Program-made: the position numbers and the translations under genes | Part shown: in pieces, positions 1 to 42,253 of the stretch | Numbering within the stretch: position 1 is the first letter of the stretch | Layout: every line of letters starts with the position of its first letter | Notes under the pieces: generated by a model | Told to the model about the DNA's origin: nothing | Databases searched by the model: none | Seen by the model: only the letters and a program-made list of their open reading frames with translations | Origin: a virus | IMG/VR virus record: IMGVR_UViG_3300033141_004276 | Location: 1 to 42,253 of that record | Direction: 5' to 3' (one strand) | Length of the DNA stretch: 42,253 bases

Positions 1-70
1 TTTTATGGTCATTAAAATAAATCATCTTTTTATATTTCCTATCCCACGCCCGAAACTTAATATCTCTCAT
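1..70 (-). CDS. YopX-family protein, N-terminal fragment cut by window edge
   Basis: Reading leftward from an ATG at 70, the first 23 residues are MRDIKFRAWDRKYKKMIYF then NDHK. This matches the conserved start of phage YopX-family proteins (M-R-E-I-K-F-R-A-W-D). The Shine-Dalgarno AAGGAGGT lies just upstream, and the start overlaps the end of the preceding gene. The family is common in phage early regions and its function is unknown. The rest of the gene lies beyond the left edge. A YopX C-terminal half occurs fused to another protein at 39565-40107. Confidence 0.7.
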   Translation of the reverse strand, partial: MRDIKFRAWDRKYKKMIYFNDHK

Positions 71-236
71 CTTTTACCTCCTTCAATCGCTTCCAGATAG
101 GACAGGTTCTTGAAAAGCAATATTTTCCTGTATCTAAACAAATCTTAAACCTTTTTTCTATATCTTCTTCTAAATAACAATCATACATAATTTTATCACA
201 ATGTTTTTGGAAAGTCCTAAAACTAATCAGTTTCAT
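57..236 (-). CDS. small Cys-rich protein, MKLISFRTF family (copy 1)
   Basis: 59 residues. It begins MKLISFRTFQKHCDK and ends CPIWKRLKEVKDERY. Cysteines in a C..C....C...C arrangement suggest a small zinc-binding protein. I chose the internal ATG at 236 because it has GGAGG upstream, and a longer frame would overlap the neighbour. Two homologues lie in the window: 467-634 and the N-terminal part of 39565-40107. It is translationally coupled to the downstream YopX start. Function unknown. Confidence 0.75.
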   Translation of the reverse strand: MKLISFRTFQKHCDKIMYDCYLEEDIEKRFKICLDTGKYCFSRTCPIWKRLKEVKDERY

Positions 237-249
237 CGGAGACCTCCTG

Positions 250-474
250 CTAAAAATCTTTACCATCCCAAACTTTATGCTGTCCAAGAGTGTCAACTAA
301 AATTTCAAGTCCACAAATTTTACATTTTAATATTGAACGAGGATTAGGGTCTGGATTATATGGTTCTGGTGGCGGAAATGGACAACCTTGCCACTCCCAT
401 AATTTAATCTTAAATATTTTTGCTATTAAAACACAAATTTTGTTATGAAATTTTCTTTTCTTTTCCTTACTCAT
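250..474 (-). CDS. hypothetical protein with one CxxC knuckle
   Basis: 74 residues with a basic N-terminus, a proline-rich middle (CPFPPPEPYNPDPNPR) and a CKICG motif near residue 52. The spacing suggests a zinc knuckle or half of a zinc ribbon, with the earlier Cys as a possible ligand. The start has GGAGG upstream and overlaps the end of the preceding gene by 8 bases. I do not recognise the family. Confidence 0.65.
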   Translation of the reverse strand: MSKEKKRKFHNKICVLIAKIFKIKLWEWQGCPFPPPEPYNPDPNPRSILKCKICGLEILVDTLGQHKVWDGKDF

Positions 475-634
475 CTTTTGCCTCCTTCAACCTTTTCCAG
501 ATATGGCAATTTTTTTTACAACATCTTTTTCCTGATATAAGGCAATTTCTAATATGCCCTCTTTTCATATCCCAATCATAGATTGCTTTATCGCAATGAT
601 AACTTAAAGTCCTAAAACTAATCAGTTTTTTCAT
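467..634 (-). CDS. small Cys-rich protein, MKKLISFRT family (copy 2)
   Basis: 55 residues, MKKLISFRTLSYHCDK at the start and CHIWKRLKEAKDE at the end. It is a paralogue of 57-236 and of the N-terminal domain of 39565-40107, with matching Cys positions. The start at 634 follows a clear GAGGAGGTG site. Probably a zinc-binding protein. Function unknown. Confidence 0.75.
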   Translation of the reverse strand: MKKLISFRTLSYHCDKAIYDWDMKRGHIRNCLISGKRCCKKNCHIWKRLKEAKDE

Positions 635-644
635 CTCCACCTCC

Positions 645-926
645 TCACCAATTTTCACTGTGTCCACAACTTCTGCAACGATATCCCGATGTAAAAGTTT
701 CTGTATAAACAGAGTTTCCATAAGAACCTGTGGCTTCTCTGTAAGCAAAATATTCCAAAAACTCTTTTGAAGCACCGCAACAGGCACATCTTTCAGCATT
801 CTCAAACTCCTGCTTTCTCTTTTTCAAAATCTCGCCAAGTTCTTTTGCTGTTCCAGAGAATAAGAGGATAGGTTTGTCAAGGTCGCAGTCCATTAGAGAT
901 AAATCTTCAACTAATATTCCTTTCAT
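645..926 (-). CDS. zinc-ribbon protein, ILVEDLSLMDCDL family (copy 1)
   Basis: 93 residues. It starts MKGILVEDLSLMDCDLDKP. A CACC pair near residue 47 and a CRSCG pair near residue 83 form a likely zinc ribbon. GAGGAGG precedes the start. Most residues are shared with the paralogue at 41403-41684, so both leftward arms carry copies of the same small-gene set. Role unknown. Confidence 0.75.
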   Translation of the reverse strand: MKGILVEDLSLMDCDLDKPILLFSGTAKELGEILKKRKQEFENAERCACCGASKEFLEYFAYREATGSYGNSVYTETFTSGYRCRSCGHSENW

Positions 927-935
927 AATTCCTCC

Positions 936-1112
936 TCACTTAAACACCAGAAAAATCTCTTCATCTTTCACTCTTTTGAAATTCCTCATAATAGAAAAAA
1001 GTTTAAATAAATTTCTTTTTATTTCCCTGTCAAGAGTTTCAAGTTGATTTTCTCCTATTTGTTTCCCATTCTCTTTAAATAATTTCTTTATTGCTTTCTT
1101 GTTGATAACCAT
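936..1112 (-). CDS. possible histone-fold-like small protein
   Basis: 58 residues starting MVINKKAIKKLFKENGKQIG and continuing with an amphipathic helix, ENQLETLDREIKRNLFKLF. The helix pattern resembles single histone-fold (NFYB/HAP3-like, DUF1931-like) proteins of archaea, bacteria and phages: a short helix, a loop, then a long helix ending in a basic stretch. A strong AAAAAGGAGGAG site precedes the ATG. The assignment rests on pattern only and needs profile comparison. Confidence 0.5.
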   Translation of the reverse strand: MVINKKAIKKLFKENGKQIGENQLETLDREIKRNLFKLFSIMRNFKRVKDEEIFLVFK

Positions 1113-1221
1113 AACTCCTCCTTTTTAAAGAATTTAAAAATCTTTTTGAAAATCTTTTTGCCTCTTCTTCACTCATTTTAAAATCTTTCAAATCTTCAAA
1201 TAATTTTCCTAATAAATCCAT
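1075..1221 (-). CDS. small hypothetical protein
   Basis: 48 residues (MDLLGKLFEDLKDFK at the start), helical and charged, with AAGGAGG ahead of the ATG. Its 3' end overlaps the first 38 bases of the next gene, and its codons for KRRS contain that gene's Shine-Dalgarno. Translational coupling is likely. No recognised family. Confidence 0.5.
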   Translation of the reverse strand: MDLLGKLFEDLKDFKMSEEEAKRFSKRFLNSLKRRSYGYQQESNKEII

Positions 1222-1241
1222 CTTTACCTCCTTCTTAATAT

Positions 1242-1790
1242 TTATGTAAATTTTTTATTTCTTTTTAATAAATCTTTGATAATTTTATTTGCCTTTTCTA
1301 TGTTTTCTTTTCTTTTTTCTTCTGAAATATTCAAGTTTTCTTCTTTTTGAGGTTTAAAAAGTTCTCTTCTTCTTGCTTTTGCTTTAATTTTATTTTTCCA
1401 CCAAGTTATTGCTTTGCCGTGATATTGGCTAAATTTAGTTTTATTAAAAATAGTATAAGGTCTTAAATAAACATCCATTTTGCTATCTCCTAACCATTCT
1501 TTTGCTTTAAATTTTATTGTTATAATAATATCTTTTATAGTATATTCTTCTTTCAATCTTCCAATAATTAATTCAAGATTAGTTTTAACAGGTCTATAAT
1601 GACTTTTTGTTATTTGATTAAACTTTTGTAATATTCTTTTTGCTATTTTAACATACTGAAAATTATTTATTTTATTATTTTCTTCTTTTATGTTTAATAA
1701 ACTTAAGATATTATTAAGATATTTTTCTTGCTCTTCTAACTTTTTTTCTATTCTTTTTATTCTTTTTTCAATCTTCTTTTCCAAATCCAT
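1242..1790 (-). CDS. phage replication-associated protein with conserved phage C-terminal domain
   Basis: 182 residues from the ATG at 1790, which follows AAAAGAGGT. Residues 1-40 are a coiled coil (MDLEKKIEKRIKRIEKKLEE). Residues about 50-125 match the conserved phage C-terminal domain (TIGR02220/Phg_2220_C type): 'HYRPVKTNLELIIGRLKEEY' followed by 'AKEWLGDSKMDVYLRPYTIF'. The family lies at the C-terminus of phage replication initiators and helicase-loader-like proteins. The usual winged-helix N-terminus is missing here but may be supplied by the upstream gene at 1807-2142. Confidence 0.75.
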   Translation of the reverse strand: MDLEKKIEKRIKRIEKKLEEQEKYLNNILSLLNIKEENNKINNFQYVKIAKRILQKFNQITKSHYRPVKTNLELIIGRLKEEYTIKDIIITIKFKAKEWLGDSKMDVYLRPYTIFNKTKFSQYHGKAITWWKNKIKAKARRRELFKPQKEENLNISEEKRKENIEKANKIIKDLLKRNKKFT

Positions 1791-1806
1791 CTTTATTACC
1801 TCTTTT

Positions 1807-2142
1807 TTATAACTTAAATTCCATTTGATAATTTTTTTGCCAGTTCTCAACAAGTTTCTTTTTCCTTTCCAGAATTGACAATGCTTTCTTTTCAAGAGGT
1901 CTTATTGCTTTTTCCAAATCTTCATTATTTTCTATCCAAAAATAACCTTCTTCACTTGTTCCAATAGGATAACCACCTTCTTTTACCATATTTTCAACAG
2001 TCTTTCTCAAAGCCCTGTCTGATAATTTATAAGGATATTCTAACTTGATTAAAGCAAGTAATTCATTTCTATGAATAGGTATTTTAAACTTTCTTTTGTA
2101 ATTTCTTAAAATACTCTCTATAATCTTCTCTAATGTTTTCAT
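1807..2142 (-). CDS. winged-helix-like phage replication protein
   Basis: 111 residues. Residues 20-70 look like a winged helix: helices around 'HRNELLALIKLEYPYKLSDR' and 'ALRKTVENMVKEGGYPIGT', then a beta hairpin 'SEEGYFWIEN'. A helical tail follows (LEKKALSILERKKKLVENW). This arrangement is typical of small phage DNA-binding proteins next to replication genes. A separate gene for the C-terminal domain follows 16 bases downstream, so the two may act as a split initiator. A Shine-Dalgarno is present. Confidence 0.65.
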   Translation of the reverse strand: MKTLEKIIESILRNYKRKFKIPIHRNELLALIKLEYPYKLSDRALRKTVENMVKEGGYPIGTSEEGYFWIENNEDLEKAIRPLEKKALSILERKKKLVENWQKNYQMEFKL

Positions 2143-2147
2143 CTTTA

Positions 2148-2309
2148 TTACCTCCTAAACTCATATACTTTACATTCTCTCTTATCATACATACATTTCC
2201 CTTTATTGTATAAAGAACATTTATCCCTTACAATAGCAACTGTCCCATCCATAAATTTAAAACTTAATCGGCATAACTTTATGCTTTTCGGAATATTCTC
2301 TTTATTCAT
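2148..2309 (-). CDS. small four-cysteine protein
   Basis: 53 residues, MNKENIPKSIKLCRLSFKFM at the start, with Cys at 13, 31, 39 and 46, which suggests metal binding. AGGAG precedes the ATG. It lies directly downstream of the GC-rich hairpin at 2326-2382, which would be its 5' leader. Family unknown. Confidence 0.6.
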   Translation of the reverse strand: MNKENIPKSIKLCRLSFKFMDGTVAIVRDKCSLYNKGKCMYDKRECKVYEFRR

Positions 2310-2325
2310 AATACACTCCTATTAA

Positions 2326-2382
2326 AGCAGGCAAGCGGGAAGCATCGCCCCCCGCACCCAATTTGAGTTCGGTTTGCCTGCT
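2326..2382 (-). promoter_or_regulatory. GC-rich structured leader element
   Basis: A 9-bp stem (AGCAGGCAA at 2326-2334 with TTGCCTGCT at 2374-2382) encloses a nested GCGGG/CCCGC stem (2335-2339 with 2351-2355). The GC-rich tract stands out strongly in an AT-rich region. On the leftward transcript it lies about 20 bases before the Shine-Dalgarno of 2148-2309. It could be a regulatory leader or a processing site. It matches no RNA family I recognise. Confidence 0.5.
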
Positions 2383-2390
2383 GGTAGTTC

Positions 2391-2409
2391 TGTTGACAAA
2401 TTGTCAACA
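2391..2409. promoter_or_regulatory. 19-bp inverted repeat, operator-like
   Basis: TGTTGACAAATTGTCAACA: 8-base perfect arms around AAT. It sits in the intergenic gap before the structured leader. The TTGTCAAC half-site also occurs twice in the control region at 6989-7008, so a common regulator is possible. Confidence 0.5.
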
Positions 2410-2414
2410 ATATC

Positions 2415-2813
2415 TTAAAATGGGACATCAGGTTCTCCAATATTTTCATTATTTCTTTCATCATTTGCTTTATTTATTATTGTAACTTTCCAAACGCCTC
2501 TATCAGGATGTTCTATATCTATTGTATCGCCGTCATTGACCTTATGCTTCATAAATTCTCGGTATAATCCCCAATTAGATATTGTCAAGATTTTTCCTTC
2601 AGTAGTTTCAATTTCCATATTATAGCCCAAATCCACATCAACCTTGACTTTTTTCCCATTTATAACCTGTTCTTCCCTGCGATGAAAATTAAACCTACTA
2701 TCTTTTGCCTGCCCTTTTCTGATTTCCTTAATTTTAACTCTCAAAATACTTTCTGCCACTCTTGGCAATTTCAAAAACTTTGTTTCACTTTTTCTTTCTG
2801 GATACTCCCACAT
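2415..2813 (-). CDS. probable single-stranded DNA-binding-like protein
   Basis: 132 residues from the ATG at 2813, which follows AAAAAGGAGGTGATATT. The middle is rich in beta strands (VINGKKVKVDVDLGYNMEI, then EGKILTISNWGLYREF) and fits an OB-like or other small beta fold. The C-terminus, NIGEPDVPF, resembles the acidic SSB tip (DDDIPF) that recruits partner proteins. The gene lies directly downstream of a RecB-like nuclease, which fits a recombination or replication role. The SSB assignment rests on the tip and context. Confidence 0.5.
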   Translation of the reverse strand: MWEYPERKSETKFLKLPRVAESILRVKIKEIRKGQAKDSRFNFHRREEQVINGKKVKVDVDLGYNMEIETTEGKILTISNWGLYREFMKHKVNDGDTIDIEHPDRGVWKVTIINKANDERNNENIGEPDVPF

Positions 2814-2838
2814 AATATCACCTCCTTTTTCTTCCTCC

Positions 2839-3744
2839 TTAAATCCCATATACCTTTTTAAAATTTTGCCTGTCCTGTAAGAATAAATTAAAGTATCGGT
2901 CAATATCTTCCGTTATTATAGGATTACCAAAACCACTCTTATTGCTCGGGTTCAATGGAAGTATAACCAAGCGTTCTACTTTTTCCTCTAATCCATATGC
3001 ATAAGCACTCATTTGTTTAAACGCTGTTGTTTCTTTTATATTACTGCTTGTTTTCCAGTCCATTACTGCCTTTTTTCCTTCCCATTCTCCATAAATATCC
3101 ATAGTTCCAAAATATTTATATTCCATATTTATAATCTTTTTTTCAAAATCAATTATTTTCATTCTATTCCCGTGCTTTTCCAAAAATCCTTTTGGATTAC
3201 AATCATTCCAGTCAAGTCCAAGTTCTCCCTGTTTAACTATTAAAACATCTGTTGCTAATTCTGGTATATCTTCAGGATTTTTCCATTCTCCATACTTCAA
3301 TAATTCCTCAATTGAATAACTATCTTTTATTATTCCTTTTTCTTTTAATTTATTTATTCCTGTTTCAAAAAACACTGCTGTTACTTTATGTGGTATCGTT
3401 CCTCTTGAAGCATATTGTTGAAGTTTTATCGGGTCATAATCTATTCCTTGCCAATTTAATATAGAAGTTACACTTGGCATTAAAATTCCTTCAATAATTT
3501 CTAATTTTATATCTGCCCTCATTTTTTCAATTCTTCTTCTGATAACTTCTTGATAATCAGCATCTAACATTTTCTGAATAAATTTTCTCAACTTTGCTGA
3601 TTTCTCTTCTTTGTCAATTTCTCCTTCATATACCTCTTTAATAGAATATAGAGGTTTAAAGTTTTCAAATTCTCCTGTAGGTAAAACTGCGGATAAACTG
3701 ACAACAATTTCTGTTTCTTTCGGTTTTTTTACATCTTTATTCAT
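2839..3744 (-). CDS. RecB/Cas4-like PD-(D/E)XK nuclease
   Basis: 301 residues from the ATG at 3744 (AAGGAGG upstream). The nuclease signature is visible: an early His in 'YASRGTIPHK' (H119), a Glu and an Asp in 'INMEYKYFGTMDIYG' (E208, D216), 'VMDWKTSS' (D229, K231), and a downstream Gln and Tyr in 'FKQMSAYAYG' (Q244). This is the RecB-family order H...D...DxK...QxxxY. Phage members process DNA ends in recombination and replication. With the SSB-like neighbour it may form an exonuclease and annealing module, although no annealing protein is recognised. Confidence 0.8.
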   Translation of the reverse strand: MNKDVKKPKETEIVVSLSAVLPTGEFENFKPLYSIKEVYEGEIDKEEKSAKLRKFIQKMLDADYQEVIRRRIEKMRADIKLEIIEGILMPSVTSILNWQGIDYDPIKLQQYASRGTIPHKVTAVFFETGINKLKEKGIIKDSYSIEELLKYGEWKNPEDIPELATDVLIVKQGELGLDWNDCNPKGFLEKHGNRMKIIDFEKKIINMEYKYFGTMDIYGEWEGKKAVMDWKTSSNIKETTAFKQMSAYAYGLEEKVERLVILPLNPSNKSGFGNPIITEDIDRYFNLFLQDRQNFKKVYGI

Positions 3745-3964
3745 CTTTGCCTCCTTGAGTAGCGAAATACTCCAATATCTTTTTTGCTTTTTTATATGTG
3801 ATATATTCATTTACACTGCATAGGATATTTCTTTCTGGTATCTTATACAAACCTCTAATAATAGCATAACTCCAATTCCGAGCGTGTGTATCAATCCTTA
3901 TCTCTGCTTCTGACCATTTATTCATTTCCTCTACAATTTTTTCATACATTTCTCTTCTTTTCAT
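3737..3964 (-). CDS. hypothetical protein
   Basis: 75 residues (MKRREMYEKIVEEMNKWSEA at the start), mainly helical and charged. The start overlaps the preceding stop (ATGA) and the end overlaps the nuclease start by 8 bases, so it is coupled in the same operon. No family recognised. Confidence 0.65.
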   Translation of the reverse strand: MKRREMYEKIVEEMNKWSEAEIRIDTHARNWSYAIIRGLYKIPERNILCSVNEYITYKKAKKILEYFATQGGKDE

Positions 3965-4188
3965 TTTACATCTCCATAAGCAAATATCCTTGCAATTTCT
4001 CTTTCCATTCTTTTTTTTAATTCTTTTTTAATTTTTTTTATCAATGCAAGATGATATTCTTCCCAAGTAGTTATATTTTTTAAACCTAATTTGCGTATTG
4101 TTGGATAAGGTTTTTTTCGTTTATCTTTTGGCAATAATGTTTTTGTTGGTCTTATTTTTATACCTAAACCATATTCTTGAAATTTCAC
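3961..4188 (-). CDS. hypothetical protein, GTG start
   Basis: 75 residues with a GTG start that overlaps the upstream stop (GTGA); GGAG lies 8 bases before it. It is basic (KDKRKKPYPTIRK), with a C-terminal helix. Possibly nucleic-acid binding from composition alone. Function unknown. Confidence 0.6.
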   Translation of the reverse strand: MKFQEYGLGIKIRPTKTLLPKDKRKKPYPTIRKLGLKNITTWEEYHLALIKKIKKELKKRMEREIARIFAYGDVK

Positions 4189-4577
4189 TTTTTAAACTCC
4201 TTCTTTTTATTTGATACCTCTGCTGCAACTCGCTCTATTTCATTCATAACAGAATTCGCTAATGCTTTTGCCATTTTTTCTGTTTTAGTTTCTTTCTTTT
4301 TTACACAACGCTCATTTATCACCAAGCAAATCATAGGTATCATTTCTGGTAAGTATTTTTTATAACGCTTGTCTTTTTTTATTAATCTTTCAATCAATTT
4401 ATTCGTTTCTTTTTCCCTATCTATTGCAACTTTTTTACTTTTTTCTATGATTTTTTTCACCTCCTTATTTAATTCCTTTATTAATAAGAATTTTATAACA
4501 AATTCATCTATTTTTTCTTCTTTTTCTTCCTGATTTTTTATTTTGGTTTCCACGTTGATTTCTTTATTTTTTTTCAT
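4185..4577 (-). CDS. hypothetical helical protein
   Basis: 130 residues, very rich in Lys and Glu, with predicted long helices and a short hydrophobic piece (LPEMIPMICLVI). AAAAAGGAGG precedes the ATG and a promoter lies immediately upstream (4594-4622). It is probably the first gene of a transcript that continues through the nuclease and replication genes. No family recognised. Confidence 0.6.
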   Translation of the reverse strand: MKKNKEINVETKIKNQEEKEEKIDEFVIKFLLIKELNKEVKKIIEKSKKVAIDREKETNKLIERLIKKDKRYKKYLPEMIPMICLVINERCVKKKETKTEKMAKALANSVMNEIERVAAEVSNKKKEFKK

Positions 4578-4593
4578 CTTTTGCCTCCTTTTT

Positions 4594-4622
4594 AATATAA
4601 ATCATTTTTTTTATTCTGTCAA
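4594..4622 (-). promoter_or_regulatory. leftward sigma-70-type promoter
   Basis: On the minus strand TTGACA (4622-4617), a 17-base spacer, then TATATT (4599-4594). The expected transcript start falls near the Shine-Dalgarno of 4185-4577, so the leader would be very short. Confidence 0.6.
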
Positions 4623-4634
4623 GTGTTTTTTTAG

Positions 4635-4763
4635 TCATTTTAAAAATCCATAAATAATAATAAAAACAATAGAAGCAATAAATAAAAATAACTCTGTGAA
4701 AGTTATTTTATTTTCAATTTCATTTAATTTTTTAATTCTTTTTTTTATTTCGTCGTTATACAT
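4635..4763 (-). CDS. small single-pass membrane protein
   Basis: 42 residues. A charged N-terminal helix (MYNDEIKKRIKKLNEIENK) is followed by a hydrophobic segment (LFLFIASIVFIIIYGFL). AAGGAAG precedes the ATG, and the start overlaps the end of the upstream gene by 8 bases. Function unknown. Confidence 0.6.
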   Translation of the reverse strand: MYNDEIKKRIKKLNEIENKITFTELFLFIASIVFIIIYGFLK

Positions 4764-4938
4764 CAGAGACTTCCTTTTCTTTTATTCGTTTTCTCAATAT
4801 TTTTATATCTTTCTTTTTTAAATATTTAAAAGTTATTCCATAGTAATAACAAAGCCAATAATAAAATTGTTTAAAAGATAATTTTTTATTTGCTTCTCTA
4901 AATAAATCATCTGCTTCTAAAATCCTTTGACATTTCAT
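4756..4938 (-). CDS. hypothetical protein
   Basis: 60 residues from the internal ATG at 4938 (MKCQRILEADDLFREANKKL), chosen because GGAGGAG lies just upstream; an earlier ATG at 4983 lacks a comparable site. Aromatic-rich middle (FYYWLCYYYG) and basic tail. Family unknown. Confidence 0.6.
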   Translation of the reverse strand: MKCQRILEADDLFREANKKLSFKQFYYWLCYYYGITFKYLKKKDIKILRKRIKEKEVSDV

Positions 4939-4954
4939 CTTCTCTCCTCCTTTA

Positions 4955-5380
4955 CTAACTTTTCCATTCTTCTTTTTCATCATTCCATTCTTTGTTATAT
5001 TTCTTTTTCATCACAAAAGCAAGTAAAAGTTGTTCTATTGAAGAAAATTTTTTCTCATTCACCTTCCAAAACCCTATCAATAAATAAAGAATAATGCCTA
5101 ATTCGTGCCATTTTATATTTAACATTTCCTGCAACTGGTCTTGACGGGGAAGCCAAATATGTTTTATTTCTCGTTCCATATAATCTATATCTGTGCATAT
5201 TATTTTACCATCTTCAATTCCGTGTCCATATACGCCACCATCAGTTTCATATTCTGAAAGAACAACAACTCCTCCAAATTCTCCATAACAATAACAATAA
5301 TCCCATTCTTGCGGTTTCCATTTTTTCTGTATTTCCTCTGCTTTTTCACACATTTTAATATATTTTTTATCTATTTTCAT
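4955..5380 (-). CDS. conserved phage hypothetical protein (WLPRQDQLQEM family)
   Basis: 141 residues. The segment 'HIWLPRQDQLQEMLNIKWHE' and the C-terminal 'LLLAFVMKKKYNKEWN' are recurrent in small phage proteins of Firmicutes and related phages that I recall without a known function. An acidic, beta-rich N-terminal half contains CYCYG. Shine-Dalgarno AGGAGGTGG. Confidence 0.65.
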   Translation of the reverse strand: MKIDKKYIKMCEKAEEIQKKWKPQEWDYCYCYGEFGGVVVLSEYETDGGVYGHGIEDGKIICTDIDYMEREIKHIWLPRQDQLQEMLNIKWHELGIILYLLIGFWKVNEKKFSSIEQLLLAFVMKKKYNKEWNDEKEEWKS

Positions 5381-5542
5381 CTTTCCACCTCCTTTTTAAT
5401 TTTCATCCCTAACTTTATTCCCTCATTCACGAGGGAATTCATAAAAATTTCTGCGTCCGTAAGAAATTCATCACGATAGTTTTCGTAATAATACGAACCT
5501 TCTTTTTTCTTTCACTTCTTTTTCGATTGTTTTTTTCTTCAT
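5377..5542 (-). pseudogene. small gene broken by a one-base frameshift
   Basis: A good Shine-Dalgarno (AAGGAGG) and ATG at 5542 start MKKKTIEKEVKEK. This frame stops at 5471 after 23 residues. A frame shifted by +1 at a run of six A continues as EGSYYYENYRDEF and ends KIKKEVER at 5377, overlapping the next gene's ATG. Removing one A from the run would restore a protein of about 54 residues. It could be a mutation, a sequencing error or a programmed shift. Confidence 0.5.
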
Positions 5543-5754
5543 CTTTCCCTCCTTAATTTTTCAAATGTTTCTTTCTTTATGATTATTACCTCAAAATGAG
5601 CATCAACTCCAAATCGGGTGTTATCAGGAATATCTAAAACAAGTTTTCCATTTGCTTGCTGGCGCAATATTGCGTCAACATACTCCTTTACTCCGGCCCA
5701 GTCCCCTTCCTCCAGATACACATTCTTTAGGTTTACTTCCATTCTTTCTCTCAT
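5539..5754 (-). CDS. hypothetical protein
   Basis: 71 residues, starting MRERMEVNLKNVYLEEGDW. The pattern of a short beta strand, helix 'VKEYVDAIL' and two strands suggests a compact alpha/beta domain. AAGGAGGTGG precedes the start. It lies downstream of the structured segment 5771-5829. Family unknown. Confidence 0.65.
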   Translation of the reverse strand: MRERMEVNLKNVYLEEGDWAGVKEYVDAILRQQANGKLVLDIPDNTRFGVDAHFEVIIIKKETFEKLRRER

Positions 5755-5770
5755 CTTACCACCTCCTTAA

Positions 5771-5829
5771 AAAGTCCAAAAAAAAAGCCCGCCATCACTG
5801 ATTTTCTCTCAGCGACAGAGGTGGACTTT
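5771..5829 (-). promoter_or_regulatory. structured leader or attenuator-like segment
   Basis: AAAGTCC (5771-5777) pairs with GGACTTT (5823-5829). On the leftward RNA the interior holds a CGCTGA/TCAGTG hairpin followed by GGCGGGC and a run of nine T, which resembles an intrinsic terminator. It separates 5848-6234 from 5539-5754 and could partly terminate or attenuate leftward transcription. Confidence 0.4.
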
Positions 5830-5847
5830 CATATCCCAGTTTCGACT

Positions 5848-6234
5848 CTACATCATCTCTACCCATTTCTCACCCTCCTCCCTGAGGGAAACCAAAAACA
5901 GTTTCCCTTCCCTATCCCTGAGGTAAACCCAATCCTTCCCATCCCCAAAATCCACTCCCTCCACCACAAAATATTCATCTGCATGAAAAATATCAGGGGT
6001 CCCATGAACATACCCATCCCCTTCCCGGATGTCTTCGACCCTTTTTCCATCCCAATCTAAAATGCTGATTTCCCTTCCCAAAGAATACACATCCCACGTC
6101 CCTTCCCCAACCCTTTCTATTCTTATCCCTCTTCCCCTTTCACTAACTCTATTCTTCTCCACTACTTCCCTTACTTTTTCCCATGAAGCAGTGGAGATTA
6201 CTTTTCTCCATTCATTGACCATTTTTCTGTTCAT
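5848..6234 (-). CDS. hypothetical protein, GC-richer than neighbours
   Basis: 128 residues. N-terminal helices (NEWRKVISTASWEKVREVVE) precede a beta-rich, Gly/Asp-rich half (GKRVEDIREGDGYVHGTPDI). AAGGAGGTGG precedes the start. Codon and base use are clearly less AT-rich than in surrounding genes, which suggests a different recent origin. Function unknown. Confidence 0.65.
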   Translation of the reverse strand: MNRKMVNEWRKVISTASWEKVREVVEKNRVSERGRGIRIERVGEGTWDVYSLGREISILDWDGKRVEDIREGDGYVHGTPDIFHADEYFVVEGVDFGDGKDWVYLRDREGKLFLVSLREEGEKWVEMM

Positions 6235-6476
6235 CTTCCCACCTCCTTAATTAACCTTTCCGCCAAAAATCGCAAATATTTATTTATATCAGCATTCGCG
6301 AAATCTAATTTTACCAAGACCTTTTTTATTGCTTCTGCTTCTGCCCCTTCGGTCTGTTTCACCATTTCAATGATATCCTCATTTGAAATTATGTGAGTAT
6401 TCCCTGAATTGTCGGCAATTTCCCACTGTTGAAATGGTAAATTTTTTTCCTCAAAAAACTGCTCAAAATACTTCAT
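6231..6476 (-). CDS. conserved phage hypothetical protein, first gene of left arm
   Basis: 81 residues (MKYFEQFFEEKNLPFQQWEI). The C-terminal 'LDFANADINKYLRFLAERL' recalls a small phage family whose members end similarly; function unknown. AAGGAGGTGG precedes the start. It is the gene nearest the origin/control region and the likely first gene of leftward transcription. Confidence 0.65.
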   Translation of the reverse strand: MKYFEQFFEEKNLPFQQWEIADNSGNTHIISNEDIIEMVKQTEGAEAEAIKKVLVKLDFANADINKYLRFLAERLIKEVGR

Positions 6477-6626
6477 TTTTCCACCTCCTTTATACTTATG
6501 TAAAAATCATTGGCAATTGTTATATTGTGCCTATGAAAAATACTTATATTATATTGTTTATTTTCAATTCTTTATGGCTCTGTATAGGTAGGCTAAAAAG
6601 GAGCACCTCTCCTCCCTCCCCCTATC

Positions 6627-6641
6627 GTTCAAAAATTGAAC
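6627..6641. promoter_or_regulatory. 15-bp palindrome, operator copy 1
   Basis: GTTCAAAAATTGAAC: arms GTTCAA and TTGAAC around AAA. The same 15 bases recur at 7101-7115. Likely binding site of a phage or host regulator on the leftward side of the region. Confidence 0.6.
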
Positions 6642-6651
6642 ATTCCCAAAG

Positions 6652-6660
6652 TTATCCACA
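6652..6660 (+). promoter_or_regulatory. DnaA box 1 (TTATCCACA)
   Basis: Exact match to the bacterial DnaA box consensus. It lies 11 bp after the first 15-bp palindrome and 86 bp from an identical second box in the same orientation. Confidence 0.7.
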
Positions 6661-6692
6661 ACTTTCCCATACATTGCCAATCTGTCAACACT

Positions 6693-6724
6693 TTGAAAAT
6701 GCCAATAAAATAAGACATTTTCAA
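6693..6724 (-). repeat. 32-bp hairpin element, copy A
   Basis: TTGAAAATG (6693-6701) and CATTTTCAA (6716-6724) form a 9-bp perfect inverted repeat around a TA-rich core. Read on the minus strand it matches 7561-7592 in 28 of 32 positions, so the two copies are inverted relative to each other and flank the core of the region. Confidence 0.65.
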
Positions 6725-6737
6725 GAATTTTAAAAAG

Positions 6738-6746
6738 TTATCCACA
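6738..6746 (+). promoter_or_regulatory. DnaA box 2 (TTATCCACA)
   Basis: Second exact DnaA box, just beyond hairpin element copy A. Same orientation as box 1. Confidence 0.7.
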
Positions 6747-6790
6747 ACCAAATCCCCCCTGCCTGCTCTTGTTTTTCCCAGTCTTTCCCA

Positions 6791-6838
6791 TTGCCATTTG
6801 CCCATATCCTGCCCATATCTTGCCCATATCTTGCCATT
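6791..6838 (+). repeat. iterons with 11-bp period
   Basis: TGCCCATATC occurs at 6799, 6810 and 6821, flanked on each side by TTGCCATT (6791-6798 and 6831-6838). One-turn spacing is typical of initiator-protein binding sites in origins. Confidence 0.6.
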
Positions 6839-7021
6839 GCTCCAGAAAAAAGAATTCTTTTGACTGCCTTTTAAAAAAATTGACCCATTGAGATGAGAAG
6901 ATTTTTTGGTATCTCTCCCACCAACTCAAAGCAAAATCAGGTTTATAAACTTAAAACAGAAAAAATAGGTTTATAAATTTAAATCATTTTTGTCAACTTA
7001 TTGTCAACTATATCAATCTCT

Positions 7022-7045
7022 GTAAAACAAGTAAAATAAGTAAAA
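7022..7045 (+). repeat. three GTAAAA repeats, 9-bp period
   Basis: GTAAAA at 7022, 7031 and 7040, each followed by a 3-base A/T-rich spacer. It lies between the TTGTCAAC pair (6989-7008) and the GTTC half-site cluster. It may be a further protein-binding array. Confidence 0.4.
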
Positions 7046-7073
7046 TTAGTTCTCGTCATAAATTGTTTATATC

Positions 7074-7125
7074 GTTCAAAATATTCTAAACGTTCTAAAT
7101 GTTCAAAAATTGAACAATATTGAAC
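7074..7125. promoter_or_regulatory. operator cluster with GTTC half-sites, includes palindrome copy 2
   Basis: Half-sites GTTC at 7074, 7092 and 7101 and inverted GAAC at 7112 and 7122. The centre, 7101-7115, repeats the 15-bp palindrome of 6627-6641 exactly. Clustered half-sites suggest cooperative repressor or initiator binding. Confidence 0.55.
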
Positions 7126-7207
7126 ATAGTGATAAAAGTCACATAAAAAATTATCTAACAAACTAATAGTTTAACCAAAAAGTTTGGTAACAAAACCATA
7201 AAATATA

Positions 7208-7223
7208 GTAACAATTTTGTTAC
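7208..7223. promoter_or_regulatory. 16-bp perfect palindrome, operator-like
   Basis: GTAACAATTTTGTTAC. Related half-sites are GTAACAAAA at 7187-7195 and TTTTTGTAAC at 7246-7255. The group lies 40-100 bp upstream of the rightward promoter at 7290, a typical regulator position. Confidence 0.55.
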
Positions 7224-7289
7224 AGAAGATACAATACAAAAATAATTTTTGTAACTAAAAAAATATTTTTCCGACGACAAAAAAAATAC

Positions 7290-7318
7290 TTGACAAACAA
7301 AAAAAAATTATTTACACT
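7290..7318 (+). promoter_or_regulatory. rightward promoter P1
   Basis: TTGACA (7290-7295), a 17-base spacer, then TACACT (7313-7318). About 550 bases without a gene follow before the next promoter and gene, so this promoter may make a long leader or a non-coding RNA. Confidence 0.5.
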
Positions 7319-7359
7319 TTTTACTGGGTTTGAATTAAGTGCGTAGTTGTTTGACCTTG

Positions 7360-7377
7360 CCAGTTAAAAAGAACTGG
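7360..7377 (+). other. stem-loop in untranslated region
   Basis: CCAGTT and AACTGG pair perfectly around a 6-base A-rich loop. It lies about 40 bases into the predicted transcript from P1. A small AGGG-TTT-CCCT hairpin occurs further on, near 7430. No known RNA family recognised. Confidence 0.4.
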
Positions 7378-7560
7378 TTAAAAAACAAAAGAGCAGATTT
7401 TTAAAAAGTGCTGGAGGGTTTTTTAAAGGGTTTCCCTACCAGTGACAGAGAGATATTGACTATAAATCAAAACAAAATAGGTGCGTCTAAATCAGGACTT
7501 TTTCCAATCTCTTAAAGAAAGTGGCTAAAGTCCCTAATTAACATAAATTCTAACTTTTTT

Positions 7561-7592
7561 TTGAAAATGCCTTATTTTATTAGTATTTTCAG
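7561..7592 (+). repeat. 32-bp hairpin element, copy B
   Basis: Inverted partner of 6693-6724, with four mismatches in 32 bases. The imperfect inverted arms TTGAAAATG and ATTTTCA are kept, which suggests selection on the hairpin or on a dyad binding site. Confidence 0.6.
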
Positions 7593-7753
7593 CAAAAAGT
7601 GGCGTTCAATAAAATTTTTTTCGTTCGTGTTATATATATTATATTATATTATATATAATTAATATATTAGTTATTTAAGTTATTATAGTTATTTATCTCT
7701 CTGGATAATAAAAAACCCTTTAATGCTCTTTAAAAATTTTTAAATATTATTAA

Positions 7754-7789
7754 ATAGCATTGATATAACATTAACATAGCATTGATATA
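7754..7789 (+). repeat. 14-bp direct repeat, 22-bp spacing
   Basis: ATAGCATTGATATA at 7754-7767 and 7776-7789, two helical turns apart. It is followed by an alternating TA stretch and then the 7844 promoter. It could be an activator site or part of a DNA-unwinding element. Confidence 0.5.
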
Positions 7790-7843
7790 GTATATATATA
7801 ATATATATAATATACACAAAACAAAAATTTTTTAAAAAAGTTC

Positions 7844-7872
7844 TTGACAAAAAAAAGTTAATAATGTATAAT
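7844..7872 (+). promoter_or_regulatory. rightward consensus promoter P2
   Basis: TTGACA (7844-7849), 17 bases, TATAAT (7867-7872): a perfect sigma-70 consensus. It lies 22 bases upstream of the first rightward gene and probably starts the main rightward transcript. Confidence 0.85.
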
Positions 7873-7894
7873 TTTTGGTATAGGAGTAAATAAA

Positions 7895-8065
7895 ATGCCA
7901 TATATTGTTAAAGGATTGACAGTTTATAAAAGGGAGAATGGATTAAAGAAAGTTGGACGGGCGAGGAATAAAAAAACATTACGGAAATATCTTGCTGTGC
8001 TTCATATGGTTGAAGAGGGAAGAATACCGAGAAGAAAAAAGAGAAGAAAGAGAAAAAAATCTTGA
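7895..8065 (+). CDS. small basic phage protein
   Basis: 56 residues, starting MPYIVKGLTVYKRENGLKKV and ending in a very basic tail (IPRRKKRRKRKKS). AGGAG lies upstream. Similar short 'MPYIV.G..VYK' proteins occur in phage genomes before packaging genes. The tail suggests nucleic-acid binding. Its stop codon overlaps the -35 box of the next promoter. Confidence 0.65.
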   Translation: MPYIVKGLTVYKRENGLKKVGRARNKKTLRKYLAVLHMVEEGRIPRRKKRRKRKKS

Positions 8066-8090
8066 CAAAGTTTTTGAAAAGATTTATAAT
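8062..8090 (+). promoter_or_regulatory. rightward consensus promoter P3
   Basis: TTGACA (8062-8067), 17 bases, TATAAT (8085-8090), a perfect consensus lying 21 bases before the 8112 start. Confidence 0.8.
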
Positions 8091-8111
8091 TTTAAAAATT
8101 GGGAGGAAAAA

Positions 8112-8234
8112 ATGAGAAGAGTAAGAAGAGGATTTGGTCTTCGTGATGGGAGTCAAAGAGGTTGGTTAAGAGGCGGAAGAGGAAGAAATAGGACAAGTAA
8201 TTGTCGGCATCCTTTGAAAAGAAAAAGGAGGTAA
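8112..8234 (+). CDS. small Gly/Arg-rich protein
   Basis: 40 residues, MRRVRRGFGLRDGSQRGWLR at the start, ending PLKRKRR. GGGAGG precedes the ATG. The composition recalls the short Gly-rich phage proteins that begin with a G-x-D/R-G-S/T-G motif. It is placed in frame with a longer open frame, but the Shine-Dalgarno supports this start. Confidence 0.55.
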   Translation: MRRVRRGFGLRDGSQRGWLRGGRGRNRTSNCRHPLKRKRR

Positions 8235-8239
8235 AGAAA

Positions 8240-8491
8240 ATGGCGTTTCGTTATGTTAAAGTAAAATCAAAAAGAGCAAGGAAAAGAAAAGGCACGAGTT
8301 ATAAGGCTGTCGGGAAAAAACCTAAACTTGGTAGTGGTAAGAGATTTTCTGCTCTGGAGAAAGTTCTTGCGAAAAAAGGAGTTAGAAATCCAAAGGCGGT
8401 AGCAGCCTATATTGGGCGTAGAAAGTATGGAAAGAAAAAATTTCAAGCATTAGCAGTTGCTGGTAGAAAAAGGAAAAAGAGAAAAAGATAA
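8240..8491 (+). CDS. conserved basic phage protein
   Basis: 83 residues from the ATG at 8240 (AGGAGGT upstream). The C-terminal half 'SGKRFSALEKVLAKKGVRNP' followed by 'KAVAAYIGRRKYGKKKFQAL' matches a frequent phage motif (SGKRF..L...L...G..dP.alAa.IGr.KyG..kf). The protein is very basic and probably binds DNA or RNA. Function unknown, but the family often lies before the terminase. Confidence 0.7.
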   Translation: MAFRYVKVKSKRARKRKGTSYKAVGKKPKLGSGKRFSALEKVLAKKGVRNPKAVAAYIGRRKYGKKKFQALAVAGRKRKKRKR

Positions 8492-8500
8492 GGAGGAACA

Positions 8501-8776
8501 ATGCTTAAAGAAGTATTCATTCGGAAAGCAACAAGTCCTGATGGAAAATTAAGGGCTTATGTAAAAGTCATTACAAATTTTGATATTGAAATAAATGATA
8601 TTAAAATTCTTAAAATAAATGATAAATATATTGTTGGTTTTCCAGCAGAAAAAAAAGTTTATGAAGATGGTTCAATAAAATTTTTTCCTATTGTTAGAAT
8701 AAAAAATAAAGAAATAAGAAAAAAGTTTTTTAAAAGAATTTTAGATGAATATGAACGACAAACAAAAGGAAATTAA
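8501..8776 (+). CDS. SpoVG-family protein
   Basis: 91 residues. The order 'KATSPDGKLRAYVKVITN', 'DIEINDIKILKIND', 'YIVGFPAEK', a turn with DGS, 'FFPIVRIKNKEIRKKF' and 'ILDEYER' follows the SpoVG pattern, including the N-D-I-K/R-I and V-x-x-P core. SpoVG proteins bind nucleic acid and regulate gene expression in many bacteria. This one could tune host or phage transcripts. AAGGAGG precedes the start. Confidence 0.75.
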   Translation: MLKEVFIRKATSPDGKLRAYVKVITNFDIEINDIKILKINDKYIVGFPAEKKVYEDGSIKFFPIVRIKNKEIRKKFFKRILDEYERQTKGN

Positions 8777-9128
8777 AAAAAAAGAATGGAAACCGAGACC
8801 TCATCTTTGGAAAAAAGGACAATCGGGAAATCCAAGAGGAAGACCTCGTCGTCCTGAAATAGAAGAATTAAGAAAAGCGTTAGAAGTAGCAAAAGAAAAA
8901 AATAAAAAATCTTTTTTAGTTCATTTTGTTGAAAAGGCGTATGAGGATAAAGATTATGCGATTGCTCTTTTTAAAAAAATTCTTCCGAACGAACTTTTTA
9001 TTGATAAAGAAGATAGAAAAATTATTATACATTTTTCTGAAGAAGTGCCTCGTCCTGTTGAAGAAAAGATAGTTGATAAAACTATAGAAGCAGAAATATT
9101 GAAAGAGGAAAAAGAAGAGGAAGAATAA
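8745..9128 (+). CDS. probable small terminase subunit (DUF5681-like)
   Basis: Up to 127 residues. The motif 'WKKGQSGNPRGRPRRPEIEE' is the DUF5681 signature (GQSGNPxGRP) seen in proteins encoded immediately before large terminases. A helical core and an acidic tail (EEKEEEE) follow. The gene overlaps the SpoVG-like gene, and neither the ATG at 8745 nor that at 8751 has a clear Shine-Dalgarno, so coupling is likely. Small-terminase role is inferred from motif and position. Confidence 0.6.
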   Translation: MNMNDKQKEIKKKEWKPRPHLWKKGQSGNPRGRPRRPEIEELRKALEVAKEKNKKSFLVHFVEKAYEDKDYAIALFKKILPNELFIDKEDRKIIIHFSEEVPRPVEEKIVDKTIEAEILKEEKEEEE

Positions 9129-11524
9129 TGGAAATAAAAATAAAGTATAAACCACACGAAAGACAAAAACTTTTTCATAGTGATAAACATAGATATACAC
9201 TTTACGGAGGAAGTAAAGGAAGTGGGAAAGCTTCTTATATTTATGCAGATGTTTTAACTCCATTTGGATTTAAGAAAATGAAGGATATTAAAGTTGGTGA
9301 TTTAGTAACTTGTCCTGATGGAAGTTGTAGTGAAGTTATAAAGATTTATGAGATGGGAGAACAGGATTTATACGAAGTTGAATTTATTGATGGTGCTAAA
9401 ACAATAGTTACTTTAGACCATTTATGGTTATGTCATATTGTTGGAAAGATAACTAAAAGAAGAGGTATGAAGATTTCAAGCATAGGTTTATATACTACGG
9501 AAGAGTTGATAGAAAAATTAGAAAAAGCAAAAAATTCAAAATCAGGAATTACTCCTAATATTTTAATTCCATTAACAAAACCAGTTGAGTTTACAATACC
9601 TCAAAATAGATGGAGAAATAAGTGGAGTATACCGCCATATATTTTAGGTGCTTTAATTGGAGATGGTAGTTTATCTCGAATGACAATTAATTTTAGTTCT
9701 AATGATAAATATATAGTTGATAGAATTAAAGAGAAATATCCTATAAAAAAAAATAAAGGAAAGTATTCGTATTCTATTCCTGATAATGGAAAGTTAAAGA
9801 AAGAATTAAATAAATATGGATTGTTACATAGAGCAGAAAATAAATTTATTCCTGAAGAATATAAATTAGCCCCTCTTGAAATAAGATATGAAATTATAAG
9901 AGGTTTATTTGATACAGATGGACATATTGATAAAGTAGGACATATTGAATTTTCAACAACAAGCGAACAATTAGCAAAAGATGTCCAGTGGATTATAAGG
10001 AGTTTAGGAGGTAAAGCAACTTTATCTACAAAACAAGGTAAATATAGAAAAGGAAATGAAACTATTACTTGTCAAAAAGTTTATAGGTTATATATTAAAA
10101 TTGAAAATCCATATTTATTATTTTCTTTACCAAGAAAGAAAGAAAGAGGTTATGTAGAATATAATGGAGGAAATGGTAAATTACAAAGAAGATTAAAATC
10201 AATAAAATATTTTGGAAGAGGAGAAGCAAGATGTATAAAATTAAGACACCCTTCTGGTTTATATATTACTGATGACTTTATAGTAACACATAATTCTGTA
10301 TCTCTCGTCTGGGAAGCGTTTTTTTTGAGTATGGAATATCCAGGAAACAGAGGATTTCTTGGAAGAAAGAGAAGTGTTGATTTTACCAATACTACTTTAA
10401 AAACTTTTTTTAGAGAAATTCCTGCTGAACTTTATAAACATAATGACCATAAGAAAACTATAACTTTTGTAAATGGCAGCGAAATTTTGTATGGTGGATT
10501 AGATGATGAAAGAGAAATAGTTAAATTTAATTCTATGGAACTTGGATTTTTTGGTATAGACCAGGCAGAAGAAATAAGTTATGATGATTTTGCTGCTCTT
10601 TGTGGAACTTTGAGGCATAAACTTTTAGATGGAAGAGAGCCAAAATATAGAGGACTTTTAACTTGTAATCCAAGAGTATGTTGGCTTAAAGATAAATTTA
10701 TACTTAATCCAGAGCCAGATTATCATTTTATTCCAGCATTACCTAAAGATAATCCTTATCTTCCTTCTGATTATGTTAATAAATTAAGAGAAGTTTTAAA
10801 ACACAGACCGAAGTTATTAAAAGCATATATTGAAGGAAGTTGGGACGAACTTGAAGATGGAGATATAATTATTCCATACAATATTGTATGTGAGGCAATT
10901 GAAAGACCTGTATCAAATTTAGGCAAACCGAAAACTATAATATCCTGTGACCCTGCTGCTATGGGAGAAGATGAAACTGTTATTTATGTTATAAAAAATT
11001 TAAGAATAATAGACCAGAGAATTTTAGGATATTCTCAACCTATGGAAATTGTAGGACATTTAGCATTACTATATAAACAGCATAAAGCAGATTTAATTGT
11101 AATTGATAGCAATGGAGTAGGAGCGGGAATGTATAGTAGATTAGTAGAACTTGGTTTACCAGTTATAGGATTTTCAGCAGCGGAAAAAGCAACTGAAAAA
11201 GATAAATATAAAAATCTTAAAGCAGAGGCTTGGTTTGTAGCAGCAGATAAATTTCAAAGAAGAGAAGTATCTATTCAAGATGACGATTTATTAAAAGGAC
11301 AACTTGCTGGAGTTAAGTTTAAACCTTATGAAGACAAATTGGAAGTTGAGAAAAGCGAAGATACTAAAAGAAGATTGGGCAGAAGTCCAGATAGAGCAAC
11401 TGCCCTTGTTATGGGATTATGGGCATATGAAAAAATTGCTCCGTTTAATTCTGAATTTTTGTATGAAGAATATGAAAGAGCAAACTATAATAGAGAAATA
11501 AGAACAAGAACTGGATATGGATAA
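9128..11524 (+). CDS. terL: large terminase subunit interrupted by an intein
   Basis: 798-residue precursor; removing the intein (residues 35-389) leaves 443 residues, a usual TerL size. The P-loop GGSKGSGK|S is rebuilt exactly across the insertion. Walker B with catalytic acid is 'FFGIDQAEEI' (474-483). The nuclease domain has acidic residues in 'IISCDPA' (D608), 'VIDSNGVG' (D660) and 'GRSPDRATAL' (D755). The protein packages DNA into proheads with portal and small subunit. The intein sits in the ATPase site, so the precursor cannot be active until splicing. The start overlaps the upstream stop. Confidence 0.95.
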   Translation: MEIKIKYKPHERQKLFHSDKHRYTLYGGSKGSGKASYIYADVLTPFGFKKMKDIKVGDLVTCPDGSCSEVIKIYEMGEQDLYEVEFIDGAKTIVTLDHLWLCHIVGKITKRRGMKISSIGLYTTEELIEKLEKAKNSKSGITPNILIPLTKPVEFTIPQNRWRNKWSIPPYILGALIGDGSLSRMTINFSSNDKYIVDRIKEKYPIKKNKGKYSYSIPDNGKLKKELNKYGLLHRAENKFIPEEYKLAPLEIRYEIIRGLFDTDGHIDKVGHIEFSTTSEQLAKDVQWIIRSLGGKATLSTKQGKYRKGNETITCQKVYRLYIKIENPYLLFSLPRKKERGYVEYNGGNGKLQRRLKSIKYFGRGEARCIKLRHPSGLYITDDFIVTHNSVSLVWEAFFLSMEYPGNRGFLGRKRSVDFTNTTLKTFFREIPAELYKHNDHKKTITFVNGSEILYGGLDDEREIVKFNSMELGFFGIDQAEEISYDDFAALCGTLRHKLLDGREPKYRGLLTCNPRVCWLKDKFILNPEPDYHFIPALPKDNPYLPSDYVNKLREVLKHRPKLLKAYIEGSWDELEDGDIIIPYNIVCEAIERPVSNLGKPKTIISCDPAAMGEDETVIYVIKNLRIIDQRILGYSQPMEIVGHLALLYKQHKADLIVIDSNGVGAGMYSRLVELGLPVIGFSAAEKATEKDKYKNLKAEAWFVAADKFQRREVSIQDDDLLKGQLAGVKFKPYEDKLEVEKSEDTKRRLGRSPDRATALVMGLWAYEKIAPFNSEFLYEEYERANYNREIRTRTGYG
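9230..10294 (+). mobile_element. class 3-type intein with LAGLIDADG homing endonuclease
   Basis: 355 residues inserted between Lys34 and Ser390 of the precursor. The first residue is Ala, not Cys or Ser. The class 3 W-C-T set is visible: 'TLDHLWLCH' (block B His, then Trp, precursor W100), 'EARCIKL' (block F Cys, C369) and 'FIVTHN|S' (Thr before the His-Asn end, T387). LAGLIDADG motifs are 'YILGALIGDGS' and 'RGLFDTDGHID' (about 171-181 and 258-268). Class 3 inteins use the block F Cys as the first nucleophile. The endonuclease would drive homing into empty terL genes. Confidence 0.9.
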
Positions 11525-11529
11525 AATGC

Positions 11530-11558
11530 TTGACTTTTTTATTAAAAAAATTTATAAT
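11530..11558 (+). promoter_or_regulatory. rightward promoter P4 before groES-like gene
   Basis: TTGACT (11530-11535), 17 bases, TATAAT (11553-11558). The expected start lies within the Shine-Dalgarno region of the groES-like gene, giving a very short leader. Confidence 0.7.
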
Positions 11559-11570
11559 TGAGGAGGTTAT

Positions 11571-11849
11571 ATGAATGGATTAAGATTACTCAATGATTAT
11601 GTTCTTGTTCAAATGGAAGAAGTGCCAGAGAAAAAAGGAAGTATTTATCTTCCTGAAAGTGTTGTTGAAAAAGAAAAAAGAAGATTATGTAAAGGGATTG
11701 TGAGAGGTTGCGGAAAAATGGTTAATCCTGAAATTCAAAGAGGGCAGAGATGTATTCTTGATTATTATGCTGGTGAAGAGTTTATGATAGATAATGTTTT
11801 TTATAAAATTGTTAAAGATGAAAATATTGTTTTAATAATGGAGGAATAA
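11571..11849 (+). CDS. groES: GroES-like co-chaperonin
   Basis: 92 residues, usual Cpn10 length. 'LRLLNDYVLVQMEE' is the first strand block. 'KKGSIYLPES' is the mobile loop that binds GroEL. 'CKGIVRGCGKM' and 'GQRCILDYYAGEEF' with 'VFYKIVKDENIVLIME' complete the fold. No GroEL is seen in the window, so it probably replaces host GroES on host GroEL to fold capsid proteins, as gp31 does in T4. It sits between terL and portal. GAGGAGG precedes the start. Confidence 0.9.
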   Translation: MNGLRLLNDYVLVQMEEVPEKKGSIYLPESVVEKEKRRLCKGIVRGCGKMVNPEIQRGQRCILDYYAGEEFMIDNVFYKIVKDENIVLIMEE

Positions 11850-11852
11850 AAA

Positions 11853-13757
11853 ATGATTGAAATTAAAAAAGAAGAACAAGATAAAATTGTATCATATTTT
11901 AGAGAACTTATAGAAAAAGAAAAACTTGAGACAAAAGAATTTAGAGAAACTGTTATACCAGAAAGTTGGGAAAGATATTTAGGAGTTTATTCTTCAAAAA
12001 AGAATAAAGATTTTCCTTGGGAAGATGCTGCGAATTTTCATATTCCTTTTGCTTCTTGGACTTGCACTGCTCTTGAAAGTAGATTTGTTAATGGAGTTTT
12101 TTCAGGAAGGAAAATTGCGGCAATAAATGATTTATCGGGAAATAAGGAAGAAAGTGCAAGAAAAATAGAAAATAGTTTTAATTTTTATTTTGTTCCGAAA
12201 ATGGATTTATATAACAAGATTTGTAATTTATTTCAAGGACTTGTAGTTGAAGGAACAAGGTTTATAAAAATTTATCCATTGTTTTATAAAAAGACTGTTT
12301 ATAAATATAATCTCATAAGAAAAATTATAGACGGAGTTCAGAAGTTTTTAGGATATGAAGTAGAGGAAGGAAAACTTGCTACTAAAAAAATTGAAAAAGA
12401 GATTTTTATTCCGTATTGGGAAGATATATCAGTTGTTGATTGTTTTTGGGAAAGGGGAGCAAAAAATATTCAGGATGCAAGTTGGTTTGCACAGAGATTA
12501 TACAGAAATAAGCAAGATATTATGAGAAGCGACTGGCTCAATAAAGAAGCATATGAAAATATTGAAATAGAAAAACAGAGAAATCTTGAAAGCGACGAAG
12601 TTAAAGATGAACATCTTGGAATTAGTGAAACTTTTAATTATGAGAATTATGAGATTTATGAAATATGGTGTAAATATCAAATGGAAGATGATGAAGAAGA
12701 AAAAGATTATCAATTTGTTATAGATATTAAGAACAATGTCTTGTTATATGCTGATGAGAATAAATTTTTTGATAAGAGAAAACCTTATGTTGCTATACCC
12801 TGTTATAGAATAGCAGATAGAATTACAGGACAATCTATACCGCAGAGAATAGCATTACTAAACGATGAACTTGATACGATACATAACATTACGATAGATA
12901 ATGCAACTTTAGCAAATGCTATAACTTTTATGTATATTCCTAATAGAGGATTTGACCCATCAAGGATTAAAATTAAGCCAGGAGCAGCAATTCCTGTTCC
13001 AGATTTTAATGTAATTCAGCAATTTCCTATAAGAAATGTATCTGTTGATTTATATAAACTTGAAAGTTTTGTTGTATCAATGTTAGAAAAAATAACAGCA
13101 GTTCCTGAAACTGCATTTGGAAAAGAGCAAGTTGAAAGACCTACTGCAAGAGGGACTTTAGCATTATTGCAGGAATTTGCGGTTAATGTTAATTTTTTAC
13201 TTAAAAATATTCAGCAAGGTATAAAAGAAGCAGTAAGACAAACTTTACAAGTATTATATGAATTTATGCCACAAGAAGGAATACAATATTCTGAAAATAA
13301 TATTTTAAAAAGAGAAGATTTAGAAGATTTAGAAGATTATGAAATAAATGTTCTTGCTGATGCTGTTCGGGCTATGAAAGATATAGATAAACAAACTGCT
13401 TTAACATTGCTTAATATATTTGCTGGAGATAAATCAGGCGAGGTTGATATATATCAGTTAAAAAGAAATCTTATAGATGCTCTTGATAGTAGGCTTACTG
13501 ATAAAGTTATGAGAACACCTGAAGAGATAAGGCAAATGGAAGAAGCAAAACAACAAATAGTCCAGACAGCCCAAGCATTGAAACAGAAAGAGGAAGAATT
13601 GTTAATGAGAGAAGGATTAATCAAAGAAAATGAATTAAGGCAGGAATTAAAAGAAGCGGGATTTGATGATAAAGAAATAGAAAGAAGGGCAAAAGAATTT
13701 AGAAGAAATTATGTTAAGAGTATAGTTAAAGGGAGGAATAATGAACAATTACAATGA
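11853..13757 (+). CDS. portal protein
   Basis: 634 residues. The N-terminal 'FPWEDAANFHIPFASWTCTA' resembles the PxxxAsN.hvP motif of podovirus-type portals. The central 'DRITGQSIPQRIALLNDELD' and 'TAVPETAFGKEQVERPTARG' fit the clip/stem region of this portal group. The C-terminal 100 residues are a charged coiled coil. Position between terminase and scaffold supports the call. It forms the dodecameric DNA channel at the prohead vertex. GGAGGAAT lies upstream. Confidence 0.85.
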   Translation: MIEIKKEEQDKIVSYFRELIEKEKLETKEFRETVIPESWERYLGVYSSKKNKDFPWEDAANFHIPFASWTCTALESRFVNGVFSGRKIAAINDLSGNKEESARKIENSFNFYFVPKMDLYNKICNLFQGLVVEGTRFIKIYPLFYKKTVYKYNLIRKIIDGVQKFLGYEVEEGKLATKKIEKEIFIPYWEDISVVDCFWERGAKNIQDASWFAQRLYRNKQDIMRSDWLNKEAYENIEIEKQRNLESDEVKDEHLGISETFNYENYEIYEIWCKYQMEDDEEEKDYQFVIDIKNNVLLYADENKFFDKRKPYVAIPCYRIADRITGQSIPQRIALLNDELDTIHNITIDNATLANAITFMYIPNRGFDPSRIKIKPGAAIPVPDFNVIQQFPIRNVSVDLYKLESFVVSMLEKITAVPETAFGKEQVERPTARGTLALLQEFAVNVNFLLKNIQQGIKEAVRQTLQVLYEFMPQEGIQYSENNILKREDLEDLEDYEINVLADAVRAMKDIDKQTALTLLNIFAGDKSGEVDIYQLKRNLIDALDSRLTDKVMRTPEEIRQMEEAKQQIVQTAQALKQKEEELLMREGLIKENELRQELKEAGFDDKEIERRAKEFRRNYVKSIVKGRNNEQLQ

Positions 13758-13968
13758 AATTGAATTAAGAGAAAAAATAGAAGAACTTGAAGCGACAAAA
13801 GGTTGGAAAATAATAGTAAATGAAATGGTAAAATATTTTAAATCAGTTAGAAATGAACTTGAGACTTCTATTGAAAAAACTAATGAAAAGGATATGATAA
13901 GAAAAGGACAACTTAAAGCAATAAGATATTTTTTAAATCTTACGAATTATCTTAAAAAAAATGCTTGA
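13741..13968 (+). CDS. small helical protein after portal
   Basis: 75 residues (MNNYNEIELREKIEELEATK), nearly all helical. GGGAGGAATA within the portal's last codons provides its Shine-Dalgarno, so it is coupled to the portal. Similar short helical proteins follow podovirus portals; function unknown. Confidence 0.65.
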   Translation: MNNYNEIELREKIEELEATKGWKIIVNEMVKYFKSVRNELETSIEKTNEKDMIRKGQLKAIRYFLNLTNYLKKNA

Positions 13969-13993
13969 CAAATATTTTTTTTTAATATATAAT
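13965..13993 (+). promoter_or_regulatory. rightward consensus promoter P5 before scaffold and capsid genes
   Basis: TTGACA (13965-13970), 17 bases, TATAAT (13988-13993): a perfect consensus. It would boost the scaffold, decoration and capsid genes, which end at the terminator 16815-16852. Confidence 0.85.
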
Positions 13994-14001
13994 TTTATAA
14001 A

Positions 14002-14029
14002 GTAGCGATAAGCGATTATGCCCCGCTAC
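14002..14029 (+). promoter_or_regulatory. hairpin in scaffold-gene leader
   Basis: GTAGCG (14002-14007) pairs with CGCTAC (14024-14029) at the 5' end of the transcript from P5, just upstream of the GAGGAGG site. A 5' stem-loop of this kind can stabilise an abundant mRNA. Confidence 0.5.
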
Positions 14030-14045
14030 AAATGAGGAGGTAAGT

Positions 14046-14945
14046 ATGTTCGTAGAAGATGATGACAAAAATTTGTTTGATGAAAATTTACTTGCCCCTT
14101 CTGAAGGAGAAAGTTCTTCTGGAGAACCCTCTGAAGAAACAGAGGAAAAATCAGAAGGACAGGAAACTTCGGAAGATAAGCAAGAAGAAAAGGAAGAAGG
14201 AAAAGAAGAAGAAAAATCTGAAGAAGGAGAAACCAAACAGGAAACAGAATATCCTGATTGGTTTTATAAAGACAAGTTTAAATCTGTTGAGGAACAGGCA
14301 AAAGCATATAAAGACGCTGTGAAGCAGATGAAGGTGAAAGAAATGGAAGCGGCGGAATTAAGAAAGAAAATGGACGAAATTGCCGCTGCTAAAAAATCGC
14401 CTGAAACTGCTCCTATAAGTAGTGAAGAACTTATAGAAAAAATTGAAGAAGAATATGGAATGCCATTTCAACAGATTAAGGCTATTTATGATGTTCAGAA
14501 TTTAATTCTTGAACAGAAACTTAAACCAATTAAAGAAACTATTTTAAGTTCGCAGTTTGAGAACTCATTAAGAAAATTTGAAGAAGAAATGCCCCTTGCA
14601 AAAGATTATAGGGATAAAATAATAGAGAAGTTAAAGGATAAACCTATAGAAGAGAGGATTAATGTTAGTTCTTTGAAAAATGCGTGGAAAGAGGTTTTAG
14701 CAGAGAATTTTCCTGAAATAGTTGAAAAGGTGAAAACGGAAGCCCGTTCTGGTGGAAAACCACAAACGATACCTTCCGTAGCAAGCAATGAAAAGAAGCC
14801 TTCTGTTTCATCAAGAAAACCTATTCTTACGAAAGAAGAAAGAGAATATTTAAAAAGAATAGGTCAAAATCCTGATGAAGTAGAAAAATATTATGCAGAG
14901 AAAAAATATGTTAAAGAAGATTATTCAGATATTTTAGAAATATAA
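14046..14945 (+). CDS. scaffolding protein
   Basis: 299 residues. Residues 15-75 are strongly acidic (runs of E, S and K), followed by 'YPDWFYKDKFKSVEEQAKAY', a motif frequent in phage scaffold proteins. A helical middle and a basic C-terminal segment (EREYLKRIGQNPDEVEKYYAEKKY) follow. The position between portal and major capsid gene is standard. It would guide prohead assembly and then leave or be degraded. A GAGGAGG site precedes the start. Confidence 0.8.
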   Translation: MFVEDDDKNLFDENLLAPSEGESSSGEPSEETEEKSEGQETSEDKQEEKEEGKEEEKSEEGETKQETEYPDWFYKDKFKSVEEQAKAYKDAVKQMKVKEMEAAELRKKMDEIAAAKKSPETAPISSEELIEKIEEEYGMPFQQIKAIYDVQNLILEQKLKPIKETILSSQFENSLRKFEEEMPLAKDYRDKIIEKLKDKPIEERINVSSLKNAWKEVLAENFPEIVEKVKTEARSGGKPQTIPSVASNEKKPSVSSRKPILTKEEREYLKRIGQNPDEVEKYYAEKKYVKEDYSDILEI

Positions 14946-14954
14946 GGAGGATGT

Positions 14955-15335
14955 ATGGAAATTAAACCTTTGAGAAGAAAGGATTGGTTTAATCAGGATA
15001 AATTTAAAGTTAAAGATGAAATAAAGAAAAAATATCCTAATGCTCATTTTTGTTTTATACGCAACGATGATGATAGAGTTAATTTGAAAATGGGGCAAGG
15101 ATATGTTCCGATAAAAGATGAAAAAGGAGAGTATATCCAAGTTGGAGATACTATTCTTATGGCAATACATAATGATGACTGGAAAGATAGAGAAGACCAG
15201 AAAGACAAATTGATTAAATCTTTTACACAGGGGGCAAAAGCAACATTTGAAGAAAAAGTTAAAGACCAGTTAGGGAACAAAGATGCAAAGAAAGTTAGAG
15301 TAGTCGGAGATGTTAAAGTAGAGAGAAATAAATAA
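14955..15335 (+). CDS. conserved hypothetical protein of head module
   Basis: 126 residues (MEIKPLRRKDWFNQDKFKVK). The middle 'GQGYVPIKDEKGEYIQVGDTILMAI' looks like a small beta domain, and the tail is basic. Small proteins of this kind often lie between scaffold and capsid genes. AAGGAGG precedes the start. Function unknown. Confidence 0.65.
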   Translation: MEIKPLRRKDWFNQDKFKVKDEIKKKYPNAHFCFIRNDDDRVNLKMGQGYVPIKDEKGEYIQVGDTILMAIHNDDWKDREDQKDKLIKSFTQGAKATFEEKVKDQLGNKDAKKVRVVGDVKVERNK

Positions 15336-15400
15336 ACTATATAGACGTTAATATTTTCATAGAATAATCTAAATAAATTTTTAATTAAGGGAGGTATAAA

Positions 15401-15853
15401 ATGGCAAAATTTGTATATCGTGAAGGAGAGTTTATAAAACATTTTTATCCAGAAGCAGCAAGTCAGAGTTTTAAAAAAGGACAGCTTGTTTATCTTTCAA
15501 GTGGTAAACTGACTGCTTGTGCTTCTGATGGGACTGCTATTCTTGGTATAGCAGATGCTGATGCTTCAGGGACGACTGATACTTCTTTACCAGTAATACT
15601 GGCAACACCAACGACAATATTTGAAGCAGTTTCAACTGATGGTGGAAGTGATGTTACTATTGCTGTAACTCACGTTGGAAAACATTATGCTCTTTATGTG
15701 TCTTCTAATGATGTTTATGTTGATTTAGGAGATACAGACCACGATGCTCTTAAAGTTATTGCATTAAAAGATGATGCAGGGACAACTAATGGTAAAGTAT
15801 TGGTCAGAGTTCTTGCAGCGGCATCGCAGTTTGCTGCAAGTGAAGCATCGTAA
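15401..15853 (+). CDS. probable capsid decoration protein
   Basis: 150 residues. Beta-rich sequence with low charge (FKKGQLVYLSSGKLTACASD, then AILGIADADASGTT) resembles DUF2190-like head-stabilising proteins. Its translation start region, TTAATTAAGGGAGGTATAAA then ATGGCA, is repeated exactly before the major capsid gene, so both should be made in similar high amounts. It lies directly before the major capsid gene. Confidence 0.65.
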   Translation: MAKFVYREGEFIKHFYPEAASQSFKKGQLVYLSSGKLTACASDGTAILGIADADASGTTDTSLPVILATPTTIFEAVSTDGGSDVTIAVTHVGKHYALYVSSNDVYVDLGDTDHDALKVIALKDDAGTTNGKVLVRVLAAASQFAASEAS

Positions 15854-15886
15854 TTTTAAATTAAATTTAATTAAGGGAGGTATAAA

Positions 15887-16801
15887 ATGGCAGTTGTAAA
15901 TAAAAGTTCAATCGCAAATTTGATAAGTAAAGATTATGACAAGATTTTTCTTGATAATTTTCAGGCAAAACCAAATACATATAAGAGGATTTTTAATATT
16001 GTAAACAGCAAAGATTCTTATAATAAGTATTCTGGTTTAACAGGGTTTGGTCTTGTTCCAAAGAAAAATGAAGGAACAAATTTTTCTTTTGATGAACCAA
16101 AACAGAAATACAGCAAGACTTTTACAGCAGTAACTTACTCTTTGGGAGTAAGAATAACTAAAGAGGCTTATGATGATGATAGGAGTGGACATCTTCGCAG
16201 AATTCCAGTAATGTTATCTCAAAGTGCAGTTGCTACATTAGAAACACACGCCGCACAGATTTTTGATAGGTCGCAGAATGCTTCTTATACTGGTGCTGAT
16301 GGGAAAGTTCTTTGTGCAACAGACCATCCTTTGTATGGGTCTTCAAGCACAACTTCTTTTTCCAACAGACCAGCAACAAATGTTGACCTTTCAGTTTCAG
16401 CAATAGAACAGGCAATAGCGGCTATGAGGTCAACTCCTAATGACCAGGGTATTCCTATGGGTTTAGTTCCAAAATATCTATTAGTTGCACCTTCTAACTG
16501 GGCGACAGTAGTTCAACTTTTGCAGAACCCTGAAAAATCAGGAACAGCAAATAGAGATACCAATGCTGTAAAGACCATTGGTTTAGTTCCTGTAATTTGG
16601 GAATACATTACTGATACTGATAGTTGGTATCTTTTAACAGAGAAAAATATGCACCAGTTAATGATGATAATCAGGGAAAGAGTTAATACTTTTTCATATC
16701 CTGCACCTGACAATACTCTTGATGCTATATATGGAGTAAGGTTTAGGGAAGATGTAGGTTGGGTTTCAGCGGCAGGAACTTATGGAAGTATTGGTGGATA
16801 A
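15887..16801 (+). CDS. major capsid protein
   Basis: 304 residues. The sequence resembles Mu gpT-like/HK97-fold capsids: an N-terminal helix region, 'YSLGVRITKEAYDDDRSGHL', 'ATLETHAAQIFDRSQN', 'CATDHPLYG', and 'PKYLLVAPSNWATVVQLLQN', the conserved P-loop-side strand. No long N-terminal delta domain is present, consistent with a separate scaffold. It has a strong translation start and a terminator directly downstream, as expected for the most abundant virion protein. Confidence 0.85.
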   Translation: MAVVNKSSIANLISKDYDKIFLDNFQAKPNTYKRIFNIVNSKDSYNKYSGLTGFGLVPKKNEGTNFSFDEPKQKYSKTFTAVTYSLGVRITKEAYDDDRSGHLRRIPVMLSQSAVATLETHAAQIFDRSQNASYTGADGKVLCATDHPLYGSSSTTSFSNRPATNVDLSVSAIEQAIAAMRSTPNDQGIPMGLVPKYLLVAPSNWATVVQLLQNPEKSGTANRDTNAVKTIGLVPVIWEYITDTDSWYLLTEKNMHQLMMIIRERVNTFSYPAPDNTLDAIYGVRFREDVGWVSAAGTYGSIGG

Positions 16802-16814
16802 TTTAACAAAACTG

Positions 16815-16852
16815 TTCAGGGGGTAGGGTTTTTCCCTGCCTCCTGAATTTTT
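16815..16852 (+). terminator. intrinsic terminator after major capsid gene
   Basis: TTCAGG/GGGTAGGG pairs with CCCTGCC/TCCTGAA around a T-rich loop, followed by TTTTT. It is the clearest terminator in the window and would limit transcription into the connector and tail genes relative to capsid. Confidence 0.85.
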
Positions 16853-16868
16853 AAACAGGAGGGAAAAA

Positions 16869-17378
16869 ATGAAAAGAATAATAAGTGTGTGTTTAGGTGT
16901 AATTTCTTTATTTGTAATATTAAAAGCAAATCAACTTACTTTAGATAACTTTAATGTAGATGATAGTGGTAATATTATTGCAAGTGGAAGTCTTTCAGTG
17001 GCTGGCGTTACATCTACTGATGATGTATCTATTACAGGTGATGTTACTATAGATGGATTAGAAACAAGAGGAGTTTCTTCCACTGTTTATTTAAGCACAA
17101 GTTCTTCATTATCTATAACCGATAGTATAATGGTTATATGCGGAACAGGAACTATTACCAGTAATGCTACGCCTTTCATTTCTACTACAACTTATACAGA
17201 AGGGACGCATTTTATGATAGTCGGTGGAAGCAATACCGTAACTTTACAGGATAATGGGACAAAGTCAGGAACTCTTCTTGAACTTGGAAGTAACACAAGA
17301 GCATTAAGTTCAAATGATGTTCTTGAATTGTTATTAATAAATGGTAAGTGGATAGAAATAGGATTTAATAATAACTAA
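16869..17378 (+). CDS. secreted-type beta-rich virion or surface protein
   Basis: 169 residues. The N-terminus MKRIISVCLGVISLFVILKA is a signal peptide: basic start, 15-residue hydrophobic core, possible cleavage after LKA. The mature part is Ser/Thr-rich and beta-stranded (GNIIASGSLSVAGV, DVSITGDVTIDGLETRG), similar to fibre-like beta-solenoid repeats. It lies between capsid and connector genes, a place where fibre or head-surface proteins occur. Exact role unknown. Confidence 0.7.
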   Translation: MKRIISVCLGVISLFVILKANQLTLDNFNVDDSGNIIASGSLSVAGVTSTDDVSITGDVTIDGLETRGVSSTVYLSTSSSLSITDSIMVICGTGTITSNATPFISTTTYTEGTHFMIVGGSNTVTLQDNGTKSGTLLELGSNTRALSSNDVLELLLINGKWIEIGFNNN

Positions 17379-17584
17379 TGAGATATAGCACATATAAGTT
17401 AAGACGACAGCAAATAAACAAGTCGCATAATAGAAGGGCATATCAGAGATTATTTGGCAAAGGCGGACTTGTTCAATGTAGAAGATGTGGGGCTTATTAT
17501 GAAAGATTTACAAGAGATATAATAGAAACGGGGAAAGGGTGGTATTGTAGATGGTGTATAGACCCTCAAGATTATGGCGAATAG
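17378..17584 (+). CDS. small zinc-ribbon protein in connector region
   Basis: 68 residues. Basic N-terminus (MRYSTYKLRRQQINKSHNRR), then 'VQCRRCGAYYERF' and 'WYCRWCIDP', a CxxC...CxxC ribbon. The ATG overlaps the upstream stop (TAATG). Small ribbon proteins of this type occur in the capsid-tail region of podovirus-like genomes. Unlike its neighbours it has no signal peptide. Confidence 0.65.
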   Translation: MRYSTYKLRRQQINKSHNRRAYQRLFGKGGLVQCRRCGAYYERFTRDIIETGKGWYCRWCIDPQDYGE

Positions 17585-17593
17585 GAGGTGTAA

Positions 17594-17923
17594 ATGAAAA
17601 AGATAGCATTATTGTTTATTTTTGTAACAGGATTATCTGCGGGAGTGGGATATTCAGTTTATATTTCCACTGTTCCAACAACAGTATATAATGGTTCTTG
17701 TTATGCCGATTTTTTTGCTATATCAAATTCTTCAAATACAGCACAAACAATATATATTGGCGATAATTCTACATCAACAGTAAAATTAGAAGTGAAAGTT
17801 GGTGCTAATAGTTTTACGGCATTTGATATACCTTCGGGAATGAAATTTAAGAGCAATGTTAAAGCAAGTTGTCAAGATACTTATGGAAATGATAAAGTAT
17901 TATTGATGATTAATGTGAAATGA
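17594..17923 (+). CDS. secreted-type small beta protein
   Basis: 109 residues. Signal peptide MKKIALLFIFVTGLSAGVGY, then a compact beta-rich domain (AQTIYIGDNSTSTVKLEVKV) with two Cys (residues about 34 and 96) that could form a disulphide outside the cytoplasm. Similar small beta-sandwich proteins without leaders are found in phage head modules. AGGAGGTG precedes the start. Confidence 0.65.
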   Translation: MKKIALLFIFVTGLSAGVGYSVYISTVPTTVYNGSCYADFFAISNSSNTAQTIYIGDNSTSTVKLEVKVGANSFTAFDIPSGMKFKSNVKASCQDTYGNDKVLLMINVK

Positions 17924-17941
17924 CGAAATAAAAATAGAATA

Positions 17942-18673
17942 ATGAAAAAGTGGAAATTTTATTTTATAGTATTTTTGCTATATCAATTATTATTTTTATC
18001 ATATATTCCTCTTTATGCTTTAAATAGGGGACAAATACGAGACATAATAAGAGATTTAGTCAGAGACGCTAATTCTAATAGTAATAAACAACATTGGCTT
18101 GATACGGAAATAAATCAATATATAAATTTAGCACAGGAAGAAATAGTTTCTTTGACTTGGTGTCAAAAAAATTATTATGATATTACAATATCAAGCAAAT
18201 ATGCTGTTTATACTATTACTGATACTATTTTTACCGTAACAAGAGTAGTTTTAAATAATAAATCTTTAGAAGAAACTACATTACAAAAACTTGACGCTAA
18301 TAATAGTCAATGGAATGTAAATATTAGTTCTTCAGAACCTACGAAATATTATGTTTATCAATCAAGTAATACGAATTTAAAGATAGGGTTTTATCCTCCT
18401 CCTGATAAACAATATACTGTTACTATATATTATTTTGAAAATGCTTCTGAATTAAGTTCTGATAATGATATACCATTTAGAGGATTAAAAAAACTTTATC
18501 CTTATCATTATTTAATTTGCTTATGGGTTGCTTCGCAATTATCAGCAATAGATGAAAATCCTGGAATGGCAAGTTTTTATTATAATCTTTATATTGAAAG
18601 GTTAAAAGCAATGCAAAAAGATATAAATTCTAAACCGAACTATTTTCCAACAGTTCAGGGGAAAAGATTTTAA
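17942..18673 (+). CDS. head-tail adaptor-like protein with signal peptide
   Basis: 243 residues. A hydrophobic leader, MKKWKFYFIVFLLYQLLFLS then YIPLYA, is followed by 'LNRGQIRDIIRDLVRD' and 'WLDTEINQYINLAQEEIVSL', the usual opening of phage adaptor (gp6-like) proteins. The rest (LKKLYPYHYLICLWVASQLS) also fits. The leader has a signal-peptidase-like site (LYA|LN) exactly where the canonical protein would start. A role in closing the portal channel is inferred from family. No strong Shine-Dalgarno is seen. Confidence 0.75.
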   Translation: MKKWKFYFIVFLLYQLLFLSYIPLYALNRGQIRDIIRDLVRDANSNSNKQHWLDTEINQYINLAQEEIVSLTWCQKNYYDITISSKYAVYTITDTIFTVTRVVLNNKSLEETTLQKLDANNSQWNVNISSSEPTKYYVYQSSNTNLKIGFYPPPDKQYTVTIYYFENASELSSDNDIPFRGLKKLYPYHYLICLWVASQLSAIDENPGMASFYYNLYIERLKAMQKDINSKPNYFPTVQGKRF

Positions 18674-18681
18674 ATTTAAAA

Positions 18682-21648
18682 ATGTTATGGTTAATTTTAT
18701 TTTTAATTATAAATATATATGCCGAACAAAAACCGCAAATAAAATCTTTATCTGATTTTTCTGGTGGGCTTAATACAAAATTTGCTTCTGCTATAATACC
18801 TGAAAATCAAACACCTGATTGTCAAAATGTTCTATTTGATGAAATAGGAGGAGTAACAAGAAGAAAAGGATATAAATATAAAGGGTATCCTTCTACAACA
18901 ACTATTGGAAATAAATTATGGTATTATAAAAAATCAACAGGAGAAGAATTTTATATAACTCAAATACAAGATAAATTATATTATTCTCCTGATATGGAAG
19001 ATGGAACTTGGAGTTTAATTACTTCAGGATTAAAATGGGAATTAAATTCATTACAGGCAACAGTAGTAAATGACAAGATATTTTTTACCAATGGAATAGA
19101 TACAGTATTTTCTTTTGACGGAACAAATATTTCTGAATATGATTTTATTCCAAAAGGGAAATATATAGCAAGTATATCTGACGCTTCTTCTGGAATAATT
19201 TATGATAGAGTTTTTATTGCTAATACTTATGATTATCCTTCTGGAGTATATTGGACTGATACTGCTTATTTACCAAGCCAAGAAAATGCGTGGAATGAAA
19301 CACAATTGTTTTTTGTAGGGCAGAATAATGGTGATATAATTACTGGACTATATGTATGGAAAGGCGATTTATATATATTTAAAAGAAATTCTATATGGAG
19401 ATTATCAGGGGCTTCACCTGAAGCAGGGTATTTAATTAAACTTACTTCTGAATATGGCTGTATAAGTCAGGATACAATAGATGAATATAAAAATGGATTG
19501 ATATTTTTATCAGATAAAGGAGTAATATTTTTTGATGGGAGTTTTTTTAGAGAAATATCTTTGCCGATAGAACCTGATATAGATAATACTAAAAATATTT
19601 CAGGACAGGTTAATTACTGGATAAATACTACAAACTCCGATTTTTCAGCAGGGACTTCTACAAGTGCTATTACTATTTCTGGAAATGAAATAAAATTAAA
19701 GGATAAATCAAAAAAATATGAAAATTTTACTTTAAGTATGGGAACTTATACGAATGTAATTATAAATAATGCTAAAAATTTATCTTTAGATTTTACTTTT
19801 AATCCGTCTGGTTTATATAATTTAGAATTTAATCCTTTATCAATTTTAGCAGAATATAGTGCTGATTTTGATGTATATAAATATAATTTATTAAATTTAG
19901 ACGATGATGATTATAATTCTTTTGGATATTTTACAATATCCAGTATTCCAACTTTTTATTTTAAAAGAAAAAGAGAATATCACGGTGGTTATGTTCATAA
20001 AGATTATCATGGAACAACTCCAACATCTTCAAATATTTTAATAAAGAATATAAAATTTGATAAATCTATTATTAGTTATTTAAGAATAAAAGGTGGAATT
20101 GATACTTGGAAAGAAAATTATACTCAAGACGGAAACGATTTATGGGTAAAATCTGGTGGATTAAAATATAAAATTTCTGTTTTATATAAGACAGAATGGC
20201 TTGATGATCCTTATGATGAAATATATAGTGAAGAAGGAATATTTAGTTTTTCTGCAAAGCACGGTTGGGGTTCAGGTAATAAAATTACAGATAATCAAGA
20301 TTTTGATATAATTTTAAGCACAAATGTATCAACTTTTGACCCTCCTCCAACTGATGAATTTCAAATCAAAATAGATTTCTGGTGGGATGTTAATTGGGGA
20401 ACTGGTTATGAATGGACTGATGGAGAAAAAGAAGTAAAATTACAATTGATGATAGAAAGAATTAGAATAAATGAAATAGAAATAAAAGAAGATGTTTCTG
20501 CTGGATTTACTACATATTCCAGCACAGGAACATTTCAAACCAATACTTATGATTTTGGCGAACAAGTTGCTTTCAGCACTTTTACTGTTACTGATTTTGC
20601 TGTAACAGGAACTACTATTTATTATAAAATCAAGAGTTCTACTGATAATATAAACTGGTCAAGTTGGTATGATATATCAGATAATCAGAAAATATCCTGT
20701 CCTGATGGAAGGTATGTTCAAGTTATTTCAAGTTTTTCTACTTCTATTAGCAGTTATACTCCAAGATTACAGGATTTTACAATTGGGGCAATAAAATCAA
20801 CTGGAACTTGGATAAGTGCTAAATTTAATGCTAATAAAGTTGGGGCTTGGAAATATTTTATTACTGAAGATGTCAAGAATAATCAGACAATAAATTATTT
20901 TGTAAGGTTTGCGACTTCTTCAACTGCTTTGGATAATGCGTCTTGGAATAGTGTAAGTTCAGGCGATTTATTGACTTCTATTGGTGGAACTAATAAATGG
21001 ATGCAAGCAAAAGTTGGATTTTCTACTACCGATGGAATACAAAACCCTGCTTGTAGAAGTATAACTTTAACTTGGTATCCTGAAACAGATTTTGTTAACC
21101 CTGTTGGAAGAGTTAACAACAGAAGATATTGGCTTGCTGTTTCTACTGCTTATAATTACAATCATTTAGTTTATATTTTAGATAAAAATATGGCTTGGAC
21201 TAAATTTGATGGATATTATATAAACGATATGTTGGAAGTCGGAACTAATATATATATTCTTGACGCATTAAAAGGAGCAATATGGCAAGCAGAACAAGGT
21301 AATGTTGACAGGTATGAAAATCCTTCTTCTTCGCAAACTATAAATGCTTATTGGCAAAGCAAAGATTTATTTTTTGCTATTGATAGAGAAAGTGAATTAG
21401 AATATATTTATCCTACATTTAAAAAGACAGGTGGTAATATTATATTAGGATATTCTACTGATTATGATACAACTTTTACAACTAAATCTGTAAGTTTATC
21501 AGGAACAGGAATACAAAATGATAGAATACCAATACAATGGGGAGAAATATCAAAAATATGGAAATTTGAAATAAAACAGAATAATAATGAAGACCCGTTT
21601 GAGTTATATAATATAAATATATATTATAAACCAAAGAGTTTAAGATAG
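18682..21648 (+). CDS. large tail-tube/stopper protein with signal peptide
   Basis: 988 residues. The leader MLWLILFLIINIYA is followed by 'SLSDFSGGLNTKFASAIIPE' and 'CQNVLFDEIGGVTRRKGYKY', typical of podovirus tail tubular/stopper-type proteins. Residues about 60-310 look like a beta-propeller with repeated W/Y-rich strands; the rest is beta-rich with lectin-like parts. A cleavage site, IYA|EQ, again sits at the junction to the conserved phage start. It probably forms the tail hub. No clear Shine-Dalgarno, so coupling to 17942-18673 is likely. Confidence 0.75.
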   Translation: MLWLILFLIINIYAEQKPQIKSLSDFSGGLNTKFASAIIPENQTPDCQNVLFDEIGGVTRRKGYKYKGYPSTTTIGNKLWYYKKSTGEEFYITQIQDKLYYSPDMEDGTWSLITSGLKWELNSLQATVVNDKIFFTNGIDTVFSFDGTNISEYDFIPKGKYIASISDASSGIIYDRVFIANTYDYPSGVYWTDTAYLPSQENAWNETQLFFVGQNNGDIITGLYVWKGDLYIFKRNSIWRLSGASPEAGYLIKLTSEYGCISQDTIDEYKNGLIFLSDKGVIFFDGSFFREISLPIEPDIDNTKNISGQVNYWINTTNSDFSAGTSTSAITISGNEIKLKDKSKKYENFTLSMGTYTNVIINNAKNLSLDFTFNPSGLYNLEFNPLSILAEYSADFDVYKYNLLNLDDDDYNSFGYFTISSIPTFYFKRKREYHGGYVHKDYHGTTPTSSNILIKNIKFDKSIISYLRIKGGIDTWKENYTQDGNDLWVKSGGLKYKISVLYKTEWLDDPYDEIYSEEGIFSFSAKHGWGSGNKITDNQDFDIILSTNVSTFDPPPTDEFQIKIDFWWDVNWGTGYEWTDGEKEVKLQLMIERIRINEIEIKEDVSAGFTTYSSTGTFQTNTYDFGEQVAFSTFTVTDFAVTGTTIYYKIKSSTDNINWSSWYDISDNQKISCPDGRYVQVISSFSTSISSYTPRLQDFTIGAIKSTGTWISAKFNANKVGAWKYFITEDVKNNQTINYFVRFATSSTALDNASWNSVSSGDLLTSIGGTNKWMQAKVGFSTTDGIQNPACRSITLTWYPETDFVNPVGRVNNRRYWLAVSTAYNYNHLVYILDKNMAWTKFDGYYINDMLEVGTNIYILDALKGAIWQAEQGNVDRYENPSSSQTINAYWQSKDLFFAIDRESELEYIYPTFKKTGGNIILGYSTDYDTTFTTKSVSLSGTGIQNDRIPIQWGEISKIWKFEIKQNNNEDPFELYNINIYYKPKSLR

Positions 21649-21657
21649 GAGATTAAA

Positions 21658-24600
21658 ATGAAAAAGGTTACAGTTACTTTAATAATATCTTTTTTTTTGA
21701 CTATTATATGTTTTTTATTATATTCAAGAGTTCCATATAGAATACCTGAAAAAGTTAAAATAAAAGAATTACCATTTCTTTTAAACACAAATTTTGATTA
21801 TTTATGGTATTATATAAATAAGAAATCTACTGGAACAACAACTAAAACTAAAAAAATGTGGGCGAGATATGTAAAAACAGAACAGGGATATGAACTTGAA
21901 GATGATGATGTTCAGGGACAATTATTTGAATTAGCCGATGAAAAATTATCCCGCTATCAATCACATCCTTTAAGATACAGAACTATGAAAGGGCATTTAT
22001 ATATAGAAAGCCCATATAATTTAAGTATTGGAGATAGTTTAATAGAAAGTTATACAGGTGAAGGTTATCCATTAACAATTAAAAGAAATAGTCCACAGAT
22101 AAGAATACAAGAACCTTCTGGAAATCAAGAGTATTATATTGAAGTAGATACAGATATTCTTACATTGAAAGGAAATAATAATAAAATAAATATAGATGAA
22201 GGGAGTAGTCAAATAAAACTTGAAACTTCTCAAACTACTTATGAATTTGAAAATCACAATCTTGATATTACAAACGATGGAGGACAAACAATAAATATAT
22301 GGGATAGTAATAATACTACAGAACCATTATTTAAAATAACTACTCCTGCTTGGTATCCGACAGAAGGCAATGGAAATCCTAAAGCCACAGTATTTGAAGG
22401 GAAGGAAAGTAGAATACAATTTAAAAATTATCTTGCTATTACAAATAATCTTCCTGACCCAAGTGGAGAAAATGATGAATATATAGTTTATATTGGAGGG
22501 GATGGTTTTTCTGCTTATTTGGGATATATAAATGCTGATGATAAATTTTATGTGTATACTGATGGAAGTTCTAAAATAAGCGGAAGTTTAGGACTTGGTA
22601 AAAAACCAAGTTCAAAGTTTGATTTTGTTAAATCTACTATAAAAGAACCTTATAATGCTTATGGTATAGCAAATTATCTTGTAACATTTTCTACCTGGTC
22701 AGGAGAAGGTGCGAGTTCTAAAAACTGGTATAGTGGAGATAATAGAAATTTATATTTACTTGTTAATCCATATTATAATATAGGAATTGGTGGAGAAGGT
22801 AGTAAATATTTTGATAGAAGATGGTATGGAAATAAACAACCAGCAGCAAGAATACATATTTTTACCGATAAAGCGCATACTCAATATAACTGGCAAAATG
22901 CTTTTAGAATTGAAGGAAGTAGCAATAGTATTATGTTGGGTTGGGGAACAAATGGACATAGTTATTTAAGAGGGATTGAAGGGGCGCATTCTAATATTTA
23001 CATTCAGGATAAAGCAAGTTTAGGAAGTGTGGCAATAGGAACTAATACCATTCAGGGAAAAGTTAATATTATTGGCGATACCTATATAAATGGAGTTCTA
23101 ATATCAACTTATGGAGTTATTTCAGGAACTGCTACATTCTCTCAAAATTCTGATAAACTTGATGATTATGATAGTTCTGATTTTCTATTTCTAAATCAGA
23201 GTTCTACTCAAACTATAATAAGCGGAATACCATTATTAAATAATACTCCTTTTGGAAATGCTGACTTAAAAAGTTTTGTCAATAAAGAATATGTAGATTT
23301 AGCAGTAACTTCTGCAGTAACTTCTCTTGGGGCAAGTTATTATATGTATGATGAAGATGACGCTACTGGATACAAGACCTGTTATTTGAATCCGTCAACA
23401 GGAACAGAAACATATATTGAAAAGGCAAGTTTGACGGATAATGATTACATAGGCGGTTGGATTTCTGCGGGAGATGAAGCCCCACAAAAACTTCTCAAAG
23501 GAGTTTACAATTGGTATCTCACAGCGGAGAAAACCACAGGGACGCAGGATTTAAGAATTTACTGGGTATTAGTAGAAAGAAAATCAGACACAACAGAAGT
23601 AGTCATATCAACAAGTTCAAATAGTAATTTAATTACAGATAAGGAAGCATATCTCATACCGTTGCAGTTAGATGAGGATTATATCCCCGATACAGGGAGC
23701 AGAATAGTAGGAAAACTTTATGCCGATGTTTCTGGAAATGGAAATGCTCCGACTATCAGAGTATATTATCAAGGCAATACTTCAAGCAGGTGGGAAATAC
23801 CAGCAAATAGCGAGATATTTCAAAATATATTTGTTCCTTATGAAAATGCGAAAAAAGACATTGACTTGAATGAAAGACAAATCACAAATGTAAGCACGAT
23901 AACATTCGCAGATGGGACATTTATGACCTCAACGTCCACTTTTGGCGGTGCTGGAGAAGAGACCGACCCTATATTTACAAGTTCCGCACCTATAACTTAC
24001 CTTTTTAAAAATGAAAAGGCAAACGATAGCGACAAATTGAATGGCAGGAATTATGACGCATTTGTTGATACTTATACATTTCAAGAAATAGGCGGGGAGA
24101 AAGTGTTTAATGCAATAACTATGAATGGAGAATTACAAGGTGATGGGAATCTTTTAGAGGATTTTTCTATATCAGCATTAAAATTAGTGGATGTTTTAGA
24201 TGCAAATGGGTTTAAAATCATAAATCATAGCACTTCTCCAACTTCAAATAGCGATGTTTCCACAAAAGGATATACCGATTATGCGATAAGACAAGCAACA
24301 GTTTCTCTTATTTCTACTGACGGTTTATCCGCAAACTGGGACGCTGGGGATTATCAGATACACATCTCCACAATCAGAGCCGATGGTTCAAAAGGTCTGT
24401 ATCTCCTTGACGACGGCGGAAACGGGATATATGTAGAAGATGGGGGAGAGGTTGGAATTGGGACGACAAATCCAAATGAATTATTAGTTGTAGGAGATGA
24501 TATAGGTTATGTTACTGGAAACAACGCTATAGTAATTGGGCAAAGTGGAAATACAAGGCCAGTTTTAATTATAGGAAACGATAGTAATAATTATGGAATA

Positions 24601-24930
24601 ATAGGCTTTAATAAAGCGCTTGATAATACAAATCCTCCTTTAGTATTTACAACTAAGGAAAGTGGAAATTTTTATGAGAATACTTTGGTTATAAAAACTG
24701 GCAACGTCGGCATTGGAGACACATCTCCTTCTTACAAATTAGATGTTACGGGCGACATTCACTGCACGGGAAAACTTACTTCTGACGGCGGTAATGACCC
24801 ACCGTATGTGCTTTATAACTATGAGACCAGACAGAGTATAATAGAGCGAGTAAAGAAAGAAGTAACTCCTGATAAATTAAACGGGGCAGTAATGTTTTAT
24901 AATGGTGAGGCAAATAGAATGACAGGGTAA
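21658..24930 (+). CDS. tail fibre/spike protein with N-terminal signal anchor
   Basis: 1090 residues in the uninterrupted frame. N-terminal MKKVTVTLIISFFLTIICFL is a signal or membrane anchor. Downstream are fibre-type repeats: 'GSLGLGKKPSSKFDF', 'SVAIGTNTIQGKVNIIGD', 'GEVGIGTTNP', 'GNVGIGDTSPSYKLDVTGDI'. The frame ends GEANRMTG at a TAA, but the next frame continues with a plausible C-terminus (24923-25183). Probably the receptor-binding fibre. The 3' third uses less AT-rich codons than the first, which suggests module exchange. Confidence 0.8.
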   Translation: MKKVTVTLIISFFLTIICFLLYSRVPYRIPEKVKIKELPFLLNTNFDYLWYYINKKSTGTTTKTKKMWARYVKTEQGYELEDDDVQGQLFELADEKLSRYQSHPLRYRTMKGHLYIESPYNLSIGDSLIESYTGEGYPLTIKRNSPQIRIQEPSGNQEYYIEVDTDILTLKGNNNKINIDEGSSQIKLETSQTTYEFENHNLDITNDGGQTINIWDSNNTTEPLFKITTPAWYPTEGNGNPKATVFEGKESRIQFKNYLAITNNLPDPSGENDEYIVYIGGDGFSAYLGYINADDKFYVYTDGSSKISGSLGLGKKPSSKFDFVKSTIKEPYNAYGIANYLVTFSTWSGEGASSKNWYSGDNRNLYLLVNPYYNIGIGGEGSKYFDRRWYGNKQPAARIHIFTDKAHTQYNWQNAFRIEGSSNSIMLGWGTNGHSYLRGIEGAHSNIYIQDKASLGSVAIGTNTIQGKVNIIGDTYINGVLISTYGVISGTATFSQNSDKLDDYDSSDFLFLNQSSTQTIISGIPLLNNTPFGNADLKSFVNKEYVDLAVTSAVTSLGASYYMYDEDDATGYKTCYLNPSTGTETYIEKASLTDNDYIGGWISAGDEAPQKLLKGVYNWYLTAEKTTGTQDLRIYWVLVERKSDTTEVVISTSSNSNLITDKEAYLIPLQLDEDYIPDTGSRIVGKLYADVSGNGNAPTIRVYYQGNTSSRWEIPANSEIFQNIFVPYENAKKDIDLNERQITNVSTITFADGTFMTSTSTFGGAGEETDPIFTSSAPITYLFKNEKANDSDKLNGRNYDAFVDTYTFQEIGGEKVFNAITMNGELQGDGNLLEDFSISALKLVDVLDANGFKIINHSTSPTSNSDVSTKGYTDYAIRQATVSLISTDGLSANWDAGDYQIHISTIRADGSKGLYLLDDGGNGIYVEDGGEVGIGTTNPNELLVVGDDIGYVTGNNAIVIGQSGNTRPVLIIGNDSNNYGIIGFNKALDNTNPPLVFTTKESGNFYENTLVIKTGNVGIGDTSPSYKLDVTGDIHCTGKLTSDGGNDPPYVLYNYETRQSIIERVKKEVTPDKLNGAVMFYNGEANRMTG

Positions 24931-25183
24931 TTTACTTGCTTCTGTTGAACCAATAACAAAAACATTTGAAGTAGAAGATAAATATTATTTTGATGATAAA
25001 GAAGGAAAAATAAAAGCAATAAAAGTTCCGAAGAAAAAGAAAGCAAAATATAAAATAAAAGAAGGAATAAAATTAGATAATAAAACAGGGCAATTCTATG
25101 TGGAAAAAGATACTTCAACAATAGTTCCAAAAGAAGAAGCAATAGAAGAAATAAAAGAAACAGAGGTTTTAAAATATGAATAG
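24923..25183 (+). pseudogene. out-of-frame C-terminal segment of the fibre gene
   Basis: An 86-codon frame, +1 relative to the fibre gene, opening QGNLLASVEPITKTFEVEDK and ending with a Lys/Glu-rich tail. It has no start codon or Shine-Dalgarno and begins where the fibre frame ends, so it is either a C-terminal extension reached by frameshifting (GGG TAA read as GGT) or the remnant of a mutation. Its stop overlaps the next start by 8 bases, as expected if it is translated. Confidence 0.6.
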
Positions 25184-25793
25184 AGTTTATAGAAAATTAA
25201 GAAAAGCAGATATTATGGTAATACAGAATAAGAAATTTGATTTAATCAGTTCAGGCATTCGCTGGTTTCAGAATGGTAAATCTTCTCATACTTGTTTAAT
25301 ATCTGATGTTAAAGGGCAAAAGCAAATAGAATATACTATTGGCGGATGTCAGGAAAGAGATATAAAAATCTATATGAATTATCCTCATAAGGTCTGGATA
25401 ATGAGAAAAATAGATTTAAGTTATAGAGAAAGAAATGAAATAGTTAAACAAGCAAAATTAGATATTGGAAAAAGATATGATTATTTGAGTTATATTATAT
25501 ATATACTTGTTATGGGGCTTAAAAAAATCGGTATAAATCTGGAAAGAAAATTTAATAACTTTATTCAGGCAAGGGATAAAGAAGTATGTAGTTCTGGAGT
25601 GGATAAATGGTATAGAAAAGCAGGACAGGATTTATTTCCCAATATAGGCGATAATATGGTAGTCCCTGATGATTTTCTGAAACATAAAAAATTAATAAAT
25701 ATATTTATACTTGATTTTGAGGAAGATTATTTTAGGATTTATGATAAAATAGAAAGTAGGATTATAACTAAAATTTATGAAAAAAATACTTGA
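25176..25793 (+). CDS. permuted NlpC/P60-like (YiiX-type) peptidase
   Basis: 205 residues. 'KADIMVIQN' and 'NGKSSHTCLI' carry the early His (H38), 'IEYTIGG' supplies an acidic residue, and 'GKRYDYLSY' precedes 'KEVCSSGVDKWYRKAG' with the likely catalytic Cys (C138). The His-before-Cys order is that of circularly permuted papain-like enzymes (YiiX/LRAT group). In a phage tail module it may cut peptidoglycan peptides or another amide at entry. AGAGG precedes the start. Confidence 0.7.
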   Translation: MNRVYRKLRKADIMVIQNKKFDLISSGIRWFQNGKSSHTCLISDVKGQKQIEYTIGGCQERDIKIYMNYPHKVWIMRKIDLSYRERNEIVKQAKLDIGKRYDYLSYIIYILVMGLKKIGINLERKFNNFIQARDKEVCSSGVDKWYRKAGQDLFPNIGDNMVVPDDFLKHKKLINIFILDFEEDYFRIYDKIESRIITKIYEKNT

Positions 25794-25818
25794 CAAAGTT
25801 ATAAAAAAATAGTATAAT
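25790..25818 (+). promoter_or_regulatory. rightward consensus promoter P6 before lysis genes
   Basis: TTGACA (25790-25795), 17 bases, TATAAT (25813-25818), a perfect consensus overlapping the 3' end of the peptidase gene. It gives the lysis and internal-protein genes their own start. Confidence 0.85.
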
Positions 25819-25835
25819 TAAATAGAGGAAGTAGT

Positions 25836-25873
25836 GTTTAAAAAGATAAAAAAGATTTTTTATTTATTTAAAC
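25836..25873 (+). promoter_or_regulatory. A/T-rich hairpin in holin leader
   Basis: GTTTAAA (25836-25842) pairs with TTTAAAC (25867-25873), with further A/T pairing inside (AAGATAAAAAA against TTTTTTAT). It lies in the leader of the putative holin just before GGAGGG. A timing role, as in structured holin leaders, is possible. Confidence 0.5.
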
Positions 25874-25887
25874 TATGGAGGGTAATT

Positions 25888-26205
25888 ATGAAAAAAATAT
25901 CAGAGAAAAATCAGGAAAATCAAGAGAAAATTGAAGTAAAAGTTGACGCTAAAATTAAATCTGGAGTAAAAACTTCTGAAATGTGGATTACAGTTGGAGC
26001 AATTGTTCTTAATGCTGTTTTGGCTGTGTTAGGGATTGTAAATCCTGCGTTGGCTTTAAAAATCATAGGAATTTTATCTACCATTTATACTATTGGCAGA
26101 GTTGCTGTAAAACTTACTTCTTCTAAAATTGATGATAAAATAATGGAAAAATTGGCTGAAATTTTGAAAAAAAATAAGGCAAATGTCGTATCTAAAAAAA
26201 AATGA
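25888..26205 (+). CDS. holin candidate
   Basis: 105 residues from the ATG at 25888, chosen for its GGAGGG site. A charged N-terminus (about 40 residues) precedes two hydrophobic segments, 'WITVGAIVLNAVLAVLGIV' and 'LALKIIGILSTIYTIGRVAV', joined by a short turn, then a basic tail. Two-helix topology, own promoter and the overlapping endolysin gene support a holin. No family-specific motif. Confidence 0.65.
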   Translation: MKKISEKNQENQEKIEVKVDAKIKSGVKTSEMWITVGAIVLNAVLAVLGIVNPALALKIIGILSTIYTIGRVAVKLTSSKIDDKIMEKLAEILKKNKANVVSKKK

Positions 26206-26566
26206 TTGGGAGTTAATTAAGAATTTTACTAAAGATGATTTTAAATGTCCTTGTTGCGGTAAAGTTAAAATGGATTTTGATATTGTTCATATTGTTGATA
26301 AATTAAAAGATGAATGTCCTACTATAAAAATAAATTCTGGATATAGATGTAAAAACCATAATGAAAAAGTTGGTGGAACTCCTAATTCTGCTCATTTAAA
26401 AGGATTAGCAGTTGATATAGGATATTCTTCAAATTACGAAAGAGCCATAATTTTAATTCATTTAATCAGAAATGTTGTAAGACCTATAAGAATAGGTATA
26501 GGAAAAAACTTTATACATTTTGATTTAAGTAGTAAATTTCCAAATCCGAGAGTTTGGTTGTATTAA
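26183..26566 (+). CDS. M15-family peptidase endolysin
   Basis: 127 residues. 'FKCPCCGKVKMD' precedes 'INSGYRCKNHNEKVGGTPNS' and 'AHLKGLAVDIG' (metal ligands H71 and D78 in HxxxxxxD), then 'GIGKNFIHFDL' with H112. This is the peptidase M15A (D-Ala-D-Ala carboxypeptidase-like) pattern. It cuts peptide cross-links of the cell wall at lysis. It has no signal peptide, so it depends on the holin, and its start overlaps the holin gene. Confidence 0.85.
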   Translation: MSYLKKNDWELIKNFTKDDFKCPCCGKVKMDFDIVHIVDKLKDECPTIKINSGYRCKNHNEKVGGTPNSAHLKGLAVDIGYSSNYERAIILIHLIRNVVRPIRIGIGKNFIHFDLSSKFPNPRVWLY

Positions 26567-26567
26567 A

Positions 26568-26699
26568 ATGAAAAAAGAAGAAAGAATGAAAGATTTAATT
26601 GAAAGAGTAGAAAAGACAAGTGAAGTTTTAAGCAAACTTATATTACATACAGTAAGAATAAAAGAGGATTTAAAGAAATATTTTCAGGAAGAAAAATGA
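26568..26699 (+). CDS. small coiled-coil protein in lysis cassette
   Basis: 43 residues, MKKEERMKDLIERVEKTSEV at the start, fully helical with a heptad pattern. The stop overlaps the next ATG (ATGA). No clear Shine-Dalgarno; coupling to the endolysin gene is likely. Function unknown. Confidence 0.55.
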   Translation: MKKEERMKDLIERVEKTSEVLSKLILHTVRIKEDLKKYFQEEK

Positions 26700-26917
26700 G
26701 AGAGTTTTTAGCAAATTTAAAAGATTTATGGATATTGGTTTTAATAGTATCTAACATAGGAAGTTGGGTTTATAGTTTTATAATGAGATTTAATGAAATA
26801 AGACATTTGAAAATAGATATTGACGATATTAAAAAGAAACTTGATTGGCTGGAGAAAGAAACTGCTGAACAGGGAGAAAGAATTGCGAGAATAGAAGGAA
26901 GATTAAACGGGAGGTAA
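26696..26917 (+). CDS. membrane-anchored coiled-coil lysis protein
   Basis: 73 residues. A transmembrane segment (LWILVLIVSNIGSWVYSFIM) is followed by a coiled coil (IDDIKKKLDWLEKETAEQGE). The layout fits small haemolysin XhlA-like or inner-spanin-like phage proteins. Position after the endolysin supports a lysis role, either holin partner or spanin. Confidence 0.6.
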   Translation: MREFLANLKDLWILVLIVSNIGSWVYSFIMRFNEIRHLKIDIDDIKKKLDWLEKETAEQGERIARIEGRLNGR

Positions 26918-26919
26918 AT

Positions 26920-27561
26920 ATGGCTCTTACTAATGAGTATTTGGAATTATATGATATTTTAACCAGAGGTATTGAAAAAGAAGGGAAAGAAGCAACAGAA
27001 CAATTATTAAGAAGTGCAGAAGCAAAAGGATTTGGAGTTCCCACTTTAAAAGAATTATCAGCAGGAGTAGGTGAAAAAGTAGCACAAAAAACTGCTGAAT
27101 TAGGGGCAAAATTAGGATTAGCACAAAGAGAAGAAAAAGTAAGGTTAGGAGAAGCAGAAAAATCAAGGAGATTTGCTAAATCACAGCAACTATTGTCTCA
27201 GGCATTTCAAGAAAAAATGGCACAGAAACAATTTGAAAGACAGAAACAACTTCTTGACTGGCAGTATGAAAAACAGAAACAGGAATTAAGAGAAGCACAA
27301 AAACGAGCAAGAAAAGCAGGTTGGTTACAATTTGGACTTTCAACTTTGACAGGTGCGGCAGCAACAACATTCCTTCCTTCTCTTTTTGGATTAACAAAAG
27401 AAATTACTATAAAAAAAGGAGAAAAAGAGGAAAAAAAGATAGTCCCAATAAATTTAATAAGTAGATTACTTACAGGTGGAATTTTAGGTTCTTCAGGACT
27501 TGCTTATTTATTAGGGCAACGATTAGCACCAAAAACTACACTTGAAGATTTATTTGGATAA
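26920..27561 (+). CDS. internal virion (ejection) protein candidate
   Basis: 213 residues. A long coiled coil (residues about 60-140, EKMAQKQFERQKQLLDWQYE) precedes hydrophobic stretches 'GLSTLTGAAATTFLPSLFGL' and 'LLTGGILGSSGLAYLLG'. This layout resembles T7 gp14-type internal proteins that insert into the envelope during DNA entry. GGGAGGT precedes the start. Confidence 0.65.
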   Translation: MALTNEYLELYDILTRGIEKEGKEATEQLLRSAEAKGFGVPTLKELSAGVGEKVAQKTAELGAKLGLAQREEKVRLGEAEKSRRFAKSQQLLSQAFQEKMAQKQFERQKQLLDWQYEKQKQELREAQKRARKAGWLQFGLSTLTGAAATTFLPSLFGLTKEITIKKGEKEEKKIVPINLISRLLTGGILGSSGLAYLLGQRLAPKTTLEDLFG

Positions 27562-27571
27562 GGAGAAAAAA

Positions 27572-28483
27572 ATGGCTTTACAAGTTCCAAAAGAATTATT
27601 TTTAACTGAAAGTGATGTATTATTAAATCTGCTTCAACAGATGAAACAATCCGCATTACAGGGATTTTCAGCAGAGGAACAAAAACAATTAGAAGGATTA
27701 AAAAATTTACTTGCTCTAAAAAGAACTATATTTACAGCAAAATTTTCTAAAGCAGAACCTTATGAAATTGTAAATGGAAAAGAAGTTCCTTTAGAACTGA
27801 ATAAATTATTAGGATTAGCACTTGGAGTAACTCCAGAGAAAATTGGAAAAATAGTGTGGAAACCGAGAAGAACAGAAGCAGAAAAAGTAACTCCATTAGG
27901 AATAGAAACACCATTAGCAAAACTTCGGGCTTTAGGTGAAATTGGTAAAGCAGAGATTAAACCATTTGACCCTATTACAAAAGGATTTGGAGAAGCGGAA
28001 CTATATAGAATAGGTAAAGAGATAAAAACTGAAGATGATTTAAAAGATTTTGTCTTCAATAAGTTAGGTATAACTCTTGATACTTTAAGAACAAGGCAAG
28101 GGAAAAAGTATTATAATAAAGCATTACAAAAATTGAATAGTATAATGAAAAGAAAAAAAGTAAAAAAAGAGGTAACAAAACCAAAACCAAAACAAAAGAA
28201 AAGTATTTTTACCAGAATAAAGAAATTTTTTACCGAAGAAAGCCCAACGGAATTAGAGAAATTAGAAAAAAAGGCAGAGAAAGCAAAAGAAATAGTTCCG
28301 AAAACAAGAGAACAAAAGTTAAAATCATTATCTAAGAAAACAGGGGGAAAAATATATATTTATCAGGTAGCAGATTATGAATTTTCTATTCCTGAGGAAG
28401 ATGTAAAAAAATTTTTATCAGATATGAAAAAACAAAATATAAAACCAAAATTAATAAAAGTTAAATTTGAAAAAGTTGAATGA
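27572..28483 (+). CDS. internal virion protein candidate
   Basis: 303 residues from the ATG at 27572 (AAGGAG upstream). A helical N-terminal half rich in Leu and Gln precedes a basic linker (VKKEVTKPKPKQKKSIFTRI) and a C-terminal alpha/beta segment (GGKIYIYQVADYEFSIPEED). It lies between two other internal-protein candidates and overlaps the giant gene (ATGA). No family recognised. Confidence 0.6.
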   Translation: MALQVPKELFLTESDVLLNLLQQMKQSALQGFSAEEQKQLEGLKNLLALKRTIFTAKFSKAEPYEIVNGKEVPLELNKLLGLALGVTPEKIGKIVWKPRRTEAEKVTPLGIETPLAKLRALGEIGKAEIKPFDPITKGFGEAELYRIGKEIKTEDDLKDFVFNKLGITLDTLRTRQGKKYYNKALQKLNSIMKRKKVKKEVTKPKPKQKKSIFTRIKKFFTEESPTELEKLEKKAEKAKEIVPKTREQKLKSLSKKTGGKIYIYQVADYEFSIPEEDVKKFLSDMKKQNIKPKLIKVKFEKVE

Positions 28484-31400
28484 ATTTAAAATCGGATATT
28501 ATCAAAAAATGGGATGGGAAAAAAATTGCTATTTCAGATGATATTATAAAAAAATGGAGTGGGAAAAGAATTACTGAAAAATTAAAACCTGTTTCTCAAA
28601 AACCTTTTGAAACTCCGCTGGCTGAAGAATTTAAAAAACCTGAAAAACCGATTAAAATTCAATTAGAATGGACAAAACCTGAAAAAGAAACTATTATAAG
28701 AGCAGTTAGGAAAGAAGAAAAATTTAGAGATTTAACAGAAAAGGAAAAAGAAACAGCAGATTTATTAAGAGAAATAAAATATTTAAAAAACAATGCTCCA
28801 TTTGAAGTTAAAGCAAAAGCATTTACTACTCAAGTTATAAGAAATAGTCCTGTAGGAATTATAGGAAGAATTATATCTGGCAAAAAATTTGATGAATATA
28901 TTGAAAGAGATAAGGCAATAGAATATGCTTTTCCATATTATGCTATGGCAGGTCAATACGCTGGAGAATGGGCTTCTTTAATAACTACTGGTAAAATATT
29001 AGGAAAAATTCCTATAAAATTGACGGGAAAAATGTTACCAACAGTATTTGAAAAAGTTTCTACTCCAATATTAGCGGCTATAACTGGTTCTGCTTCTGGT
29101 GGTGCTATTTTTGGCATTTCTCAATTAGCAGAAGAAATTGCTAAAGCAAGAGAAGAAAAAAAAATTGATGTATTAAAATCAGCAAAAAGAGTAGCAGAAA
29201 GTTCTTTAATGGGGGCAGGATTAGGTTCTTTATGGGCTATTGAAAATCCTATAAAATCTATTGTAGCAAGTTCTGTTTATGGAGCAGGAATAAATTATCT
29301 TTTTAATAAGGACTATAAACAATCTGCTATATCAGGACTTATGTTTGGTCTTTTAACTGCTGCTACTCATAAGAATATGTCAAAATTATTAAGAGATATA
29401 GCATATCAAAGAACTATAGATGGAGTAAAAACTTATATTAAATTGAAAAAGCCTAAAGCACCAGATTGGGAAGTAGAAGTTCTTTCAAGGGAATTTTTAA
29501 ATGATATGTTAATTAAGAATAATCTTGCTAAGGTAGAAGGAAAAGAACTAATATTTAAAGATAATTTGACATATAAACATTTTGAAAGTGCTACAAAAAA
29601 TGTAATTAAAAATATAGATAAATTATTATTTAATATATCCAAACAAGCAAAAGTAAGCACAGTAAAACCTATTCCAAAACAGAATATTAAAGACATAGTA
29701 GAAAAAGCAGGTGGCAAATTTCTTGGAGTAAAAGACAATTTAGTTTATTTCAACGAACCAAAAACAAAATCTACTCTTGCTTTGCCTGTGAATGAAGCAA
29801 ATTTAGAAAATATTAAGAATAGAATAATTGAAACTCAAAAGAAAGTTGAACCTCAAAAAAAAGTTGAAAAACCTAAAATGACATTTGAAGAAATACAGCA
29901 AAAAGAAAAACTTATGGGACAACTTAAATCAGAACCTCTTAATTATCCTCAAAGTGCTATTGAAAGAATGAGTTTAAAAACAGCAAAAGAAATTATAGAA
30001 AAATCTATACCTTATAAGAAAGTCAGTATATTGCCAGATGGAAGTTATAAAATTATAGAGAAACAACCTGAAGAAAAAGAAATATCTAAACCAAGTGTTT
30101 CCAAAAAGGAACAGGTTGAAATGAAAGAACCGTGGGAAATGACAAAAGAGGAGTATAAAAATTTGCCGATAGAACAATGGGGGGAAATTACAGGTTTTGT
30201 GGAATATAGTAAGTTATCGCCAAAGATAAAAAAAGTAGCACAAGAAAAATATCTTAAAGAAACTGGAGATATAGAAGGAGCAAATCCTAAAAGCGAAGAA
30301 TTTATATTGGATAAATTTATTTTTGATAAGAAAACAGGAGAAATTTTTAGCGATGATTATCCATCACATAAAGAAGAGGTAGAATGGGCTCTTAAACAAG
30401 GCAAACCAGTCCCTGCCGAAATCCTTAAAGATTATCCTGATTTGGTAGAAAAATATAAAGCGAAACAGGTTGTTTCGCAAATTGAAAGTGTTAATAAAAT
30501 AAAGGATATTCGTGAATATATTAAAGCAAATTATAAAGGAATTTCTGAAAATGATATAAATATAATAGAAAAAGATATTGGGACTTTAACAAACAAATAT
30601 TCAAAGTATTTAAAATCACCGCAGACTGACAAAGATGAGTTATTATCTGCGTCTTTTATAGGATTAGATAAAGCATTAAAGACCTTTGATAAAAGCAAGG
30701 GGGCTTCTTTAAGGACGCATATAAACAATTATATTAAAGGAGAAATAAGGGACTGGTTATCTGAAAATGAGAATTTAATAAAAGTTAATAGAACTTATGA
30801 GAGCAAAATAAAGAAGGCAATAAAGCAATTACAGAATGAAGGGATAGAACCAACAATAGAGAAAATATCAGAATTAAGCGGGATTAAAAAAGATACTGTA
30901 AGAGATATAATTGAAGTAAGAAATATAATTTCTGAAATGGTTGATGAAGAAGAAGGAGTAAGAAAAATAGAACAGATAAAAGAAGAAAAACCTACTCCAG
31001 AAGAAGCAGTTGCTAAAGAGGAATTAGTTACCAGATTAAAAGAAGAAATTTCAAAATTATCTAATAAAGAAAAGGAAATATTTGAGGCTTTTAGTGAAGA
31101 TAAATCTGTATCATATATATCTAAAAAAGTAGGTATTTCTGAAGAAGAAGCAGTTAATACTTTGAAAAATGTCAGAAAAAAACTAATAAAAAATTTAGAA
31201 TTAGAAGATTTGATATATATGGATTATGCTATTGGAAGTAAGGAAATTAAAAAGAAAGAAGAAAGAGGAAGCATAAGATTTAAAAAGATAATTGAGTTAG
31301 ACCAAGCGAAAATAAAATCAAAAAAGTCACTAAAGGAAAAAGAAAATATATTTAAAAAGTATATAGAAGAACTTTTTTCATTTTATCCAGAATTAAAAAA

Positions 31401-34110
31401 TTATCCTGTATTACAAAATGATATAAGAAAGTATATGGGAAGGATACATCATCTTCAGGAAATTGTATTTGATTTAATGCGAGTTGCTATATTTGGAGAT
31501 ATGAGTGAAGAAGAAATATATTTAACTTCTCAACTTATTTTTGATTTAAGTGATGAGGCAAGAATTAAAGCAAAAGTTGAAACTTCGGGGCTTACTTTAG
31601 AAGAAGTTAGAGAAAATATTAAAAAAAGAAAAAATGAATTTAAAAAGTTGGGAATAGATAAGAAAGTAGATAGAGCCATAGAGAAATATAAAGAATATAT
31701 TGAAATAATAAGAGAAACCTTAATAGAAATAGGAGTTTTAAAACCAGAACAGAATTTTGATTTTTATGCTCCACATAATGTATTAAATTATATTAATCCT
31801 GATTTTTGGCAACATTGGGAATATATAGGAATTTCAAGAAGATTTAGAAAATTTAAACCTTCTTTTGCTAAAAAAGCCAAAGGGACAACTAAAGAATATT
31901 TAAGGTCACCAATAGCATTATTTACATATTTTGCTAAAGCACTTAAAACAATAGAAGATTGGAAATTTCTAAACGATATTTTAGATAGATATGATATTAC
32001 TAAAAATTGGGAAGTGGAAGATTATGTGAAGTTTATAAATGATAATATTCCAGATAAAGCAATAGAAAAATTCTTAAAAGATAAGAATAAAAAAAGTTTA
32101 GAAGATATAAATATAAAATCATTAAGAGGATTTGCTTTTGATTATAAAGAAGATATTGTAATTAACGACAAACAATATCGGACATTTTATCCAACTTCTG
32201 TTTTCTTATCAACAGGCAGAAGTAGACCTCCTGATTATAAAAATAAACCTTTTTATGTTGTTCCTAAAGAAATAGCAGATACTTTAAACAATTTTTATCC
32301 GCCTTCTTTGGGGGGTATAAGATTACTTAATAAAGCAACAGCAATATGGAAAACTGCTGCTATTTTTTGGAATTATCCTTCTTTTACTTTAAATAACATA
32401 ATAGGTGATACTTTTATTGTTTTGGTTCAACATCCTGAACCGTGGGAATTATCTCACGATATATCAGTAGCAATAAGATACCTTTTTAGTCAAGAAGCCA
32501 GAAATACCGATTTAAAAGAGTTAAGAGATTTTATTATAGATGAAGCGGTTTTAGATGGATTAATGATTACTTCTGAAAATTTATATAGTGCTACTTCTCC
32601 TATTGAAGTTTTTAAAAAACTTAATAAACTTTCAATGTATAGAGAAAGTTTATTAAGAATTGCTATGGCTAATTATTGTTTAAGGAAATTAAAAGAAGGC
32701 AAAGCAAGTTTCGTAAGAGAACATTTAGGTCATCTTGATATTCCAGAATTAAATGATAGAGATGCTATGGGACATATAGCAAGAAGTATATTAGTAGATT
32801 ATCAAAGATGGTCTCCTATATTTAAAAGATATGTAAGAGGACTTGCTGTTCCTTTTGGGACTTTTTATTTTGGTTGGACTAATATTTGGTGGAAATTTCA
32901 ATTTAGCAAAAAAGATTGGTGGAAAGCATTGGCAGGCGGATTTTTACCATATATTATAGCAACATTATGGAACTATTCAAGTAAAGAAAGAAGAAAAATT
33001 GAGGCAAAATTACCAAGAGATAAAGCATATGATTTACATTTCATATTAAGCACAAAACCTGAACCTGATGGAACTTATCGTATCTGGGACCCGCAAAATC
33101 CAGTTGCTCTTGTTTTTGGTGGGTCTATTTATGGTGCTTCTACAAAAGCAGTAGCAAGAGTAACATTTGAAGGTATTTCCATAAAAAAAGCAAGCAATGA
33201 GTTTTTAAAACAGATATTTGGAGAAGAAAAAAGAAGGATTGTTTTTCTTGCCACTCCTGCCTGGAGATTTATTAAAGGATTAGTAGATAGAAGAGACCCT
33301 TATGATAGAGCACCTATATATCCAAGAAGAAAAGAAGATTTAACTACTATTGAGGAAATATATTATAATTTTTTGTATTTTGCTAAAACATTTAGTCCGC
33401 CTTTTGCTAATTCTATAAGATATTATGTAAGAGGTATGCCCTTAAGAGCAACTACTAAAAAATTGTTTAGTCATTGGAGTATTAAAAGAGTATTAGGAAT
33501 TTATAACATAAATTTAGCAACAGGATTTTTAACTTCTATTTTTACTGAAGAAGAATTAGAAAGATTATCAAAGAAAGAAAAAGATATTTTTGAAAAATTA
33601 AGTTGGGATACTGTAAGAGAAATCAACAATTTGACAAAAAAAGCAGCGTCTATTTTTGATAGTGTATTAAGAGATTTTAAAAATAAAAGTTTTGATTTAG
33701 TTAAAGAAGAAGTTGAAAAAACATATGATGGCAAATACCCAACAAAAAGGAATGAAATATTAAATTTGTATTATACTGTTTTTAAAAAATATTGGAAAGA
33801 AATAGGGCAGGAAAAATATTCAAATAAAGTTAAGAAAGTTCTTGAAAAAGCAGAATTACCAATTCCTATTGAAAAAATATCTGATAAATTATGGTTAAAC
33901 AGATTTATCAATAGAATAGTTAATCCTTCTTTTATTTATAATCTTGCTTATGGCAATTATGAAATTGCTGACAAAAATACTCCTGAAAAGTTTTATTATG
34001 GAAATTTGAAAAAAATTTCAAGAATTTCAAGATTTATTCAAGTTATTACCAGAACTCCATCAGCAGAAAGAGCATTAACTCTTAAGAAACTATTATCTGG
34101 TAAAGAATAA
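28480..34110 (+). CDS. giant internal virion protein with embedded sigma-70 domain
   Basis: 1876 residues, the largest gene here and last of the rightward block. A short motif, DIIKKW(D/S)GK(K/R)I, is repeated at residues 6-16 and 21-31. Residues about 150-300 are hydrophobic and Gly/Ala-rich. Residues 694-905 look like sigma regions 2-3-4. After that come about 970 helical, Trp/Tyr-rich residues (SFTLNNIIGDTFIVLVQHPE). Size, place and layout fit proteins ejected with podovirus DNA (T7 gp16, N4 vRNAP position). I see no lysozyme or protease motif. Confidence 0.75.
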   Translation: MNLKSDIIKKWDGKKIAISDDIIKKWSGKRITEKLKPVSQKPFETPLAEEFKKPEKPIKIQLEWTKPEKETIIRAVRKEEKFRDLTEKEKETADLLREIKYLKNNAPFEVKAKAFTTQVIRNSPVGIIGRIISGKKFDEYIERDKAIEYAFPYYAMAGQYAGEWASLITTGKILGKIPIKLTGKMLPTVFEKVSTPILAAITGSASGGAIFGISQLAEEIAKAREEKKIDVLKSAKRVAESSLMGAGLGSLWAIENPIKSIVASSVYGAGINYLFNKDYKQSAISGLMFGLLTAATHKNMSKLLRDIAYQRTIDGVKTYIKLKKPKAPDWEVEVLSREFLNDMLIKNNLAKVEGKELIFKDNLTYKHFESATKNVIKNIDKLLFNISKQAKVSTVKPIPKQNIKDIVEKAGGKFLGVKDNLVYFNEPKTKSTLALPVNEANLENIKNRIIETQKKVEPQKKVEKPKMTFEEIQQKEKLMGQLKSEPLNYPQSAIERMSLKTAKEIIEKSIPYKKVSILPDGSYKIIEKQPEEKEISKPSVSKKEQVEMKEPWEMTKEEYKNLPIEQWGEITGFVEYSKLSPKIKKVAQEKYLKETGDIEGANPKSEEFILDKFIFDKKTGEIFSDDYPSHKEEVEWALKQGKPVPAEILKDYPDLVEKYKAKQVVSQIESVNKIKDIREYIKANYKGISENDINIIEKDIGTLTNKYSKYLKSPQTDKDELLSASFIGLDKALKTFDKSKGASLRTHINNYIKGEIRDWLSENENLIKVNRTYESKIKKAIKQLQNEGIEPTIEKISELSGIKKDTVRDIIEVRNIISEMVDEEEGVRKIEQIKEEKPTPEEAVAKEELVTRLKEEISKLSNKEKEIFEAFSEDKSVSYISKKVGISEEEAVNTLKNVRKKLIKNLELEDLIYMDYAIGSKEIKKKEERGSIRFKKIIELDQAKIKSKKSLKEKENIFKKYIEELFSFYPELKNYPVLQNDIRKYMGRIHHLQEIVFDLMRVAIFGDMSEEEIYLTSQLIFDLSDEARIKAKVETSGLTLEEVRENIKKRKNEFKKLGIDKKVDRAIEKYKEYIEIIRETLIEIGVLKPEQNFDFYAPHNVLNYINPDFWQHWEYIGISRRFRKFKPSFAKKAKGTTKEYLRSPIALFTYFAKALKTIEDWKFLNDILDRYDITKNWEVEDYVKFINDNIPDKAIEKFLKDKNKKSLEDINIKSLRGFAFDYKEDIVINDKQYRTFYPTSVFLSTGRSRPPDYKNKPFYVVPKEIADTLNNFYPPSLGGIRLLNKATAIWKTAAIFWNYPSFTLNNIIGDTFIVLVQHPEPWELSHDISVAIRYLFSQEARNTDLKELRDFIIDEAVLDGLMITSENLYSATSPIEVFKKLNKLSMYRESLLRIAMANYCLRKLKEGKASFVREHLGHLDIPELNDRDAMGHIARSILVDYQRWSPIFKRYVRGLAVPFGTFYFGWTNIWWKFQFSKKDWWKALAGGFLPYIIATLWNYSSKERRKIEAKLPRDKAYDLHFILSTKPEPDGTYRIWDPQNPVALVFGGSIYGASTKAVARVTFEGISIKKASNEFLKQIFGEEKRRIVFLATPAWRFIKGLVDRRDPYDRAPIYPRRKEDLTTIEEIYYNFLYFAKTFSPPFANSIRYYVRGMPLRATTKKLFSHWSIKRVLGIYNINLATGFLTSIFTEEELERLSKKEKDIFEKLSWDTVREINNLTKKAASIFDSVLRDFKNKSFDLVKEEVEKTYDGKYPTKRNEILNLYYTVFKKYWKEIGQEKYSNKVKKVLEKAELPIPIEKISDKLWLNRFINRIVNPSFIYNLAYGNYEIADKNTPEKFYYGNLKKISRISRFIQVITRTPSAERALTLKKLLSGKE
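30559..31194 (+). other. sigma-70-like domain inside the giant protein (residues about 694-905)
   Basis: Region 2: 'DELLSASFIGLDKALKTFD' then 'KSKGASLRTHINNYIKGEIR', matching the DLIQEGxIGLxKAxxxFDxxkGxxFxTYAxxxIRxxI pattern. Region 3: 'IKKAIKQLQNEGIEPTIEKI' followed by 'SELSGIKKDTVRDI'. Region 4: 'EEAVAKEELVTRLKEEISKL' and 'SNKEKEIFEAFSEDKSVSYI' then 'SKKVGISEEEAVNTLKNVRK', the helix-turn-helix for the -35 box. All parts are in the usual order and spacing. Region 1.1 is absent, as in alternative sigmas. Confidence 0.85.
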
Positions 34111-34152
34111 CTATATATAGTCAATAATATCTAAATATTAACTATATATAGT
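34110..34152. terminator. twin palindromes between convergent blocks
   Basis: ACTATATATAGT occurs at 34110-34121 and again at 34141-34152. Each copy is a perfect 12-bp palindrome, and the stop codons of both convergent genes lie at or in them. Weak A/T stems without clear T-runs make termination uncertain. It could be a bidirectional terminator or a protein-binding site. Confidence 0.45.
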
Positions 34153-35006
34153 TATATTTCAACTTTAATATCAAATCTTCTATAATTATCAAAAACCAAT
34201 TTCACTTTACAAAATACTCCACCACTCTCTATATATCCAAATCCTTTTTTTTCTTGCCAATCTGGTGCTTCAACTGAATTATCTAATATTACTGCTTTCA
34301 AATATTTTCCTGTTTGTATATCTCTTAATGGGTCAAATCTTATTCTTGGATTATTTGTATTTTCTACAATAGGCTTTACAAATCCACTTCTTTTAGCCCA
34401 GCCATTATGTTTATGTGAAAATATAAAAATATCATAAATCCAGCCTGCTTCTCTAATTCTTGCTACATCTATCATTCCTTTACTTACAGGAGCAGAACCG
34501 CCAAATCCGTGATGACCTAATATGTTTAAATATTTTATTCCGCCTCTGCTTGTTTTATTTGAAGTAAACTTATAGCAGGCATAATACATATATCCACCAT
34601 ATTGTATATTTCCACCATATTTCATATTTAATCTTTCTATTAATCTTATTATTAAGTTTGTTCCATATCTCCTATTTATTTCCCATTCGTGATTTCCATC
34701 AGAAATAATATCTATATATTTAGCATAAGGGCTTAAAATCTTTTCTCCAAAATCTATCATTTTGTCCAGAATATTTGTATGTTTAACAAGTTCCAAATCT
34801 ACATAACTTGCCATATATCTCGGGTCTTTAGGAATTATGCTGTCAAATATATCTCCATTTATTATTATCCTACAATTTCTTTTTTTGGCTTCTTCTAAAT
34901 CTTTTTTAATTTTTGGAATATCCGAATTTCTATGTCCTAAATGTAAATCGCTCATAAATAAGAAATCCTGTTCTTTTTTATTTAGATTTAAAACTAATAC
35001 TTTCAT
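34152..35006 (-). CDS. calcineurin-like metallophosphoesterase
   Basis: 284 residues. Metal-binding motifs are complete: 'MSDLHLGH' (D20, H22), 'INGDIFD' (D52), 'DGNHEWE' (N105, H106), 'ILGHHGFG' (H165/H166) and 'FSHKHNG' (H198, H200). The enzyme hydrolyses phosphodiesters or phosphomonoesters; phage members may act on nucleic acids or signalling nucleotides. It is last in the rusA transcript and overlaps the upstream gene (ATGA). Confidence 0.85.
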   Translation of the reverse strand: MKVLVLNLNKKEQDFLFMSDLHLGHRNSDIPKIKKDLEEAKKRNCRIIINGDIFDSIIPKDPRYMASYVDLELVKHTNILDKMIDFGEKILSPYAKYIDIISDGNHEWEINRRYGTNLIIRLIERLNMKYGGNIQYGGYMYYACYKFTSNKTSRGGIKYLNILGHHGFGGSAPVSKGMIDVARIREAGWIYDIFIFSHKHNGWAKRSGFVKPIVENTNNPRIRFDPLRDIQTGKYLKAVILDNSVEAPDWQEKKGFGYIESGGVFCKVKLVFDNYRRFDIKVEI

Positions 35007-35347
35007 TTCCTAATCCTCCTTCTCTTTCTATTTTTTAAATATTCTTTTATTTCTTTTGAAGATACTGTTTTTATAATGTCAAGATTAATATAATCATAAA
35101 CTTTTATTTTTACAACACAACCTTTAGGAATTACTATAATATCATCTGTATCAGTATCATCAATTTTATTTGTAATATTAATATTTCTTAAAATCAATAA
35201 ATAATCAATATTGTTAATCTTTTGTATTTTATAAATAATACCAAAAGTATAATTTATAGGAATTTTTATATCACTATATCTTGATTTATTATTAAAAGCC
35301 ATTATATCAGTCCATTCTATTCTGGCAATTTTAAATTTTCTTTTCAT
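35003..35347 (-). CDS. hypothetical protein between rusA and phosphoesterase
   Basis: 114 residues (MKRKFKIARIEWTDIMAFNN). Mostly beta strands (VIPKGCVVKIKVYDYINLDI) and a very basic C-terminus (KNRKRRRIRK). Overlaps both neighbours by 4 bases, so strictly coupled. Possibly nucleic-acid binding from charge alone. Confidence 0.65.
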   Translation of the reverse strand: MKRKFKIARIEWTDIMAFNNKSRYSDIKIPINYTFGIIYKIQKINNIDYLLILRNINITNKIDDTDTDDIIVIPKGCVVKIKVYDYINLDIIKTVSSKEIKEYLKNRKRRRIRK

Positions 35348-35877
35348 AATTCCCAGACTATAAGTTCTACTCTCGGATTTTCTTTATCTATATTCCTATA
35401 AAGATGTTCTTCACAAAATTGTTTATCATCTTTATACATCAATCCATTAAAAGCGTCAAATATTGATTTTGTATAATTATGAGTATCTCTTACTCTATTA
35501 TCTTTAAAATATAATTTTAAAATAACCGCTAATTTCCCAGTCAACATTTTAAAATCTTTTGGTTTTTGAGCAAGGAACTGATATTGTAAATCTTTTTCAT
35601 ATTGTTTATATTTCCTGCTTAAAAAATATTTCCCTTGTTTATTTCTAATCTTTTCATTATCTTTGCTTAAAGGATTTCCTTTGAATATAAATTTATATTT
35701 TTTGCTATAATCAAAATAACTTGTTATGTTTGAAAAATCTAAACTTTCATCTGTAAAAGAATAAATAATATTACAAGGTCTTTTACATCGTGAACAAATA
35801 TAATAATGAGTAGTTCCATTTCCAGAAATTTCTACATTAGCCCTACAACAATCAGAAACATAAAAAGGATTTATCAT
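35344..35877 (-). CDS. rusA: RusA-family Holliday junction resolvase with N-terminal zinc ribbon
   Basis: 177 residues. Residues 1-40 form a Cys-rich ribbon (DCCRANV, then ICSRCKRPC). The RusA part starts 'YKFIFKGNPLSKDNEKIRNK' and carries the active-site block 'RVRDTHNYTKSIFDAFNG' (D131, K137, D141) with 'MYKDDKQF' (D150/D151). RusA dimers cut four-way junctions. No Shine-Dalgarno is visible; a perfect promoter places the transcript start at the ATG. The extra ribbon is not part of minimal RusA and may aid DNA binding. Confidence 0.85.
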   Translation of the reverse strand: MINPFYVSDCCRANVEISGNGTTHYYICSRCKRPCNIIYSFTDESLDFSNITSYFDYSKKYKFIFKGNPLSKDNEKIRNKQGKYFLSRKYKQYEKDLQYQFLAQKPKDFKMLTGKLAVILKLYFKDNRVRDTHNYTKSIFDAFNGLMYKDDKQFCEEHLYRNIDKENPRVELIVWEL

Positions 35878-35883
35878 AGTTAA

Positions 35884-35912
35884 ATTATAACATTTTTAAA
35901 ATGAAATGTCAA
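35884..35912 (-). promoter_or_regulatory. leftward consensus promoter for rusA
   Basis: On the minus strand TTGACA (35912-35907), 17 bases, TATAAT (35889-35884). Six bases (TTAACT) separate the -10 box from the rusA ATG, so the A of the ATG is the expected first transcribed base. Confidence 0.85.
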
Positions 35913-35913
35913 C

Positions 35914-36024
35914 TTATTTTTTATATTTTATTATAATAAACTTTTTAACAATAGCAATAAAAGTTAGTAAAATCCCAATAAATACTCCGACAAGAATAAA
36001 AAATAAAATTTCAAATATATTCAT
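35914..36024 (-). CDS. small membrane protein
   Basis: 36 residues: MNIFEILFFILVGVFIGILL followed by TFIAIVKKFIIIKYKK, one long transmembrane helix and a basic tail. The start overlaps the upstream stop (ATGA). Shine-Dalgarno weak (AAGAGA). Function unknown. Confidence 0.55.
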   Translation of the reverse strand: MNIFEILFFILVGVFIGILLTFIAIVKKFIIIKYKK

Positions 36025-36200
36025 TTCTCTTTAATCTTCCATTTCTTTTTAAATCTCATAAAATCAGGAGCAGATACAACAAGTTCATAACCTATTTCAT
36101 TAAAAAACTTCATCGCTAATTCTTTGGAATAAAATTGTAAGTTATTTTGTTCAGGTTGCCAATACCCTTCTTTGTTTTTAGACACAATAATTTCATCCAT
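36021..36200 (-). CDS. small hypothetical protein
   Basis: 59 residues from the ATG at 36200 (MDEIIVSKNKEGYWQPEQNN), chosen because AAAGGAGGTATT precedes it. Helix 'KELAMKFFNEIGYELV' and a basic tail. Similar short proteins occur in phage early regions; function unknown. Confidence 0.6.
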   Translation of the reverse strand: MDEIIVSKNKEGYWQPEQNNLQFYSKELAMKFFNEIGYELVVSAPDFMRFKKKWKIKEK

Positions 36201-36210
36201 AATACCTCCT

Positions 36211-36561
36211 TTATTCTCTATAATCATTATAAATCTCTATTCCAAAAGGTGCTTCTTTGTAAGATGTCTCAAGTATTACTATCTTCCCTTCTTCTTTAAT
36301 TAAATTTATTAACTCATTCAAATTATTGATTTCTATTGTCCAAACATTCTCTTTTTCCTTTCTGTCGCAGACAAGCATCCCATTTTCTTTTCTAAAATTT
36401 TCACCATTTTTATACCAATCCTCAAACCAGGGATATTTTTTTGCCTTTTCAAAAGATGATACAGTTGTATACACTACATAAGTTAATTTTTCTTTTTTTG
36501 CTGATTTGCAAGGTTTTTTATCCTCCCACCGTAAACTTGTTCTTTTTACCAGAAACTTCAT
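36211..36561 (-). CDS. hypothetical protein
   Basis: 116 residues (MKFLVKRTSLRWEDKKPCKS). Alpha/beta pattern with 'WTIEINNLNELINLIKEEGK' and 'IVILET', similar to small domains following RNA-ligase-type genes in phages, but I cannot name the family. AAGGAGGTG precedes the start. Confidence 0.6.
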   Translation of the reverse strand: MKFLVKRTSLRWEDKKPCKSAKKEKLTYVVYTTVSSFEKAKKYPWFEDWYKNGENFRKENGMLVCDRKEKENVWTIEINNLNELINLIKEEGKIVILETSYKEAPFGIEIYNDYRE

Positions 36562-36562
36562 A

Positions 36563-37486
36563 TTACACCTCCTTATTTACTAATTTTTCTTTATACCATT
36601 CTGGAAATCCGTGTGTGCTTTTTCTAACTATATCATTAACAAATATTTTATATAAACCATTCTTTATATTTTCTTTTTCTTCTTCTAATAAATCATTTTT
36701 AATTTCTTGAATAAGTTTACCTATATCTCTTACAGAACATTCTAATTCTCCTTTTTCTTTTAAATGCTGTATAGCCTTATTCCATCTTGCTTCTGTTCTA
36801 AAACTTTCTATAAATAACTCCAATTTACCTTTAGAAGTAAAATCCCTTTTCCATTCAGTTTTATGTTTTTCTTTAAATTTTTCTGATACATATTTGCCCA
36901 TAGATATTGGAATAATTATTGAATTTTTTATCATAGCAACTTGGTTATAATTTTTTATAACTATACCTTCTATTTTACATCCACCAAGATAACTTTCAGT
37001 TTCTAAAAATTTATTAATTTCTTCCATTGTTCCTTTTAATTCTCCATAGTATAATAAAGGAACAATATCTATATCAAGTAATAATGCTATTTCTTTAAGA
37101 TGTTCATAATTATCAATAAATTTATCTTTAATATAAGCCCCAAATAAAGCAAAATTGTTTTTTGGAATATTATTATACTTCAATACATTATGTTTAGGAG
37201 ATTTTAAGTATTCCATATATAAATATACTGGCTGTGGAAATTTTTCCCTCAAGATATTTTCTCTTGCTAAAGTTTGTGTATATGCTTCATAAAACATATT
37301 ATCAATTGCTGTATTTGTCCATTCTTTACCCTTACTTCTGTATCTAAAATTACTATTTTCATCTATACCTATAACCCATTGTGAACCGTCAATTTTTTCT
37401 GTAATTTCAACTTTTCCTTTAAATAAGTTTGGGATATAAGTATCTCCAATGTGAAAAATTTTTGGAAAAGAAGAAAATCCTTTCAT
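36563..37486 (-). CDS. RNA ligase (Rnl2-like)
   Basis: 307 residues from the ATG at 37486 (AGGAGGTG upstream). Nucleotidyltransferase motifs: I 'ITEKIDGSQW' (Lys31 would carry AMP), III/IIIa 'YLYMEYL' and 'FALFGAYI', IV 'KIEGIVIKNY' (about 172-181), V 'ISMGKYVSEKFKE'. A helical C-terminal domain follows. Such phage ligases can reseal tRNAs cut by host defence nucleases. No polynucleotide kinase/phosphatase is seen, unless the metallophosphoesterase helps prepare ends. Confidence 0.85.
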   Translation of the reverse strand: MKGFSSFPKIFHIGDTYIPNLFKGKVEITEKIDGSQWVIGIDENSNFRYRSKGKEWTNTAIDNMFYEAYTQTLARENILREKFPQPVYLYMEYLKSPKHNVLKYNNIPKNNFALFGAYIKDKFIDNYEHLKEIALLLDIDIVPLLYYGELKGTMEEINKFLETESYLGGCKIEGIVIKNYNQVAMIKNSIIIPISMGKYVSEKFKEKHKTEWKRDFTSKGKLELFIESFRTEARWNKAIQHLKEKGELECSVRDIGKLIQEIKNDLLEEEKENIKNGLYKIFVNDIVRKSTHGFPEWYKEKLVNKEV

Positions 37487-37497
37487 AGTTTCACCTC

Positions 37498-37695
37498 CTA
37501 AAATAGCCATCCTTTCATTCTATTCACCAGATTTCTCACATTTCCTATTTTTTGTTTTCTTTCTTCTGAAAAAGAAGCAAGTTTTCCACTCTGTTCCAGC
37601 CATTCAAAATAATCATCACAACAAGTTAAAATCATAATTAATTCTTTTTCTGTAAACTCAATTGTAATTTTTTTACTCATTTCAATTTTCTTCAT
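37498..37695 (-). CDS. small hypothetical protein
   Basis: 65 residues ([20 protein letters not shown]). Two helices with CC in the first; AAGGAGGATTT precedes the ATG. The pattern 'ITIEFTEKELIMIL' is frequent at the start of small phage proteins of unknown role. Confidence 0.6.
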   Translation of the reverse strand: MKKIEMSKKITIEFTEKELIMILTCCDDYFEWLEQSGKLASFSEERKQKIGNVRNLVNRMKGWLF

Positions 37696-37888
37696 TTTTT
37701 AAATCCTCCTTCACTTCAATAAAATCAACTTCTTTAATATCTACAATTTTGCCACACTTTTCACAATACCACCATCGCCAAGTTCCCTTTGCTTTTAGCC
37801 CCAGAGGTCTCCAATCGTGCCAGCCAAAGAGCCAGCAAGTTAGTTTTCTCATAAACTTCATAATGTTTTGAAGTTCTTTTTTAATCAT
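37682..37888 (-). CDS. small Trp-rich zinc-finger protein
   Basis: 68 residues from the ATG at 37888, chosen for GAGGAGGT just upstream. '[20 protein letters not shown]' and '[20 protein letters not shown]' give a Trp-rich finger with C/H and CxxC ligands. Similar phage proteins with a 'C..GwHdw......c..CGk' pattern are common; function unknown. Confidence 0.65.
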
Positions 37889-38181
37889 CTGATACCTCCT
37901 CATAAGTCTTTTCAAAAATATCTGGTTTACAAGGATAAAATTCTCCTGATATTCCTTTAATAACATAATCCCCTATATCCGCTTTCCCCTATATCCGCTT
38001 TCATTTCGCCTTCTAATGTTTTAATAATAATACCAACAACTTCTCCTCGTTTATTTGTTTCACAAGATTTAAACCTCTTAGAACCACTTTTATACATCCA
38101 TTTTTGTATTTCTTGCCAATTATCACCTATAAATAGTATTGCCTCTATAATCACAGGTTTTTTGCGATATTTTTTAATCAT
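37881..38181 (-). pseudogene. conserved phage protein broken by 16-bp tandem duplication
   Basis: The start MIKKYRKKPVIIEAILFIGD has a GGAGGT site and belongs to a common small phage family (usual form: IKKYRKKPVxIEAxxF...TLEGxMxAxxGDYIIKG..[16 protein letters not shown]). The frame breaks at [11 protein letters not shown] and stops at 37957. The rest of the family sequence is intact in another frame: [20 protein letters not shown] then KTYEEVSDD, ending at 37881. Removing one copy of the repeat 37970-38001 restores a 94-residue protein. Confidence 0.8.
37970..38001. repeat. 16-bp perfect tandem duplication causing a frameshift
   Basis: CCCCTATATCCGCTTT occurs at 37970-37985 and again at 37986-38001. 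Sixteen is not a multiple of three, so the second copy shifts the frame of the gene 37881-38181. Replication slippage could delete it and restore the gene. Confidence 0.9.
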
Positions 38182-38506
38182 TTAATACCTCCAACAAAAT
38201 CTTATGAATTTTCTTTTCTTTCTTTGTCAATTCATCAGAATGAATGTGATAAAAAGAGATTTCCCCATCTTTACTTTCAAAAAATGCCAATAAGCCCAAT
38301 TTATCTCTTGAAAGTCCATACCCAATAATTTTTACAGGTTCTATGTTTTTGTCAAGATTGCAAGCATTTTTACAATCAGATGAAAAACCTCCTTTTCTTA
38401 AAACCCAATGACTTCGTCCAATAGTAAAACCAATTTCATCTCCTTTCTTTACTCTTTTCATCAAGTTTCTTACAATTTTCCAAGTTTCTCTTTCTTTTCT
38501 AATCAT
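38174..38506 (-). CDS. hypothetical protein
   Basis: 110 residues (MIRKERETWKIVRNLMKRVK). 'GDEIGFTIGRSHWVLRKGGF' suggests a beta core and two Cys follow (SSDCKNACNL). AAGGGAGGC precedes the ATG, which overlaps the upstream stop (ATGA). Family unknown. Confidence 0.6.
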   Translation of the reverse strand: MIRKERETWKIVRNLMKRVKKGDEIGFTIGRSHWVLRKGGFSSDCKNACNLDKNIEPVKIIGYGLSRDKLGLLAFFESKDGEISFYHIHSDELTKKEKKIHKILLEVLND

Positions 38507-38646
38507 ACTGCCTCCCTTATTACTTTCATTTTATACTTTCCTAATCTAAACTCAATTTCTGTAGCAGAAGAATTTTCTAATAAATCATAAACAACTCTTA
38601 AAACATCTTTCTCTTTCTTTGATAATTTTGATTTTAAACTTTTCAT
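38503..38646 (-). CDS. small hypothetical protein, helical N-terminus
   Basis: 47 residues, MKSLKSKLSKKEKDVLRVVY at the start. 'LSKKEKDVLRVVYDLLENS' could be the first helices of an HTH domain, but the protein is too short to say. AAGGAGG precedes the ATG. Confidence 0.5.
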   Translation of the reverse strand: MKSLKSKLSKKEKDVLRVVYDLLENSSATEIEFRLGKYKMKVIREAV

Positions 38647-38858
38647 CTTTCCTCCTTTCTACTTTTTAAACTTTTAGTAATTTCATCGCCTTTTTCAAAT
38701 TTTGATAAGAAATATAATGTTCGTAAAATATCTTTATTTCTTTTACATATACAATTTAATTTTACTACATCATATTTTTTAACTTTTTTTACTGATAAAA
38801 CCAAAAACTCTTTTGCTCTAATTATATTTAAAATCGCAAATAATTTAGTTTTAATCAT
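38643..38858 (-). CDS. small hypothetical protein
   Basis: 71 residues (MIKTKLFAILNIIRAKEFLV), basic, with two Cys (NCICKRNKD). AGGAGGAAGT precedes the start and the end overlaps the next ATG. Family unknown. Confidence 0.55.
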   Translation of the reverse strand: MIKTKLFAILNIIRAKEFLVLSVKKVKKYDVVKLNCICKRNKDILRTLYFLSKFEKGDEITKSLKSRKEER

Positions 38859-39121
38859 ACTTCCTCCTCTAAAATCTTATCTATTTCCTTTAAATCATTT
38901 TCATTAAGTCCACAATTTTTACAATGCGGTAAACCATTCCATTCTTTACAATAATCTAATCGTGCTTTAATAATATTTCTAATTTTTTTAATGCCTTCAC
39001 CAATTTTCTGGTATTGCTCGCAAAAATCAATTAAAGTTTTCAGGGCTTCTGCGTGAGTTTTCGTGCCAACAAAATCATAATAAACTTCTCTTACATAATC
39101 AATCGCTTCATCAATTTTCAT
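38855..39121 (-). CDS. hypothetical protein with CKNCG knuckle
   Basis: 88 residues from the ATG at 39121, which overlaps the upstream stop (TGATG); AAGGAGG lies 4 bases before. A helical N-terminal two-thirds (MKIDEAIDYVREVYYDFVGT) ends in 'PHCKNCGLNENDLKEIDKIL', a knuckle plus helix. The first part resembles helical phage proteins with 'ALkTLidfCeqYq'. Function unknown. Confidence 0.65.
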   Translation of the reverse strand: MKIDEAIDYVREVYYDFVGTKTHAEALKTLIDFCEQYQKIGEGIKKIRNIIKARLDYCKEWNGLPHCKNCGLNENDLKEIDKILEEEV

Positions 39122-39294
39122 CACTCCTCCTTATTTATTATTACACAACATCCGTATTTTCCCTTTATGAGTTCTTTAATTGCTTCTTTAAAATTTTCTT
39201 TTGCTTTTTTCAGACAGTTTATATTGCAATAATATTTCCATAAACCACGCCTACCTTCTTTAAGTATCCTTCCACAATGAAAACATTTATCCAT
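39121..39294 (-). CDS. small zinc-finger protein
   Basis: 57 residues. 'MDKCFHCGRILKEGRRGLWK' with 'YYCNINCLKKAKENFKE' gives CxxC and CxxxC pairs, typical of MYM/TRASH-like short fingers, followed by a basic helix. The start shares GGAGGAGTG context and the stop overlaps the next ATG. Confidence 0.65.
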   Translation of the reverse strand: MDKCFHCGRILKEGRRGLWKYYCNINCLKKAKENFKEAIKELIKGKYGCCVIINKEE

Positions 39295-39572
39295 CACTCC
39301 TCCTCAATCCTTTTTCGGATTTCTTTAAGACATCTATTCCACCCAAGAATATATCCTCTCTCTTTCGGAGTATCTAAAAATTTCTCATTGATAGTTTCAG
39401 GCAACAACTCCAATGCCCATTGTTTGAAAAGTTTAACCATTTTTTCTCCTATTTCGTCTGTAACATTCTGAAAGGCATTTGGAACGCTATCTAATACATT
39501 TCCATCTATTTGTTCATACCATTGAAGTAATTCTTTTAAAATTTCTTTTATTCTTTCCTCAAGTTTACTCAT
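39294..39572 (-). CDS. hypothetical helical protein
   Basis: 92 residues (MSKLEERIKEILKELLQWYE). 'GYILGWNRCLKEIRKRIEEE' at the end is a motif often seen in small phage helical proteins. GGAGGTG precedes the start. Function unknown. Confidence 0.6.
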   Translation of the reverse strand: MSKLEERIKEILKELLQWYEQIDGNVLDSVPNAFQNVTDEIGEKMVKLFKQWALELLPETINEKFLDTPKERGYILGWNRCLKEIRKRIEEE

Positions 39573-40107
39573 CTTTCACCTCCAATAATTCAGGATTTTC
39601 AAATCGGTTTCCAATTACTTCCCAATCCACATCTGACATACTCATCCAATCATCTTCGTAAGGTGTATCATAACTTGCATAAAACCTATTTATTGGAACT
39701 ATTGGTTCTACTACAATTATCGTTTTATTATGTTTTAAAATATCCCCTTCATAAATTTCCTTTCCTTTCCAATTATTTTTTTTGTATCTCTGTCTTACCC
39801 AAAACTCTTTTTCTTTTTCAGACAATTCTTCCCATTTTGTGCTGTCATATAATCCAGTAAATTGCATAATAATATATCTATCAGATGTATTTTTTTCAAA
39901 AGTAGGATTATCTTCATCATCCCAACCAGATGAAACCATAAATCTATTCCATTGATACAATATTCCTATTTTCAATCGCTTCCAGATAGGACAGGTTCTT
40001 GAAGAACATTTTTTATCATAATTATTTCTATGTCCACAACAACTAAATCCGCCATAACAATAATAACAATATTTTTTAAAAGTCCTAAAACTAATCAGTT
40101 TTTTCAT
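39565..40107 (-). CDS. fusion of MKKLISFRT zinc protein with YopX C-terminal domain
   Basis: 180 residues from the ATG at 40107 (AAGGAG at proper distance; the ATG two codons earlier is too close). Residues 1-47 match the Cys-rich paralogues (MKKLISFRTFKKYC, then RTCPIWKRLK). The rest matches YopX-family C-termini: 'MQFTGLYD', 'GKEIYEGDILKH' and 'DVDWEVIGNRFENPELLE'. At the left window edge the same two proteins are separate, overlapping genes, so this gene looks like an in-frame deletion product of that pair. Confidence 0.8.
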   Translation of the reverse strand: MKKLISFRTFKKYCYYCYGGFSCCGHRNNYDKKCSSRTCPIWKRLKIGILYQWNRFMVSSGWDDEDNPTFEKNTSDRYIIMQFTGLYDSTKWEELSEKEKEFWVRQRYKKNNWKGKEIYEGDILKHNKTIIVVEPIVPINRFYASYDTPYEDDWMSMSDVDWEVIGNRFENPELLEVKDE

Positions 40108-40117
40108 CTCCATCTCC

Positions 40118-40339
40118 TTAAAACGCCCAACATATAGTCAGTCCCAAACTAAGAGAGGTGAGAATTTTTCCCGATGGTCTATCCCAATCAGCCATTCCTA
40201 TAACAGTCGAAACAATTCCTGCTGTTATCAGCCAAGGTCTTGCTTCCTTTGGTCTAACTCCAACTATTATGGCATCATTTCTAACAATGTTAAAGAATAT
40301 GCCAGCAATCAAAATCAATGGTAATAAACATTTTTTCAT
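40118..40339 (-). CDS. small membrane protein
   Basis: 73 residues. Hydrophobic segments 'KKCLLPLILIAGIFFNIV', 'WLITAGIVSTVIGMA' and 'ILTSLSLGLTICWAF' suggest two or three membrane passes. The first could also be a signal peptide. GGAGGAGTGG precedes the start. Function unknown. Confidence 0.6.
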   Translation of the reverse strand: MKKCLLPLILIAGIFFNIVRNDAIIVGVRPKEARPWLITAGIVSTVIGMADWDRPSGKILTSLSLGLTICWAF

Positions 40340-40340
40340 T

Positions 40341-41390
40341 TTACCACTCCTCCTCCACTCCTCCTTTATTTTTTCCTTTTTTTCTTCTCTTTACTCTTAT
40401 TCCAGTAACCTTAAAAAATATTCTACTATTAAATTCTGGCAATGAACTTATATATTCTACCGCTTCTTTTGGCATATCTTTCCACGCTTCTTCTTTAGAT
40501 ACTTCTTCCGCTTTTGTTATAGGAGTTTTTTTCCATTCACCACCATATTTTAGATATAAGTATTTTAAATTATTAAACTGTGGTCTCCAATTTCCTAACC
40601 GAGCAAAAAGATTTTCTTTTACTTTATTAAATCTTTTTTTGGAAACTTTTTTCCCGAATATAAAATATTCCTTTTTCTTATCTGCCATAAAAAGGTGGTT
40701 AGCCACACCATAAGAATTATATATTCCAAAAGACCCCGCTACACCTTTTGACCCCGCTACACCTTCTGACTCCGCTATACCTTTTGACCACGCTACACCT
40801 TCTGACTCCGCTACACCTTTTGACCTCGCTACACCTTTTGACCCCGCTACACCTTCTGACTCCGCTACACCTTTTGACCTCGCTACACCTTTTGACCCCG
40901 CTACACCTTCTGACCACGCTACACCTTTTGACCCCGCTACACCTTTTGACCACGCTACACCTTCTGACCTCGCTACACCTTCTGACCTCGCTACACCTTC
41001 TGACCCCGCTACACCTTTTGACCCCGCTACACCTTCTGACTCCGCTACACCTTTTGACCACGCTACACCTTCTGACTCCGCTACACCTTTTGACCACGCT
41101 ATATAATTTTGTATTCCTTCAAATGGTATTTCTCTTATTATTTTTATTTTGTTAGTTACTTTTTTACTATCTTCACTATGCCCAATAACTTTACCAAGTG
41201 CCTCTACCTCGGCAATTTTATTCCACGGGACGCAGTCATAATAATTGAAACAATCTTCTAATTTTTCACAGAAATGAAAACCTTTTTTACAAATTTCAAT
41301 ATCTTCTTCTGGCATTTCATAAGTTTTACCGATTTCATATTGAAATCCCTGACACTTCCAATCAGCGTCAAAAACTTTAAATCCTTTCAT
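40341..41390 (-). CDS. DUF7666-like protein with hexapeptide repeat array
   Basis: 349 residues. Residues 1-95 match a phage domain I know as DUF7666-like: 'GFQYEIGKTYEM', 'CKKGFHFCEKLEDCFNYYD', 'IAEVEALGKVIGHSEDSKKV'. Residues about 99-230 are some 20 units of (W/E/G/R)S(K/E)GVA plus two degenerate ones, likely a beta-solenoid. The tail has 'NHLFMADKKKEYFIFGKKVS', which continues the family pattern. AGGAGGTGG precedes the start. Function unknown. Confidence 0.75.
   Translation of the reverse strand: MKGFKVFDADWKCQGFQYEIGKTYEMPEEDIEICKKGFHFCEKLEDCFNYYDCVPWNKIAEVEALGKVIGHSEDSKKVTNKIKIIREIPFEGIQNYIAWSKGVAESEGVAWSKGVAESEGVAGSKGVAGSEGVARSEGVARSEGVAWSKGVAGSKGVAWSEGVAGSKGVARSKGVAESEGVAGSKGVARSKGVAESEGVAWSKGIAESEGVAGSKGVAGSFGIYNSYGVANHLFMADKKKEYFIFGKKVSKKRFNKVKENLFARLGNWRPQFNNLKYLYLKYGGEWKKTPITKAEEVSKEEAWKDMPKEAVEYISSLPEFNSRIFFKVTGIRVKRRKKGKNKGGVEEEW
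40701..41096 (-). repeat. 18-bp tandem repeat array in coding sequence
   Basis: About 22 units of 18 bp. On the coding strand each unit reads (T/G/A)GG or GAG, TCA, (A/G)AA, GGT, GTA, GCG with little other change. Variation is almost confined to the first codon (W, E, G, R) and the third codon (K, E). Because units are 18 bp, gain or loss keeps the frame. Confidence 0.9.
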
Positions 41391-41402
41391 AGTTCCACCT
41401 CC

Positions 41403-41684
41403 TCACCATACTTCTTCAAAACCACATGATAAACATTTATATCCTCTGGTAAATTTTTCAATGTATCCAAAGTTCCCGAATGTTCCTGTTTGTTCTTTGT
41501 AAGTATCATATTCCAGAAACTCTTTAGAAGCACCGCAACAAGCACATCTTTTCCCATCTTCAAACTCCTGCTTTCTCTTTTTCAAAATCTCGCCAAGTTC
41601 TTTATTTTTCCCAGAGAATAAGAGGATAGGTTTATCAAGGTCGCAGTCCATTAGAGATAAATCTTCAACTAAAATTCCACTCAT
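41403..41684 (-). CDS. zinc-ribbon protein, ILVEDLSLMDCDL family (copy 2)
   Basis: 93 residues from the ATG at 41684 (GAGAGGT upstream). It starts MSGILVEDLSLMDCDLDKP, with CACC near residue 47 and CLSCG near residue 83. It differs from copy 1 at 645-926 mainly in the segment between the two Cys pairs. Function unknown. Confidence 0.75.
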   Translation of the reverse strand: MSGILVEDLSLMDCDLDKPILLFSGKNKELGEILKKRKQEFEDGKRCACCGASKEFLEYDTYKEQTGTFGNFGYIEKFTRGYKCLSCGFEEVW

Positions 41685-41706
41685 AATTATACCTCTCATT
41701 TTAAAA

Positions 41707-41796
41707 TTATTTACCATTAAATTCCTTTAAAAATATTCCAGTAATAAATGATAGTAATAAGATCATTATTATTACAATGATTATATCTCCTGCCAT
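41707..41796 (-). CDS. tiny single-pass membrane protein
   Basis: 29 residues: MAGDIIIVIIMILLLSFITG followed by IFLKEFNGK. Shine-Dalgarno AGGAGGT at correct spacing makes it likely to be translated. Function unknown. Confidence 0.5.
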   Translation of the reverse strand: MAGDIIIVIIMILLLSFITGIFLKEFNGK

Positions 41797-41808
41797 ATTA
41801 CCTCCTAT

Positions 41809-41904
41809 TTATCCATTCTTCTTTTTTTTATTATCCCATATCTTTTTATATTTCTTCCACATCATAACTATAAATTCATCAGATAATGTTTCTAAATCTA
41901 GCAT
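41809..41904 (-). CDS. tiny hypothetical protein
   Basis: 31 residues: MLDLETLSDEFIVMMWKKYK then a Lys-rich end. AGGAGG precedes the ATG at 41904. It lies directly after the RuvB-like gene. Function unknown. Confidence 0.45.
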   Translation of the reverse strand: MLDLETLSDEFIVMMWKKYKKIWDNKKKKNG

Positions 41905-41923
41905 AATCACTATTCCTCCTGAA

Positions 41924-42253
41924 TTATATCATCTTATGAATTTTGAGATATTCTTTTCCTTTATCTGTTATTGTTCTCCCTTTATTACCAAACTCTAATA
42001 AACCATACTTTAATAACATAGGCTCATAAATTTTTGAAATTGTATTTTTATCTAATCCTGATATTTTTGACAATGTGTCTAATCCAATTCCACCTTTATT
42101 TGATGAATATATTATTCTTAAAATTATTCTGGCATTATTATCAAGCCCTAATTCATCTATGCCCATTCTATCAAAAACTTTTTTTATAATATCCTTAGTA
42201 GGATTCTTTTTATTGGCTATAAGATAATCTCTAATTCTTTTAAGATAGTTTAT
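41924..42253 (-). CDS. ruvB: RuvB-like Holliday junction helicase, C-terminal part (cut by window edge)
   Basis: The frame is open to the right edge (109 codons visible). 'INYLKRIRDYLIANKK' matches the end of the RuvB middle domain (NRLLRRVRDFA). 'MGIDELGLDNNARIILRIIY', 'GGIGLDTLSKISGLDKNTIS' and 'KIYEPMLLKYGLLE' followed by 'RTITDKGKEYL' match the RuvB winged-helix domain (GGPVGLDTLA...TIEDVYEPYLIQ.GFL.RTPRGR). The ATPase domain would lie outside. Phage RuvB is rare; together with RusA it points to phage-encoded junction processing. It could instead be a free-standing domain. Confidence 0.8.
   Translation of the reverse strand: MNYLKRIRDYLIANKKNPTKDIIKKVFDRMGIDELGLDNNARIILRIIYSSNKGGIGLDTLSKISGLDKNTISKIYEPMLLKYGLLEFGNKGRTITDKGKEYLKIHKMI

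Follow-up and report, generated by a model that had tools for sequence, protein, structure and literature searches.

A diverged sigma-70-type domain within a giant, probably ejected protein of a putative SU10-like podovirus

Phages need transcription to start directly upon entry, and the particles for which a solution is known carry in either a complete polymerase or an enzyme acting on that of the host. The locus described here raises the question of whether a particle may also carry in a sigma factor. The window, i.e. the whole stretch of DNA analysed, is the entire IMG/VR record IMGVR_UViG_3300033141_004276 (42,253 bp) and appears from its genes to belong to an uncultured SU10-like podovirus (short-tailed). 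Judged from the sequence, the architecture is real and unusual, and its most likely meaning is that an ejected protein of the polyvalent type bears a sigma module. The gene and the parts of its sigma domain are located as follows.

28480-34110, forward strand: gene of the giant protein (1876 aa), one open frame, last in the rightward virion module
30559-31194, forward strand: sigma-70-type domain, residues 694-905 (matches to NCBIfam and Pfam profiles and to PDB sequences and folds)
30586-30765, forward strand: sigma region 2, residues 703-762 (PF04542, above cut-off)
30805-30924, forward strand: sigma region 3, residues 776-815 (PF04539, in the expected order but under its cut-off)
31036-31185, forward strand: sigma region 4, residues 853-902 (PF08281 and a GerE-type HTH, weak alone; inside the full-length SigBFG match)

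Residues 694-905 almost certainly form one complete, diverged sigma-70-type domain, as judged by profile and structure searches. The NCBIfam profile TIGR02937 (sigma70-ECF) was matched with an E-value of 1.1e-17 (64.1 bits versus a cut-off of 42.9). TIGR02980 (SigBFG) was matched at 63.1 bits across profile positions 10-221 of 227 without a gap, a score that lies far under the subfamily cut-off (63 versus 234 bits) and indicates superfamily membership only; the FliA_WhiG profile (NCBIfam) gave 55.6 bits. The match is well above chance and confirms the first-pass annotation, which had placed regions 2, 3 and 4 in correct order within these residues. The comparison with the individual Pfam profiles that it had suggested was borne out for Sigma70_r2, which exceeded its cut-off (E-value 3.6e-6 in the whole giant and 5.9e-7 with the domain alone), whereas regions 3 and 4, although in order, stayed below their own cut-offs (1.4e-4 for region 3 of the domain searched alone; 0.0045 for region 4 by itself with r4_2, and a better 4.4e-4 with the GerE-type HTH). 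Searches of the PDB with phmmer returned SigF (1l0o; 1.8e-8) and Aquifex FliA (1rp3; 5.4e-8). The top 50 Foldseek matches of a single-sequence AF2 model of low confidence (pLDDT 62.5) were exclusively sigma or sigma-containing entries, none of them below an E-value of 0.001. The nearest kin of the domain thus appear to be SigF/FliA-type (group 3) factors of the SigB/F/G-FliA group, not RpoD. No other match to Sigma70_r2 was obtained in the record, and neither a stand-alone polymerase nor a second sigma factor was recognised among the phage proteins scanned.

The remainder of the giant yielded few recognisable parts, and two further stretches were delimited.

28780-29379, forward strand: Gly/Ala-rich, relatively hydrophobic stretch, residues 101-300 (G+A 19-25%, highest hydropathy of the N-terminal half)
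31195-34107, forward strand: C-terminal 971 residues, without a recognisable family (no Pfam, PHROGs or phage-collection match)

The hydrophobic stretch is a possible membrane-active part. The giant matched no polymerase family in Pfam, PHROGs or NCBIfam and showed no sign of a T7-like single-chain RNA polymerase domain; a zincin metallopeptidase, a lysozyme or an LPD domain was likewise not detected. Polyvalent Pfam domains (LPD38 and others) were absent from its C-terminus up to an E-value of 10, a second candidate motif at residues about 540-605 gave matches only at E-values of at least 1, and an AF2 model of residues 1241-1640 reached a pLDDT of 35 and was hence not used. No protease domain was found in the giant, so the suggestion that the sigma domain might be freed by proteolysis gains no support as far as self-proteolysis is concerned.

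Searches with the giant's own sequence returned no relatives, whether from phages, from IMG/VR, from GTDB contigs or from a set of 103 Thermotogota genomes. Three weak matches, two of them within ClpC-like and RecN-like proteins, were judged to be due to chance, as was the one match returned by a further DNA-pattern search of IMG/VR for the sigma block. The family phrog_351 (928 positions) was rejected as proof of other giant sigma proteins, the same columns being filled by ordinary phage sigma factors of 250-300 aa. The fusion, which the earlier annotation had proposed to look for in related phages, was not met with elsewhere in these searches and is known from one example. Its occurrence on a single contig would be in line with an assembly artefact or a recent chance fusion. 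The chance of this is very slight: the 1876-aa frame is uninterrupted and coupled to the upstream gene, the stop codon of which (ORF 27542-28483) is overlapped by the start of the giant gene by 4 nt, and the sigma domain is at most about 32% identical to every host gene compared and hence no fresh capture.

The surroundings of the gene bear on whether its product could enter the cell. The relevant particle genes are the following.

9128-11524: terminase large subunit with a LAGLIDADG intein (LAGLIDADG_3, 5.9e-12; Terminase_3, 1.6e-11)
11853-13757, forward strand: SU10-type portal protein (PF23899, 2.1e-16)
17942-18673, forward strand: SU10-type tail adaptor protein (PF24175, 1.6e-20)
26920-27561, forward strand: candidate small ejection protein, 213 aa (gene order, hydrophobic segments)
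27542-28483, forward strand: candidate medium ejection protein, 313 aa (gene order, overlap with the giant gene)

The virion module comprises the rightward genes from ~7.9 kb to 34.1 kb and also encodes a Mu gpT-like capsid protein and an M15 peptidase, which is likely the endolysin. The gene of the M15 peptidase is followed by those of the 213-aa and 313-aa proteins and then by the giant gene, which is convergent with the leftward genes starting at 34,152. This order agrees with the earlier description of the giant gene as last in the virion module after two internal-protein candidates, in what would be an SU10-like podovirus. For kuravirus-like phages, the products of the genes that close the virion module have been described as apparent ejection proteins (PMC9965538), and the giant gene occupies this SU10/kuravirus-like position in a module with SU10-type portal and adaptor proteins. 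A small/medium/giant ejection set is also formed by gp52, gp51 and gp50 of N4 (PMC12633501).

The intein of the terminase (about residues 34-390) is inserted at the P-loop, a site at which a relative (L028) has none. A GroES-like co-chaperonin ORF (11571-11849; Cpn10, 2.9e-10) lies between terminase and portal, and a similar ORF also follows the terminase of L028. Five neck and tail proteins (16869-17378, 17594-17923, 17942-18673, 18682-21648 and 21658-24930), among them the SU10-type adaptor, a nozzle-like protein and a fibre, have strongly hydrophobic, Sec-signal-like N-termini, which also occur in two relatives (L011, 5447-10442; L028, 6801-8650) and are very unusual in tail proteins, since phage tails assemble in the cytoplasm. 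The leftward arm encodes an RNA ligase (36563-37510, reverse strand; PF09414, 7.9e-13) with RusA nearby (35344-35877), and a DUF7666 protein (40341-41390, reverse strand) carries a run of SKGVAESEGVA-type repeats.

A second indication of the nature of the giant is a short motif ahead of the sigma domain.

30361-30456, forward strand: polyvalent-protein motif, residues 628-659 (HMM match 630-659), common to InPase, strawberry-notch and N6-MTase giants

The motif (PSHKEEVEWALKQGKPVPAEILKDYPDLVEKY) is of the type HKxxVxxALxxGKPVPAxVLxDYPxL and ends 34 residues before the sigma domain. It was also found in an 885-aa post-capsid protein with an InPase domain from Leptospira phage LE1, a 2020-aa strawberry-notch helicase from a Bordetella plasmid, N6-MTase giants of 2350-2531 aa from Pseudomonas and Stutzerimonas plasmids and a Thalassospira giant, and several motif-bearing proteins adjoin DotD/IcmW-type secretion genes. 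An HMM built from seven examples, with the giant left out, scored the giant at 36.4 bits (best of 2000 shuffles, 5.6), a value that is not independent, the examples having been gathered with the giant's motif as query; the polyvalent-type nature of the retrieved proteins, in contrast, is independent of it. The InPase and DarB-like helicase/methylase classes have been called polyvalent by Iyer et al. 2017 (PMC5512222), a term for large proteins that are encoded with virion or transfer genes and combine at least two recognised effector domains. The giant shares the size and the location, and its sole recognised effector is the sigma domain; it is therefore referred to as polyvalent-type and not as a member. 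An apparent co-occurrence of motif and sigma domain on plasmids was discarded, since the annotated matches over most of the query were ordinary sigma factors. Altogether, the giant is probably a polyvalent-type, ejected protein that would be carried in the virion.

Similarity searches give only a hint of Thermotogota as the host. The nearest terminase (64%) lies on an 8.7-kb phage contig that is binned in a Thermotogaceae MAG, with mis-binning being possible, and carries an SU10-like module close to that of L011; a relative of the nozzle protein was detected in one of 103 Thermotogota genomes, namely in the same MAG. When 61 Thermotogota genomes were searched with the sigma domain, proteins of FliA length accounted for most of the best matches (E-values down to 1e-15, 24-32% identity), and those of RpoD length were weaker. 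None of the matches listed lay within an open frame above 449 aa, and the fusion is therefore not a feature of those hosts. In a tree, the support values next to the domain (0.07 and 0.52) were too low for a donor to be named.

Whether the domain could still act as a sigma factor was assessed at positions whose roles in core and DNA contact are established for sigma-70, by comparison with 29 Thermotogota FliA and 16 RpoD sequences (E. coli sigma-70 numbering). It differs from both groups at most of the invariant contact positions. Those altered in region 2.2 include D403E, Q406S and E407A, and position 413, always hydrophobic in Thermotogota FliA and RpoD, is occupied by D (L413D). The core-binding residues, whose loss would speak against the first-pass proposal, are thus in part replaced, with the S-A pair at 406/407 also being present in a stand-alone SigF/G-like sigma factor (L003). 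In the recognition helix of region 4, an invariant R is changed to E and an invariant Q to N; an invariant E is changed to Y. Like FliA, the domain lacks in region 2.4 the WW pair as well as Q437 and T440, all of which RpoD has, and its position 437 is G, again as in FliA. Region 2 scored 31.8 bits against its profile, compared to about 66-94 bits for host sigma factors. On the other hand, phiEco32 gp36 and 7-11 gp47 work with the host core at a mutual identity of only 15% (PMC8948821), and together with the identical S-A pair in L003 these active though diverged factors make the divergence a warning and not a refutation. The many lost invariant positions and the low region 2 score would also suit a domain that is no longer a transcription factor, with its sigma-like helices serving as a DNA-binding or structural module of the ejection apparatus. 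This is unlikely, because all three regions are retained without a gap over the full SigBFG profile and phage sigma factors are active even at very low identity (PMC8948821).

The phage was also searched for promoters, and five full matches to the sigma-A consensus were located.

7844-7872, forward strand: consensus sigma-A promoter, 12/12 match
8062-8090, forward strand: consensus sigma-A promoter, 12/12 match
13965-13993, forward strand: consensus sigma-A promoter, 12/12 match
25790-25818, forward strand: consensus sigma-A promoter, 12/12 match
35884-35912, reverse strand: consensus sigma-A promoter in the leftward arm, 12/12 match

All five have the form TTGACA-17-TATAAT. Perfect TTGACA-16..18-TATAAT sites were expected 0.13 times, and a number of five was reached in 0 of 100 shuffles. 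Of the ten sites with 11-12 matches, eight preceded a gene by no more than 120 nt, with both arms represented, and a de novo motif search recovered mainly the sigma-A motif and ribosome binding sites. From these sites, the host housekeeping holoenzyme should be able to read the phage in both directions. The visible promoters, which probably include P2-P6 of the first-pass annotation, are of the host sigma-A type, and no new sigma factor is therefore needed to read them. FliA-, SigB-, SigF-, SigG- and sigma-32-type promoters showed no convincing excess over shuffles in the phage. The late promoters of 7-11 likewise escaped computational detection (PMC8948821), and the host-type promoters leave room for additional sites used by the sigma domain. 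The divergent AT-rich region of about 1 kb at 6930-7900 contains repeats of the GGTTTATAAA type in tandem at 6930-6985. Boxes of the sequence GTTGACAA form a pair at 6990-7008 and an inverted pair at 2392-2408; these elements are possible operators or a possible origin.

The claim that the host RNA polymerase is redirected to phage promoters at once is weakened by these data, because the visible promoters are host-type and invariant contact positions are changed; decoy or sequestering roles are for the same reasons as open as promoter recognition. It is conceivable, if somewhat unlikely, that the giant is an ejected decoy for the core polymerase, in which region 2 binds the host core without promoter recognition and host transcription is lowered or host sigma factors are outcompeted, while phage genes run from their strong consensus sigma-A promoters. 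The R to E and Q to N changes in the recognition helix, a region 2.4 unlike that of RpoD and the failure to find a second promoter class in the phage would fit such a role. A decoy must keep its core contacts, yet Q406, E407 and the hydrophobic residue at 413 are altered, and the full-length retention of regions 3 and 4 goes beyond its needs. It is quite improbable that the domain is a late-acting phage sigma factor that was fused by chance to a virion protein and works, perhaps after cleavage, in the producing cell in the manner of phiEco32 gp36 or 7-11 gp47. The sigma factors of phiEco32-like podoviruses do drive late genes (PMC8948821), but the giant gene is itself the last of the very late module that would need activation, the late genes carry perfect sigma-A promoters and a protease domain was not found in the giant.

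The best explanation of the locus as a whole, held tentatively and at somewhat less than even confidence, is an SU10-like giant ejection protein with a SigF/FliA-type effector module that biases initiation to the phage. The giant would be made late, packed in the head together with the two smaller ejection proteins and passed into the host at infection. Once its sigma module is exposed to the cytoplasm, it would bind core RNA polymerase of the host where the DNA comes in, biasing initiation to the phage genome either by specific recognition or by mere tethering of the polymerase. This chain of events is favoured by the full-length sigma match, the SU10 portal and adaptor, the kuravirus-like position of the gene, the small-medium-giant set, the polyvalent motif and the lack of a stand-alone polymerase or second sigma factor among the proteins scanned; the altered contact positions, the host-type promoters in both arms and the single example stand against it. 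That the particle delivers a sigma factor within a giant ejected protein, and that host core is thereby seized on the incoming DNA ahead of all phage gene expression, is by itself a reading we consider possible but slightly doubtful.

No ejected or virion-fused sigma factor was found in the freely accessible literature searched, which agrees with the first-pass statement that no such system was known and is not proof of absence. Ejected or polyvalent proteins for transcription takeover are already known, and the novelty would lie in the sigma module that one of them appears to carry. The closest parallel is gp50 of N4 (Schitoviridae), which together with gp51 and gp52 forms a small/medium/giant set that likewise ends, in a podovirus, with a giant multidomain protein bearing a transcription module (PMC12633501). 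It differs in being a whole single-chain polymerase that starts without the host core, whereas the giant has a sigma domain only; moreover, ejection is proven for N4 and suggested by the genes for the giant, and sequence similarity between the two was not detected. Polyvalent proteins (PMC5512222) resemble the giant as large virion-block proteins with an effector among low-complexity linkers and a shared motif, but the word 'sigma' is absent from the text of the survey of 131 domains. The sigma-like proteins phiEco32 gp36 and 7-11 gp47 also belong to SU10/phiEco32-type podoviruses and use the host core (PMC8948821), but stand alone, are synthesised in the already infected cell for middle or late transcription and are not part of a virion protein. 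Sigma genes among virion genes are present in large phages, namely Salmonella phage Arash (gp10; L046, 11892-12596), Vibrio phage D69 and a 169.7-kb IMG/VR contig (L044, 7746-8507), the last sharing a similar L.TH[IV].NYIK block with the giant. In contrast to the giant, these factors are about 235-254 aa long and unfused, and the record of Arash gives gp10 no structural label, although many of its neighbours have one; these stand-alone factors may represent a related strategy. T4 Alt, as cited in PMC5512222, is a head protein injected with the DNA that alters the host RNA polymerase, but it is an ADP-ribosyltransferase and not a sigma factor. If true, a virion-borne sigma factor would be a cheaper route via the host core and a new effector type for ejected or polyvalent proteins, with the motif offering a search handle for further ejected proteins, and sigma delivery would constitute a third takeover route beside the ejected polymerase of N4 and the polymerase-modifying enzyme of T4.
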